Shown here in pieces: positions 1 to 64,000 of a DNA stretch of 64,000 nucleotides (its first letter is position 1; each line of letters starts with the position of its first letter). The notes beneath the pieces were generated by a model that did not search any database, was not told the origin of the DNA, and saw only the letters and a program-made list of their open reading frames with translations. The DNA is from Zygnema cylindricum (lineage: Eukaryota > Streptophyta > Zygnematophyceae > Zygnematales > Zygnemataceae). Both the position numbers and the translations under genes were made by a program. Location: the NCBI GenBank assembly GCA_037447655.1, contig JBBHKE010003572.1, positions 186,001 through 250,000 of the forward strand, written 5' to 3'.

Positions 1-1009
1 GCCATCTTTGTCCACGATCTCCTTCTTGTGGGTCCTTCCCTCTCTGAAATCTCCACTGTCAAATCTCTCTTTCAGACCTATTTTGACATGGCCGATCTAG
101 GTGAGCTTACTTATTATTTGGGCATTCAAGTTTCTCATAATCGCTCTGCTCGCACCCTCTCTCTCTCAGGAGACCTTTATCTCTAATCTTTTAGAACGCC
201 TTGGCATGGCAGAGTGCTCCTCCTTTTCCACTCCTTTAGATGCCAATGCCCTTCTCCTCCGTTCCACTGACTCCCTTCTCTCCCCCTCCCTCCATGCCAC
301 TTATCGCTCGATGGTCGGGGCCCTTATGTACGCCATGCAGGCCACCCGCCCTAACATTGCCACAGCTGTCACTAAACTCATTCAATTCCTTCAACGTCCT
401 TCTCTTGATCATCTTGCCGCAGCCAAACGTGTCTTTCGTTATCTACAGGGCACTAAAACTCTTTGTCTTACATATTCTTCCTCTGGCTCTAGTACTTTTA
501 CAGGTTTTGTTGATTCAAATTGGGCACAAGATGAGCTTTCCCGCCGTTCCACCACTAGCTCGTGCTTCTTTTTGGGCAATGGTCTTATCTCTTGGTCATG
601 CAGAAAGCACCCTACCACTGCATGCTCCAGCACTGAGGGGGAATATATGGCTGCTTGTCACGTCGCCAGGGAAGGAGTCTGGCTTCGGACTCTACTTTCC
701 AATCTTGGATTTCCCCCTTCAGCCCCTACTCTTATCTTTTCCGATTCCCAAGGAGCTCTTGCTTTGATCCGCAATCCTGTTCACCACAAGCGGACGAAGC
801 ACGTCGACATTCAGTATCATTACTCTCGGGAGCGGGTCGAAAATGGCAGTCTCCTGTTTCTTTATGTCGAATCCGCCGACCAGGTGGGCGATTGTCTCAC
901 CAAGGCTCTTTATCGTCCTCACTTTGAGCAGCATCTTCTCTCCTTGGGCTTCGTCTTCCTTCTCCTCCTAGCTAAATTCCCTTTGTTTTCATCTCAATCT
1001 ACTTCCTAG
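1..1009 (+). pseudogene. Ty1/copia pol 3' end (RT C-terminus and RNase H), frameshifted
   Basis: This is the end of a copia polyprotein whose 5' part lies outside the window. Frame 1 gives the RT active-site region as FVHDLLLVG (YVDD degraded to FVHD) followed by DLGELTYYLGIQV. Near position 165-176 the reading frame shifts by one base. The second frame carries the typical STPLDAN and YRSMVGALMY motifs and an RNase H domain with FVDSNWA, STEGEYMA, FSDSQGA and KHVDIQYH. The frame closes at 1009, just before a purine tract and an LTR. The FVHD residue and the frameshift mark it as dead. The family assignment is certain; the exact lineage is not. Confidence 0.93.
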
Positions 1010-1029
1010 TTTTCGCTTGAGGGGGGGAG

Positions 1030-1455
1030 TTAAGGGATATTTAGCGTCAGTTTATTTTTGTCCTGTCTGTAATTTTTTTACGTTGGTCAAGTCTTGTTGA
1101 CCGTCTTATCCGGACGACTCATTTTTGGTCATGTCCGTACTTCCATACGTCGGTCCAATCTTGTGTACCTTTTATTACATACGTCGGTCTAGTTTTTTTT
1201 TACGTACACGTCCTTTGACCGTATGTCCAGTCCTTTGGGCGACGGTCCAGTCTTCCTTTTTGTCCTACATACATTTATTAAAACCTAGACTATGATCCTT
1301 TTTGTTACAGCACACCGTAGAGCGCTCAGACTTCATAGTAATTGGCAATTGTATATTTTGTATATAAGTGACTCTTCTCACTTAATGAAATCATCCCAAA
1401 TACAAATCAATTCCTCTCTCCAATGTATTGATCCTTCTCTTGTGTACAATTTCAT
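1030..1455 (+). repeat. 3' LTR of the first copia element, with polypurine tract just upstream
   Basis: A run TTGAGGGGGGGAG ends at 1029 and is the polypurine tract that primes plus-strand synthesis. The sequence after it starts TTAAGGGATATTTAG, an eroded form of the usual TGTT start. A TATA-like GTATATAAGTG lies near 1362-1372. The LTR probably ends at TGTGTACA or TTTCA around 1448-1455. The right boundary is not certain because no 5' LTR is present to compare. Confidence 0.7.
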
Positions 1456-1510
1456 GGCTTCCGCCAATCCACCTCCTATAAGTTATCCCAACGGTATAAT
1501 TCCCTCATAA
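1454..1510 (+). other. Short gag-start-like ORF directly after the LTR
   Basis: An ATG at the LTR end opens a 18-codon frame beginning MASANPPPISYP and ending in TAA. Many plant copia Gag proteins begin with a similar Met-Ala-Ser, Pro-rich stretch. No tRNA primer site separates it from the LTR, which is odd. It may be a remnant of a second element, or chance. Confidence 0.25.
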
Positions 1511-1532
1511 TACAAATTCCTTTAAGCATATT

Positions 1533-1625
1533 CTCCCCCTCTCTCTCTCGCTCTCTCCCTCTCTCTCTTTTGCTCTCCATCTATCTCTCTCTCCCTCTTT
1601 CTCTCACTCACTTTCTCTCAGCGAG
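1533..1625. repeat. CT/CTCTCC pyrimidine microsatellite
   Basis: Nearly uninterrupted CT, CTCTCC and CTCTTT units on the + strand. From there to about 1990 the sequence is AT-rich with TATATA runs and no gene that I can support. Confidence 0.85.
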
Positions 1626-1993
1626 TATATCCGTATGTATGATTTCATATGCATAGTTTTGCATGTAAAATTCCATATTCTGTATATTTTTTGTTTTTGT
1701 ACGTAAAACATGAGTAATTTCTTATGTATAAATTACTTCGTAATACAAGCAATTCAGATTTATAATCCCCTCATAACACAAGTAAAAAATCTGCATGTAA
1801 ACTTCCCAAAACATGAATAATTTCCTATGTATAAAAATACAAGCAGCCCACATTTTCTCATAAAGTTCCCTCTACACAACTAATTCCGTACATATAGCCC
1901 CACCATAAAAACATTATCTATAAATATATAATTAAATATATTCATATATATATACATATAAACACCCATTATTTATATATAAACACCCATTAC

Positions 1994-2235
1994 TTAGAGC
2001 ATTTGATCCATATCTATAATTTCCCAAACCACAAGTAAATCCCAAAAATTTATAACTTCCAAAATCAGAAAGAAAACCCAAATTTTATAAAAGTACCAAA
2101 CCACAAAAAAAATCCATATTCTAAAATTTTCCAAAACAAAAAAAAAATCCCATATTTTATAATTCCCCAAAATAAAAAGAACATCCCAAAGTTTATAATT
2201 TCCAAAAGCACAAAAAAAACAAAAAAAATATAATC
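1994..2235. repeat. Degenerate ~39-bp AT-rich minisatellite
   Basis: Six or seven diverged copies of a unit resembling CCCAAATTTTATAATTTCC plus an A-rich tail. The minus-strand translation repeats a 13-residue pattern (NYKIWDFFF type), which confirms a 39-bp period. The period being a multiple of three keeps a frame open by default; I do not regard it as a gene. Confidence 0.65.
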
Positions 2236-2540
2236 CCCCTTTGAGCACCTCACCTTCATAGTCTCCACTTCAACAACTTCTAATTGATATTCCACGTCAT
2301 CACAATGTTGTTGCAGATAACGACAAAAAACTTCTAACATATACCCTTTAGAGTCAAAAAATCCCCAATCTTCCACTCGAAAATTAACCTAATTTTTTGC
2401 CACGTGGCAGCACCAGGCCGTACGATCCTTGGTGGTACCAGTCGGCAACTTCCGAGAAGCCATTCGCCCTTCACGTAGAGAATGCCGCGTGTCACCTAAA
2501 GAAGACGGGAACACGTCACTTTGGCTCCGGCCATGACCGG

Positions 2541-2760
2541 AAGGAGGGGGAGAGGGAGAGGGAGAGGGAGAGGGAGAGGAAGGGGAAGAGGGATAGGGAG
2601 AGGGAGAGGGAAAGGGAGAGGGAGAGGGAGAGGGATAGGGAGAGGGAGAGGGAAAGGGAGAGGGAGAGGGAGAGGGAGAGAGGAGAGGGAGGGAGAGGGA
2701 GAGAGGAAGAGAAAGATAGAGAGGAAGAGGAAAAGAGGGAGAGGTAAAGAGGAGGGATAG
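2541..2760. repeat. (GGGAGA)n purine microsatellite
   Basis: More than 200 bp of GGGAGA hexamers with scattered GGGATA and GGGAAA variants. All ORFs across it encode Arg/Glu or Ser/Leu/Pro low complexity and are artefacts. Confidence 0.95.
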
Positions 2761-2804
2761 GAGGACGGGGAGAGGGAGGGAGATAGAGAGGGAATATACT
2801 ACTA

Positions 2805-3130
2805 TAGTGTTGTGTATCGGTAAAAAACTTATCGCGATAACACTGATACCGATAGTCATCGGTTATTGAACGGTTAGAGGTTCCAATATATCGCTCAGAG
2901 ACCAACAAATTCCATATCGGCGATAACTTAAAAATATATATTACGCATACTATAGTACTTTATAATATATTGTATTACAATATTTACATTATATAGCTTG
3001 GCATGCAACGTATAACAATCAGTTCCGTATCTATATAACTGTTAATTATTACGGACAGGGCAGCACTTAAACGTCGACAAATTTAAAATAATACTTTACC
3101 GATACAAATCCTTACCGATACACAACACTC
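2805..3130. mobile_element. hAT-like MITE, copy 1
   Basis: The ends are inverted repeats of AGTGTTGTGTATCGGTA, matching the TAGTGTTG start common in hAT transposons. The interior has ATCGCGATA and ATATATCG motifs shared in reverse with the copy at 5.6-6.5 kb. GAATATACTAC occurs on both sides close to the ends, but the 8-bp target duplication cannot be set exactly here. Non-coding. Confidence 0.75.
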
Positions 3131-4085
3131 TAGAATATACTACACCAGAGGTCGCAAAAGTCAAAAAAAATCATACCCGAAATCGACCGTTTTTTTTTTT
3201 TTTTTTAAATCTGAGTAACCGGTGCCTGACCGAGTTTTGTCACGCTCCAAATTTGTCAACCGTTAACCGACAGTCGTTTACGAAAAAAAAAATTAATCGA
3301 ATTTTGATTTTTCGCGACTAACCGTGCCCGCCTGTAACCGAAAAAGTAAAAAAGAAAAACACAAATGCAGAATAGGAAACCAAAAAAAAATATATATATA
3401 TATATCAACAAAAGAAAAAACATGAAGAAATCCACGTTCAAACAGATGAACAAAGAAAAATTTTTTTCCGAAGGTTGGCAGGCTTTCCGACGAGCTTTAA
3501 GCAACAAATAACGTCACCCGCACGCAGGCGAGTATTTTAGGCGGACAGATGATTCAATCGGAGCTCAGGAATCAATCACAGATCGTAATCAAAAGGTCTG
3601 TCTGCAGACTTGATCTTATCGGAGAGAGAGAGGGAGAGGGAGAGGGGCGAGGAGAAGAAGAAAGAGATGGAGAGAGAGAGGGAGAGGGAGGAGAAGAAAT
3701 GGGAGGCGGGCGACAAACAGCCGAAATGTTGAAAAGACAATCGAGTTCTTGATTTATGCGCCAATGGACGTGACTCGGGTCAGGTTTTCTGACGCGTAAG
3801 ATGCGGTAGCGCGGTTAGAATGGACAGACGGAATAAAAACGAGGAGAAGAGAAAAAAGACATAAGCATGCCGGTATTTTTTTTGAAAAAGTTTCTCAATT
3901 TTTCACGGGCAGTTTTTGTGAATTCCTCCTAACCTATTCATTTTGTTTTTCTTTCCTAAAACTACCGTATAGTACTATACGCTACAGTACACGTGCAACA
4001 AGTCGAGCGGTTGCATAATAACAGGCGCACCTTGGAGCGGCTGTCGCAATCATTCATCTCGGGCACTGAAAAAAATGTTAGATTC
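3131..4085. other. Intergenic stretch, no gene seen
   Basis: Contains a short (TA)n at about 3391-3402, poly-A/T runs, and a second GGGAGA-type purine tract at about 3620-3700. The ORFs across it are low complexity. No coding, RNA or element boundary is recognisable. Confidence 0.6.
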
Positions 4086-4888
4086 AGGGTAACCTTCCAT
4101 CAAGCGAAAAGTGGGGTTGTTTACTAGAGAAATTTCCCTTCCGTACTAGGTCGTACTGCAATTTTTATTTTTTTTACAAAAGATGTTTACTAAAAATTCG
4201 TTGAGATTCTCTAGACTTCTTGGAGAAAAATACCACCGTCTGATTTTCAATTTTCGACGCAAACGCTTCTTGTTTCCAGTACGTAGCTAGTCTCCTCGAC
4301 TGTCCTCGAAGGAGAGTTTGTGATTACTGGACGCGTGTTTTGGTCCACTTGTAAAGTCAGAGTCGATCCACGACAAACGTGAAGCAATAAACTTAAATGT
4401 GGCAAATGGAGTGTACCGTGTGACATCAAAGCCATCCTGTTTGACGACAAAAAATCTTGGTTGTATAGCCAGCCTGTTCGACGACAAAAAAAACTTGGTT
4501 GTAAGACATCTTGTGACGTCTCCTTCATAAATGTGCGATACAACGATTTACGTTCAAATGGTACATTCTTGGACATTTGTACAAACTTTAATTTTGCAAC
4601 GGTTTTCGTGGCCGTTGATACCACAACAACCCTAAGAACGTTCAGATTGTACATTGGCGTGACGCTACTAGATATTTTAATCGGCGTCTGCCCGTACATA
4701 TACATAGCTGCGATTTTGTCCTTTTGGAATTTATGATTATTCCCGGGCGACTCAACAGGTCCTACGTGGTACCAATCGCAATCTAACACCTCATTCACAG
4801 GCACGACCTGATGGAAGGGTGTTACAAATATTACTGCCAGTAAACGTGTTCATACGATTACTGGGAATGCCTGATGGAAGGTTACCCT
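4086..4888. mobile_element. Family E TIR element, copy 1
   Basis: The outer ends are inverted repeats: AGGGTAACCTTCCATCA on the left and TGATGGAAGGTTACCCT on the right. A related element with the same end motifs lies at 34.2-34.9 kb. Inside, a ~36-bp segment (CCTGTTTGACGACAAAAAA type) is duplicated in tandem near 4431-4507. ORFs inside show no known domain. No clean target duplication was found, so the superfamily is open. Confidence 0.65.
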
Positions 4889-4923
4889 CATTGTTGAATC
4901 GCGCTAAGTGACGTTTCAGTGAA

Positions 4924-5331
4924 CTGACCAAAGGGCAAAGCACCGGGTCGCCCACGACTATTATTCTTATTTATTCATAACTCCAATTTGGGTTTTCTGC
5001 CACTGTAATTTATAGGCAATCAATATCTCTACACTAAAATACGTACGATCTCATTCCGCCTTTTTATTCGATTGCAGTTTTAAGTGCGATCACGATTATT
5101 TTAATCCATGTTTCGTACTTTTTTACTTAAAAAAGTACCTTTGTGTACGGCTGACACGTCCGTACGCCACACTATTCAAGAATATCATAAATTAGAATTA
5201 TTAACGCTAATTTACCAGAACGTTAACTAATGTAAAAAATAAAATAGTGTTATTAATTCTATTTTAGGTTTTGGGGTCAAAATTTGGGGGTGCCGATATA
5301 GCGTTCATAACGCTAATAACAATTGGCGGTG
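4924..5331. mobile_element. Family A element, right half with unusual left end
   Basis: The right end AACGCTAATAACAATTGGCGGTG followed by TA is the family A terminus. The left side instead begins with CCAAAGGGCAAAGCACCGGG, the same join seen in the copy at 63.1-63.5 kb. Interior motifs such as GTACACCACACTATTC match other family A copies. Non-coding. Confidence 0.6.
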
Positions 5332-5634
5332 TAATATGCTAATAGCTATAGAGTATAGACGGTGTAGTTTTGTCGTCTTATATCGAGAGCTTTACGAATG
5401 CATCATTGGTCCACTCCAAAGTCAAACTTTTCAAATCTCACTATGACTATTTTGACTTCTCTCATTTGTCTTCACTTGTTATTTCGCTTTCTTGTTTGTT
5501 CTTACTTTTCCTGGTTGTGTCAATTTCATCATACTGGAGTCTTGCTTCTTTGGCAACATTATTTATGTATTTTGTCAAATTATCAAAACAAAATAATTTA
5601 CATTTTTCTGTTAGAAATTCGAGTGCCTTTTTAT

Positions 5635-6514
5635 TAGTGTTGTGTATCGGTAAGGATTTGTCGATAACCGATATAGGCCTTTTTTCGGGTATCCGATAAT
5701 CGATATATTGGTACGATATATCGACATCGGTTTTATTGCCGATAAGTAGTCGATAATATCGGGTAATTATCGGCGATAATGCCGATAGCGATAACTATTG
5801 GCGATATATGTACGAGACGTACAGATAAATGTACGGCTAGTACACTCAGCTGTACGTCTTATTGCCCGGACAGAAAGTACAGTAGCCGCCATGATTATCT
5901 GTACGGTTCTTATACGGATCTAGTAAAAACGATGTACCTTTCACAATCGACGCCATGGCTTTGTCCCTTTATTCCTTGAGATCCACTGGGGACCTGCCAC
6001 GTGTCAATCTGTCGGCTTTTTTGGCATAAGCTGCCAAAAGAGCCATTCCGGGATGCCGGCGCTCACGCTGGCCCGTCCGCTCGTGTTTTCTCATTCCAAG
6101 TCGTCAGTTCGATTCGGCGGCGCGCAGAATGTTATTTTGCGTCCATTGAACTGTGTCCGCCGTCCTTTTCAAGTTCCATGTTCACCAGTTTGCCAGTAAA
6201 ATTCCGTACGTTTCTGTGAAATTACTGTTTAGTTATCCGACCAACGTTTATGTGCTGCGCTGCCCGTAACAAATCGAAGTTAAACGGGAACGGAACAGAT
6301 TTTTATACGTGGCATGCCACGCTATATAAAGTCAATAAAATAATACAGTATGCTATAAAGTACTATTGTATGCATACTATATATTTTTTAAGTTATCGCC
6401 GATATGGAATTTGTTGGTCTCAGACCGATATATCGGAACCTCTGACCGTTCGATAACCGATAACTATCGGTATCAGTGTTATCGCGATAAGTTTTTTACG
6501 GATACACAACACTA
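5635..6514. mobile_element. hAT-like non-autonomous element, copy 2, with perfect target duplication
   Basis: The termini TAGTGTTGTGTATCGGTA and GGATACACAACACTA are inverted repeats. CTTTTTAT flanks both ends exactly (5627-5634 and 6515-6522). That is the 8-bp duplication expected of hAT transposition. At 880 bp it is longer than copy 1, whose interior it contains in reverse. No transposase ORF is present. Confidence 0.9.
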
Positions 6515-6948
6515 CTTTTTATCCTTCAAGCCAGATAGCATATTGTACGAACGAACCTCACCGGGTCAACGCTTGTAGATTACTGTACTGTAGTTGTTCC
6601 ATTTTAGAAAGATGACGTCATTTTGGGATTGTTAGAATGCCACGTCGCCCCATATTATGTGATCGAATGTTGCAGGTCACTTTTTGACTTCGTTTCGGTA
6701 AATTTAGTCTTGATTGTACATTGTGCATTGATGTACCACGACAAAATGCGCCGTACGGAACAAGATTTTACTCACCAAGATTCACTCGACGAGGGCGCAG
6801 CGAGATTAACTCGATTCGAAGATCGGCGCGATTTGAGTGCGCCGTACGGAGTGGCATCGGCCTGTTTTGTATCTCCGGAGCATTTTCACGCCATGTACGG
6901 CCTAACCGTCGTTGTCCGTGTGGAGTTTTCGTGCATCGCTTCGAGCGG

Positions 6949-7259
6949 CATATTCCCGCCAGTGGCCAATATACATTATATCCATGCGCGCGGAAAATCG
7001 TAATTCCGCGTGTCAATTTTAGAGGACGCCACTTGTAGATCTCTGCGATGTTAGAGTTTCCGACAGTTTGTGACAGTGTCACGTTTCTTACATGTATTGA
7101 AAGCAATGACTGCGGCCAGTGGAAGATTCGCTGCGGACAGAAGTCCAGCTAACGCGTAGCGAGGCACCTCGAAGGCCTAACGTAAGCGCAAACGGCGACA
7201 TCGTCGTAATGCGACACGTGTATACGTGACGTTCCCGCGATTCGCGCGTATCCTCCATA
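6949..7259 (+). repeat. Inverted repeat arm 1 (partner at 13.1-13.4 kb)
   Basis: About 310 bp beginning TTCCCGCCAGTGGCCAATAT is repeated in reverse complement at 13140-13452. Divergence is modest, with a few indels. The two arms face each other across 5.9 kb that is mostly nested MITEs. They may be ends of one large element or two independent copies. Open frames in both arms show no recognisable domain. Confidence 0.7.
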
Positions 7260-7269
7260 CTAACAGCTA

Positions 7270-7788
7270 CACCGTGAATCGCTATTAGCGTAATGAAATA
7301 GATAGCGTAATGAAACAATTACCGTTATTTACGCTAATTGGGAATGTCGTTTTTTTTCGAAATAATTTTTATTCTAATTTTTCATACACTCTAATTTGTA
7401 AACTGCTTTGTAAATTTTTTCGGTGCAGAATATCTCCACACTACAATATGTGGATAAACAAAATTGTTCAAATCGTACGCCGTCGCGTTTTTTTGACATC
7501 CGCGAATGCCGGAAAATATTTACGCAATTACATGTTAGCGCGACTACGGGGCAGCGTGAATATCTTTTCTGTACTTTTCTACTTGAAAAAGTACAAAAAA
7601 TCACGTATCTGACAGACCGTACACCACACTATTTATAATGGCACTTTATTAGAGTCATGAATCCTATTTAATGGGCTACCTCAAATAACGTGTAGAAACA
7701 TTTAGAATGTTTAATTATATTTGAGATTTTGCCGAAAAAAACAGGGTACCTCAATTAGCGTCCAACACGCTAATAGCGATTCACGGTG
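7270..7788. mobile_element. Family A MITE (complete, TA duplication)
   Basis: The ends are CACCGTGAATCGCTATTAGCG and its inverted partner, flanked by TA on each side as in Tc1/mariner-type insertion. It sits exactly in the first TA of the hAT-like element that follows. Interior has the GTACACCACACTATTTA motif shared by the family. Non-coding. Confidence 0.88.
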
Positions 7789-8928
7789 TAGTGTAGGGTA
7801 TCGGGTAGTTTCATATCGCGATAATTTCGATATTCGATATATCGAATATCGATCGAGGAAAGTTCTCGATATATCGTACCGCGACCAACATAAATTATCG
7901 CGATATATATCGCGATATATTGTATTTTGTAAAATAAAATTTCTATTTAATATGTTGTTTTAGCGATAACAACAAATTTTCTGAACGCGACGTACGACGT
8001 GATTTTCGTTCCGTGACTTAAAAGGTAACGCCGCAAAATGTAACCGACGAAAAAGTACTAATACTGTTAAACTAATTCATATATTTACTTATTTAGTATG
8101 TACTACGGTACAGAACTTCACATATGAAAACTTGAAACCCACACTAATTTAGTCAAAGTATGATAAGAAAAAAAAATTGCAGACAGTTCGTTTCAGGCAT
8201 TTTTTTTTATTATTATTTTTATTTAATTAATTTTTAAAGTGTACAAAATGAGAATTCTTATCATTATTTTTATTCAATATTTTATGAAGTGTATAAAATG
8301 TGATATTTTATTCTTATTTTTATTAATCATTTTATGAAATGTACAAAATGTGAGTTTTAATTATTATTTTTATTTATTATTTTTTAAAGTGTATAAAATG
8401 TGAAATTTTATTCTTATTATTATTAATTATATTTTGAAGTGTACAAATTGTAAAATCTTATTCTTATTATTATTAATTGGAGTAGCAGTAGCTAGTACTA
8501 CTTGCTGCAGTAGCACTGCCAGCAGTTAGTACTACTGGCAGCAGCAGTAGCTAGTACTAGCATCTGCAGTAGCACTAGTTCTCGCTGCAGCGGCACGTAA
8601 ATCTATCACCTCCGCTAATCAATTCTCAATTAATTAGGTTCTCAATTAATCCATTTACAGATTCCGATTCGTAGTTTCCGTGAAAAAAAAAAAAATCCTC
8701 CACCACTTCGACAACTGTCCTTGTCTTCTTCCAAGAATTGAATAGCAAGATTTTTTATTTTTTTTAAGAAGCTTCGATATATCGGCAATACAATATATTG
8801 GCGATATATTGCCAATATATCGCGATAATTTGAAATTCGATATATCGAAGCGATATATCGATTATCGGGTACCTGAAATTCAATATATATATCGAATATC
8901 GGCAAATGGTCCTCGATACCCAACACTA
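7789..8928. mobile_element. hAT-like element (GGGTATCG subfamily), interrupted at its left end by a family A MITE
   Basis: Left end TAGTGTAGGGTATCGGGTA and right end CGATACCCAACACTA are inverted repeats. After removing the inserted family A copy, the 8-bp flanks are CTAACAGC (7260-7267) and CTAACAAC (8929-8936), a near-perfect duplication. The target itself is the right terminus of another family A element. The interior holds ATATATCG palindromes, a 60-bp minisatellite and a GTAGCAGTAGCTAGTAC block. No transposase is encoded. Confidence 0.85.
8196..8480. repeat. ~60-bp AT-rich minisatellite, about 5 copies
   Basis: Diverged tandem copies of AAGTGTACAAAATGTGA followed by a T-rich ATTATT segment, inside the hAT-like element. 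Next to it, 8480-8600 is a separate array built from AGCAGTAGCTAGTACTA-like units rich in GCAGCAGTAG. Confidence 0.8.
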
Positions 8929-8951
8929 CTAACAACGATTCACGGTGCACC

Positions 8952-9215
8952 ATAGTTCAAAAGTAGGCGTTTTATGGTAGGTCTTTGGAAGGCACAAGTT
9001 GTGTTATGGGCTTTTCATGTGATCTTCTTAGATCGCTACTTTGATCAGCGACCGTCCGATGACGTTTAATTCTCTATCGAACAATGTGCAACTGAACCAT
9101 GTTACTTTTCTTTTTCATTTTGCGACCAGTTCAATATGGGTCTTAAAGTCATATTGTATGTTCTGCGTACAATAGGCATATTGTATGGGCCTACTTTCAC
9201 CTACTTTTGAACAAT
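8952..9215. mobile_element. Family C MITE (MULE-like), copy 1
   Basis: Termini ATAGTTCAAAAGTAGG and CCTACTTTTGAACAAT are inverted repeats, and the same element recurs at 62.6-62.9 kb. The 9-bp flanks ACGGTGCAC and GCGGTGTAC match at 7 of 9 bases, consistent with a Mutator-like duplication that has aged. It is inserted in the terminus of a family A element. Non-coding. Confidence 0.8.
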
Positions 9216-9225
9216 GCGGTGTACT

Positions 9226-9764
9226 ATCCTGACACACTTTGTAATCATTGTGATTGTTTTTGTCCCGTAGATTTCACACGTCAAGCCTACGTTAAAGTAC
9301 ACCTTCACAGTATTTGTTGTCGATGAGCGGTTCCTTTATTTTAGACTGCAGGAATGGAATATTATTTTGTTCTAATTTTGCAGTCAAGTACTTCAATCAT
9401 TGGCTGTCACTAGTTGTTCTTTTTGTCTCTTACAGCTTCGATTATCTTGTGGACTTGGTGTAACAGGTCCACTCTAAATCTATTGCTAGGCTTAATACAA
9501 AATGTGTTCGTTTTGAACACTCAATTTATCGACTATAATGGGAAGGCCATTCTCCCCTTTACTTTTCTTTTTCTATTCTTTTTCTCAGAATCGATGCATA
9601 TTATTAAATCCTGGGAAGGGCAAATAAGCGACCTGCTCTCAAATGGTTAGAGTTAGTTTACTGGAAAGGAAACTGTTTGGATTATATGTTTGGATAAATT
9701 AGCGTTATGAATTTTAACTAGTGTAGTGTTTACGTACTTTGGTTTCTGGTAGTGAAATCGATAA
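9226..9764. other. Intergenic stretch, no gene seen
   Basis: T-rich sequence with short ORFs lacking any recognisable domain. No repeat of the window maps here except the target duplication of the next element at its right edge. Confidence 0.5.
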
Positions 9765-9773
9765 TAGCCTTGA

Positions 9774-10581
9774 GGAAATTGCTAATCGCAGAGACGATCT
9801 TTGCAACGCGCAGATAGTTGTCAGAAATTGTGCATTTGAAGTACAATTTCTTACAGGCTACGTACCTTTAATTTTAGATATGACGGTCAATCCGTCGAAC
9901 AACTTTGACTGGCGAAATATTGTACCGGCGGTTAAAAAAGTGTCGCGCTTGCAAACGTCGACCGTCATACAAAAACAAAATTTCACACGGCCGGCGCAGG
10001 TTTACTGTAACCAAACTGCGGCTGCCACATATAAATAAAATTGGCTGCGCGCAAGTACTTTATTGCAAAAATGAAATCAACTCGCGAACCGTTACATTGA
10101 ACTTAGACACATATTAAAGGACGACGTGCAACATGTGTAAATTCGCACGAAACCAAATAAACTTCGTACAAAATAAAAATGAGTACCTGACTACCCGCGT
10201 ATAAATATCGATGAAACTATAATGACACGTCATCACATCCACTATAGACATGACAACGAGTTGATTTCATTTTTGCGGCTAACGTGAAGTGATAAACTAC
10301 CTGCACGCAGCCTTTTTATTTATATGTGGCTGTTGCAGTTTGGTAACAGTAAACTTGCGCTTGCCGTGTGATATTTTATTTTTTTTATTACGGTCGACGT
10401 TTGCATGCGCGACACTTTTTTTACCGCCGGTACAATAATCCGCCAGTCAAAGTTGTTCGACGGATTGACTGTCAGATCTGAAATTAAAGGTACGTAGCTT
10501 GTACGAAATTGTAGTTCAAATGTACAATTTCTGACAACTTACTGCGCGCAGCAAAAATCGTCTCTGCGATTAGCAATTCCC
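9774..10581. mobile_element. Family B long-TIR element (MULE-like), copy 1
   Basis: The outer ends GGAAATTGCTAATCGC and GCGATTAGCAATTCCC are flanked by TAGCCTTGA (9765-9773) and TAGCCTTAA (10582-10590), a 9-bp duplication with one change. The inverted repeat is not only terminal: arms of roughly 350-400 bp run almost to the centre, so the element is close to one giant hairpin. A 9-bp duplication with very long TIRs points to the Mutator superfamily. It encodes no MURA-like transposase; ORFs in it are shadows of the arms. Confidence 0.88.
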
Positions 10582-10606
10582 TAGCCTTAATAACACCATT
10601 TTTTTA

Positions 10607-12054
10607 GGGAATTAGTAATCGCAGAGACGATTTTTGCTGCGCACAGGTAGTTGTCAGAAATTGTACATTTGACGTACTGTTTCGTACAAGCTACGTACCT
10701 TTAAGTTTAGATTTGACGGTCAATCCGTCGAACAACTTTGACTGGCGAAATATTGTAACGGCGGTTAAAAAAGCGTCGCGCTTGCGAACGTCGACCGTCA
10801 TAAAAAAAAAACTATTCACACGGCCGTCACAGGTTTACGGTAACAAAACTGAGGCAACCACATATAAATAAAATGGCTGCGCGAAGGTAATTACTCACTT
10901 CACGTGAGCTCCACTGTGAAAGCAAACACCGACAATGTGAATCAATGTGAAGTACTTATTCAATGTAAGAATGTTGATTGGTAAATAGTGTGGTTTCATT
11001 TGGTCGTGCGTGACGACGCGTCATTTTAGTTTCATTGATATTTATACGCGGGTACGCTTTCATATTTTGTACGAAGTTTATTTCGTTTCGTGCGAGTTTA
11101 TACATGTTGTACGTCGTCCTTTAATTTGTGTCCAAGTTCAGCGTAACGGTTCGCGATTAGATTCCATTTTTGCGGTTTAAGTCAAATGTCGGTCTTTCAT
11201 AGTAGAGCTCACGTGAAGTGAGTAACTACACCGCGCATCGTTATTAGTGTCAAAGTTTAAATAGTGTGGAAGTAAATATACTGTCATTGACGCTAATTAA
11301 GTTTTTTTTTTTAAAAAAAAAAAAAAAGGTGTATTCTAATTTTGGCGTTTATGCTATTTTGGGAACAGCAAAAATGGAATATTCGTTGTATGATTATATA
11401 CATTAATATATGCATCCGTACAAAATATCAAAAATCGTACGCCGTCGTGAAACTTAAATATCCGTACATGTAAGACTAATTTACGTGTCAGAACAATCCC
11501 GTTTTTTTAGCGCACGATCCTATGCGTGCGCGTCTGATTTAACTCATTTTTTGTAATTTTTTCACTTGAAAAGGTACCTTTATGTACGGTCTGACATTGA
11601 CCGTACACCACACTATTTAGATATAATTGTAATTCGTCCTTTACGCTATTTTGTACGGTACCTTAATTAACGTCAAGGAAAAATTAAAATCATGTATTCT
11701 ATTTGAGGAAAATAATCAAAATTTTAAGATCCCAAATTAGTGTCGTTGACACTAATAACGATGCGCGGTGTACCTGCGCGCAGCCATTTTATTTATATGT
11801 GGCTGCCTCAGTTTTGTTACCGTAAACCTGTGCCGGCCGTGTGAATTGTTTTTTTTTTTATGACGGTCGACGTTCGCAAGCGCGACAATTTTTTAACCGC
11901 CGTTACAATATTTCGCCAGTCAAAGTTGTTCGACGGATTGACCGTCAAATCTGAACTTAAAGGTACGTAGCTTGTACGAAACTGTACTTCAAATGTACAA
12001 TTTCTGACAGCTACCTGCGCGCAGCAAAAATCGTCTCTGCGATTTGCAATTCCC
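10607..12054. mobile_element. Family B long-TIR element, copy 2, with a nested family A MITE
   Basis: It has the same ends as copy 1 (GGGAATTAGTAATCGC and GCGATTTGCAATTCCC), flanked by TTTTTTTA on both sides. The arms match copy 1 at about 85-90% by eye, but the loop is different, with an added segment around 10910-11210. The loop-right arm junction has been split by the family A insertion at 11229-11770. Only 16 bp separate the two family B copies and their duplications. Confidence 0.85.
11229..11770. mobile_element. Family A MITE nested in family B copy 2
   Basis: Ends CACCGCGCATCGTTATTAGTG and the inverted partner, flanked by TA on both sides. Interior contains the hairpin-forming GTACGGTCTGACATTGACC region that recurs in reverse at 63.2 kb. 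It must be younger than the host family B copy. Confidence 0.88.
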
Positions 12055-12063
12055 TTTTTTTAT

Positions 12064-13139
12064 TTAAACTAATAGCCATCCATTGTTGTAATTTAGTGAA
12101 ATCGGTACCCTGTTGTACCATTCCGTATTGTGCATTGTATTTTTTTTTAAACGTTTCTATGTACAAACTGTAAAGATACTCCAAGCTTCCAAGCGTGAAC
12201 GTTGACCGCTCAATTTAGTTTGTTTCCTCACGTGAGAATCAATCCCTTCATCCATCAATTTCAAGGAGCAGCTACCATGGGCATCTATATTCCGTACAAT
12301 CGCACGTGCCAGGATGGGCAGCCAATGGCTCCACAGGGCTCGTGCACATGGCATGGAGGCCATGTGACTTCTGACAGGGTGGATAGTAACCTAACAGAAT
12401 CCACCAGAGAATCTTTGCAGGTCGATATCTTGTCGTCCTCACGTTGACTTTTTTTGTGGTAAGCGGTTTGCCGAGTTTTAAGGTTCATTGTACTTTTTTG
12501 TTAGTAGATGAGATTGTACACCTGCCCAAATTTTACATTCAATTTCGTACGCCAGAAAAATATTTTAACAACCAAAAACAAACCCACGTGGCGCTTGGTT
12601 CCACAAATAGTAGACACGTCAGCGATAAATATACTGGCATGCCAATTTGGCCTGAAGATGACCAGTAAATATCTCCGTACCACTACTGACAATTCCTGAT
12701 GGAGGAACAGCCTGATTATGAATACTGTGGAAAGGATAACATTTCTGGTTCGGAAAGGAACTTCTAGGAGGTCCGGCAATTTCCAGGCTATCCCCTCTCC
12801 TTATGATAGTCGGTGACGGCCGACAGACGGCCGTCGGCTCGTTCAGTCGGTTTTTCCGTCAGCTGTTACATTTTGACAGCTTCCTGTAAAACCGTTTTTT
12901 CTCGGGACAATACGACGAGTAAATTCCAGATTTTGGACACTTCAGTAGAAGATCCGCTCGCACGCTTCCAACTGGTGTGCACCGTAAATTTTCATTCGTG
13001 GTATTAACACTAATTCGATGGCTACTTTTTCTGGCCAAAAATAATCAAATTTTACGCTGATAAATCCTTAACGCTTATAAGACAAGACGGGATAGGACAG
13101 GATAGTGGTATGAAGGAATCACATAAAGATCTGCTCCTG
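12064..13139. other. Unassigned stretch, no gene seen
   Basis: Several overlapping ORFs of 60-90 codons on both strands (for example 12202-12447) have no recognisable domain. Around 12800-12850 GACGGCCGACAGACGGCCGTC is a local palindrome. Near 12695 CTGATGGAGGAACAGCCTG weakly resembles a family E end, without a partner. Confidence 0.45.
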
Positions 13140-13452
13140 TTTTGGGAGGTTATGTGCGAATCGAGGGAACGTCGCTTAGACACGTGTCGCATTACCACGC
13201 TGTGGCCGTTTGCGCCTATGCAAGGGCTTTTAGGTACTTCGCTACACCTTAGGTGGAGCTCCGTACGCAGCGAATCTTCCACTGGCCGCAGTCATTGCTT
13301 TCAATACATGTAAGAAACGTGACACTGTCACAAACTGTCGGAAACCCTAACATCGCAGAGATCTACAAGTGGCGTCCTCTAAAATTGACACGCGGAATTA
13401 CGATTTTCCGCCGCATGGATATAATGTATATTGGCCACTGGCGGGAATATAA
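13140..13452 (-). repeat. Inverted repeat arm 2 (partner at 6.95-7.26 kb)
   Basis: Reverse-complement copy of the 6949-7259 segment, ending GGCCACTGGCGGGAATAT. Homology stops sharply at both outer and inner edges, as expected for an element terminus or breakpoint. No target duplication could be identified. Confidence 0.7.
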
Positions 13453-15022
13453 GAATTATGAATCCGCCCATTTGCAGCTGGTGCTAAGCTTGGTGGCCAT
13501 ATTCATCTACTATACCACAGAATGATAAGTAAGATAATCTCAAATTTAGTTAAAAACTCACCTGTCAGTTCATTTTTGTCAATATCATATTCATCATAAT
13601 CACATACCAAAGATTCATGAAAATATTGCAAATGATTCTCTACGACAACAACACCACCAAGAAAAAAAACATAGTTTACATAATGCGAAAATTTAATAAA
13701 CCCACCAAATAAAAAAAATCAAATGAACGTGTAAAGCTACATGTGATATGTAAAGCAAGATTTTTCCCCTTTTAATTCTTGGAATTCGTTTGTTTAAGAT
13801 TGAATTGTCATTTAAAGATGAATTGGAACAGTGGTTTTATTTGAAAAATTATAGGTCCATAAAATATGCAAATACCACGTTTTTTTGTGAACAATGCTTA
13901 CAAAAGATGAGAAGGTGAATCGCCCCTTGCATAGGCTCAAAGTGACACATTACGACAAAAGCGCAACATTCCAAAAAAATACGGCCAATTAAACTTCTTA
14001 GGAAGATATTTTTCTTTGCAAACAAGTAAGAACGTGTTTCGTTCCCAAGACCTCGAATCTATGCATTATTATTATGAGTTAAAGATCGATTTGGAACGTT
14101 ACAAAAAAGTATGTATATGACAGCGAAACAAATTGGAATAAGTTCAAAATTGAATAACGCGCTAACAAATACAATAATGTGCAAACCAACACACGATGTG
14201 AAAAGTCCTTTCCACACCACACATTCTCAACTACGCATTTTACGAGTTTGAAAAAAAATATACTCATCCATCTGAAGAGGGAGACACAACACAAGATAAA
14301 CTGTCGAAATTCATTTGAGGTGTATTGAACGCTGTCGTATTCTACCATTTGACATAATAATAAAGATTATTTAAATCTTAATGGACTGAGTATTCATTGT
14401 TCTACAAAAAACACTACATAAGATTTTTTATTTTATTTTATTAATGCTGTCGTTATATTTATTACTCAACCTAAAGAAATATTACTTTATGGACTTTGGC
14501 TTTTTGGAAATACAATGACTGACATTGTGCCTACTGTGCTCATCCAAAACAGTTTCTGACACCACTGCGCTAAAAAATGTGAATTGTGAATTTTCGCAGA
14601 TAATAGTTTATATAGGTAATTTATCCTACATTACATTGTGCCTTATCCTACATTGCATTGTGCCTAGTTTCTTCAACCATAACAGGGAGCTACTCTTTGA
14701 CCCAAATGATTAATGCAATCAGGCACACAAACAGTTCTTCCTGGCAACTAATCGTAGCCTGATCCCACACAAATTCCTGCATTTGTGCCCATACATAGTG
14801 TCCAATGTAATGTCGTTCTCCATCCACAAAACTTCTGAATCACACCTAGACACGTATCACCCCTTTGCCACACGTAATAAACACTGCTACACCCGAGCAA
14901 GTGACTCCGACCTCCGTTGAAACCTGGAAAGGATAGAAAAACAATTAAAGTATTATAAGGTTAAGTTTTTCAAAGATCGCGACACAAACGAACATACACG
15001 ACCGACAAAGTACCACATTATT
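13453..15022. other. AT-rich intergenic stretch, no gene seen
   Basis: No domain-bearing ORF and no known element ends. A 22-bp unit (TTATCCTACATT.CATTGTGCC) is duplicated in tandem at about 14622-14665. Confidence 0.5.
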
Positions 15023-15713
15023 TGTAGGATCTTAGAATAAATAATCACAAAAACGACTTCACGAAAATTCACAAATTTCATACACAGCGGAAGCTCATAG
15101 ATAAAAAGAATTCAGCCTAAAAGGTTTTATAAGTGTTTTTGGCCAAAAGCCTTTTTACAAAATCTCATCTTTCACCTCTCTTCTCTCTCTTTCAATCTCT
15201 TACTCAAAAAGATTAATTTCTGCAGCAGTAATCTACAGACTACATACCTTCTCTAACAAGCTTACAAGGTTAAAAACTAAAGCTAACATTGCGGCAAACT
15301 TTTGTCTCTATATACCTTCTCTAACTAGCTTACAAGGCTAACAACCAAAGCTAGCATTGCGGCAAACTTTTGTCTCCTTCCTGGCAGAAAACACTGGAAG
15401 GCAGTTTCCGCGAACGAAGGCGTACACGCCTTCTCCTCCAAAACGCGAAACTCCAAAAGAGAAGTTTCGTGCGTGCGCTTTTGTACGAACGAAATCATAA
15501 CACCTACACACACAAAAATACACCTGCGCACTCAAACAAAAGTGACGCGAACCGCAATTGTACATTTTGTTCGCGGACGCCACAAATGTCGACACGAAAC
15601 AACATCGTACAAATCGTACGATGACGCGACACTCCACATCAAAAAAATAACGTTGGTATGTCGTTGTTGGTATGTCGTTTCACGATATACTGGCGATACG
15701 TCAATATCCAACA
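15023..15713 (-). repeat. 3' LTR of minus-strand copia copy I
   Basis: On the minus strand it starts TGTTGGATATTGACG and ends AAGATCCTACA. It aligns along its length with the 5' LTR of copy II at 22431-23113. The polypurine tract AAGAGGGGGAT lies just before its start at 15714-15724. Flanking 5-mers do not match those of the distal LTR, because the two LTRs belong to different, joined copies. Confidence 0.88.
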
Positions 15714-15722
15714 ATCCCCCTC

Positions 15723-18265
15723 TTATTGTCGGAATCGGCAAACACAAAATAATCCAAGTTTCCGTCGTCCTCTTTCAAATACAACATGCGTGGCAGCCTT
15801 CGTCAGCAAATCTGCTGCCTCCTCTTTTGTTAGCACGTATGAAAACGAAATCTCGTTTGCCGCAACCAAATCTCTGACAAAGTGCCACTCAATCCGAATG
15901 CGTTTCGTCTTTTTGTGAAACACTGGATTTTTCGCTAGCGCCATAAATCTCATGTTGTCAAAGTAAATCTTAATACAACCAATCGTAACTTCCAACTCAA
16001 GTAAAATCTCCTTAATCCTAATAGAGGCCTTTGATTCATGACACGCGGCCATATATTCGGATTATGTAAAACTCAACGCAACAGTAGGTTGTAACCTAAA
16101 ACTCCACGAAATTGCGGCCCCTCCAAAAATAAAAGCGTAACCCGACGTTGATTTACCAGAATCAAAATCTCCGCCCCAATCTGCGTCACAATATCGAAAG
16201 CACTCCAAAGATTATGTACTTGAAGTAAACGTAAGTCCAAAGTTAATTGTCCCTACCAAATGTTGAAAGATTCGTTGTACGACCTCCCAATGTCCCTTTT
16301 TGGGCTCGTGAGAATAACGGCTGACGATTGACACGGCGACGGAAATATCCGGACGAGTACCAACGCTCATGTACATTAGTGAACCGATCGCCTCTCGATA
16401 AGGTACGTTGACAGAATCTTCTTCTTCGAACTTACGAATATGAACATTTGCATCTAACGGCGTAGAAAGTGGTTTCACGTCGTTTATTGAAAACCGCTCT
16501 AGAATCTCCTTACAATATTGTGCTTGACTTAATTTGATATTTCCTTCTTTGTTGCGAATCACTTCGATCCTCAAAATATATCGTACTTCTCCAAGATCCG
16601 TTACTTTGAAATGTAATCGAAGGTAACGTTTTAACTTATTAATGGGCTCCAACCTGTCGCATATCATTAAGAAATCATCAACATAAACAGAAAATATAAT
16701 TTGGTCAACTCCTTTACCTTTTACGTAAAATCCGGAATCAGACGTAGTCCGTACAAAACTAAACTTCAATAGTACTTGATGGAGTCGCAAATACCACGTG
16801 CGTGGTGCCTACTTCAACCCGTACAGTAATTTTCGATGACGCCATACATTTCCTTCCTGCGAAGGAGTCATGCCTTCTGGTACCTTCATGTATACCTCTT
16901 CCTCCAATTCTCTTTTCAAAAACGCAGTTTCAACGTCCATTTGATGAACTTCCTTCTTCCCTGATGTTGCGAGTGCCATAATAATGCGTAGTGAGTCAAA
17001 CTTCACCACGGGGGCATAAGTTTCATTAAAATACATTCCCTCACGTTGTTGGAAGCCCTTACAAACGAGCCGCGCCTTATACTTAATAATTTCACCCGAA
17101 GCTCCAGTCTTCGTCTTAAAAATCCACTTTGCGGCAAATGCCTTTTCCCCCTCCAGTAATTTTACTTCCTCAAAAGTTCGATTATCAACCACCGATTTAA
17201 ATTCTTTTTCCCACGCCGGATTCCACTTACTTTCCCAATCGGCCGAACTCCTCGCCTCGCCATAAGATTGAGGGTCGCCGCTCATATTCTCCGTAAGTGA
17301 TTGCTACAAAAGAAACCCGGTCTCCTTAGCATTGGAAAGGAAATAATGAGAATTTGATGTATTCTCTCCTTTTCGATCATAAGAAAGTTTTTCTGGTTTC
17401 TTCCCCTTCGTAATCCAAGAGCTCCTCCTTAAAATAGATTCATCTTCTTTCTCCTCCTCGGATTCAATTTCCTTCTCACTTGATTTAGAACTCGATTTAG
17501 GGCTTTGTGATTTCTGAATGTCCGAAGGCACTCGAGAATCCGAAGTTTCATGACTCTTCTTTTCAAATTCAACATCATCTGATTTTTCCAATTTCTTTTT
17601 CCGAGAATTAAGAATCGGTTCCTTATCGGATTCCGAATCTCTAATATTCGGAAAATTCTCAAGTTCATCCTCCTCATAAAAATCCAAATTTACTTGAAAT
17701 TTCCCAACGGAATTCATGGCAGATTTGAGATCCTCATGAAAATTGACATTCCGAGATTCCTCCACAGTATGACGAGCCGGATCGAATACTCAATATAAAT
17801 TCCCTTTGCACTATAGCCAACAAAAATTCCGGGCCAACTCCTCGGCGCAAATTTCCCCTTCCTCTTGATTGACTCCACATAGACTATCGCATGACATCCC
17901 CAAATTTTCAAGTGATGAACCGTCGGTTTTCTTCCACTCCATAACACCTCCGGTGTTTTGCTTCCGGAAACCGAAGTGAATCTTCGGTTACAAATATAAT
18001 TCGCCGTAAGAATCGCATCTCCCCACAAAAACATCTCTTGTCCGGATCTATGAACCATCGCTCGGACCATTTCTTGTAAGGTACTATTCTTTCTCTCCGC
18101 CACTCCATTTGACTTTGGAGAATAAGGTGCCGTGAATTGGTGACTTATTCCCCACTCCTTACAATACCCCTCAAAAAAAACAAACTCTCCTCTATTGTCG
18201 GAACGAATGGATTTTAACTTTTTATCAATTTGCCTTTCGGCCATTACATGCCACTCTTTAAATTT
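15723..18265 (-). pseudogene. Ty1/copia pol, copy I (integrase C-part, linker, RT, RNase H), decayed
   Basis: Read on the minus strand, this starts inside the integrase core (SIRSDNRGEF, SNGVAERKN, GVFVGY-type FVGYSAKG). It continues through a charged Ser/Lys/Glu linker to RT (WVFKTKTGASGE-like segment, VHQMDVETAFLK, YVDDFLM, LSTPLDAN) and RNase H (CDADWGGDFD, SEYMAACHESK, LTKEEAADLLTKA). Damage: a one-base frameshift after FVGYSAKG, CAG to TAG before APRTWYL, and stops at SST* and SFT*. One more stop, TAG at 17304-17306, is shared with copy II and is annotated separately. Homology to copy II ends near 18265, shortly before the assembly gap. Confidence 0.93.
17298..17306 (-). promoter_or_regulatory. 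Candidate stop-codon readthrough site, copy I
   Basis: On the minus strand the frame reads TTT CTT TTG TAG CAA TCA. UAG followed by CAR-YYA is the leaky context known from tobamoviruses, and UAG suppression is used by the soybean copia element SIRE1. It sits between the integrase linker and RT, with the frame continuous on both sides. Copy II has UAG CAA CCA at the same place. Confidence 0.55.
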
Positions 18266-18311
18266 CCCTTATTCAGTGGTTAAGTGCCGTGGAATAAGAG
18301 GTTTCAGTTTA

Positions 18312-18321
18312 NNNNNNNNNN
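18312..18321. other. Assembly gap (10 N) between the two copia copies
   Basis: Ten unknown bases. Copy I ends about 45 bp to the left and copy II begins about 65 bp to the right, each breaking in a different domain. Order and distance across this point are not reliable. Confidence 0.99.
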
Positions 18322-18369
18322 TGCGCTTTGGCGAAAGATGTGGCAACCTACGTTTGGATGTGTAAGCAT

Positions 18370-19863
18370 TCAAACTTCTCCTCCTAAGTCCTCTTCAAAC
18401 TTACGAATGTGTAGGTTTGCATCCAACGGTGTAGAAAGCGGTTTCACGTCAGACATACCAAATCTCTCCAAAATCTCCTTGCAATATTGAGCTTGACTCA
18501 ATTTAATGTTCCCCTCCTTGTCACGTATCACTTCAATCCCCAAAATATATCGTACCTCTCCAAGATCCGTTACTTTGAAATGTAATCCAAGATAACGTTT
18601 CAACTCATTAATGTGCTCCAACTTGTCGCATGCCATCAAGAAATCATCCACATAAACGGAAAAGATGATTTGATCAACTCCTTCACCTTTCACGTAAACT
18701 CCTGAATCGGACGTAGTCCGTACAAATCCAAACTTCAATAGTACTTGATGAAGTCTCAAATACCAAGTGCGTGGTGCTTGTTTCAAACCATATAATGACT
18801 TTCGCAAACGCCATACATTTCCTTCCTGCAAAGGAGAGACACCTTCCGGTACCTTCATATATACCTCTTCCTCCAACTCACCATTTAAAAACGCGGTTTC
18901 AACGTCCATTTGATGGACGTGCTTCTTCCCCATCGCTGCAATTGCAATAATAATCCGTAGTGAGTCGAACTTCACCACAGGAGCATAAGTCTCCTCAAAA
19001 TCGATTCCCTCATGTTGTTGGAACCCCTTACAAACAAGCCTCGCCTTGTACTTAAATATTTCACCCGACGCTCCAGTTTTGGTTTTAAAGACCCACTTTG
19101 CATCAATCGCCTTTTTCCCCTCTGGTAATTTCACTTCCTCAAAAGTTCGATTATCAACCACCGACTTAAATTCTTTCTCCCACGTTGGTTTCCACTTACT
19201 CTCCCAATCAATCGACCTCTTAGCCTCGACATAAGATTGAGGGTCGCCGGTCATATTTTCCGTAAGTGGTTGCTACAAAAGAAACTCCGTCTCCTTAGCA
19301 TCGGAAAGAAAATAATGCGAATTCGATGCATTTTCCCCTTATCGATCGTAAGTGAGTGTCTCCGGTTTCTTCCCCTTTGTAATCCGAGAGCTCCTCCTAA
19401 TAGCTTGCTCCTCCTCCTTTTCCTCTTTCTCTTCCTCGGATTCAATTTCGATTTCCTTCTCACTCGATTTAGAACTCGATTTAGAGCTTTGAGATTTCCG
19501 AATGTTCGAAGGCACTCGGGAATCCAAAGATCCGTTACTCTTTCTTTCAAATTCAACTTCAACCGATTTCTTCAAATTCTTTTTTTTAATTTTCTCATTC
19601 GGTTCCACATCGGATTCCGAATCCCCAATGAACGGAAAACTCTCAATTTCAATCTCCTCATAAAAATCCAAATTTTCCTTAAATTTCCCTACGGATTTCA
19701 TGGCGGATTTAAGATCCTCATGAAAATCCACATTCCGAGATTCCTCCATGGTGTGACGAGCCGGATCATACACTCGGTACAAATTCCCTTTCGCGCTATA
19801 ACCAACAAAAATTCCCGGCCAACACCTTGGAGCAAATTTCCCCTTCCTCTTAATTGATTCCAC
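18370..19863 (-). pseudogene. Ty1/copia pol, copy II (integrase C-terminus, linker, RT)
   Basis: This continues in the same frame as the gag-protease-integrase ORF at 19969-22383. A CGA-to-TGA change after NYICN ends that ORF. The reading resumes with the integrase C-terminal region (GRKTPEELWSGRKPT, FVGYSAKGNLYRVYDPARH) and a Ser/Glu-rich linker, then a private TAA (AAA in copy I), then the shared TAG. The RT follows from MTGDPQSY through VHQMDVETAFLNGELEEEV, LRKSLYGLKQAPR and YVDDFLMA to LSTPLDANLHIRKF, where it breaks off. RNase H and the 3' LTR are missing, lost at or beyond the gap. The RT domain itself is uninterrupted over 290 residues. Confidence 0.93.
19267..19275 (-). promoter_or_regulatory. 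Candidate stop-codon readthrough site, copy II
   Basis: The minus strand reads TTT CTT TTG TAG CAA CCA, then CTT ACG in frame into RT. CCA differs from the TCA of copy I, yet both satisfy YYA. Other stops in the two copies are private; this one is common, which argues that it is ancestral. Confidence 0.55.
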
Positions 19864-19968
19864 ATAAACCGTAGTATGACATCCCCAAATTCTTAAATGA
19901 TAAACTGTTGGCTTTCTCCCACTCCATAACTCCTCCGGTGTTTTCCTTCCGGAAACTGAAGTGAGTCT

Positions 19969-22383
19969 TCAGTTACAAATATAATTCGCCGTAAGAATCG
20001 CATCTCCCCACAAAAACATCTCTCGTCCGAAGCTATGAACCATCGCACGGACCATTTCTTGTAAGGTACGATTCTTCCTCTCGGCCACTCCATTTGACTC
20101 CAGAGAATAAGACGCCGTGAATTGGTGCCTTATCCCCCACTCCTTACAATACCCTTCAAAGACAACAAACTCTCCTCCATTGTCGGAACGAATGGATTTT
20201 AATTTCTTATCAATTTGCCTTTCGGCCATTACATGCCACTCTTTAAATTTTTCGAAGGCATCCGATTTCTTCTTAAATAAATAAACCCATGATTTCCGAG
20301 AGAAATCATCAACAATCACCAAAATGTATTTGTTACCTCCAATTGTTTCGGGTTTAATGTGCCCACAAAGATCAATGGGGACAACCTCTAAAAGATTTTG
20401 AGCACGATGCTTAATGTCTTTACGCGGATGAGATTTCCGAATTTGACGTCCTTGACTACATCCTCCACATCCGTTAATATTCTCACCGGATGCGAGATCC
20501 AAGCCCCTCACCGAAGAATGACGAATCATTTTCTTCAAACTTACCTCGGATGTGTGACACATCCGGTGATGCCATAATGTAAGATCACCTTTTAATTCCG
20601 AAATTTGATGTGAAATTCCTACGGTGGGAATTTTAGATTTCGGCCTCCTCCACAATAGCCGACTATGATTCGCATCCGTCACTTCTCCTTCACCAATAAC
20701 ATTCCCTTTCTCATTCCAAATTTCAATTGATTGATCTCCTCTCGCGAGTAAGCTTCCACCACTCTTTTGAATTTGTGGAACGCTTAATAAATTCACGGAA
20801 CCATCCGGAATATAGAGAGTGTTTTGGAGTCGATATTCCGTTGATCTTTCTCTCCCATCAACATCCCATGATAAGAGATCAAGCCGGACCGTACCGACCG
20901 TGCCAACCGAAATGACATGGCCGCTCGCAACCGTAATAAATTTTGGAACCGTAAGTTCCCGCATATCATCAAATAGGGTGGCATCCGTACAAACGTGATG
21001 AGATGCACCCGTATCGATAATCCACTCTTTCTCCAAATTTTCTCCACTCTTTACCGAATCGATAGTAAGGTTGAGAATCGGGAAATCATCACCGGAATCA
21101 TTACCATAAGTAAAATAATTTACATTTCCATAGCCACGGTCACTGCCGCGGCCTCCACCTCGGCCGCCTCTATCTCCTCCTCTACCTCCTCTTCCACCTC
21201 GAGAATCTCCATTCCTTGCGTGACATTGGGGGCTCGTGTGCCCCCACTTCCCACAAGAATAACATTGTTTATCTTTATCCGGGCAAGAGGATGACAAATG
21301 CCCAAGTCGGTTACACCGATAACAAGTCACATTTGAAAGATCCGTAGGAACCTTCGGCGGGCGGCCTTGCTCTTTCTTAATACCTCGACCGCCACCACCA
21401 CCTTTCGGACCACCTCCTTTACCACCACCTCTTCCACCGACAAAATTTAGATCCGGGGTTTCGGCATCGGTGGAGTTAAGAACTCCTCCTCCACTTGAAG
21501 AGGTCGTTGAAGCTCCCTCCGACATTTTAATAAAATTGACGGTGATTCCAAAGGTGTTATCCGCCTTTGCTCGTAGGATAGATTTAAGATGTGAAAGCTT
21601 ATCCGGTAGAGCATTTAGAAAGACACTCAATTTATCCGCATCCAAGATAACTCGGCCATTGTTGAGTAATTGCTCGAGTATAATATTGAAGCGTTTTACG
21701 GCATCGTCCATTAATTCATCTGGTTTGATTTTGAAGTTCATAAAATCGGTGTAAACATATTGACCCTTATTTTCAACACCCTTCTCATATTGCTCCTCAA
21801 GTGTTTGCCAACACTCATGGGCCGTGCCGTGAGCGAGGAAATGATCAAGAACGGAGGAAGTACAATTTTTCATTAAGCCGGTCGTTGCCGCGATATCTTT
21901 CAACCTCCATTGAGCACGAGCCTTGCTCTCGGTCGGCATCTTCTCCTCTCCATTGACAATTCTCCAAAGCCTCTTGAGAATAAGTTGATTTGAGATAAAC
22001 TTCCTCCATACCGCATAATTGGTGCCATTAAAGGCCACGGATTTCCCCGACATATTATAATCATCTTCGTTTTCCAATGCTTCTTCAAAATCTGAATCCT
22101 CCTCTATTTTTGATTTTCCTTTCCTCATTCTCTCTCTTCTCTCTTCTTCATTTACTCCTCCACTAAATGGATCGGCAGCCTGAAATGAAGTAAATTCTCT
22201 TTGCTCACTAGATTGAGTTTGAAATCGTGAATCTACATATCTCATTAATGTATCAAACATTTTTTCAAATTTCTCCTCTATGTTCCGGTTCTCCTCAAAC
22301 TGAGTACCGAAAAGACTCAACTCTTTCTGTCTGTTAGAAGTCGTCATGGGGGAAGGAGTATTTCTATTCTTCTTCCTCCCCAT
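19969..22383 (-). CDS. Copia Gag-protease-integrase ORF (804 codons), copy II
   Basis: The longest intact frame of the window. In order: a basic, Ser/Thr-rich N-terminus; a UBN2-type copia Gag capsid region (residues about 110-290, YAVWRKFISNQL, YEKGVENKGQYV); a Gly-rich linker; two CCHC zinc knuckles (CYRCNRLGHLSSSC and CYSCGKWGHTSPQC, about 355-390) that bind RNA; and an RGG-like stretch. The aspartic protease follows with WIIDTGASHHVC (about 455). Then comes the pre-integrase zinc region (LWHHRMCHTSEVSL, CGGC), and an integrase core with PIDLCG, RSDNGGEF and ESNGVAERKN supplying D, D and E. The start is the first ATG after the primer site (MGRKKNRNTP). It ends at a CGA-to-TGA mutation inside integrase, so RT would not be made from this copy without repair. 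Confidence 0.95.
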   Translation of the reverse strand: MGRKKNRNTPSPMTTSNRQKELSLFGTQFEENRNIEEKFEKMFDTLMRYVDSRFQTQSSEQREFTSFQAADPFSGGVNEEERRERMRKGKSKIEEDSDFEEALENEDDYNMSGKSVAFNGTNYAVWRKFISNQLILKRLWRIVNGEEKMPTESKARAQWRLKDIAATTGLMKNCTSSVLDHFLAHGTAHECWQTLEEQYEKGVENKGQYVYTDFMNFKIKPDELMDDAVKRFNIILEQLLNNGRVILDADKLSVFLNALPDKLSHLKSILRAKADNTFGITVNFIKMSEGASTTSSSGGGVLNSTDAETPDLNFVGGRGGGKGGGPKGGGGGRGIKKEQGRPPKVPTDLSNVTCYRCNRLGHLSSSCPDKDKQCYSCGKWGHTSPQCHARNGDSRGGRGGRGGDRGGRGGGRGSDRGYGNVNYFTYGNDSGDDFPILNLTIDSVKSGENLEKEWIIDTGASHHVCTDATLFDDMRELTVPKFITVASGHVISVGTVGTVRLDLLSWDVDGRERSTEYRLQNTLYIPDGSVNLLSVPQIQKSGGSLLARGDQSIEIWNEKGNVIGEGEVTDANHSRLLWRRPKSKIPTVGISHQISELKGDLTLWHHRMCHTSEVSLKKMIRHSSVRGLDLASGENINGCGGCSQGRQIRKSHPRKDIKHRAQNLLEVVPIDLCGHIKPETIGGNKYILVIVDDFSRKSWVYLFKKKSDAFEKFKEWHVMAERQIDKKLKSIRSDNGGEFVVFEGYCKEWGIRHQFTASYSLESNGVAERKNRTLQEMVRAMVHSFGREMFLWGDAILTANYICN

Positions 22384-22416
22384 ACGCTCTCTCTATATCC
22401 AAAAAAAAAGACACTA

Positions 22417-22428
22417 GCTCCGATACCA
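22417..22428 (-). other. tRNA primer binding site of copia copy II
   Basis: Two bases after the 5' LTR the minus strand reads TGGTATCGGAGC, one change from TGGTATCAGAGC, the complement of plant initiator-Met tRNA used by most copia elements. Confidence 0.88.
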
Positions 22429-22430
22429 AT

Positions 22431-23113
22431 TGTAGGATCTTTGAAATAAATAATCACAAAATTAACTCACAGAGAATTCACAAAGATACACTGATTTCAT
22501 ACACAGCGGAAGCTCATAGATAAAAAGAAAATTCAGCCAAAAAGGTTTATATGTGTTTTTGGCCAAAGCCTTTTTACATCATCTCTCTTCTCTCTTCTCT
22601 CTTCACTCTTCTCTTTAAATAATCTCTACTCCAATATCAAATCCTCTATGATTCAATAATGTAAGATCTATTAATACAATTTGATTAATTCGATACTCTG
22701 CACATGTACACTGCTGCCTATATATACTCGCTACTCTACACTAAGAGACAACAAGATAAGACAAGCATAACTTAGCGTAGCGACGAAGTCTGTCCCTAGC
22801 TGACTGTGCACTCTTCAATGAAAGTTCCACGAAGGAAGGCGCACACGCTTCTTCCTTTGAAACAACAAAACTCCAAACGTTGACTTAAACACGTGTCGCT
22901 TCACGAACACACCTGCACGCAAATTGAAACACTTGTACATGAAGACAAAAGTCACGCGAAACGAAATAGTATGTTTCGTTCGCGGACGCTTCAAAAAATA
23001 GTACCACGAAACTTACATCGTACGTTTCGTATGATGACGTGGTACTTCATGTCAACAATTAAATGTTGGTATGACGCTTCGCGGAAATACCGCGAAACGA
23101 CAATATCCCAACA
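22431..23113 (-). repeat. 5' LTR of minus-strand copia copy II
   Basis: It starts TGTTGGGATATTGTCG and ends AAAGATCCTACA on the minus strand, followed by the primer site. Length is 683 bp against 691 bp for the copy I LTR. It contains a GAGAAGAGAGAAGAG purine tract in the promoter-proximal half. Confidence 0.9.
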
Positions 23114-23395
23114 CAATGTTGATTTAATGTTTTATAATCTGAATGCTTATGCTGCTATAATTGTTTGTAAGAAAGCTCAAAATTTATTATCGATCCTCTC
23201 ATGATGTGACATCAATGTTTCTGTACGATTCTCCTGAACGGTAGCGTACCATTCAAAAATCGCGTACCGTACCATTTGGTGCATACACCCTGTACCGTAC
23301 CATTCTCATGTCCGTACCATTTGAATGTCCAATATCTTTTTCGTTCCGTACAGTTCAACCAAATCATTTAGCCTGTCCCGTGCTACCTATCCCCA

Positions 23396-23674
23396 TCAGT
23401 TCCGATCCGTACCGTATCCCGTGACGTGACGTACAGTCTCGCCCGGCCGATGCATGAGCTCGTGGACGTCCGACACCCAGCGATGCGAGTAAGCTTCCGC
23501 GAAGTTTCCAGCACTAGCCGCCAAAAGCAGCAGCCCGGCCAGCGCCAGCCGCGGCAGTGTGACGTTGGCGGCCAGGAAGGGGAAGTACGAGGGGGGGGAG
23601 GAGCGAGAGAGGACGAGGCGGAGGGTGACGTGTAAGGCACAGAAACACGACGAACGAGGTACGTTACACATCAA
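23396..23674 (-). other. GC-rich island with a possible signal-peptide exon
   Basis: This stretch is far richer in G+C than its surroundings. A minus-strand frame holds a hydrophobic segment (LPRLALAGLLLLAASAGN) preceded by charged residues and followed by FAEAYSHRWVSDVHELM. That arrangement resembles a secretory signal followed by a mature N-terminus. A splice donor could follow, but none is compelling. I do not recognise the protein. It could be a captured or leftover first exon of a host gene, or chance in GC-rich DNA. Confidence 0.3.
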
Positions 23675-23741
23675 AGGATTTTGAAAAGTTACTGAAATGA
23701 GTACCCTACTTTGTATCGGAGTTTCGCTTGTGGTGAAGCTA

Positions 23742-24281
23742 CACCGCCAATCATTATTAGCGTAGGAGTTTGATTAGCGTATAATAATAATTACAGTGGT
23801 GCACGCTATTTATGAATTTGATTTTTTTTGAAAAAATCATACATTCTAATTGTTTGATTATGGTAATTTGGATCTTTGAAAAAAAAAAGGTCGGTCGCAA
23901 ACATGCTTACACTAATATAGGTCTTCCTACAAAATCTGACAAATCGTACACAAATCGTACATTCACACGGTCGAAACACGGCTGTCGGACGAATATGTGG
24001 GAACAAGATTTTTTACAACCTGGTTTTATTTCCTTTTTAGATCGCACATTCTCATGCGTCTGCGGTTACTAAAACCAATTTATTGTAATTTTTAACTCTA
24101 AGAGGTACATTTATGTACGGTCTGACACTGACCGTACATAGCTCTATTAAAGAGACAATGCACTGAAAATAACCCTAAATAGAATAAAGAAAAAAATAGA
24201 ATGAACTACACTAATGGAGAATAAAAAGAAAAAAATGTGGGACGGAATTAGTGTACACAACGCTAATAACGATTTGCGGTG
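23742..24281. mobile_element. Family A MITE (complete)
   Basis: Ends CACCGCCAATCATTATTAGCG and CGCTAATAACGATTTGCGGTG, flanked by TA. At 540 bp it matches the full-length class. Interior repeats GTACGGTCTGACACTGACC, which can form a short hairpin. Confidence 0.88.
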
Positions 24282-24402
24282 TACTGTAATTTACAAATCA
24301 AATCGTTTTAGGTGATTGTTACTTTACTTTGACTTTAAATAGACGGTCTTGTATTCTTGTTTGACTAGATGGCAATTTGGGAGCACGACACGTGCTAAAG
24401 TA

Positions 24403-24596
24403 CACCGCCAATGGCTATTAGAGTTAAGGATTAAACAGCGTCAAAAAAAAATTAGCGTTATTTATTCTAATTTAGTACCTGCGACGTGGCAGATTATGGT
24501 CCACCTACTTAAATAGCGTTATTAATTGTATTTCAGGTTTTTTTTTTGAAAAAAGGCACCAAATTGGCTTATATACTCTATTAGCGATTGGCGGTG
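24403..24596. mobile_element. Family A MITE (short class)
   Basis: Ends CACCGCCAATGGCTATTAGAG and the inverted partner, flanked by TA. It is an internally deleted form of about 194 bp that keeps only the terminal regions. Confidence 0.85.
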
Positions 24597-24859
24597 TAAT
24601 AGTTTTAGCGGTTGGCGGTAGTGTGCTCAAATCTTACAGGTGTACGGCACAGATTACGTTCATCATTGGGCTCTACCAATCAAGACCAAGGATCAACTCC
24701 ACAAAGGTTCCGAATAAGGATGCGTCTCCATGTGCCAAAGTAAGGAATTTTTCTTGTCGTTTTGCTGTAAAACCTAGAGCCGTACCGCGTAAGTTTCAAC
24801 CGTACAAAAAAATAGAAAAAAGTAGTACATTTTGCGTCATCGTCAAATCTAGGATGTAA

Positions 24860-24919
24860 TGCATGTCAAAATTTGGGTGACGGAATTAGCGTACAGAACT
24901 CTAATCACAATTCGCGGTG
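24860..24919. mobile_element. Family A right-end fragment
   Basis: GGAATTAGCGTACAGAACTC leads into the terminus ATTCGCGGTG followed by TA. A matching left end was not found within the preceding 300 bp, apart from a vague TTAGCGGTTGGCGGTAG at 24606. Confidence 0.6.
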
Positions 24920-26370
24920 TACTGATTTTTTCATTCCATTACAATGCCATTTCACGAAATCAAGAGGAATCTCCGAGGGCGCCCCAACAACTTGCACACG
25001 TCGCCACTCTCACGTAGCCTCACATTCAAGCCTTTGCAAACTTCACTATTCATCTTCCTTTCACGAGGCGGCTTCACGCTAACCGGTGGGAAGCTGGAGA
25101 AAATAGTTGAAGTGGCGTTTTCCGACCACTTCTAAAGAAATTCAAGCACTGTTTTTGCCTTAAAAAAAATGAAAACCCATCATTATTATTGTTATGTTTT
25201 TTAACCCGGACAAAGGGCGATAATAAGTCTATTTTATTATGTTGTTTCATCTGAAATATTTACCACGTTTTTATAGGCTCAAAATTACCAAAAATAATTT
25301 CTAATTATTGTGCTTAATATTTTTTTTTTTACGCCACACTTAATCTACTGTGCAAATACGTAATTCTAAACCAAATTATCATTATTATAATTACTATTAT
25401 TGTCTTTATTTGATTTTCTTTATTATCTTTATTTATTTACACAAGAATGAAAAAAACGCTTGGAAATAACGTTTCAAAGCACGTGCTAATTGCCAAAAAG
25501 GTAACCGTACAAGGAAGGCAGCAGAAACGACACTTCTTTAGCCATGGGCAGCATCCATAGACAAATGGTTGAAAAGGAAAGAGTTTACAAATGTCACAAA
25601 AATATATGCGATGTCACAAACAATTTTGAACAATCCGGTGCGTCATTACAAATTGTTCCCGCTGACAACCGTCACGGCCATTGTCAGCGTATATAACCGT
25701 CACACCTTTAAGTAACAATTATTTTGTTACACATAGGGACACCCAAAATCCAAGTCCGCCGGATCTGCGCTAAAAAACAAAGTAATTTAGCTAAGTTTCA
25801 AGTACATGGAGACAAACCCTAAAAGTAGTTCAATGTAAAACAATATTGCCTTAAAAGTTAAAATTGAGTGGGATTGTTATCTTGTAGTGCAATTTTGGGC
25901 ACTTTTTTACGGTTCAACGAAAAATTTATTTCAAAAGTTTCACAATATCGAATCAAGTAACAGAGTCCACAATTTCCCACGAGTCCACAAATTTTCAAGA
26001 GTCAAGGACTTGGGGTGGTTCTCTATATGCCAAAATAAAGATTTATTTCTATCATTTTCCCCATAAACTTTGCTCGGTACTGATAAAACCTAAAGACGTA
26101 CAAAAAAAAAAAAAACTAAGTGATAAAAACTGAAGTACAATATGCCTCATGCTCAAACTTAGAAATGTACTAGCTTGTTGTCTTATGTTTTTAAACCCAC
26201 GGCAACATCATGCCACGTCAAAAAGTAATTCTCAAGGCACTAGTTTATATCATATATTCTATATAGGAGAGAGAGAGTTAGGCGGAGAGCAACCATGGTT
26301 GTCTCTTAGCAGACAAATTGGAAACTAAGGAGAGAGAGAGGAGGAGTACTTAACAAAATGTTTTTAACCG
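24920..26370. other. AT-rich stretch, no gene seen
   Basis: Short ORFs only, no conserved domain. A GAGAGAGAG tract occurs at about 26265-26340. The right end merges into an LTR whose start I could not place. Confidence 0.5.
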
Positions 26371-27125
26371 ACATGGAATTGATCTTACGTTCTATGGAGT
26401 CCAACATAGTTGGTGGCCTTATCCATTGAGTCGTAGAAGAATCGATACACGTATATGGTGCGATAATAATTAAAACAGATCACGCGCGGCTATTTCATTT
26501 AACGTCGAGCTTTGTGGCTATTTCATTTAACGTCGAGCTTTCTAAATGGTGAACACACAACAGGCAAAGTACGACCGCCGCAAAGTTCAAACAGCCACAA
26601 AGAACATTCTGCGCGACGCTAGAATCAAACGGACGACATCGATTGGAAAATTGCGAGCGGAAGGTTCATGTTAGCGTCGGCATACCGAAATGGCTCTTTT
26701 GGCGGCTTATGCCAAAGAGCAGACAGATTCACACATGGCATGTCTATTCTATAGAGGTATACATGGCAGGTCTATTCTATAGAGGTATTCTATAGAGGTC
26801 TGCAGAGGAAGATGCAAAAAATCCATAGCGTCGAACATAGAAGGTACATTGATTTCATTGGTGTTGTACAAAAGCCATAGAGATCGTACCACGGCTAGTG
26901 TACCTTCTCTTGTACAAAATGTACGTTATAGTATTCTAATTGGTAGTCAGGTCACAAAAAAGGGGTTGTGAGTAGGACTTTAAAACTCACAAAGGTTTAT
27001 AGTACCTCTCTCCCAGAGAGCTTGTGTATATATTTGCTCACTTTGATCATCCATAGCATTTCGCTCGGGTGAGCAATTTCACTGATTCTTCTCAAGGCGG
27101 ACTTAGGGGAGTTTTGCCTTCACCG
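26371..27125 (+). repeat. LTR fragment of copia family F, copy a
   Basis: It aligns with the LTRs at 27.6-28.4 kb and 50.8-52.0 kb. Shared marks are an antisense tRNA-like start (26371-26432), a TATATATTTGC promoter-like site near 27030, and the GGACTTAGGGGAGTTTTGCC block near 27098. A 27-bp unit ending AACGTCGAGCTTT is tandemly duplicated at about 26487-26541. The true 5' end was not resolved. Confidence 0.7.
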
Positions 27126-27129
27126 AATG

Positions 27130-27575
27130 AAGTCGGTTAGAATTATTGCTTGCCTAGGTGGTTGCTATTCTTTGTCAAACCAAAGTAAGTTTGGGCTACA
27201 CTATAGGCTTATGTTGAGCTGTGTATTCTTGGCGGCTATAGAGCCCCTTGAATTTCATATTCCACTATTGAGGCTGAGTACATGGCTTCTTGTGGTGCCG
27301 CCAAAGAATAAATGTGAGTGAAATTTCTTCTAGAAGAACTTGGGTTCATGAAGTCCGGAACTCAGAATATTTTTTGTGATAATCTAGTTATTATCTCTAT
27401 TGCAGCTAATCCGAAACATCACTTTAAAGCTAAGCATATTGATATTAGACTAAGCTTTTTCAGAGAAGGTTGAAAATAAAATCATTAAATTGGTTCATAA
27501 ATCTGATAAAAAAAGATTCCCTTATCTTTAGTAAATTTTTCCAACTATATTTGTGGACTAAAATTCAAAAGTTAC
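27130..27575 (+). pseudogene. Copia RNase H remnant
   Basis: Fragments of a copia RNase H in shifting frames: STIEAEYMASCGAAKE, then FLLEELGFMKSGTQNIFCDN, ANPKHHFKAKHIDIRLSFF. At least two stops and two frameshifts. It is directly followed by a purine tract and the next LTR, so it is the internal remnant of a strongly deleted element flanked by two family F LTRs. Confidence 0.85.
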
Positions 27576-27589
27576 TAGGAATTAAAGGG

Positions 27590-28390
27590 AGTGTTGAAAA
27601 GGGGTAATTAATGGTTCACTTCTCTATTTTAATTAGACTCTAAAGAGAAAGAGAGGATCACAAAAAACCATCGTTGCCTCCTTGATCAAAAGGTTGAGAC
27701 TGGAATAGAAGACATTTTACCAAAAAGTTGGACTGGCCCGGTTTGATCCTGGGTGCTCTATATTCCAGAATAGCTTGCCGCTTTATCCGTTAAGTCGTTG
27801 TAAAACAATACGCATATTGGGTTTGATATATAAACAAACAATTATGCGACAGATAAATTCATTTACAAATGAAACGGAAAATGAGGCGCATGTGAAACAA
27901 TTCATGCAAGGACGCGAATTTGAACAGTGTAAATATATTTTATGGACCGGTCGTCGTTGCAGTTGCCAACCCGAAATAGAAATTTGGCGGCTTTTTGAGA
28001 TAATGTTAGCGATGCCACGTGGCACCACATTATTAGACAGCGGAGAATATACGAGAAGGAACCATGGATCTCGGCTTCACCTTGAAGGCCATGTCGTAAA
28101 ATGACAGTACAAGAAGTACATCGGCCAATGTACCTTCTTATGCTGTACAATCTTCTTATTGGTCTAGGGTTCAGTAGTAGGTAGTTCTGAGTAGGGAGAC
28201 TAAGACTTAGTGAAATTTAGCCACCTCTCTTTGAGAAAGCTTCTAACTATAAAGGTCATCTTTGACCATTAATAACTTACTACTTTGGGAGAAAATTCAG
28301 TGATTCTTTCAGAGTTCGGCTCAAGGGAGTCAGGCCCTCCCGGTGGTGAGGGTGGTCAAAATGTTTGTGTGCCAATGTGGCATTTATTCA
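27590..28390 (+). repeat. LTR of copia family F, copy b
   Basis: AATTAAAGGGAG forms the polypurine tract and the LTR starts TGTTGAAAAGGGG. It contains the antisense tRNA-like block at 27730-27795 and a CTATAAAGGTC promoter-like site near 28239. The block GGCTCAAGGGAGTCAGGCC near 28318 is the family's conserved post-promoter segment. Its 3' boundary near 28390 is set by loss of similarity. Confidence 0.75.
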
Positions 28391-28660
28391 GTGGGAAAAA
28401 AAATGGGCAAGCATTATCCTAGAAGTCATTTATACGTTGTATACTCAATGGGCTAATGGAGGCCACAAAGTTTTTGACCAGTTTGAGGTATATCATAATT
28501 AATTCAACTCATTCCATATAATTGTTTGCGTATGGGTAAAGGGTAATACATATATTGCTATTTATGTGGATGATTTGTTAGTCTTAAGCAAGTCTTTAGA
28601 AAAAATTAACAAAATGAAACAGGATCTTAGAAGTCAGTTTGACATAAAATACTACAATTA
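28391..28660 (+). pseudogene. Copia RT fragment (YVDD region)
   Basis: One frame gives NTYIAIYVDDLLVLSKSLE and KINKMKQDLRSQFDIKY, the catalytic YVDD box and the segment before DLGE of copia RT. The fragment stops abruptly where an oppositely oriented LTR begins. Upstream frames are shifted. Confidence 0.85.
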
Positions 28661-28663
28661 TAA

Positions 28664-30403
28664 GACCTCTATAGGTCCTTAGAATGTGCAGTTCACACGA
28701 AGCTCATAGGATAACTCTAACCCCTTTGAGTTTCAACAATAATAACTACCACCCTGGCGAAAAAAACCCAGACCACCTTCACCCCTGTGAAGAGAAGACT
28801 CCCTTAAGTCGATAACAAAATGAATCTTTAAATTTTCTCCCCTGAGCAATATTTTATGAAGGTTCTGTTGTCCATAGCCTATTTCAGCCATAGATTACTC
28901 ACGAAAAACACCCACATATTACCCCAAAAAACTTGCGTTTCAGACAACACAAACAACTCCACAATAAATAAAAGCAGTTCAAACTGCACTAATATGCACT
29001 ATATATTAGAAAATACAACTTCTAAAAATTAGAGGCAGATCTACAAAAAAAATCTAAAAGATATGAGCTCCAGAGTATCCCAAAAACAACTCACAGTTTA
29101 TAAAACTAACTAGTTAAACGTCTCACAAAATTCTACAAACAGTACTATAGAGTAGTGTACACCACAAATTGTAATTAGAGTTAAGAAGAAAATAGAGTAA
29201 AAAAACAAGAAAAAACTGAAACTTTGTGTGCTCCATCGCCCACAGAAATCACAAATCCAAAAGAAGCTAATCTAGATAGTGCCGACTCCCACTTGATATA
29301 AACCTAAATTATTGACCCTTTGACAATCAAAACCCTATTGTAGCTTCACCGTTTTGAAATAAGACTTTCTGTGTGCTCGGTTCCACCACAGAATGCAAAG
29401 GTAGAATATGAGTTTTGAACACATTCACCCACTTTAACTTTCCCTTAGAAATGCAGCCACCCTGGTAGAAAACAACTCTGACCGACTAAACCACTGTGTA
29501 GATAGGACTCCCCTGAGTCCGCAGCAAAAAAAATCACTCAAAATGGTCAAGTAAATTAATTGTTATGGTTGGCCAAAGTTTGCCTTTTATACAAGATGCT
29601 CTCTGGGAGAGGCGACTACCTACCCAAGAAATTCTAAGTCCTATTCTCTCTCTAAGACACAATCTACTGACGTACAGCACCAATCACTTTACTGTACTGT
29701 ACAAGAAAGTACAGGTGCCGATGTAGTTTCTGTACGACCATCGTACGATATGGCTGAAATGTCGAAACACGTCATATCCCTATTTGTTCCTGTAATCTCC
29801 GGAGTTGCCGCAATCCAATGTTGACGTTCCACGTGTCACTTGATGTGGTGATGGCCGTAAAACGTTAAAAGTACATATCTCGCGTTCGCGGCGCCTATCG
29901 TGGCTGTCCGATCAAATCCGGCTATAATTTTAGCTGTTGAAAATAGCCGCGCAATATTTGTTTCGTGTTCGAAACAAATGCGCGATATCCGTTTCATACA
30001 ATATATAAAACCGTACTCTGTACTAATCTATAATGTAACTATGCACTACGTTTATATTTCTCTTTAAATGAACTAGTCTTCTTCTAACTATTTAAATACA
30101 TAACAAACCCTATATGTAGTAGCACTAGTCCTAAGCTTAATGGACAAAGCTATCGGCTATCGAAATCTTGACGGACGATAGGATCCAAGATCAAATCATG
30201 GATCCGTCAATATCCATTTTAGTAAACCTACCATTTATCTACACCTGTCTCTTTGGAGAGCTTAGGAAGCCATGGCTGTAGCTCCCTTTCCAGCCTTCAG
30301 TGACTACAACAAGTGTGGAGGCTTGGAGAAGGGAGTCAGAGGCAGACTGCCTCTGCGCTTTTTCTATCCTAATAAAGACCTAGAAAATACTCATATATCA
30401 ACA
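28664..30403 (-). repeat. Full-length LTR of copia family F in reverse orientation (probable solo LTR)
   Basis: On the minus strand it starts TGTTGATATATGAGTATTTTC and ends near CCTATAGAGGTCTTA. It matches the LTR at 50.8 kb in its first and last parts and the one at 46.4-47.5 kb in its middle, so it is the longest LTR of the family (about 1.7 kb). It includes the antisense tRNA-like block and a CTTGTATAAAAGGC promoter. Neither a primer site nor a polypurine tract adjoins it. Around 29158 it includes a family A-like left end (ACACCACAAATTGTAATTAGAG). Confidence 0.72.
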
Positions 30404-30964
30404 AAAACAATTAGAGTTATGAACGCTAATTTGTGTGAAAGAACTTTTTCACAGAGGAAGTTTACTCTAATTTATTTAAGTACTCTATATTGGGTTATGT
30501 CGGCGATAATTATCCTCACTGTAATTACGAACACTAAACTACGTAGACGTAACTGTTAGTCTGTATAGTTTGATGCCATTACGACGCTAGTACCATTTGT
30601 CGCCTTCAATGTCAGTTAATCTTCACACTGACGACGATGGTGTTGACGGACGAGAGTTATGCGAACAACTTTTTTTACGATATGATTTATTTTTTTGTTT
30701 AGTGCAATTTCACGTGCGAACGAGATTCTATTAAATTGTTATTTTTACCTTTTTACTTATAAAAGTACAATTTTGCACGGTCGGACGTCGTTTGTACTCC
30801 ACACTATTTAAAACGAAACCTATATTATAATATTTTACACTAGTTTAACCTTAATTTAAATAGTATAATGAAAAATTTAGAATCACTAACTCTATTTAAG
30901 GTCGAAGAGTCAAAATTTAGGGCAACCGAATTAGCATTATTTATTATAATTACGATTCGCGGTG
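30404..30964. mobile_element. Family A element, left end missing
   Basis: Right terminus ATTACGATTCGCGGTG followed by TA. The left part is cut where the reverse LTR begins. Interior GTCGTTTGTACTCCACACTATTT motif is the family signature. Confidence 0.7.
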
Positions 30965-30971
30965 TACTATA

Positions 30972-32340
30972 CACCGTGAATCGTTATTAGACTTATGTAC
31001 TCTATATCGGCGCCCCATAATTTTGACATTGATACCCGAAATACAGTTCTGATTCTATTTTATCCGTGACGTTAATTACGGTTCTTGTGAATTTGCGTCA
31101 ATGGAATTTTCGTATCTATTTTATGAATAGTGTGGTGTACGGAATGTGTTTGCTGGTACAAAACTATACTTGATTACCGAAAGCCGTACGGAAATTGTAG
31201 TTAACTTATGTCGGTTGCATACAGAACTGCACTTAGAATAAACGTGGAGTCGAGTTTGCGACAAACGCGTTCGCAAACCCAAATTAGAATTATGGATTCG
31301 TTACACTGAAAGGACGCGACGTGGTACGGATTGTCAGATATTGTACTTCTAACTATTTTAACGTATATGTAATGACGGCGGATTCTGTATACCTAAATCG
31401 GCGTTATAGAGAAATTACAATTAAACATTTTTTTCATAATGCTATTTATACACAAATTAGAATCAATGACACTAATTAAAGGAATTGCTAATCGCAGAGA
31501 ACATTTTTGCTGCGCGCAGGTAGATGTCACAAATAGTACATTTGAATCTCAATTTTTTACAAGCTATGTACCTTTAATTTCAGATCTGACGGTCAATCCG
31601 TTGAACAACTTTGACTGGCGGATTATTGAACTAGCAGTTTAAAATGTGTCGCGCTTGCAAACGTCGACCGTCAAAAAAAAAGAAAAAATTCACACGGACA
31701 GCGCAGGTTTATTGTAACCAAACTGCGGCAGCCACATATAAATAAAATGGTTGCGCGTAGGTAATTTATCATTTCACGTTAGTCGCAAAAATGAAATCAA
31801 CTCGTTGTCACGTCCACCGTGGACATGACAATGTATCATTTTACTTTCATCGATATTAATACAGGGGTAGTTAGGTACGCATTTTTATTTTGTACGAAGT
31901 TTATTTGGTTTCGTGCAAGTTTACACATGTTGTACGTCGTCCTTTAATATGTGACCAAGTTCAATGTAACGGTTCGCGAGTTGATTTCATTTTTGCAGTA
32001 AACTACCTGCGCGCAGCCATTTTATTTATATGTGGCTGCCGCAGTTTGGTTACAGTAAACCTGCGCTGGACGTGTGAATTTTTTCTTTTTTTATGACGAT
32101 TGACGTTTGCAAGCGCAACACTTTTTTAACCGCCAGTACAATGTTCTGCCAGTCAAAGTTGTTCGACGGATTGACTGTCTGATATGAAGTTAAGGGTACG
32201 TAGCCTGTACAAAATTGTACTTAGAATGTACAATTTCTGGCAATTACCTGCGCGCAGCAAAAATCGTCTCTGCGATTAGCAATTCCCCTAATTTATTATT
32301 GGTACTAATAATTTCTATAGTCTAATAACGATTCATGGTG
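30972..32340. mobile_element. Family A element hosting family B copy 3
   Basis: Ends CACCGTGAATCGTTATTAGAC and CTAATAACGATTCATGGTG, flanked by TA. The left TA lies 4 bp from the terminus of the preceding family A copy, so two elements stand back to back. Removing the nested family B copy leaves a normal family A length of about 550 bp. Confidence 0.85.
31481..32287. mobile_element. Family B long-TIR element, copy 3
   Basis: Ends GGAATTGCTAATCGCAGAG and GCGATTAGCAATTCCC; flanks CTAATTAAA and CTAATTTAT match at 7 of 9 bases. At 807 bp it is nearly the same length as copy 1, and the arms again span most of the element. It interrupts a family A host. Confidence 0.85.
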
Positions 32341-32720
32341 TACTTTCCGAACAGATTGACACATATTTCGCTGTGGTGACGTAATACTTAACCATTTTTT
32401 GTGACGTTTTCTTAAAGTTGTGGATACAACAGCAAGACAAAATCCAACGTATTTGCGACGAAGTAACGCCTTTGTTGTACATCGGCGGCAAATACTGCAT
32501 ACTTTTCGAAACATATTTGAGAGCGATGATTGGGACAGCGGTCATCCACCTGTGGAAGAACAGAATATTAGCTAATTCGTCATGAAATCATAATTACTAG
32601 TTTTGTCCTTTTAGATTTGAAATCTACTGCGATAAACCGGGCTGACCTTATTCGGGCGCGTTTACCTTCTCAGATTGCGATGTATCGTGTTGACCTTGGC
32701 TGGTCCAAGCTATTCATGTA
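32341..32720 (-). repeat. Repeat G, minus-strand copy
   Basis: Reverse-complement relative of 59.65-59.97 kb. It includes one to two units of the 29-bp GAGAAGGTCAAC repeat that is expanded to about nine copies there. A minus-strand frame encodes RRKYVGFCLAVVSTT, and the other copy encodes RRKYVRFCLAVVSTT in the matching frame. I do not recognise the protein. Confidence 0.6.
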
Positions 32721-32791
32721 ATAGACTATATGGTCAAAGAGGTTCAGTAACCGAGTCTAGCTCCATAGGGGCAAAATAGAGGTCAGAGCTA

Positions 32792-33002
32792 CATCGTGAA
32801 TCGTTATTAGCGTAATGAAAGCTTATTTGGCTTCCCCAAAGTTTTCCCAATTTCTCAAATAGAGTTATCCATACTATTTAAAAACAATCTTAATTTCTAA
32901 TTAGAGTAAATGATTTCTTTGAAAAATGTAAATTCCCAATTAGCGGTAATGACGGTAATTTATATGCTAAAATAACTTCTACGCTAATAACAATTTGCGG
33001 TG
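32792..33002. mobile_element. Family A MITE (short class)
   Basis: Ends CATCGTGAATCGTTATTAGCG and CGCTAATAACAATTTGCGGTG, flanked by TA. About 211 bp, another internally deleted copy. Confidence 0.85.
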
Positions 33003-34090
33003 TAGCAATCATCCGACCCTGATCGCCCGCGGTACCTCTATGTAGGGGGGTCATCCACATAAGAATCCACATTGGATAATTTTATAATTTGATCTTATTG
33101 TTTCATTTTGAATATTTTTCCATGGTAAATCTCTCGTCGAAAATCAAAATACGATTTTAAAGTTCCTTAGGGCGTGTCCCCATGTAACCGATATTTTGAA
33201 ACGTTATTTTGGAATTTACCGCTGATTTTACAGTGTACTTTTCAAAGTGTGCCTATGTCAATCGTTACTTGTGGGTTCATTATTTTGAATATGTGGCAGT
33301 TGTAAACGTCGCCAATACTTGCGACACCTATAAATGCCAACAATCTGCTGACATTTGTAGACACCAAAGATCTCTGAACAAACTGTGGACATTTGTACGC
33401 CGCAAAGAGCTCCTGACATACTGGGACAATTGTCGACGCCAACTGTCATTTGTTGACGCCCACACATGAACGACATAAGCAATCGCCTACATCTACAAAA
33501 TGACATTTTTAGACGCTCACAAGTGGACAACATAAGCAAACGGAGAAACAATTTTTTTTTTCGTGTATTCTCCCAACTGCAAAAAAACAAATGAAAACTT
33601 TTGACGCGTGCAACCCAGGCTTTCTATTCGTCAATGGGGTAGTATTTTGATTAAAAGTAGGTCGCGGTTTAATTTCAGTGCAAGTGTGAAGACGAGCAAG
33701 AAGTGGGTCGCGATGATAATACTGCCAAATCTTTGTACCTTTTAAGTTCTAAGATGACGCAAAATGTATTTGAGTTTTTGCCTATTTTCGTACGGCGTAA
33801 TATTTTCAAGTAGGAAGTCCCATTTTCTGTGTAAACGACGGAAAAAAACCCTTACTTGAACAAATGGGGACAAACCCTTACCTTGACTGCTGACCATAAA
33901 TGTCCCGTGCGCATATTATGACAAAAAACTACGTAATTTTTGTAAAAAAGTTGAAATCCGTACGAATTAGACATCAACGATGATGACAAAGCCCGTCAAA
34001 AGAAACTTTAAATACTTTTAAAGTGACCTGGTCGGTACGGTCGCGGTCGTTGTTGTGGTCGTGGTCACCGTCAATAATTAAAAATAATAA
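33003..34090. other. Unassigned stretch with degenerate short repeats
   Basis: From about 33290 to 33550, variants of TGACATTTGTAGACGCCAA recur every 30-40 bp. ORFs across this are artefacts of the repeat. The rest shows no gene. Confidence 0.5.
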
Positions 34091-34180
34091 TGATAAAAAC
34101 GATATTCAATATATTCAATATCGACAAGTCGGAGGGCTTGATATATCGCTCCAGGAACAACAAAAATTATCATGATATAT
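34091..34180. mobile_element. Fragment of the hAT-like (GGGTATCG) family
   Basis: ATATTCAATATCGAC, GGCTTGATATATCGC and AAATTATCATGATATAT resemble the left interior of the elements at 7.8 and 59.3 kb. Both termini are gone. Confidence 0.5.
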
Positions 34181-34210
34181 TTGGTAAAAAGTGGACGTCT
34201 GTACATATTT

Positions 34211-34890
34211 AGGGTGAACCTCCATCAGGCAAAAAATGGGGTTTTTCACATAAAAAAGTGCATTTCCGTACAGATCTAGCTCATTACAATAGAGGGCCGT
34301 ACTTTTTTAAATATAACATGATTACTGGAGATTCGTCAAGAATCTCCAAGCTTTTGGGCGACAACGTCGACCGTCCGATTATGAGTTTTCGAAGCAAAAG
34401 GTCACTTCATCCTGTGATTCCAAAACGTTTCGCATGGAAAGGTCACGTATGAGCCGCGCGCCATCAAACATTTGCCACACGCCTTCGAACAAGCGGGAAT
34501 AAAATCCAACCAAAACCACCAAAAAATTCTTTGTTGAAGAATGTGTCGTGACGCCTACTCCACAATCCGCTGACATCCAAAATTTGCGGCGCCACGACAA
34601 AACACGAACGACAAAATAACTACAAAAAATACAAAACACGAACGTACAAATTGTACATTCACGTAGTTTAATTTTGCGGCTGAATGTACGGATACAAGTT
34701 ATGATATTGTGCTTTTGGAATCTTTGATATGCTCGCCGTCAGAACATGAACCTACGTGCATCCAATCAAAAGAAAGCACGTGCGCGATAGATTCCATTGC
34801 TGACACGAACTATTACAGAAGTGAACAAAGCAATGCTGCCAGTAAACGTTTCCGTACGATTACTATCGGTGCCTGATGAAGATGTGGCTT
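34211..34890. mobile_element. Family E TIR element, copy 2
   Basis: The left end AGGGTGAACCTCCATCAGGC and right end GCCTGATGAAGATGTGGCT are eroded forms of the family E termini. The subterminal TGCCAGTAAACGTTTCCGTACGATTAC matches the same region of copy 1. Non-coding. Confidence 0.6.
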
Positions 34891-35188
34891 TAGTACTGTA
34901 AATCGTACAGTACCCAACACAACAAATCGTATAGTGAATCTTCCCCCCTCGCCACCCACTGAGCGTGCGACACAGGGAGGGGGGGGGGTGCTTTTGAAAA
35001 TTTCATGCATATTGTACATAATTTACATACAAAACGATAAAAGTGACAAATTAGAATACCGACTACATTTTAATTTTTTGTCTTTAGTTAGTACAATAAG
35101 TATGAACCTTCGTATGGTCGACGAGGCTTTGTCTTTGTCTCATTGTTGGAATCGCGGAATCATTAAAACGTGTGATATTTTTATTCAT

Positions 35189-35430
35189 TTTTGTCGTCGC
35201 AATGTTGGATTATCCAAAAAAAATAGAGACACAACGACTTTCCTTTGTCGCGGACCACACAGTCTGTAAGTGAATTTTGCACGTCTTTGCCACTCTTGGA
35301 ATCTTCTAAGAAGTGAACCGCGACAACCCCTAATTTCGTTTTGTCGTCACATTGTTGGAATGTTCAAATTGATTGGATTAGCGACGACTTCGTGCCGTCG
35401 CGAACAACACATTCTGTAAGTATATTTTGA
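35189..35430. repeat. ~150-bp tandem duplication before the DDE transposon genes
   Basis: TTTTGTCGTCGCAATGTTGG (35189) recurs as TTTTGTCGTCACATTGTTGG (35339), each followed by a TCGCGGACCACACAGTCTG or TCGCGAACAACACATTCTG block. GTCGTCGC-type motifs like these recur in the intron and the 3' flank of the transposase. They may be subterminal transposase-binding repeats. Confidence 0.55.
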
Positions 35431-36290
35431 ACGCATATAATGCGTTAAAACCTCATGCGTTTCTTTTACGTACAACCTGTCATTTTAAGACAAACTCATG
35501 TATACTCTCATCCTTTTGTGTAGCCGCCTCTTTTTCTTCATATTTTTGTCATGTGTGGCTGATTTACATGGAGTGCAGCAACCAGTCGTATAGGCGACAG
35601 CGTAGTGTCTTGTCGTATTGTCGTCGATACCCTCCATTACCTCGGCGCAATCTACGACGTCGGCCAAGTGTACAAAGGGATGAGGTACAAAGGGATGGAG
35701 TGGGGAGAGGAAACCCCACAACGGAAAGGAAAACACCGATGGGGTTAGAGAGGGAAAGAGATGCCCCGGAAATTGTGATAAGAGTAAGGGGTACCACGGA
35801 GGAATTAGCGAGAGAAAGGGAGGCGGCCACTTCGCTACAAATCGGTTGGGTGCCGCCGGAGGGGAGAGAGCATGAAAGGGAGGTGAGAGAAGAGGTAGAG
35901 GTGGAAGGATTGACACCGGTTGGGGGAGGAAGGGATGAGACAAATTTGGATGAGGTAGCAAAGGAGGGGATTTTACCGGAGGAGGGAAGGGAGCCGCCGG
36001 AGGGGAGGGAGCATGAAAGGGAGGTGAGAGAAGAGGTAGAGGTGGAAGGATTGACACCGGTTGGGGGAGGAAGGGAAGAGACAAATTTGGATGAGGTAGC
36101 AAAGGATGGGGTTTTACCGGAGGAGGGAAGGGAGGAAAGGGGTGAATCGGTAGATGTGAGGAGGGGGGAGGTGGTAGAAAGTGAGATGAGTAGGGGAGAA
36201 AAAATTCCATTAGAGGAGGGTGGAAAGACGGTAATGGGTGTAGACGGGGGGGAGAAGGAGGTGACAGTAGAAGAGGGTGAGGGAAGTTAG
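35427..36290 (+). pseudogene. Acidic, repeat-containing ORF of the DDE transposon
   Basis: A 287-codon frame with a Cys/aromatic N-terminus and then a highly charged Glu/Arg/Gly region. Residues about 143-236 are two copies of a 47-residue unit starting PPEGREHEREVREE, encoded by an exact 141-bp tandem duplication. After the TAG at 36290 the same frame stays open to 36535 with more Lys/Glu sequence, so the stop may be a late mutation. No known domain. It lies just upstream of, and may be an exon of, the transposase gene. Confidence 0.45.
35852..36133. repeat. 141-bp tandem duplication (2 copies) inside the acidic ORF
   Basis: Units 35852-35992 and 35993-36133 differ at only a handful of bases and keep the reading frame. 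Confidence 0.9.
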
Positions 36291-36550
36291 GCACGGGAAA
36301 AGGTAGAGAAAAAATGTAAAAAAATAAAAAGAAAATTAATACTTTTTGATGAGGGCGACGAGGAAGAAAAAGGTGGGGGTTTTAGGGAAGAGAAATTATT
36401 GAGTGATGAGAGGGAAGGGAAGACAGAATTGGGAAAGAAAAGAAAGGGAAAGGAGGCGACGGTTGAAGAGGGTGAGTCGAGTGAGGTTAGGGGAAGATTA
36501 GGTAGAAAAAGAAGGATAATAAAAAAAAATCCATAAGGTTTTGTGAGACC

Positions 36551-37610
36551 TTGGAGGAGGAAGGAGTGGGGGGAGAGGCGACCGTCGAGAAAGTTGAGGG
36601 GATTGAAGCACGGAGAAAGATAGCTTGGAAGAAGGGGATAGCAAAGTGTAAACGTAAAGTGAAAGATGACAATGACAAATTATACGTCCCCTCGTCTTCG
36701 GATAGCGACGAGAGCATCGAGGATGGTGAAGAACCGCAGGAAGACAAGCCCGAACCTGAAATTTTGGAACCCACCGACATCGTGGTGTGGAAAAACGAGG
36801 ATGATCCCACCACCGAGGACGAACAAACCCCGGATAGTGAGGAAAAACAACGTGAGGAAGAATTTGATGATGACGACGAGGTGTTCGGGGCGCCTCCCAC
36901 GCCGAATAGGGAGAGAGCCATTGTAATGGCTCCTCCGCATCCTCAACCTCCATACTCGGTGGAGCATCCCAATTGGTATTTTCCTCCTCCCACGGGAGGG
37001 GAGGAAATGGACACTTTCGTGCCTCGACCCGATCATTATATTCCGGTTGCCGAATGGCTGAAACATTGGAGGTATGGTGAACCCCGGCCCCTTAACCCGG
37101 AAGCGAATCCTTTTCCGCAAATTCTTGACATCCCTCCCGATGTCACGGCACATCCAACATGGATGTTTATCTCCCTTGAGGACCGAGGCTCGACCTTTGC
37201 CCACATAAGGCAATTTGATCCGGAAAATCCACGGTTAGCGTGGGTTGTTCGTGGGGAGGACAGTTTTCGGGTGAATGTCCCGGAGTTGCTATGTCATCAT
37301 CATCCGTGGGATCCCCAGCTATACAACATCCTTAAATATTGTCGAGTAACTCCTGAGGTACTTGCTCTCCGAGATGCTCGTACGACGATATTGCAAAATT
37401 TTTGCAATGTCAAACTGCCACGCCCTTGCCTATGGGAAATACAAAGGGTTCCGCCACCTATTAGGCCACCGTCACCACCAAGAGGAGAGGATTTGCCTTT
37501 AATAATCGTTGCACTCACTCAACAGGTAGCAGCTCAACAAAAACAAATAATAGCAGATCGAGAGCAATTGATGAGGCTCACACGAGCAATGTCGAAAAAA
37601 AAAAACGGTA
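36551..37610 (+). pseudogene. Upstream exon/ORF of the DDE transposon, unknown protein
   Basis: About 350 residues before a probable splice donor near 37605-37615 (GGTATGT). The N-terminal third is acidic, rich in Asp/Glu/Ser/Pro. A conserved-looking globular part follows, with PYSVEHPNWYFPPP, VPRPDHYIPVAEWLKHWRYGEPRP and DPQLYNILKYCRVTPEVL. The C-terminus has a predicted coiled coil (QQVAAQQKQIIADREQLMRL). I do not recognise the family. The translation beyond the donor runs into intron. Its position and the intron after it suggest it belongs to the same transcription unit as the transposase. Confidence 0.5.
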
Positions 37611-37697
37611 TTTGGTATGTATTTTTTACTAACTCTTACTTCACTCTATCTCCTCCCATGATTCACCCACTCACTTCTTGTTTAATATTTTTTTAGG

Positions 37698-38150
37698 TCA
37701 CTTGTGGTATGTTTGACACTACGGCGTCTTCAACTCGTTGCTAAATCAGTGACGACAATCTGTCGTCGCTGAATCTTGAAATGGCTCTAGATACTTGAAC
37801 CAGCAACGACTAACATTGGTTGCTGAATTTAGCGACGACTGCGGGTTGTCGTTGAACCAAATTTTATTTGTAATATTTTTTTTTTTACATGAATTAGGAC
37901 TGACATTTTTTTTTTTTTTTTTCACTTGTGGTATGTTTGACACTGCGACATCTTCAAGTCGTTGCTAAATCAGCGACAACAATCTGTAGTCGCTGAATTT
38001 TTAAATGGCTCCAGATACTTGAACCAGCAACGACCAACATTGGTGGCTGAATTTAGCGACGACTGCAGGTCGTCGTTGAACCAAATTTTATATGATATTT
38101 CTAATTTTTTTTTTATGAATTAGGACTGACACTTTTTTTGTTTTTTTTTT
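37698..38150. repeat. ~224-bp tandem duplication within the transposase intron
   Basis: TCACTTGTGGTATGTTTGAC begins both units (37698 and 37922). Each unit contains an imperfect palindrome of the AGCGACGAC..GTCGTCGCT type and ends in a T-rich ATGAATTAGGACTGACA. The second copy leads into the pyrimidine tract of a 3' splice site. Confidence 0.8.
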
Positions 38151-38175
38151 TTTTTTTCCTTTCCTTTCGTTGCAG

Positions 38176-39970
38176 AATACGAAAAAGCAAGGCAGTGGTG
38201 GAAGGGTCGGGTTGCGACATTGAGAGACATACGGGCGACGAAACATACTTTGTCGTTTGCGGGATTTAGAAAAAGAAGTGTGGTGGTGACAAAGGCACTA
38301 CCGGGTAGGGGTAGGAAGGAATTTCCATGGGTCACAGCAGTGCACTCGGAGTTGGTGGAGGAGTTTTACCGCTTGAAGAAGGCGGGTATGAAAATGTCGG
38401 CAACCATTGTATGGACCATGGCAGCTGATATCATTAAATGTATGAAGGAGGAGAATAAGAGACTATTCATCGACAAAAAGGGTAAGGAGATGAAAATGAA
38501 AATGACAAAACGATGGACTCAACGGTTTTGCGAAAAACACAGTATTGTGACGAGGTCTCAAAAAAAAATTTACAATTAAGCCCGGAGTAGGAGGAATACA
38601 TCGAAAAAACAGTAGCGTATCACATGGGCGAATTAAAAAGAGGATTTTTATCGGGTAAATTTTTTGAACATTTGTACAACTCATTGCTATATGTTGTAAT
38701 ACATGTTACATATATTATTATAAATTTTGTTTTCTAGGGGTATAAATGCAAATAAGCGAATGAAAGTAGTTACCCCTACGATCATACTTTCCTGTCTTGT
38801 GTTTTTCTTAGAATTTTATGTGTTATTGTCATTATAGGTCGCTACAGCGAGGATCTAATCAAACACATGGTCCACCCCCACGTGATTGTAAATATGGATA
38901 AAAAATAGACATTGGGTTTTCGCGGGGATGAGGTGGTTAAATACGCGGATGTTATCGGAGGTGGAGAGTCGATGACTTTGATGGTTTGACTCACGGGCGG
39001 AGTGAACGCCCGAATTGAATCTCCTATGTTAATTGTCGCCAAAAAGCTCTGTAATTACCCGATCAAGGGCATCCACAATGACATACCAGTTGTTTTTCTT
39101 TTCTTATGTGTATTTTTCCTTAAAAATATTGACGTTATTGTCTAACTTATTCTCCCTTGTACTCCACACCCAAAAAATTATATATGGGGTGATATGTTGT
39201 TTATATTGACTTCTCCCCATACAATTGTCGCCCTCTTTCTCCCTCCCTCACTCAATATCTTTTCCCACTCGCTTCTGTAGGAGCTTGTTACCGTACCGGG
39301 CCGAAAGGTTGGAACGACAAGACGGTCTTCCCGCAATGGATCGCAAAACCGAGGTCATATCAAGGAGACCGCGATGGGCGTGAAAAGGTTATATTTGTGG
39401 ACAATTGTGGCGATCACAATTTGTCCGAGGAATTAAACACCGTTTTACGCGCAAAAAAAACAACACTCCAAGTTTTTCCTCCGTGTGCAACGCATTTAGT
39501 GCAACCTGCCGATTCATTTGTAATTTCTAAAATCAAAGAGGTGTGGTCAAGGAAATGGGAAGATTGGAAGATGAAGGGGGTTGAGAGCCACAAGTGGTCC
39601 TTACCTAGGGGCCAAAAATGGTCTGGTAAGTTAGTTGGACCGGGGAAAGTCTTTTTCTTAAAGTTGGCACGCGATTCCATACGAGAGGTGAACGAAATGA
39701 ATGACAAAAATGGCATGGGATATGCACGAAAGGCGATGATCCAATGTGGATTGTCATTAAAGGATGGCAAATGGGAGGAGAGCATGCTTACGCAAGAGTT
39801 GGAAGTCATAATAATGAAATGGCGAAATCATTTCGATGGCGACGAGGTGCCACCTCACGGGATCTACTCCAACTCCTTCGAGAGGCCGACATTCAAGAGG
39901 ATGAAGCCAGTCATGACGAAGACTTAGAGGAAAAAAGTGTTTATGAAGCACTTTTTAGAGAGGTGGTTTA
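38176..39970 (+). pseudogene. DDE_1 (pogo/CENP-B-like) transposase gene, exons with frameshifts
   Basis: Exon 2 starts after TTCCTTTCGTTGCAG. It encodes YEKARQWWKG, FPWVTAVHSELVEEF and WTQRFCEKHSIVTR, a helix-turn-helix of the CENP-B/Tc5 kind. Exon 3 begins after TTATTGTCATTATAG with YSEDLIKHMVHPHVIVNMD, giving the first catalytic Asp, but soon meets a stop. Exon 4 begins after CGCTTCTGTAG with GPKGWNDKTVF, VIFVDNCGDH (second Asp) and PPCATHLVQPADSFV (third acidic site). The C-terminus ends in an acidic tail in a shifted frame (DEASHDEDLEEKSVYEALF). Damage includes a frameshift near 38570, stops after NMDKK and LMV, and the C-terminal frameshift. It would act in the nucleus, cutting and joining transposon ends. 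The pogo-like placement rests on the motif order and is reasonably firm. Confidence 0.8.
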
Positions 39971-41165
39971 ATTAGGAGTGGCGGTAAAATGGATAATGGG
40001 CCGTTTGCATTACTTTTTACTAATAGTGTGGATTTTTTTTTTGTTTTTTAGTTTTTTATTGATAGGTTAATACATGTACTTTTCTTTTATCGCAATATGC
40101 AGTATACATTGTATTTCTTTCTTTGAAGTTGAATATTATATATCCCTCTTTAATTTTCTGTTTTCATATTGATTACGATACCTGAATGGCCAAAAATGTG
40201 GATGAAATGTACTTCTAGTGACGGTGTAAATTCGTATCTATGTTTGGGGTATCAAGCTCCTGTTCAACGACGACACATTGTGGTCGCCCATTGGTCGAAT
40301 GAGAAATATACCATATAATGCATGTCGTACAATTGCTTATTGAACACAGAAACGTATATTTGTATAATACTTTGGTAAGGCTCAACAAAGCGTGATAAAA
40401 CAACAGACGATACATGCCCATATAACAAGCATAACAAAACACGACACGAATCATGTCTGTGTAACAGGCATTGATTGATTTATGTGAACAAAATCATATT
40501 GTAAAACAAAACACACCAACATGAAAGGTGTAGCTAAAAATAAACATTTGTTTTATGACAGGTACACATAGATATGGGCGGAGAATGGTTAGTTAAGTGT
40601 TGTTAGTCAGTTGAAATTGCTAGCGCAACACACCATTGAACGTTATTACAAAGGTGACACTCAGTCATCAATAAACCCATTTAATCTCAATTACAATATT
40701 CATGTTGAGAAGTAGACTAAATATGATTATGAACTTCAAAACATGTTTGTTTGCAAAGAATGACATCTTACACGAGACATTATCTCGGTTTAAAATTGTC
40801 TATATTTGTGTTGTAAATCAAAACACCCTATGGTTGTAATTCCCCTATATAATTTACATTTGTATAGTTCATAAAAAAACCCACCTGTAGTTGTTCCCAA
40901 ATATATAGAGTAAAAAAACACTATACAACCTTAAACACACACAACACGACCTTTGCCCGTGTAACAGGCTTTGATAAACTAGCATATAAAAACAATGGGA
41001 TAGAGACGAATAGGAAAATGGAGAATGAAAAATGAAAAATGTGAAACATAAAAACACAAGTTGAATAATATGAGAGCAAGATGGTCAGTTATTATGGTTA
41101 AGTTCAAAGGCAAACGTAGATAAAAAAAAGGGGACAAATAATAATGCGATGGAGAAATGGATCCC
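39971..41165. other. 3' flank of the DDE transposon, no gene seen
   Basis: AT-rich, with ORFs lacking domains. Two short blocks (CACAACACGACC.TTGCCCGTGTAACAGG and a relative at 40437-40470) resemble each other. No clear TIR of the transposon could be assigned. Confidence 0.45.
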
Positions 41166-41517
41166 GACATCTTGTGTTGACACAATGTCGGTGCTGAATG
41201 GTGAAAAAGTCAAACATGTTATTGAGCGACGAAACCTTTTTGTCGTCGACTGGCAAAAAAGTAACACATACCATCCAGCGACGAGACAGTCTCGTCGCTA
41301 ATTACCTCTAGGGAGACAGATAGACAGTAAAAAAAGAGAACGACATCTTCTGTTGACACAATGTCGGTGCTAAATGGTGAAAAAGTCAAACATGCCATTG
41401 AGCGACGAGACGTTCTCTTCGTTGACTGGCAGGAAAGTAACACATACCATCTAACAACGAGACACTCTCGTCGCTAATTACCTCTAGGGAGACAAATAGA
41501 CAACAAGAAACTCAACC
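41166..41517. repeat. 176-bp tandem duplication with AGCGACGAGAC palindromes
   Basis: Units start at 41166 and 41342 with GACATCTT.TGTTGACACAATG. Each holds GAGCGACGA..TCGTCGACTGG and a tighter palindrome; in unit 1 this is AGCGACGAGAC-A-GTCTCGTCGCT at 41278. The second unit ends where the gypsy gag reading begins. Confidence 0.85.
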
Positions 41518-42676
41518 TAGAACTCTCAATTAAGCAAAAAGAGTTTGAGAAGGAACGTGCGAAGAGAACCCGGAGGCAGCAAGAACGCAGACAAGGAGGC
41601 GGAGGAGAAGACCGCACGCCAGTCACTAAAGACACCTATAAACCTACTCACCGCTCTGAAACGACCAAGATGTCTCAATCCCAGTTGAGACAAATCCAAC
41701 TTTCTAAATTTGATCGTGCTCATATATCAAATGAGCTAAAGGGGAAGTATACAACTGAGGGTTGAAAATGTGAGGCTTGTGGTTTCATGGGGCACAAAGA
41801 AGGGCAATGTTTCCGGAAGAATAGAGTCCCAAAAGACATGCTGCAATACGGGTTGTTCACAGGCGAAGGGGAGACAGTCGTTAATCCTCTGCCACTGCAA
41901 CTTTTATATCCACGGGAACGTCGATCACTCGGTGAACTTGGACCCAGTACTTTGACACAGGAACATATCATCCAGTAACAGAGCACTCAATTCGCCGCCT
42001 TGGCAGTAGAATTGGCTGCTCTCCGCATAGGATCAAATGCTCGCACTCCCCGACCTTTGACGCCGGCTCAGAAACTGCATAAACAAAAACAAGAACTGCT
42101 GCAAAAGCTGGTAGAGCTGGAACTGCAAACCATAGTGGGTGGTGATGATGATGACCTAATGGGATGGGATATGGAGCCTCCAAAGGCTCATCATGCTCGG
42201 ACATTTCTTACCGGAGCCTGGAACGTTGGAGTAGGGGACAATCGTAGGCAACTGGGACCTACAACGTCCTCTCAGAGAAGGGACGAACAATCGATAGAAC
42301 GAAGGGACCAAAGCCGTAAAGCTACCGGTCCTTTATCCTTCACACCCAGAGGAGTCCCCCTGAACGGTGACATAGGGCAGGGCCTAAAGCCGAATCATCC
42401 GCCTCCCCCAGCTCCAAAGAAATGTCCTTGTGGTTTCAAAAATTTTAAGAAACCCCAGCCGGAAAAAGATCCTTCAACCACTGAGACAGATCAAGAATGG
42501 TTCGACCGATACTTGGATGAAAGACCAACCACAGATCTGCTGATGTCACCTCCAACAGGGAATTCTGACGAAGAAAGTGAGGAAGCAAGGGGGGGGGGGG
42601 GAAAGAGAAATCAGAAGACAACGAATCACCCATTTCTTCGCCCAAAGCTCTCCCTCCTTCCTCCAAACCGGCAATA
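41518..42676 (+). pseudogene. Ty3/gypsy gag, C-terminal part
   Basis: The frame starts without capsid, in a Lys/Glu/Arg-rich coil (KQKEFEKERAKR). It passes TGA at 41763, then a CCHC zinc knuckle CEACGFMGHKEGQC that would bind the element RNA, and a TAA at 41976. A 225-codon open stretch (42000-42677) follows with coiled coil, Asp-rich VGGDDDDLMGWD and Pro-rich PPPPAPKKCPCGFK segments. The N-terminal capsid and the 5' LTR are absent. The left edge abuts a tandem repeat unrelated to gypsy, so the element is 5' truncated. Confidence 0.75.
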
Positions 42677-43423
42677 ATGCTAGTACGGCACTTAATGCCC
42701 TACGCTCTGACTCACGTCAAAACGCTAGCCTCATCCCACAATTTGCCCGAACAAACACTCATACAGGCATTAGAGGACGAGATTCACACAAGGAGGGAAA
42801 AGGTCGCGTTGGTAGAACCACCAAAGACAAGCATCATGGCGGTTGAACCAAGAACCTCTATGTCGTATAGAGATTATAAGACCCTGTCGGTGGCTCTTAT
42901 TCTTAACAGGACGAGAAATTTTAAACTCAATGAATACGGCGGGTATCACGATATTGTGGTAGACACCGGAGCCCTCCCAAATTTCATAACCACATCAGCA
43001 TTACAACAAATGCCCAAAGAACTCCGACCGAAAATCAGTCCAAGTCACATCTGCCTGAGTAGAGTCAGCAGTGGGAGCCAACCAGTATACGGCATCATCA
43101 AAGCAATGGAAATCAAATTTGCTGATGACGCAAGCCATTACGCACTAATTTTACTCCCTTTCTTAGTGGTGGAAGGTAAGCAGTTCAAAATTTTGCTGGG
43201 TATGGCTACTTTGACCAGGTTGAATATAGAATTGAGGGTGTGGAAGGAAGAGATTACAGTTTCAGACCCGGAGGACCCAAAGGGCACCAAAGTGGTGGTT
43301 CCCCTGGATTTATGGAACCGGGGGAAAACAACTATTTCGGTATCTAGATGCTATCCCGAATACTCTGCATCAACACCTTCGGAGCTGTTTGGAGACTCCA
43401 CAGATATTGCTGACTCCATATAG
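42677..43423 (+). CDS. Gypsy aspartic protease domain ORF
   Basis: A 248-codon frame, uninterrupted, from an ATG shortly after the gag stop and in a different frame. Residues about 95-105 read IVVDTGALPNF, the catalytic DTGA of retropepsins. FKILLGMATLTRLN at about 175 is the ILLG flap-closing segment. The N-terminal 80 residues are helical and charged and belong to the gag-protease spacer. The protease would cut the polyprotein within the virus-like particle. A second, antisense copy of the same domain lies at 50.4-50.8 kb. Confidence 0.85.
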   Translation: MLVRHLMPYALTHVKTLASSHNLPEQTLIQALEDEIHTRREKVALVEPPKTSIMAVEPRTSMSYRDYKTLSVALILNRTRNFKLNEYGGYHDIVVDTGALPNFITTSALQQMPKELRPKISPSHICLSRVSSGSQPVYGIIKAMEIKFADDASHYALILLPFLVVEGKQFKILLGMATLTRLNIELRVWKEEITVSDPEDPKGTKVVVPLDLWNRGKTTISVSRCYPEYSASTPSELFGDSTDIADSI

Positions 43424-43599
43424 CAATTCCCTATTTCCAAACGGTGGGAAAGGGAGGATCATAATAAATTGGTACAGATGGCCACACATCAGCGGGAAGT
43501 GGACAAAAACTTTGCTGCCATACCGCACGGAACAGCAAAGGTTCTCCGGTCACAACTTTCGACAGTTTCTCAAAATGGGAAGGACTTCAATCGACAATT

Positions 43600-44605
43600 G
43601 GTGTCACTAGAGATCTCGCCCTCAGGACTCATGATTCTATCATTATTTTTTGGCATCAGTTCCGACCAGAAGCCGTTTTGAAAGCTGGATACAGAGTAGA
43701 AACAAACTCGGCAATCGAGATTGACACGGACGCCCGTGCAGTCAGCCAGTATAGACTACAGCATCTTCACCAACTTTACCCACAGCAACTCCCGATATGT
43801 GCCATGTCTAACTCTCACCGCAAACTTCCCCAGAATGTGGACAACATCACCAGTCCACATTTGGAAAAGCTTGGACTAGTATATCTAGTGGTCGCTGGAT
43901 GGCCATGCCAAGGGTATTCGTTAGCAAGACAGGGAACGGGAAACTAGGATGTCTGTAACAGAACATTCTTCTAGATAATGCTACTAGTAACAGAGATACA
44001 GAAACATCAGGACACGCCAGTGGGGTACGTCCTCGAAAATGTTCACCCCACAGATGATAAAAGAAAACAGGTGGTAAGCAGCTAGAACCAAGTAACTCAG
44101 GTTCTGGGGACTCCCATAGTTTTTGACGCAGCTCAGATCGGATCAAGAACCCACAGAGTTCGGGCTTATTGGACCAACTTGGTTCCTCTTCCTATCTCCA
44201 ACAGCTGTGGAAAACAAAGGTTCCAGATCCTAGCATCATAGTTCAGCAGATTCTCGGACCAGGGCGAATGGCCACCTCCGTGACCAAAGCCGCTTGAGCA
44301 CCCTTCTTCTGTTGCAACCAACCCGAGAATCCGCGGAAAGCCCTACCAACATTAGTATCATTCCCAACAGCCATGCTTATCGGAAGGGAGCACCAGGAAT
44401 GATATTTGAAAGAATAGCCGCTACGTGGACAACACCAAGTATTGAAGAACGGGAACAAGCAATGGGATTTTAACAGGGAACCACAACAGCACCAAGAGTC
44501 TCAGTCTCAAAAAGGTGTAGATTGATTGGGCAAAGTATGGATTTGAATGCAATTTCATGGGTGTTGCAGCATTCTCAAGCATTCTCCAGCCTAGAATCTC
44601 TAAAG
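43600..44605 (+). pseudogene. Cytosine-5 DNA methyltransferase embedded in the gypsy pol
   Basis: C5-methyltransferase motifs follow in canonical order between protease and RT. Motif I, the SAM pocket: ILSLFFGIS near 43630. A frameshift follows. Motif II: KAGYRVETNSAIEID. Motif IV: VVAGWPCQGYS near 43890, whose Cys is the catalytic nucleophile. Motif VI: YVLENVHP near 44025. Motif VIII: DAAQIGSRTHRVRAYWTNL near 44125-44180. A target-recognition-like part and EEREQAMGF follow, then motif X: GQSMDLNAISWVL near 44530. The HRxRxYWTNL and REQAMGF forms resemble the DNMT3/DRM type of de novo enzymes more than DNMT1. Damage: one frameshift after motif I, stops before motif VI (TAG), between VI and VIII, and after MGF, plus a shifted stretch. 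DNMT-bearing retrotransposons are reported from charophytes and dinoflagellates; this copy is dead but complete in layout. Confidence 0.85.
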
Positions 44606-44821
44606 CCACTACTCTGCAGCTTGAGGGGGGGAGAAAGGCAAGAAGAGAGAAATTCACAAAATTACATTCAGATAATATACTGAACCCAGGACCTTCCTTA
44701 GTTGGGGGGGGAGAAGGCTTAGAACAAGAAATTGTCAGTAACAGTGTTTTTACAGCCGAGCAAGGGACAGATCCACTGGTAGAGCTTTAATTCCACATCT
44801 CCCTCTGGGGTCGACCGCCGG

Positions 44822-46330
44822 AAGCATGGGCTGCAGTGGAACTCGGAAAGATGGACTGGACTCTAAGGGAACAGTTAGATCCACATCAAAAGGCTCGACT
44901 TTTCAAGCTATTAGAGGAGAACCGGCAGGTGTTCTCTTGGTCTGACACAGATATATGAATCTATAAGTGGACCATTTTTCGGATAGATCTGACCAATGAG
45001 ACGTCAACTATTTGGCAAAAACAGCATCCTCTCAGCTTCAAAGAGAGGGAGATCATCACCGCAAAGGTGCAGACTTTGGTGGACGCAGGGTTTGTGCAGC
45101 AAAGTACCAGGCTACATGGGTTTGCCTCTCCAACAATACTCCCACCAAAGAAAGATTCCTCCGGTAAAACTGTAGATTTCTGGATGTGTGGAGACTATCG
45201 GATGCTCGACACGCCAACTGTTTCCGATTGTTATCCAATGCTTACCCCGGAAGAGATCTTCCATTCTCTTGCTGGGGCCACCATTTATTCAACGTTGGAT
45301 ATGAAGAATGGATTCCACCATATTGCAATGGAGCCAAAGCACCGAGAGAGGACAGCTTTTTGGGCAGGATCCAGGTTTTATGAGTGGCTGTACATGCCAT
45401 TTGGTCTCAAAAATGCACCAGCAAAATCCCAACGGGCTTTGGACGAGGCCCTCCAGGGAATTGATTTTGCACGGTGTTAAATCGAGGATGTAATCATTTT
45501 CTCCAAGACATTCGAAGAACACTTGGAGCATATACAGATTGTTCTCCGGGCTCTCCAAGCAGCGGGCTTGAAGTGCCATCCGGGGAAGGGAATTTTTGGG
45601 GTGCAGAAAATCATTTATCTGGGTCATGTGGTGACTCCTAGGATAGTGGGTCCTCACATGGTTAAGGTGGCAGCTCTCGACGCACTTCCACCCCCGGAAG
45701 ATATTTCTGCCCTCTGCACCTTCCTAGGTTTGGCCAACTATTACCAGAGGTTTATTCCCGAATTTAGCAGCCACGCCCAGCCATTGAATCAATTATTGCG
45801 AAAGGACCACGAGTGGCAGTGGGCACAAGAACAGCAAATCGCTTTTCAGTTCTTGAAAGACTCCCTCAAGCAACATCCAGTTCTCCGGATGCCCGATCAC
45901 CAGCCACCTTTTCTCCTTTATACTGATTTGAGCAGGTTCGGATTGGGAGCAGTGTTGGCTCAATTGGACGATGCAGGGGCGCAGTAGGTAGTGGCTTACG
46001 CAAGCCAAACAATAACAGAGCCGAGGGGAATTACTGCAGTGACCACGGGGAATTACTCGCCGCCGTATGGGCCATCTAGCACTTCAGGCCTTACCTCTAT
46101 GGAGTACACTTCACCCTCATTACGGATCGCCAGCCCCTCAAATGGATAATGGAGAACAGTAAGTTGACTAGCAAGTTGGCCAGATGGGTTTTCATCTTGG
46201 AAGAATACAATTTCAACTCAATCCAGCGAGCAGGGGAGATTCATGGGAATGCAGACGGACTCAGCAAGAATCCAGACCCTTCAACTAGAGACTCTACTGT
46301 AGAATATGAAAGCTTTAGTCTCAGTAGATG
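44822..46330 (+). pseudogene. Gypsy reverse transcriptase and RNase H
   Basis: Follows the methyltransferase. It opens with EAWAAVELGKMDWTLREQL and FKLLEENRQVFSW, the usual pre-RT segment of Ty3/gypsy. RT palm and fingers: WMCGDYRMLDTPT, YSTLDMKNGFHHI (first Asp), FYEWLYMPFGLKNAPA. The YxDD box is broken: *IEDVIIF with a TAA in place of Tyr and the first Asp as Glu. Then YLGHVVTPRIVGPH, FLGLANYYQRFIPEFS and the RNase H start LLYTDLSRFGLGAVL. RNase H continues in shifted frames with VVAYASQTI, ITDRQPLKWIM and GNADGLSKNP. At least four stops or frameshifts. Confidence 0.93.
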
Positions 46331-46368
46331 AGGTTATGAGGAGGAAGTTAAAGGTGAAAAGGAGCAGC

Positions 46369-47512
46369 TGTTAGGACTGCGATGTCAAACTAGCGCAGCG
46401 TAGCAGTATAGCAGTACACGCTGCACTTTGTATTCATACTGCGCTGCGATGTCAAACTAGCGCAGCGTAGAAACATAGCATTACACGCTGCATATTTTTC
46501 TGGGTGCACGAAACTAAATTTTCGCGGGAGTGTTGTTTTGAAAAGTCAATTTCGTGCGTACAAGACACTTTGCCCGTAACTGCTAATTGGATCTAATATG
46601 GAGGTTTGAATAGATTCACGGATTGGGGGAGCGAACGGATTGATATAATTAAAGTGACGTAAAAGACTCATTGAGTGGTGTGAACAAGCTGTGACAAATG
46701 GACGGCGGATCGCGAAGCGATCCGATGTACAATAAACGGAATGTTGGAATAGGCGCCGCCGGTACTGCGTAGCTGCGACGCAGTAAGTCAACGCAGCTGC
46801 GGCTATTTGTATGATCCGTACGGACAAGCGCAACCAGCGCAGCCAGCGCAGCTGCGGATAATATGACTAGGATAGATCTCGAGTAATGATGATTGTACGG
46901 TAGTGGTAGCTTAGTAGTTGCTTAGTGGTAGCTTGGTTTCTGACAGACGAAGAGTGCGGTGTAAATATTATGTAAAACAAAGGTTTGTCCTATTAACTAA
47001 TTAGTTTATTAGAGTAGATACAGTACGGCTGGTATGCCTCCGTACTCTGAGTATAACTTGCAAGACTTGGATTATTTTATGTATCGCAATCAAGTTTATC
47101 AAAGCAATGGCAGACTGTTTTCTGCATCTTTGACCTGTTGGTGTGATCACTCTGTTTTGTGCTTTCATGTGAAACTTTGTGGAGTTATTTTATGATATAG
47201 AATTTATATGTGTGTCAAGTTTCATTGTATTCCAGTATCTCTGTAAGATTCTGTGAGCAGTCTAAGTGGTTAGTTTGTGAAGCTGTCAGCTGTTTTTGTG
47301 ATACTCTGGAGCCTATATCTTCTAGATTCCTTGGTGGATTTAGCTGTAACTTTGGGAGTTTATAGTGTATATGGTATACTGCTTATTAGTGCAGTTTGAG
47401 GTGATTCTGTTCAGTTTGGAGTAATCTGTGCTGTCTGAAACACAGCTGTTTTTGAGGTAGTCTGTGGGTGTTTCCGTGAGTAATCCATGGCTGAAATAGG
47501 CTATGGACAACA
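46369..47512 (+). repeat. Solo LTR of family F type, splitting the gypsy element
   Basis: It starts TGTTAGGACTGCG and ends GGACAACA. It interrupts gypsy pol between RNase H and integrase, and gypsy coding resumes right after it. The right half (47270-47512) aligns with the middle of the reverse LTR at 28.9-29.1 kb (GAGTAATCCATGGCTGAAATAGG region). No primer site or internal domain is present, hence solo. Flanking 5-mers (GCAGC, TCTAC) do not match. Confidence 0.7.
46377..46500. repeat. ~62-bp tandem duplication at the solo LTR start
   Basis: CTGCGATGTCAAACTAGCGC begins both units, each ending in an ACACGCTGCA segment. Confidence 0.85.
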
Positions 47513-48790
47513 TCTACAGGGGCTCAGCACGATGAAGACCCGGAGCTCATCTTAGGACTTATCCGGGCTTCCTCCGCCTTCATTTGGCTACCTCGGACCT
47601 GTCAACTTTTTTGGTGGACTTCGAGGGGCATGCTCCCATTGGATCTGGCCGCAAGAATATTTGAAAAGACACCGATTCCCTCCAGTCCATCCTGAATGGT
47701 TCCCCTCTTCCTCAGTTTGCCGGGAGTCATTTTTCCCGTGTTCAGACCCGGATGGCGGGGTATGAATTGGACCGAGGCATTCTTCTCAAAAAATGGGCTG
47801 ATGGGACGAGGAAAGTGGTTCGTCCTCTGACAGATCGGGAAACCCTTATTCTTCGACTTCACCAACAATGCAGGCACTTCGACAGAAACGAACAACCTCA
47901 CTGGTTACAGAGTCGTACTGGTGGCATGGGTTGCGGGCCCAGGTCAACCGTGTGGTGCAGACATGCCGTTCCTGTGACCAGGTAAAATCCGTCTTTGACA
48001 AAAAGGGTGGAACATAACTTCATTCTCTCCCCATCCGGGGGATGTTTTACAGGTGGTCACTGGATCTGCTAGTACCACTTCTAACCAGCCGGAGGGGAAA
48101 CCGCTTTGTTCTTGTAATGATTGAACACTTCTCCAAATGGATTGAACTGGTGGTTCTTTCCCGAAAGGAGTCAAAAGCAACCGCGGACGCATTCTTCTAG
48201 AGGGTGTTTTCCCAATTTGGGGCACCGGCCGAGGTTCTCACGGATTAGGGGTCCGAGTCTGCTAGAGAGTTTTCTAACATTCTAGAAAAGTGCCTCATTC
48301 ACCACCGTTTGACCAGCCGAGACCACACCCAAGCCGACGGTTTGGCTGAGAGGTGCGTACAGACGGTAAAAAGGTCACTACGAAAAAATGTCGTTGAAGA
48401 GGATTTGGGGAATGGGACAGACGAGTGCCTTGGATTGCCATGGGATACAGGTTCAGTAGGCAGGCCTCCCTCCACTCCAATAGCCCTTACTTCATTCTCT
48501 TCGGCCGACATCCCATCCTACCAGGAGCCGCCTCGGCTCAAGCGGTTGAGCTTGTGGAAATGGACTACCGGGGGACTGTCGAGAAACTGATTGCCGAACG
48601 GGCCAAAGTATTTCACCGGGAGATACCTCTAGCTATGGGCAATTTACAGGCTGCTCACCACAGGGATCAACTTTGGTATTTCCAACGCCAGAGCGGGAAT
48701 TATGTCCCACGGCAACGACGATTCGTATCCCTAGATTTTGTGTATCCCATGCAACAGAATAAGGATATTTTGGACATTTCGGCTGGATGA
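47513..48790 (+). pseudogene. Gypsy integrase
   Basis: The H2C2 zinc region is recoverable across frames: RLHQQCRHFDRNE followed by a CRSCDQVKS-type pair. The core follows with RWSLDLLVPLL (first Asp), VLVMIEHFSKWIELVVLSRKES, QFGAPAEVLTD then a stop at the second Asp neighbourhood, and HTQADGLAERCVQTVKRS (catalytic Glu). The C-terminal part reads PYFILFGRHPILPGAA and YRGTVEKLIAERAKVFH. Stops and at least three frame changes are present. Integrase would insert the cDNA in the nucleus. Confidence 0.9.
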
Positions 48791-49114
48791 GTGATACTGA
48801 AAGTAGTGGAGGTCTCAAACAAAGGGGTTCTTACCTTGGAGGGGAAGGATGACCGCAAAATTAAAGAAAATCAGATCAATGTGGCTCCTTGCCACCTGCG
48901 AGGGCTAGAAGACAAACCCACTTTCCACCTCACCTATTTTGCAGAACCACCCTCCTGTTCCTCCGCTTGCAATGGGTCCTCTGTGTCCGACCTTCTGCTC
49001 ATGTGCAAACACTGTCACCAAGGGTGGCATGACGGCTGTCTACCACTGAATTGGGAGCCCCGCTCTCAACTCGCAATTCCGTGGTTCTATAGGTACTGCG
49101 AATTTGGCCGCTAA
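48791..49114 (+). CDS. Gypsy Pol C-terminus: GPY/F-like module followed by a PHD-type finger
   Basis: A stop-free 107-codon frame in line with integrase after one TGA. The first 45 residues (KVVEVSNKGVLTLEG, INVAPCHLRGLEDKP) resemble the GPY/F module that ends many gypsy integrases. Where chromoviruses have a chromodomain, this protein has a zinc-finger pattern: CSSAC, CKHC, HQGWHDGC and PWFYRYC. Spacing fits a C4HC3 PHD finger, with one Cys of the last pair replaced by Tyr. PHD fingers read histone H3 tails, so a targeting role is plausible. It ends 35 bp before the polypurine tract. Confidence 0.65.
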   Translation: MILKVVEVSNKGVLTLEGKDDRKIKENQINVAPCHLRGLEDKPTFHLTYFAEPPSCSSACNGSSVSDLLLMCKHCHQGWHDGCLPLNWEPRSQLAIPWFYRYCEFGR

Positions 49115-49158
49115 TTTGTCTAATCCTCTTAGTCATACGCGACTCAAAGGAGGGGGGG

Positions 49159-50390
49159 TACGCGGTACTTCTTCTTTTACTCTCAATTCCTCATTATGAC
49201 CCATGCATATCTCTAGGGGAGGAAAGACAAAGAAGGGCATGGTCACGGGTCCGGGAAATCATCATCATTTGGGGTGGATGGCTGGTCTCTTATGCACACC
49301 TCGTAGGACATCTTACGTGAACCTCACGGTCCCCAGGCACGCTCGACAGCTATCAAGCTCGTGTGCATCTTCGGCACATTTGCACTCCCAAGAGTTTTAG
49401 GGCCTCGTTCCACCTTGTACGGACTTCAGCGTACGGAGAAGGGGGGGACAACCCGTCAGATCAAAACTTTGTATTTTTACCGAGGGGCACAACGCACTTT
49501 AGTTCACGTTAAACGCAGTCCGGTGCAAAGGTGGCGGCTCCATTACATGGCGTCCGTTCTATGTAGCTCTAGCGGAGGGGTACATCGTGGAACGGCACGC
49601 AGCCTTTAAGATTGTCCCGTAGATCTTGCTGTTAGTTGTCAGTACGATGTTAGTTCAGGTCCAACAGACGGGCAGAACATTAATGACACCGGGTCAAAGT
49701 TAGACGTTTCACGTTAATTCATAACTTTGTTGTTTACTTGTGTACCATAGGAAGACCTTTGGCTGTCGATTCAGTTGGAGCCAGTCGCCTAACTTTTTGC
49801 CATGAGTGAAGTACAGCCTAGTTTGTCTTCTGTCCGTATGATAACAATTGCTAGCCGCTGATTGGCTTTGAGCATTGCTTTGACTTTGGTAGATGCTATA
49901 GGACAGACTTTTGTTGTGTAAGACACTTGGGGCCGAAGGAGACAGGTTGCTTTTTCAGTACTGTCTCTTAAGAAAACCCCCAGAGAATTAAATCAACCTT
50001 TCCGTTGGAGAACTGTTGCATTGTGTCGTTGACTCTATTGCCATCTTTGTTTTGGATTTTCTTTTGTGGAGACAGTAGCTCGGGTGGGTGATTGGCACTA
50101 TCCTCTCTTTGGGCGGTTTGGACTTTCGCTGTTTGAAACTTGAAAGAGTCTTCTCGGATCCGTACGGCGAAACTGAGGGGTGAGGGAGACTCATACCGAT
50201 CTTCGGGGCCATTAGGAGTGTTTCCTTCTTCTGAGTTTGGTCATCGTTGCACTCCGCGGTATGTTCGCTCGCTTCACCATTATCATTCTGTTATATCTTA
50301 TTTCCATTCTCTGGGGCAAGATGATTTTAGAGCGGAACCTCCGAAGATTCCAACCGAGGTTAATTCCCCTTTACAAAAACAGCTGTCAAG
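49159..50390 (+). repeat. Probable 3' LTR of the gypsy element
   Basis: AAAGGAGGGGGGG at 49146-49158 is a polypurine tract, and the following TACGCGGTACTTC is taken as an eroded LTR start. The stretch is non-coding and gene-free. Its right limit is set only by the start of the antisense gypsy fragment. No second LTR is available for comparison. Confidence 0.5.
49295..49348 (+). repeat. Short repeat shared with the SINE tail
   Basis: GCACACCTCGTAGGACAT through ACCTCACGGTCC and AGGCACGCTCGACA matches 52208-52264 with few changes. No tRNA-like head precedes it here. Confidence 0.6.
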
Positions 50391-50776
50391 GATTTGTCCA
50401 CTTCCCGCCGAAGTTTTGTAATTTGTAATAATCTGTTCTGGTATCCCTCTTCCCACCGCTTGGAAATAGGGAATTGCTATATTATGTCTGCGATATCGGT
50501 GGCGCTGGCGAGCAGTTCCGTGGGTGTGTGGGTGGCATAGACGGGATAACATCCTAAGACAGGAGCATTAGCTTTCCCCCTATTCCATAGATCCAGGGGA
50601 ACCACCACCTTGACTCCTTCTGGATCCTCAGGATCGCGAACAGTAAACTACTCTTTCCACACACTTAATCCGATATTCACCCTTGTCCAAGTGGCCATTC
50701 CCATTAAAATCTCAAATTGCTTACCTTCCACCACCAGGTTGGGAAGCTGAATTTGGACCTTCTGACGCGCGTCGTG
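50391..50776 (-). pseudogene. Antisense fragment of the same gypsy family (protease end)
   Basis: Reverse complement aligns with 43160-43500 of the main element, including the TATAGCAATTCCCTATTTCC segment after the protease stop and the GGTAAGCAATTTGAGATTTT region. It is cut at 50777 by the start of a copia LTR, so the gypsy fragment was already here when the copia arrived. Confidence 0.85.
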
Positions 50777-51967
50777 TTGGAATTCAAGTATTTTCTAGGT
50801 CTAGAGATTGCAATATAAAAGGCAAAATAGTAGATATTGACAGGCTGCCTCTAACTCCTCCTCAAGTCCCCACACTTGTCGCAGTCATTGAAGACTGGAG
50901 GAGGAGTTAACCATGGCTGCCTGTGCTGTCTAGAGAGCGACAAGCAGTTGTTTTATAAGGTTTTCTCTAAAAGGGAGTTTTGACAGAGCCAGGATTTGAT
51001 CCTGGTACCTACCATTTGTCACAATCGCAACAGCCGGTAACCTTATCCAGATAGTCTAAATTGTACGATAGAATATACGGGGTATGATATTAATTTAAAT
51101 ATTTACAATAAGACTAATTCATTTAACTAGAACTATATGCATACTGCATAGAAACAGTTGTGTAAAGTACGACGTACGGTACGGATACGAAATAAATACC
51201 GCGCAGTTTGTTTGACGCCGGAAAGAATACCGCGCAAGTATTTATGACGGCCACGATTGAAATCCACATTTGATAGAACGGCCGCGAAGGATGCCGAGAT
51301 CGTGGAGTACGATTTTGGCGGTTTGCGATTACCGCCACATTGAGTGACACGTGGCAACACTACATTGGATTGCGGCAACTCCGGGGATTACGAAAACGAA
51401 TCCGAATATGACACGTGTCAACATTTTGGCCATGTCGTACTATGGCCGTACATAAAGTACACTGGCACTTGTACTTTTCTGTACGACACAATGTTTTAAT
51501 TGGTGCCGTACTTCAGTAGATAGAGTTTTAGAGGGAGATAGGACTTAGAAAAATTTGGCAGATAGGACCCTCTCTCTAAGAGGTTACCTTGTATAAATGG
51601 CTAACTTTGGGCAGCCATAACTATCAATTTACTTGACCATTTTCAATGATTCTTTTTGCTGCGGACTCAGGGGAGTTCAGGCTACACAGGGGTATAGTCG
51701 GTCAAAGTTTTTGTTTGCCAGGATGGTAGTATTTCTAAGGGAAATTCAAAGTGGGTGAATGTGTCCAAATCTCATATTCTAACTTTGCATTCTGTGGTGG
51801 AACTGAGCACACAGAAAGTATTATTTCACAAGGGTGAATCTATATTGGGTTTCTGACTGTCAAGGGGTTAGTCATTTGGGTTTATATCAAGTTGGAGTCG
51901 GCACTATCTAGATAAGCTTCTTTTGGATCTGCATATTTAGAGGGCCAATAGAGGTCTTAGAGTTTCA
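50777..51967 (+). repeat. 5' LTR of copia family F, copy c
   Basis: Starts TGTTGGAATTCAAG and ends AGAGTTTCA, immediately before a primer site. It includes an antisense tRNA-like block (50985-51056), a CTTGTATAAATGGC promoter near 51590 and GGACTCAGGGGAGTTCAGGC near 51663. Compared with the reverse copy at 28.7-30.4 kb it lacks several hundred bases near the 3' end. It is inserted in an antisense gypsy fragment. Confidence 0.8.
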
Positions 51968-51979
51968 TGGTATCAGTGA
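51968..51979 (+). other. tRNA primer binding site of the + strand copia
   Basis: TGGTATCAGTGA directly follows the LTR; the first nine bases match the complement of plant initiator-Met tRNA. Confidence 0.85.
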
Positions 51980-52085
51980 TGGATTGGCACGTGAATGCCG
52001 GTTCAATACGGGGTAGAATGTGATACGTCACACTCGAAGCCGCCTAAAAAAAAGAAATAGGTACGGACCCGCCAGGCTCTACATC

Positions 52086-52264
52086 GAGCTGGTGGCACAG
52101 TGGTTAGTGCGCTGACAGCTCAAGTCAGTGGTCCCAGGTTCGAGCCCTGGCCGACTCACTTTTCCCTAGTATGGGACATACAGAATCCCGGATTTCATGG
52201 AAATAACCACACACCTTACAGGACAGTTTACCTGAACCTCACGGTCCCTAGGCACGCTCGACAC
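52086..52264 (+). mobile_element. tRNA-derived SINE (tRNA-like head 52086-52158)
   Basis: The first 73 nt fold as a full cloverleaf. The acceptor GAGCTGG pairs with CCGACTC (one mismatch, one wobble). D-stem is GCAC/GTGC, anticodon stem CTGAC/GTCAG, T-stem CCAGG/CCTGG with loop TTCGAGC, and discriminator A. Box A (TGGCACAGTGG) and box B (GGTTCGAGCC) for RNA polymerase III are intact. The anticodon loop AGCTCAA lacks the near-invariant U33, so a working tRNA is unlikely. The ~105-nt tail ends ACGGTCCCTAGGCACGCTCG and recurs without the head at 49.3 kb. The head-plus-repeated-tail layout indicates a SINE, inserted after the copia primer site. Confidence 0.65.
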
Positions 52265-52269
52265 TAGTA

Positions 52270-53160
52270 GTATCAAAGATGCGTCTGATGAACTCGAAAA
52301 GCATGATAAAGCTAGCTTGACACTTCAATTAGCTATTAATATGATTCAAGAGGAGTCTATGTCAAAGATGCTTAATAGAGAGAAGCAAGTAGAGGCCTTT
52401 AACACAAATTTTGAAAGGAAAGGTCAATTTAATCGGTCGAGAAATGAGCCAAGGAATCAGTTTAACCTGAATCTGGGTCAGTTTAAATAGTTTAATCAAT
52501 GGCAGAATAGACATTTTTTTACTTCTTGTTTTTATTGTTCAGAAAAAGGTCATGCATATAGGTACCATCCTTAACTCAAAAAATCAAATGAGACAGGTTT
52601 GTATAGGCCAGGTTGGCAACAACGTCAGTTTGACCAGGGCTTATTTGGCCAGCACTTACAAAACAACTCATTGTTATCTTCATCTATCACTCAAGAAAAT
52701 GAGTCTTTGACATTCAATCACCAAGATGAGTCGACGTTATTTGCAATGGCGGCAGCAATGGAGGGCTCAAAGGACGCCGGATGGATCATGGACACGGGAG
52801 CATCGGCTCATATGTGCTAAAACAAGACACTTTTCAGCAATCTAAAAGCAACACATGCAAAGAATATCTACTATGCTTGTGGCATGGGTGTCCAGACATC
52901 TTCTCAGGGTGATGTTTTATTGCTGGTAGTTGTAGGATGGAAGTCAGTGGAAAGAACCCTTCATAATGTCTTATATGTTCCAGACTTCAAAAATAATCTG
53001 ATTTCCACCTCTTTAGTTGAGAGCAAAGGCTTTGAGGAAATCCTTAAAGGGGGTAGGCAGGTTATGAGCAAGTTTGGTTAGATAGTAGTCACATGAACTA
53101 GAGATGAAAGCAAAATGTATCGCATGGATATGGCTGATTCTAAAGAAAACGATGTTCTCT
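52270..53160 (+). pseudogene. Copia gag end and protease
   Basis: Continues in an Asn/Gln-rich Gag C-terminus (KDASDELEKHDKASLTLQLA, MIQEESMSKMLNREKQ) typical of copia. A zinc knuckle is degraded at its last ligand (CFYCSEKGHAYRYH). The protease has WIMDTGASAHMC followed by a stop. LYVPDFKNNLISTSLVE closes the region. Several stops. Most of the capsid part is missing between the SINE and this segment. Confidence 0.88.
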
Positions 53161-53990
53161 ACTCTGGTGTATTATCTGCAAATGAATTATAGCATAAGTG
53201 GTTTGGCCATGTTAACTATGACAGTTTGACAAAATGGTTAAAACTCGCAAAATAAAGGGAATTTCTCTCACAGATCAGCCGGTTAAAACTTGTGATGGCT
53301 GCTCTTTAGGAAAGATCCATAAGCTGCCTTTTCCACAGGAATCATATCACATATTTACGAAGGTCTTGTAGCTAATCCATTTAGATGTTTTGGGACCGGC
53401 TCAGGTGCTCTCGGCTGGGGAAGTTCGTTTAATGGTCGCATTTACAGATGACTTCTTAAGATTCACAAAGGTGTACTTCATAAAAAAAAATAGTGAAGTG
53501 TTCGGCCATTTCAAACACTACAAAGCTTGGGCGGAAAAACTACACGGTAATCTTATTCTGGAACTCATATCGGACAATGGAGGAGAGTATATGTCAAAGG
53601 AGTTTGAAAAATTCCTTCTAGATGAGTGTATAAGTCGGCAGCTCACGGTTCATTTCACGCCTCAAAAAAATGGTGTTTCGGAGAGATTGAACACGACTGT
53701 TGCGAAATGTGCTAGATCTTTGCTTGCAGATAAGAATGTTGATATGAAATTCTAGGCTAAGGCCCTTAATTGTGAAATTTATATCAGAAATAGAATTGGT
53801 TCTAGGTCGGTTAGCTTCACACCTTTTGAAATGTGGACAGGTAGAAAACTTGAAGGAAGTCATTTCAGGGGGTTCGGAAGTAAATGTTTTATTTTGAACA
53901 CATCACCAAATACTTGGAAAATGGAACCTAAAGGTTTACTGGTATTCTTATGGGGTATGATGATAATGCAAAAGGCTACATGAGTATATA
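53161..53990 (+). pseudogene. Copia integrase
   Basis: Pre-integrase zinc region (WFGHVNYDSL, CDGCSLGKIHKLPF), then core motifs HLDVLGPAQ, FTDDFLRFTKVYF, LISDNGGEYMSKEFEKF and TPQKNGVSERLNTTV, giving the D, D and E positions. A TAG (F*AKAL) interrupts it after the core. The C-terminal GYD region is frameshifted (GLLVFLWGMMIMQKA). Confidence 0.92.
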
Positions 53991-54439
53991 TTTTTTATAA
54001 GCAAAAATCAATTGTGTCTAGAAACATTATTAAAGGAGGAGGAAGTTTCAGCATATCTATTTTGCATGACAAAAAAACAGGCAGAAAAAAAGTCACAAAA
54101 ATATGTTTTTTTTTATACACAGAGGACATTTTAATATCCAGTTGTTCAACAACCTCTTGGATATCCACTGTTTTGAAAACCTCAGGTTCTTCTTAAAACT
54201 CAGATAGAACATGCTGAACCACTCGAAGAGCAGACAGAACAGGTCAGAAAACAGACAAGGAACGCCAAACATCCATCGGTCTTCCCCTCAAAATTTCCAG
54301 GGGGAAGGAGATCTACCAACCGTCTACAATCCGGATCACACTTTGCCAACTCAGTCAACCCGGAGTAACCTTGGACCATCCGGGAATCCTTCTCTTCACC
54401 CGAAAAAACCCACTAGATTGAGGCGGCAAACAACGAACC

Positions 54440-55330
54440 AACAGGAAAGCCATTGGTAGCAAATGGGTTTTCAAAGTGAAACTGAACCTTGATGGCACCA
54501 TTAAAAGATAGAAGGCCAGACTTGTGGCCAAAGGTTACAATCAGAAAGAAGGAGTTGACTTTGAGGAGACCTTCTCTCTAGTGGTAAGGTTTCCAACTGT
54601 CAGAATTCTGGTAAGTCTAGCTGCAACTGAAAAAATGGAAGTACATCAAATGGATGTTAAAACAACTTTCTTTCATGGAGAACTTGAAGAAACTATTTAT
54701 ATGCAGCAACTAGAAATGTATGCAGAAAAATGAAAAGAAAAATGAGTCTGTAAATTGATGAAATCTTTGTATGGGTTGAAACAGGCCCCTAGACAGTGGA
54801 ACCTGAAATTAGATGAATTCCTAACTAGAGTAGGCTTGAAGAGAATCACATCACACCACTCTGTGTATGTTTTTTATGAGAAAGATGGTATACTTCATAT
54901 TGCTGTGTATGTAGATGATTTGTTGTTTATCAACAAATCTGTGGATGAGATAAATCGTATTAAAAAAGCCTATAAAGCCAGATTCGAGATGAAAGACCTC
55001 GGTGAGGCCAAAGATATCTTAGGGATAGAAGTAGAGAGTGATAGAAATAAGAAACTGATAATGTTAACTCAAAAGAAGGCTATAGGTTCCATGCTTGAAA
55101 ATTTTGATATGAAAGAGGTTAAAGGATGTGTTACTCTTATGGAATACCGATAGAAATTAGAAGGAAATGATTTTGATTCAGGTATTCTAGTTAGTGACAC
55201 CCTAGAGTCAAAGAAGGAGGATTTTATGGCCTTAAAACCATACACGCAGGTAGTTGGTAGCCTTATTTACTTAAAATGTGCACAAGGCTCGATGTTGCAG
55301 CTGCTATTGTTGCTTTAAGTAGAAGTCTGC
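54440..55330 (+). pseudogene. Copia reverse transcriptase
   Basis: Frames of 70 and 133 codons carry [53 protein letters not shown] and the intact active site IAVYVDDLLFIN, then MKDLGEAKDILGIEV. Stops at YAEK* and EYR* and a frameshift near 55270 disable it. The segment between integrase and RT (54000-54440) is a Ser/Pro/Gln-rich linker in broken frames. Confidence 0.93.
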
Positions 55331-55893
55331 AGAATCCAAAAAAGGCAGACTGGGAAGCTGCAAAAAGAGTTCTAAGGTATCTCGCACGAACTCAGAACCT
55401 GAAACTTGTCCTTGGAGGAGGAGAAGTCAAGCTGCAGACTTGAAGCGATGCGAGCTATGGCGACATGCCCAGCAGGAAATCAACTACTGGGTTCGTTTTG
55501 CAGATTGGAAATGGAACCTGCTGTTGGAGTAGTAAACTTCAGAAAGTCATTGCCCAATCAACCATAGAGTCAGAATACATGGTAGCAAGCTCTGCCCTCA
55601 AGGAACTCTTATGGGTAAAAGCCCTTTTGCACAAATTAGGACACATGCAAACTGGTCCTCGAGTCATCTGGTGTGATAATCAGGCAGCCATTGCCATCGC
55701 CTCCAATCCCAACCACCACTTTAAGAGGAAACACATAGATGTCAAACTGCATTTTGTCAAAGAAAAAGTGCTTGCCAAAGTCATTAAATTGTGCCATTTA
55801 CTTGATGAAAAAATGGTCGCAAATATGCGAACAAAAGCTCAACCTGCACCTAAATTACAGTTTTGCAAGAAAGCTATTGGGCTGAGTGAATAA
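55331..55893 (+). pseudogene. Copia RNase H
   Basis: DWEAAKRVLRYLARTQNL leads to a stop at the D of the first catalytic site region. An open 142-codon frame follows with RKSTTGFVLQIGNG, QSTIESEYMVASSALKE, VIWCDNQAAIAIASNP and FKRKHIDVKLHFVKEKV. It ends at TAA just before the polypurine-like TTTTGAGGAG and the LTR. Confidence 0.93.
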
Positions 55894-55916
55894 GTGAGTC
55901 TAAATCTTTTGAGGAG

Positions 55917-56810
55917 TGTTGGTTTTCAAAGCTTTGTCCTCAGTAGATAGATCTATGAGAGGGGATTTATAACTTAGAATAATTTTGGTAAAGTTGGGTG
56001 TAATACTTACCTCAAATAGTGTGATAGTGAAATGTTTAATCTAATAGTATTTTGTACGGTCACATTTACAAGCGTCGACTTTTCGGACAACGCAGAAAGT
56101 GCGGAATGGTCCTAGACACATGGCAGTTATCGGACAACTGAATTTGGCAAATCCAATGGACGGAAAATTAACAGGACATCCGGGAACACAATTGTGAAAG
56201 GAAAATACCAGACATTGATTTCTATCAGATCAACGGATGGAACTCAAGTGGGGACCACAGGTGACGAGAAGCCTAGTAAGCATTCCAAATTGTTGTACAG
56301 GATTACCACAACAAGATGGACGTATCTGATGTTTGCTGACTAAGCAAGCAACATTATGAGTACGACGTAAAATTGTAAATACCTAAAAGAACAGTTTTCT
56401 GTAGCGTAGTGCTTTAGTAAATAGTGTTTCACTATTTAGTTTTAGGTTAGTTGTAATTAGGTTTTTGGAAGTACGTTAGAGAAAGTTGTCGTACTATAGT
56501 ACAGTACTACTCTTTCGGGTACAGACACTTGATTGGCTAATGAGCAGTAGATGCTCACTCGGTGTATTAAAGTTTAAGACTTAGAATTATTTCAGTATCC
56601 AGTTTTGGGAATATTGAAAATTAAAAGGCATTTTTTAGGTAACTTGCAGTCTTTATATCATATGGTTTACTGGACCAAGTCTTCTTGAATTTTGGGAATT
56701 GACAGTGTGTATTGTGGTGTGATTGTATGCTGAATTTGATATAAATTGGACTTGTGAGTGTGGTTTTTACTGTTGAGAAAATTGTTGTTTGTAGGATTTA
56801 TGTTAGCTTT
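55917..56810 (+). repeat. 3' LTR of the + strand copia
   Basis: Begins TGTTGGTTTTCAAAGC right after TTTTGAGGAG. A block around 56500-56595 (GTACTACTCTTTCGGG, TTGATTGGCTAATGAG, AAGACTTAGAATTATTTC) corresponds to the promoter-proximal part of the 5' LTR. The rest has diverged so far that the two LTRs may come from different insertions. The right boundary is approximate. Confidence 0.7.
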
Positions 56811-56821
56811 TGCTAAAAAAC

Positions 56822-57004
56822 ATGTCTACTTCTACAACTACAACTGCAGCTCCACTTGTGCCAGTGGTCATAAAACAACAAATACTACATACAATATCTA
56901 ACTGGTCGCCGCGATCCGTCACAACGAAGATATGTCCCTACAAAGTTCTGCACAAGTTGCTCCAAACGATGTCTTCCGACCAACACCTCATATATAAACC
57001 TTAA
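56822..57004 (+). other. Gag-start-like ORF after the LTR
   Basis: An ATG soon after the LTR opens a 60-codon frame starting MSTSTTTTAAPLVPV and containing QQILHTISNWSPRSV. The Ser/Thr-rich start resembles copia Gag N-termini, as with the ORF at 1454. No primer site precedes it and no further Gag follows. Confidence 0.25.
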
Positions 57005-57169
57005 TTTTTCTTTGAGCTCATTTGTTGCCGTGGGGTGCGGATAAATACATCGACCGTCGAATGGGTTTCACCGAATGAAGAATTTGAATGTCGATTATTA
57101 TATCGTACACAAAGGATAAACACAGGAAAAATGAACAATAGGGGATACTTGAGTTATAAAATAGGGGAG

Positions 57170-57665
57170 AAATGGAAAAGAGAGAGTGGGAGACGAGAGT
57201 GAGAGTGAAGAATAGAGAAAGGGTACGGGACATAATGAGAGAAAGAAAGAGAGAGAGAGTGGGAAAAAGAGAGGGGAGAGATTAATAGGGATAGGGTATG
57301 GAACAGAATAAGAGAGAGAGGGAGAGCATGGGAAGAAGAAGGGGACATAGAATATTAGGAAAAGGGTACGGAATATAATAAGAGAGAGAGGGAGAGAATT
57401 GGACAAAAAGAATGACAAAGAGTAGTTGGGAAAGTATATGGGACAGAATGAATGAGATAAAGAAAGTGGATAGAATATAGTGATAGCCATTAATAGGTAA
57501 ATGATACAGAACAGGACGAGACAAAGGGAGAATTTGGGAAAGAGAGAGTGCGAGAGAGAGTAGAAAAAAGGGACGAGAAGAATGAAAAAGTTTTTACAAT
57601 GCGAAGAGGGAGAGAGAGTGAGAAAGGAAAAAATGATAGAAAGGAAAAGAGAGTTAGAGTGGGAT
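57170..57665. repeat. Degenerate ~72-bp purine-rich minisatellite
   Basis: GGGTACGGGACATAATGAGAG recurs in variant form near 57220, 57293 and 57364, each followed by GAGAGAGAGGGAGA. Fainter copies run to about 57660. Minus-strand ORFs are Ser/Leu/Pro low complexity. Confidence 0.75.
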
Positions 57666-58014
57666 TAAAAACTGGATACAGCGGCACACTTGCCCATGCT
57701 ATTCTTCTTATACCGTAGAAGATGACGCGCCCTTCTATGTTGTATCGCCATGTAATCGACAACCTTAATACTATTGTAAAATCCCTAACAATCCATGGCG
57801 TGTTGGATGTCGTTTCATCACCAATGGCGGCAGTTCGACGCATCTTCTTCAAAAAATAGAACTTTTTAGTGAAATCGACCCGCGATATTCGCACGTCACC
57901 CACCGATTGATCAAGACGTGGATGGGATTGGTCAGAACAAGATTTTTTTTTTTGTGTTATGTCCGCACTTGTCGGTATTTTGTTATCTTTTCGGGTTTTC
58001 AAGGCGCCGCATAT

Positions 58015-58651
58015 TTTTCCAATGTAATTATGACTCTAATTTGTTGTCATTTTTTGTATCACACCCCATTTTAGAGTCAAATTTAACTCTAATCAAGGTT
58101 TATTTAGTTTACAAGTCCGATATTACCGTTATGTTTCCCTTTGAACATGTAATAGGATACATGTGCACTCTATTAAGTTACACGAACCTCAAATACTGTT
58201 CAAACGACAACGTAATAGAATGAACTTCTACGGCCATACACCATATGTAAGCACGTGACGATAGGCTTTTGTAACATACGCATTTTTCGCATGTGAACAT
58301 GTCATCCGTTCACATTATCACACACAAAAACAAATATCTGAATACATACGAACGCCTACGTTGCAAACTCGACTCCACGTTTATTCTAAGCGCAGTTCTA
58401 TATGCGACCGACATATATTCATCACACTTTCCGTACGATTTTCGATAACGAAGTACAGTGATGTACGGACAACCACCCTCCGTACACCACACTATTCATG
58501 GAATAAGTACGGTCACACCATTGACGCTAATTCACAACAACCGTAATTAACGTCACGGAAAAAATAGAATCAGTCATTGTATTTCGGGTATCAATGTCAA
58601 AATTTTGGGACGCCGATATAGAGTACATAAGTCTCATAACGATTCACGGTG
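58015..58651. mobile_element. Family A element, left end not resolved
   Basis: Right terminus CATAACGATTCACGGTG followed by TA. The interior (GTACACCACACTATTCATGG, ACGTTTATTCTAAGCGCAGTTC) is the reverse complement of the family A interior at 31.1-31.3 kb. The left terminus is not seen. Confidence 0.65.
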
Positions 58652-58652
58652 T

Positions 58653-58705
58653 AGCGACCAGGCAGTTTGGTCGCTGGTTCAGCGACGAGGCAGTCTGGTC
58701 GCTGG
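58653..58705. repeat. Tandem pair of AGCGACCAG palindromes
   Basis: AGCGACCAGGCAGTTTGGTCGCT and AGCGACGAGGCAGTCTGGTCGCT follow each other with GGTTC between. Same palindrome type as in and around the DDE transposon at 37-41 kb. Confidence 0.75.
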
Positions 58706-58836
58706 TTTGTTGCACGTTTCAGTTTTTAGGGTTTTTAATATATAAATATTAAAATTTGAAAAGTACAAAAAAGTACGAATCTGCGAATTTTGTAAGTTTG
58801 AAATTGTTTTATGCGCACTCTACGTAGTATTCGTTA

Positions 58837-59393
58837 CACCGTGAATCGTTATTAGCCTTATGTACGCTATATCGGCACCCCAAAATTTTGACATTGATAC
58901 CCTAAATATAATAAATTTCACTATTTAAGGACGTGGACCATAATCTGCCACGTCACCTGGCACTAAATTAGAACGAATGATGCTAATTTTTCAACCACAA
59001 TTTCTACACGACAATAACTAGTGTTGGGTTTAAGACACTCAGATATTAGATATAAAATCGAATTTTGGTAACTATAAGCGATATCGATTATCGAAATGCA
59101 TATTCCCGATATATAATATATATCGTGTCGACGATATGTCGAAAAAAAAAAGTAAATTTTACAAATCCCCCCCGTGCGGGGCTGGTAATGTTGGTACCAT
59201 TTTCCATACGGTTTCCGTAGTTTCCGTACTCTGGCTGTACGGCACGCAATTTTGCGATATACCGGAAATTTATGTTGGTCCCGGTACGATATATCGAGGA
59301 GTCTGCTCGATCGATATTCGATATATCGAATATCGAAATTATCGCGATATGAAACTACCCGATACCCAACACTACTAATAACGATTCAAGGTG
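58837..59393. mobile_element. Family A element hosting a hAT-like MITE
   Basis: Ends CACCGTGAATCGTTATTAGCC and CTAATAACGATTCAAGGTG, flanked by TA. The nested hAT-like element sits inside the right terminal repeat. Confidence 0.85.
59019..59374. mobile_element. hAT-like MITE (GGGTATCG subfamily) in a family A terminus
   Basis: Ends TAGTGTTGGGTTT and GATACCCAACACTA; flanks ACAATAAC and CTAATAAC match at 6 of 8 bases. The target is the same sequence (CTAATAAC in a family A right end) used by the element at 7.8-8.9 kb. Confidence 0.85.
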
Positions 59394-59452
59394 TAGTTTA
59401 CTCCGTGCGTTTTATGCGCATAGGACATATATGGTCGGTTGGGAACAGCCTA

Positions 59453-59685
59453 GGTCAACGCGATAGATCGCAATCTGAGAAGGTCAACGCGATACATCGC
59501 AATATGAGAAGGTCAACGAGATACATCGCAATCTGAGAAGGTCAACACGATACATCACAATCTGAGAAGGTCAACGCGATACATCGCAATCTGAGAAGGT
59601 CAACGCGATACATCGCAATCTGAGAAGGTCAACGAGATACACCGCAATCTGAGAAGGTCAACGCAATACATCGCGCCCGAATAAG
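59453..59685. repeat. 29-bp minisatellite, about 8-9 copies
   Basis: Unit GGTCAACGCGATACATCGCA plus ATCTGAGAA. Copies differ by single bases (CGAGATAC, CACGATAC). The same motif occurs once or twice, reversed, at 32.65-32.70 kb. Confidence 0.92.
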
Positions 59686-59975
59686 GTCATCCCGATTCAT
59701 CACTGCAGATTTGAAATCAAAAAAGACAAAACGAGTACATATGACTCACTTCCGAATTAGCTAACATTGTGTTCTTCCACAGGTGGATGACAGCCGTCCC
59801 AATCATCGCACTCAGATATGCTTCGAAAAGTACGCCGCATGCTTCGTCGCAAATACGTTAGATTCTGTCTTGCTGTCGTATCCACAACTTTTAAGAAAGC
59901 TTCACAAAAAATGGCTGTGTTACGTCACCACAGCGAAACAGGTGCCAATCTGTTCGGAAAGTACAGTAATCTTCA
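59686..59975 (+). repeat. Repeat G, plus-strand copy
   Basis: Homologous in reverse to 32341-32640 (ATTTGAAATC, CCACAGGTGGATGAC, CGTCGCAAATACGTTAG, TTCGGAAAGTAC blocks). One frame encodes RMLRRKYVRFCLAVVSTTFK, paralleled by the other copy. Unclassified repeat or gene remnant. Confidence 0.6.
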
Positions 59976-60752
59976 GTACTGTACTGTCGCCTAAAGACAA
60001 TGTACGGAATATTTTGAGACTTCGAAGGCAGAAATCCGTTACGGGGGGCCACCTTGACGGTTACGGGGAGCTCCCCTGACATCTACAAAATAATTACGAG
60101 AGCCACTCTGACAGATCGAATCTTCGGCTGGAGCCAATCCGGTGGTAGATTGTATTACAGGGAGAGATGTTGTCATGTTGCTGTCGGCGCGGAAAATGAC
60201 AGTACTCGCTATCGTCAGGCTGAGACTACGCACGGTTAGAATCTGTGGCAGCAATCTCCCACAAGTGTAGTCGTCGCAACGCGCCGGATGGCATGTGCAC
60301 AGGCGGCCACGTAAATTTTTCCTAACGTTATGTATGCTCCCACGACGCGAAAATTTGAACTAAGCTTGATTAAGTTGTGGTAGTATTTTTTATTAAATGA
60401 TTTTCCACTTTTTCATTTTATTATGAAGTCAACGTCGATCAACGCATTTCACAAACATTGTATGTGTTCCATATGCTCATATTCATTTTCTTTTGGCGTT
60501 TTATGCGTGCATTTTATGTGTTAGTTTGTCGATGATTAAACACGTCAAAAAATGTTAAGTCAGTTTCCCGCGGACTCTATTATTGTGATTCTCCTTTCAC
60601 GTGCCGACGGCGGTATTCGACATTATTCAAGTTTTCAGTACTTTTCTTCGAAATACCAAGCCATTTGCATATGACATGAAACGTTTCGTACATTGTATGT
60701 ACCAAACTTACCTATATTAGCGTAATGGAAAAAAATAACATTATTAAATTTT

Positions 60753-61825
60753 GGGAATTGATCATGGAAGTGACTGTTTTGGTTGCACACAGTCACTTAC
60801 GTCATTTTGTCAAAAAATGTACAATAGAAGTACACATTGGTACAAGTGAAGTACCGTTGAGTCTAAATTTGACGGTCAATCGGTTGGGTAGCTTTGACTT
60901 TAAAATTTTTGTTTCAACTGCTTAAACTTTTGCCACGCTTGCGAAAGTCGACTGTCATAATAAAATTAGCAATTCACGGCGAACGTTTACGGTAACAAAA
61001 CTGCGGCAAACCACATGTAAATAAAAGTATTGCAGACAGTCATTTTTTTTTCGTTACCTGAGCTCCACGGTGAGACCACGTTGGATATTAACTTAGCCTC
61101 AAAATTGAAATTTAGTCGTATAAGCGGTACATTGAATTTAAACGCAAATTGAAACGAAACCTCTTTAAACTGAGGTACTTAAGTCTTGTACGGAAACATT
61201 AAATTGCACGAAACAAAATTTCGCTGTCAATGTAAGAATGTTGATTCATAGATAGTGTGGCTCGATTTCGTCGCGAGAGATGACGCGTATTTTTTTCATT
61301 TAATTTCAATTGATATTTTTACGCCGGTTCGTTTTATTACAGTGTACAAAGTTTATTTCGTTTCATGCGTTTTAATATTTCCGTACAATATTCACAATAC
61401 TTCAATTTAAAAGAGGTTTAGTTTCAATTTGCGTCTAAATTCAATGTAACACTTATACGACTAAATTTCAATTTTGCGGTTGTGTTAATATCCAACGTGC
61501 GCTCACCGTGGAGCTTACGTAACGACAAAAAGTGACTATCTGCAACACTTTTATTTACATGTGGTTGCCGCAGTTTTGTTACCGTAGACGTTCGCCGGCC
61601 GTGTGAATTGCTAATTTTATTATGACAGTCGACGTTCGCAAGCGCATCAAAAGTTTAAGCGGTTGAAACAATATTTTGAAAGTTAAAGCTATCCAACCGA
61701 TTGACCGTCAAATTTAGACTCAACGGTATTTTACTTGTACCAACGTGTACTTTAAACGTACGTTTTGAAAAAATGACGTAAGTGACTGTGCGCAACCAAA
61801 ACAGTCACTACCATGATCAATTCCC
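60753..61825. mobile_element. Family B-related long-TIR element, copy 4 (diverged)
   Basis: Ends GGGAATTGATCATGGAAGTG and the inverted partner; flanks TTAAATTTT and TTAATTTAT match at 7 of 9 bases. The arms share GACGGTCAATC and CACATGTAAATAAAA blocks with copies 1-3 but are clearly older or a sister subfamily. The arms again cover most of the 1.07 kb. Confidence 0.82.
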
Positions 61826-61834
61826 TTAATTTAT

Positions 61835-62570
61835 TCTGGTTTAAGGGTCGTAACGCTCACAGCCATTCACGCTATATGTCCATTTTCCCAAAATTGAACC
61901 CTTGTATTGCAGGCATACGCGCTTCGTAGCGCTACACGACATGCTAAGTATATGTATTAAAATAAGGTGTTGTAACGCCACAAATTATACGACTGTCAAA
62001 CGGGATTAGTCGTGGCTCCATATGATAGGATATATAACATTGTATACCAAAGAGGCGACAAAAGGTCAGCGAATCATTGAAGGGTACGTCACGATGTCAG
62101 TATGACATCATCTTTAGTAAACACTTACCGTATTATGCGCGTTTAGGTAATTGTATAATGATTTTATTGCAAGATCTCTAAGTATCGAATTTTGACAGTC
62201 GCGTGAACGACTGTTTCGAACACCCATTTTCGGGGTGCGAGATCTTCAACACTTCTGTCTAATATGCGATTTTTTTTTTAAGTCCCACCCAAATAAAAAA
62301 ATCTAGCACGTATAGAGAAATCCCTGGAATTTCTTTTTAAGCCTAGTTTTGTTGTGCTCAAACGCTCTACTAAAATAATTTCTTTACCATAATGTTTGTC
62401 CTTTGAATTTTATAAACCCGCCGGACTATCTCAAAGTTGATTTTTGTGTTGATTAATATAACAAGTCATTGTGAATTATTATACCCGTACCGCCAACAAA
62501 ATGCATCATTTGAATCCGCAAAAAGTGCAGTCGATGCTAGATCACAGCACGCCAAACTGTCGAGAAACAA
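61835..62570. other. Unassigned stretch, no gene seen
   Basis: CGTAACGCTCACAGCCATTCACGC at 61849 looks like a badly decayed family A right end, possibly the host of the preceding element. Otherwise nothing recognisable. Confidence 0.45.
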
Positions 62571-62573
62571 TTC

Positions 62574-62876
62574 ATAGTTCAAAAGTAGGCGTTTTTATGG
62601 TAGGCCTTTGGTCGGCGCCTTTATCGTAAGTTGTGTTATGGGCTTTTCATGTGATCTCCGTAGATAGCTACTTTGATCAGCGACAGTCCGATCGTCCGAA
62701 TCTGAGGTGTAAATAAATATTTTTGGTCCGAATGTTTTAATTGGTCCAATTTCTGGTCCGAATGTTTTAATTGGTCCTAAGTGGTCCGAATACAGTATGG
62801 GTCTTAAGGTCATACTGTATGTTTTGCATGCAATAGGCATATTGTATGGGCCTACTTTCACCTACTTTTGAACTAT
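62574..62876. mobile_element. Family C MITE (MULE-like), copy 2
   Basis: Ends ATAGTTCAAAAGTAGG and CCTACTTTTGAACTAT. Flanks GAAACAATT and GGAACAAAT agree at 7 of 9 bases. It shares GTTGTGTTATGGGCTTTTC and GCATATTGTATGGGCC blocks with copy 1. The segment TGGTCCGAATGTTTTAATTG is duplicated inside. Confidence 0.82.
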
Positions 62877-63135
62877 GGAACAAATGTCGACCCTATAACG
62901 TACAGTATCGTACTTTTCATTTTGGCTTGAAGTTTGGATTCCCAAACGCAACTGTCGGAGCGACTAGTGCTATCGCGTCACACCATGCCACGTTGTTTTC
63001 TCAAAATCCATACAGGTAGGGTTCCGTGCAGAACCATAATTACAGTGATAGCGTCACGTAAAATGTTTGTACATACGTGGTATAGTACTATCGCATTACA
63101 CATGGAACTGTACTAAAACGAAAGGCCCTTAGGCA

Positions 63136-63528
63136 ACCAAAGGGCAAAGCACCGGGTCGCCCGCGACTATTATTTTTCTTTGGCGTTAATTAAGGTGCCG
63201 TACAAAATAGCGTAAAGAGCGAAAGTACAATAATATTCAAATAGTGTGATGTACGGTCGATGTTAGACCGTACATAAATGTACCTTTTTAAGTGGAAATT
63301 TTACAAAAAATGAATTAAATCAGACGCGCACGCATAGGAACGTGCGCTCAAAAAAAAGGATTATTCTGACACGTAAACTAGTCTGACATGTACGGATGTC
63401 TAATTTTCATGACGGCGTACAATTTCTAATATTAAAAAACAAAAAAAAAATCTTAATTAGCATCAATTAGTTACTGTAAATTTTCTTCAACCCTATTTAA
63501 AATTTGACACTAATAACGATTCGCGGTG
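63136..63528. mobile_element. Family A right half with the CCAAAGGGC left end
   Basis: Right terminus CTAATAACGATTCGCGGTG followed by TA; interior is the reverse of the family A copy at 11.2-11.8 kb. Left join CCAAAGGGCAAAGCACCGGG is identical to the copy at 4.9 kb. Confidence 0.65.
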
Positions 63529-64000
63529 TAGACGTGTAAAATTTGTAAATTTGCAAATAAAAGATGCGGTCCACGGCGCACGAGCCATGACAACCTGCCA
63601 ATTGGCAAAGGCCATGTGCCGTACAGGGTGGGACTCAAATACACCGAAACGGACGAGAAAATCTTTGCCCGAAGGTATCCTCTGACGCTATTTTTGACAT
63701 CAATTGACCTTCGCTGAAAAGACTTTCCGGAAGCGACTTTCTGAAGCGACTTTGCGTTTAAAACATAGTGGCGCAATTCGAACAGTGATAAAGTACGCAC
63801 GGAGAGATTATAAAAATTTAATACTTTTATACGAATCTTAGATTCTGCGCCTACGTGGTTCAATCGCAACAAATCGCGTAGGCGGTACTGTAGCTGACTT
63901 GCAGGTTCACACGAGCCTTGTCTTTCTCTCTCGTCGCGTTTCTGCGCCTTCCCCTTCCTCTGATTCGTCCTCTCTCGGTCCCTCCGATCGCCTCTGCTTC
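63529..64000. other. Unassigned end of window
   Basis: A 120-codon minus-strand ORF (63510-63872) has no recognisable domain. The last 100 bases are pyrimidine-rich (TCTTTCTCTCTCGTCGC) and could belong to a feature beyond the window. Confidence 0.4.

Follow-up and report, generated by a model that had tools for sequence, protein, structure and literature searches.

Transposons are usually silenced by DNA methylation, and for that reason an element that keeps a functional-looking de novo DNA methyltransferase (MTase) of its own presents a paradox. The closest described system is KnitGypsy-Dnmt3 of Klebsormidium nitens, an LTR Gypsy element of a photosynthetic host whose Pol frame includes a Dnmt3-type domain that evolves under purifying selection (de Mendoza et al. 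2018, PMC5890265). The same paper describes DIRS-like repeats in this element and reports that it showed no activity in a yeast assay, a result that the authors considered inconclusive. SymbioDIRS-Dnmt3 and SymbioLINE-Dnmt of Symbiodinium are likewise retrotransposon-borne DNMTs and illustrate recurrent capture, but they belong to the DIRS and LINE classes, rely on other integration machinery and represent independent captures (PMC5890265). A further paper states that some DNMT3 proteins sit in retrotransposons of streptophytes and dinoflagellates (PMC12344493). A first-pass annotation of the present DNA likewise remarked that retrotransposon DNMTs are known from charophytes and dinoflagellates. 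DNMT3 in a Gypsy Pol is already known as a kind. DNA-methylase transposons have been stated not to be present in land plants, such as tracheophytes (PMC6338049).

The window, the 64,000-nucleotide stretch of Zygnema cylindricum DNA analysed here, contains on its plus strand a Ty3/Gypsy Gag-Pol (41508-49111) consisting of gag, protease, MTase, reverse transcriptase (RT), RNase H, integrase and a degenerate PHD finger. The 3′ part of gag (41508-42677) was recognised by blastn and tblastn to the sister copies L101 and L106; it has a CCHC zinc knuckle near 41765 and matches the metagenome protein P0003 at 41697-41849. The 5′ part of gag is absent, the likeness to sister copies beginning at 41508. 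An aspartyl protease follows (42869-43420) within an open frame of 42581-43423; its Pfam match is sub-threshold (E 0.019-0.045), but it carries VDTGA at 42962 and is collinear with P0003. At 43421-43423 an in-frame TAG followed by CAA TTC forms a proposed leaky stop between Gag-protease and MTase-Pol, with a possible readthrough hairpin at 43427-43457 (fold z -2.28). The MTase domain (43634-44593), supported by profile, PDB and protein relatives and by a tree, is broken by stops and frame changes, as is the RT with RNase H at 44812-46298 (Pfam RVT_1 E 2.2e-12, RT_RNaseH_2 E 4.6e-14; collinear with P0002, also a metagenome protein). These matches bear out the first-pass reading of the flanks as gypsy gag/protease and RT. 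The Pol order protease-RT-RNase H-integrase and the Gypsy-type RT are those of Ty3/Gypsy elements, and the RT of the relative L048 has Ty3 RT as its best match among solved structures (E 2e-77).

An insertion of 1213 bp (46300-47512, plus strand), partly similar to window positions 28866-29137, separates RNase H from a broken integrase (zinc-binding and core parts, 47513-48413; collinear with P0002 and L101). The C-terminal region of the integrase (48413-49111) has at its end the degenerate PHD finger (48965-49090; Pfam PHD E 0.0041, under the cut-off). A probable polypurine tract and piece of a 3′ LTR occupy 49150-49348, the end being placed where the similarity between copies stops. L101, from the same genome, aligns to the window in two collinear blocks, 41508-46299 at 80.3% and 47513-49348 at 82.9% identity, which meet at the borders of the insertion with a 7-bp overlap; this two-block alignment identifies the window copy as 5′-truncated and as the carrier of a nested insert. 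P0002 is collinear with 43669-49099 and P0003 with 41697-45510. No LTR pair for the copy was found within the window. The window copy is dead: it is truncated, split by the 1.2-kb nested insert, and its reading frame is shifted or stopped within the MTase, the RT, the RNase H and the integrase. At 50388-50773 the minus strand carries a further, diverged piece of this family, which comprises the protease end, the TAG and the start of the linker.

Other features share the window. Pieces of a DDE_1 transposase lie at 38130-39927, directly upstream of the truncated element (PF03184 E 9.9e-10, with a weak Tc5 DNA-binding match), and a Copia element on the minus strand (16212-22392) has an 807-aa open frame and duplicated RT stretches, its protein drawing ten remote database matches of 20-35% identity. 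An RNA-family and tRNA scan of the window found one tRNA, unrelated to the element: at 52086-52263 lie a tRNA-Glu gene and, following it, a 54-nt match (87%) to the end of the element's 3′ LTR piece that is possibly a solo LTR remnant or a tRNA-derived repeat.

All seven C5-MTase motifs proposed in the first-pass annotation are present between protease and RT, in the proposed order: ILSLFFGIS (43634-43660), KAGYRVETNSAIEID (from 43681), VVAGWPCQGYS (43888-43920), YVLENVHP (44026-44049), DAAQIGSRTHRVRAYWTNL (44125-44181), EEREQAMGF (44444-44470) and GQSMDLNAISWVL (44528-44566). They cover 43634-44566 of the plus strand in more than one frame, motif I being in frame +2, followed by frame +1 to about 44220, a stretch in +3 and +2 again to 44593. 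The window MTase was also translated in a single pass as one interrupted protein in which X marks each stop or change of frame, and this X-joined reading matches the C5-MTase profile PF00145 at E 5.6e-6 (26.5 bits against a cut-off of 22); the four separate pieces searched against Pfam gave one weak PF00145 touch (E 0.1). A search of 5.8 billion proteins with the X-padded query returned 19 relatives, the best at E 1.9e-84. Precomputed Pfam lists place a retroelement Pol domain in 18 of the 19, the exception being P0009. A Pfam scan of 13 of them found Pol domains in all 13 and PF00145 at E ≤0.01 in 12, the match lying below the curated cut-off in P0010 and P0019; in the remaining one, P0004, the MTase is visible by alignment. 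Chance is excluded by the 19 relatives together with same-genome copies 79-91% identical over protease and MTase. We regard it as nearly certain that the region is a DNMT3-type MTase domain inside a Gypsy Pol.

The first-pass description of the motif forms as DNMT3/DRM-like stands in its DNMT3 part and fails in its DRM part. Among PDB structures, DNMT3A/B are the best solved relatives of the X-joined window MTase (E 1.7e-8), and profile A1 places DNMT3A/B/C first (E 2.3e-23), with HhaI (1.2e-10) and DRM2 (5.9e-10) far behind; no chain named DNMT1 is among the 57 PDB sequences matched by this profile. When the predicted fold of the L048 MTase (pLDDT 86.4) was searched with Foldseek, the best 50 of 193 rows with E ≤0.001 were all DNMT3 entries. 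The DNMT3 hallmarks of PC in motif IV, EN in motif VI, RxR in motif VIII and an unrearranged order I to X are all found. All 10 relatives in alignment A1 have PCQ, EN and HRxR without variation; outside it, P0005, P0020, P0040 and P0048 have WECQ for WPCQ, with the cysteine kept. A DRM type was considered and rejected, since it needs motifs VI-X before I-V and since DRM2 matches are confined to profile positions 8-139. The order I to X, free of the DRM rearrangement, makes the domain DNMT3-type and not DRM-type.

NG86 codon comparisons between copies show purifying selection on the MTase. Four close pairs, three of which have copies in common, gave dN/dS of 0.135 (L101/L106), 0.119 (L101/L085), 0.239 (L106/L085) and 0.132 (L108/L087), and in the near-identical pair L103/L104, with hardly any changes between the two, the ratio was 0.319. 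A further eleven MTase pairs had no usable dS, which was taken as saturation, and five, all with L068, were left out for a stop. For L101/L106, one pair for each domain, the ratio was 0.088 in RT and 0.073 in integrase.

The 352.8-Mb genome assembly (2689 contigs) contains at least 123 places that match PF00145 (all scored, of 782 candidates) and at least 117 matches to the L101 MTase protein (116 scored of 1897 candidates), both counts being lower bounds that favour well-preserved MTases. Among 30 loci taken from the genome, an MTase match is present in 29 (none in L073); protease lies upstream in 26 of the 29 and RT downstream in 24, or 25 with RNase H counted, and no other order occurs. Among 20 stretches of ten kb each, 12 of which are copies already present in the 30-locus set, protease precedes the MTase in every one and RT follows in 18. 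The protease-MTase-RT order is kept in other copies, including open ones (L101 and L106 past the stop, L103 in its entirety). Two further searches bear in part on whether family copies without the domain exist, a point raised in the first-pass annotation. A DNA query over protease and MTase gave at least 42 rows including the window (40 scored of 731 candidates), of which 36 span bases 3-1590 of 1621. An RT query gave at least 40 rows including the window (40 scored of 705 candidates); for 27 of these 40 an MTase match is listed at most 1.5 kb upstream and on the same strand, the pairing having used all rows of the DNA query and PF00145 and L101-protein rows hand-picked for the same contigs. 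The 13 copies with no listed match may be MTase-less, truncated or merely unscored. In the same genome, PF00504 has at least 88 matches (150 scored of 160 candidates), which shows that the host is photosynthetic, and chlorophyll a/b-binding gene clusters, on both strands, are found on contigs C519, C2590 and C1116.

The copies divide into two families. In family I, to which the window copy belongs, Gag-protease is followed by a stop and then by MTase-RT-RNase H-integrase-PHD-like. In L101 the frame stays open all the way past the stop (1520 aa, MTase to PHD), and in L106 the open frame that begins with the MTase measures 1525 aa, as does the reading that starts at its stop; their PHD fingers score 17.5 and 21.5 bits, under the Pfam cut-off of 24. 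In family II, L103 is a single frame of 2395 aa in which a gag knuckle and a protease, each weakly matched, are joined to MTase, RT, RNase H, integrase and a PHD finger of 38 bits, which passes the Pfam cut-off, as does that of L048. The family II protease is closer to that of L048, and family II copies other than L103 are broken to varying degrees. Matching end repeats occur in 5 of the 20 stretches, all of family II (L103, 434 nt, 100%; L107, 262 nt, 100%; L109, 366 nt, 99.7%; L110, 103 nt, 86%; L116, 224 nt, 96%), and no such pair appears in family I, whose stretches stop short of the element ends. These repeats are probably LTRs cut by the stretch ends, and their identity or near-identity indicates that some family II copies with long open frames (L103, L107 and L109) moved recently.

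The explanation that we consider likely is a multi-copy Ty3/Gypsy family with a captured DNMT3-type MTase in its Pol, Pol being made via a leaky UAG. In the open sister copies Gag-protease would end at the UAG, usually UAG CAA UUC, with a hairpin behind it. The majority of ribosomes would terminate at this codon, and a minority would read on to produce Gag-protease-MTase-RT-RNase H-integrase-PHD. Readthrough by such a minority would bring the MTase into the virus-like particle at Pol stoichiometry, beside RT and integrase, and the enzyme could then act on cytosines, probably in CpG, either in freshly made cDNA of the element or in the chromatin where it inserts. The PHD finger that ends the integrase may read chromatin as the chromodomain may do in chromoviruses, which are Gypsy elements with a chromodomain on the integrase C terminus; in both, a chromatin-reader-like domain occupies the same end of the integrase, the putative reader here being a PHD finger. 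Methylation of the element's own cDNA is a tentative proposal, held at somewhat less than even confidence. The MTase may instead have a putative role on host DNA at the insertion site, silencing neighbours or the element itself, or may guard against other DNA parasites. Action on chromatin is suggested by the PHD finger that closes the integrase, and an antiviral role has been proposed (PMC6338049). These other uses are likewise a serious possibility that stays a little on the doubtful side of even. CpG depletion was considered as a sign of self-methylation and rejected. The observed/expected ratio is 0.57-0.72 in the element against 1.12 in the rest of the window, and in 5.2-kb slices it is 0.54-0.90 for family I and 0.75-0.95 for family II, but window stretches with no MTase match are equally depleted (0.47 at 52001-56000 and 0.64 in a Copia piece at 1-1009).

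Relatives from elsewhere carry the domain in two placements. P0003 has gag-like sequence and then protease-MTase-RT in one chain, and P0002 has MTase-RT-RNase H-integrase in one chain. L048 (contig CADCWO010000201.1) has gag-protease-MTase in one frame, then TAG CAA TCA, and RT-RNase H-integrase-PHD in the same frame; its contig (1-9285) is titled as a Synechococcales bin and has two ends identical over 127 nt, from which we infer that the element is probably eukaryotic, was placed in the wrong bin and was closed into a circle by the assembly. In a sister lineage (P0004, P0006, P0007, P0010, P0011, P0013, P0014 and P0018) the MTase lies after RNase H, and integrase and PHD follow it as far as the protein reaches, P0006 and P0018 ending at the MTase and P0011 in the integrase. 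Past the PHD finger, the C-termini of P0007, P0013, P0014, P0016, P0017 and P0019 show DPWAGSG and SSPWF-like patterns, which we take to resemble an N6-methylase fold; a Pfam scan of all of these except P0016 found no match to the tail at 0.01, and a PDB search with the P0017 tail found nothing convincing. Viral contigs searched with one window piece gave no relative, and profile A1 matched 47 loci in them over part of the domain; in genome contigs the same profile found 19 loci, of which L048 alone is strong.

The two placements, before RT and between RNase H and integrase, may represent separate captures from related donors and not a relocation. The lineage with RNase H-MTase-integrase is set apart as one clade in the RT tree (99/99) and in the MTase tree (100/99, with P0005 and P0019), and more weakly in the integrase tree (85/93), as separate captures would predict. 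Against this, the retro-MTases cluster apart from human DNMT3A and a phage-like MTase (96/99), the MTase tree does not unite the protease-MTase-RT group, since P0048, from a liverwort, falls with the other lineage (95/83), and the terminal PHD finger is common to both lineages, so that separate captures appear possible but rather doubtful. In the MTase tree human DNMT3A joins the phage-like MTase; this row is the sole cellular eukaryotic one, the tree including no cellular plant DNMT3. The window MTase groups with P0001 and P0002 (97/87), and P0017 forms a long branch. The tree includes L049 and L004, and ORFs are also listed for L001 and L010. Two proteins of the liverwort Calypogeia fissa fall among the retro-MTases: P0048, with aspartyl protease and MTase in one chain, on a 66.6-Mb contig, and P0032, an MTase alone, on a 25-Mb contig. 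In Klebsormidium nitens P0084, a protease-like stretch that aligns to that of L048 is followed by MTase motif I, with no PF00145 called.

At the protease-MTase junction of family I, a stop is present in 24 of 24 copies (23 TAG, 1 TAA), followed by CAA in 22 and then by TTC in 22, and the 120 neighbouring codon positions have a mean of 0.08 stops and a maximum of 2 of 24. The 24 junctions comprise one from the window copy, one from the window fragment and 22 from the set of 30 loci. Excluded from that set were L073, which gave no match, L076, which lacks both protease and junction, and the family II loci L070, L071, L081, L082, L091 and L095. The junction was located by the best match to the window's 23-nt context, TAG included, a choice not blind to TAG; this best match always fell at the protease-MTase junction, which argues against an artefact. 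An in-frame stop in every copy, usually with CAA TTC, across two main groups that are 55-60% identical over 1.7 kb (eight copies compared pairwise) suggests programmed readthrough. Since the conserved in-frame stop separates protease from MTase, MTase and RT lie together downstream of it. The frame is the same on both sides, with 664 + 448 aa open in L108 and 279 + 1520 aa in L101. When the window copy is aligned with the window fragment, identity is highest in a 32-base stretch (31 of 32 identical, starting at 43418-43419) that covers the TAG, against 74% identity overall. A 5-pair hairpin lies 3′ of the stop in 12 of 12 sequences with one compensatory pair, a change that may be a single event. 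Single-sequence folds gave z of -3.2 for L048, -2.3 for the window, -1.0 for L072 and -4.0 for L096; the pairing is not identical in all, and the L072 hairpin (z -0.98) is not clearly better than shuffles. UAG CARYYA is the type I readthrough context (PMC5382211). The window family, with CAA UUC, matches five of its six bases, the last base being off; CAA UCA after the UAG of L048 fits it, but that stop lies after the MTase.

Programmed readthrough at the family I UAG is a reading that we hold with good, though not full, confidence; that family II of this genome has no stop counts against it. The UAG could instead be a true stop, Pol being translated after re-initiation in the downstream frame or by way of a spliced or subgenomic RNA; the window has a Met 19 codons past the stop, and P0001 and P0002, both predicted proteins, begin about as far ahead of MTase motif I. 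Both sides share a frame wherever both are open, however, which re-initiation does not need, and the CAA after the UAG and the hairpin are conserved, which leaves this route unlikely. The UAG might also be ordinary decay inherited from one dead master copy, the ancestral frame having run through, given that all copies are related and that protease runs into MTase without a stop in P0003 and in L103 of family II. This is improbable in view of a stop in all 24 copies of groups 55-60% identical with almost none at other codon positions, its retention by L101 and L106, which are otherwise open downstream, and the position of the block around it as the best conserved part of the junction. A host DNMT3 gene adjoining or interrupted by a retroelement, or an assembly join, which the broken frames might recall, is practically untenable, as the MTase adjoins protease or RT in the same order in 37 distinct copies of this genome and in independent metagenome proteins and the open 1520-aa MTase-to-PHD frame refutes it; the collinear L101 blocks and the single-chain metagenome proteins place the MTase within a Gypsy Gag-Pol, as the first-pass annotation had it, and not in a neighbouring host gene.

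If readthrough operates as proposed, a retrotransposon lineage of photosynthetic hosts may dose its own DNMT3-type MTase by recoding, the position of the MTase relative to the leaky stop setting its amount per particle, coupled to a PHD-tailed integrase. We give this wider proposal only a shade under an even chance. The MTase would be supplied at the Pol level in the window family, just behind the leaky UAG, and at the Gag level in L048, just before it; in family II it would be part of a single Gag-Pol frame, and in the sister lineage it would lie inside Pol, between RNase H and integrase. With at least 123 MTase matches, some fully open and some with identical end repeats, and with two families, one with a conserved stop and the other with a copy without it (L103), the question of Gag versus Pol level and that of the target are testable.

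Compared with cellular DNMT3A/B (PDB 6f57, 6w89 and others), which are nearest by profile and predicted fold and have the same motif order I to X, the open retrotransposon copies have no listed ADD or PWWP, the MTase is embedded in Gag-Pol, and the predicted fold of the L048 MTase matches at about 20% identity. Searches of the open-access literature found no report of a leaky stop between protease and MTase, of the UAG CAA UCA after the MTase of L048 or a second family without a stop, of a PHD finger with a retro-MTase or the RNase H-MTase-integrase order, or of bryophyte copies such as the liverwort protease-MTase protein. The Calypogeia fissa proteins bear on the statement that such transposons are absent from land plants (PMC6338049). 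KnitGypsy-Dnmt3 has the same Dnmt3 domain in a Gypsy Pol under purifying selection as the window family; in its published description no mention was found of a leaky stop, a PHD finger, two families per genome or the RNase H-MTase-integrase placement (PMC5890265), and the K. nitens model is a partial match, with 51% identity over 11% of the first query row. The junction itself finds its closest parallels among viruses. Murine leukaemia virus likewise has an in-frame UAG between Gag and Pol with a 3′ structure, and tobamoviruses, with UAG CARYYA, have in common with this family the CAA after the UAG (PMC5009743, PMC5382211); the window family, for its part, has CAA UUC and a simple hairpin.
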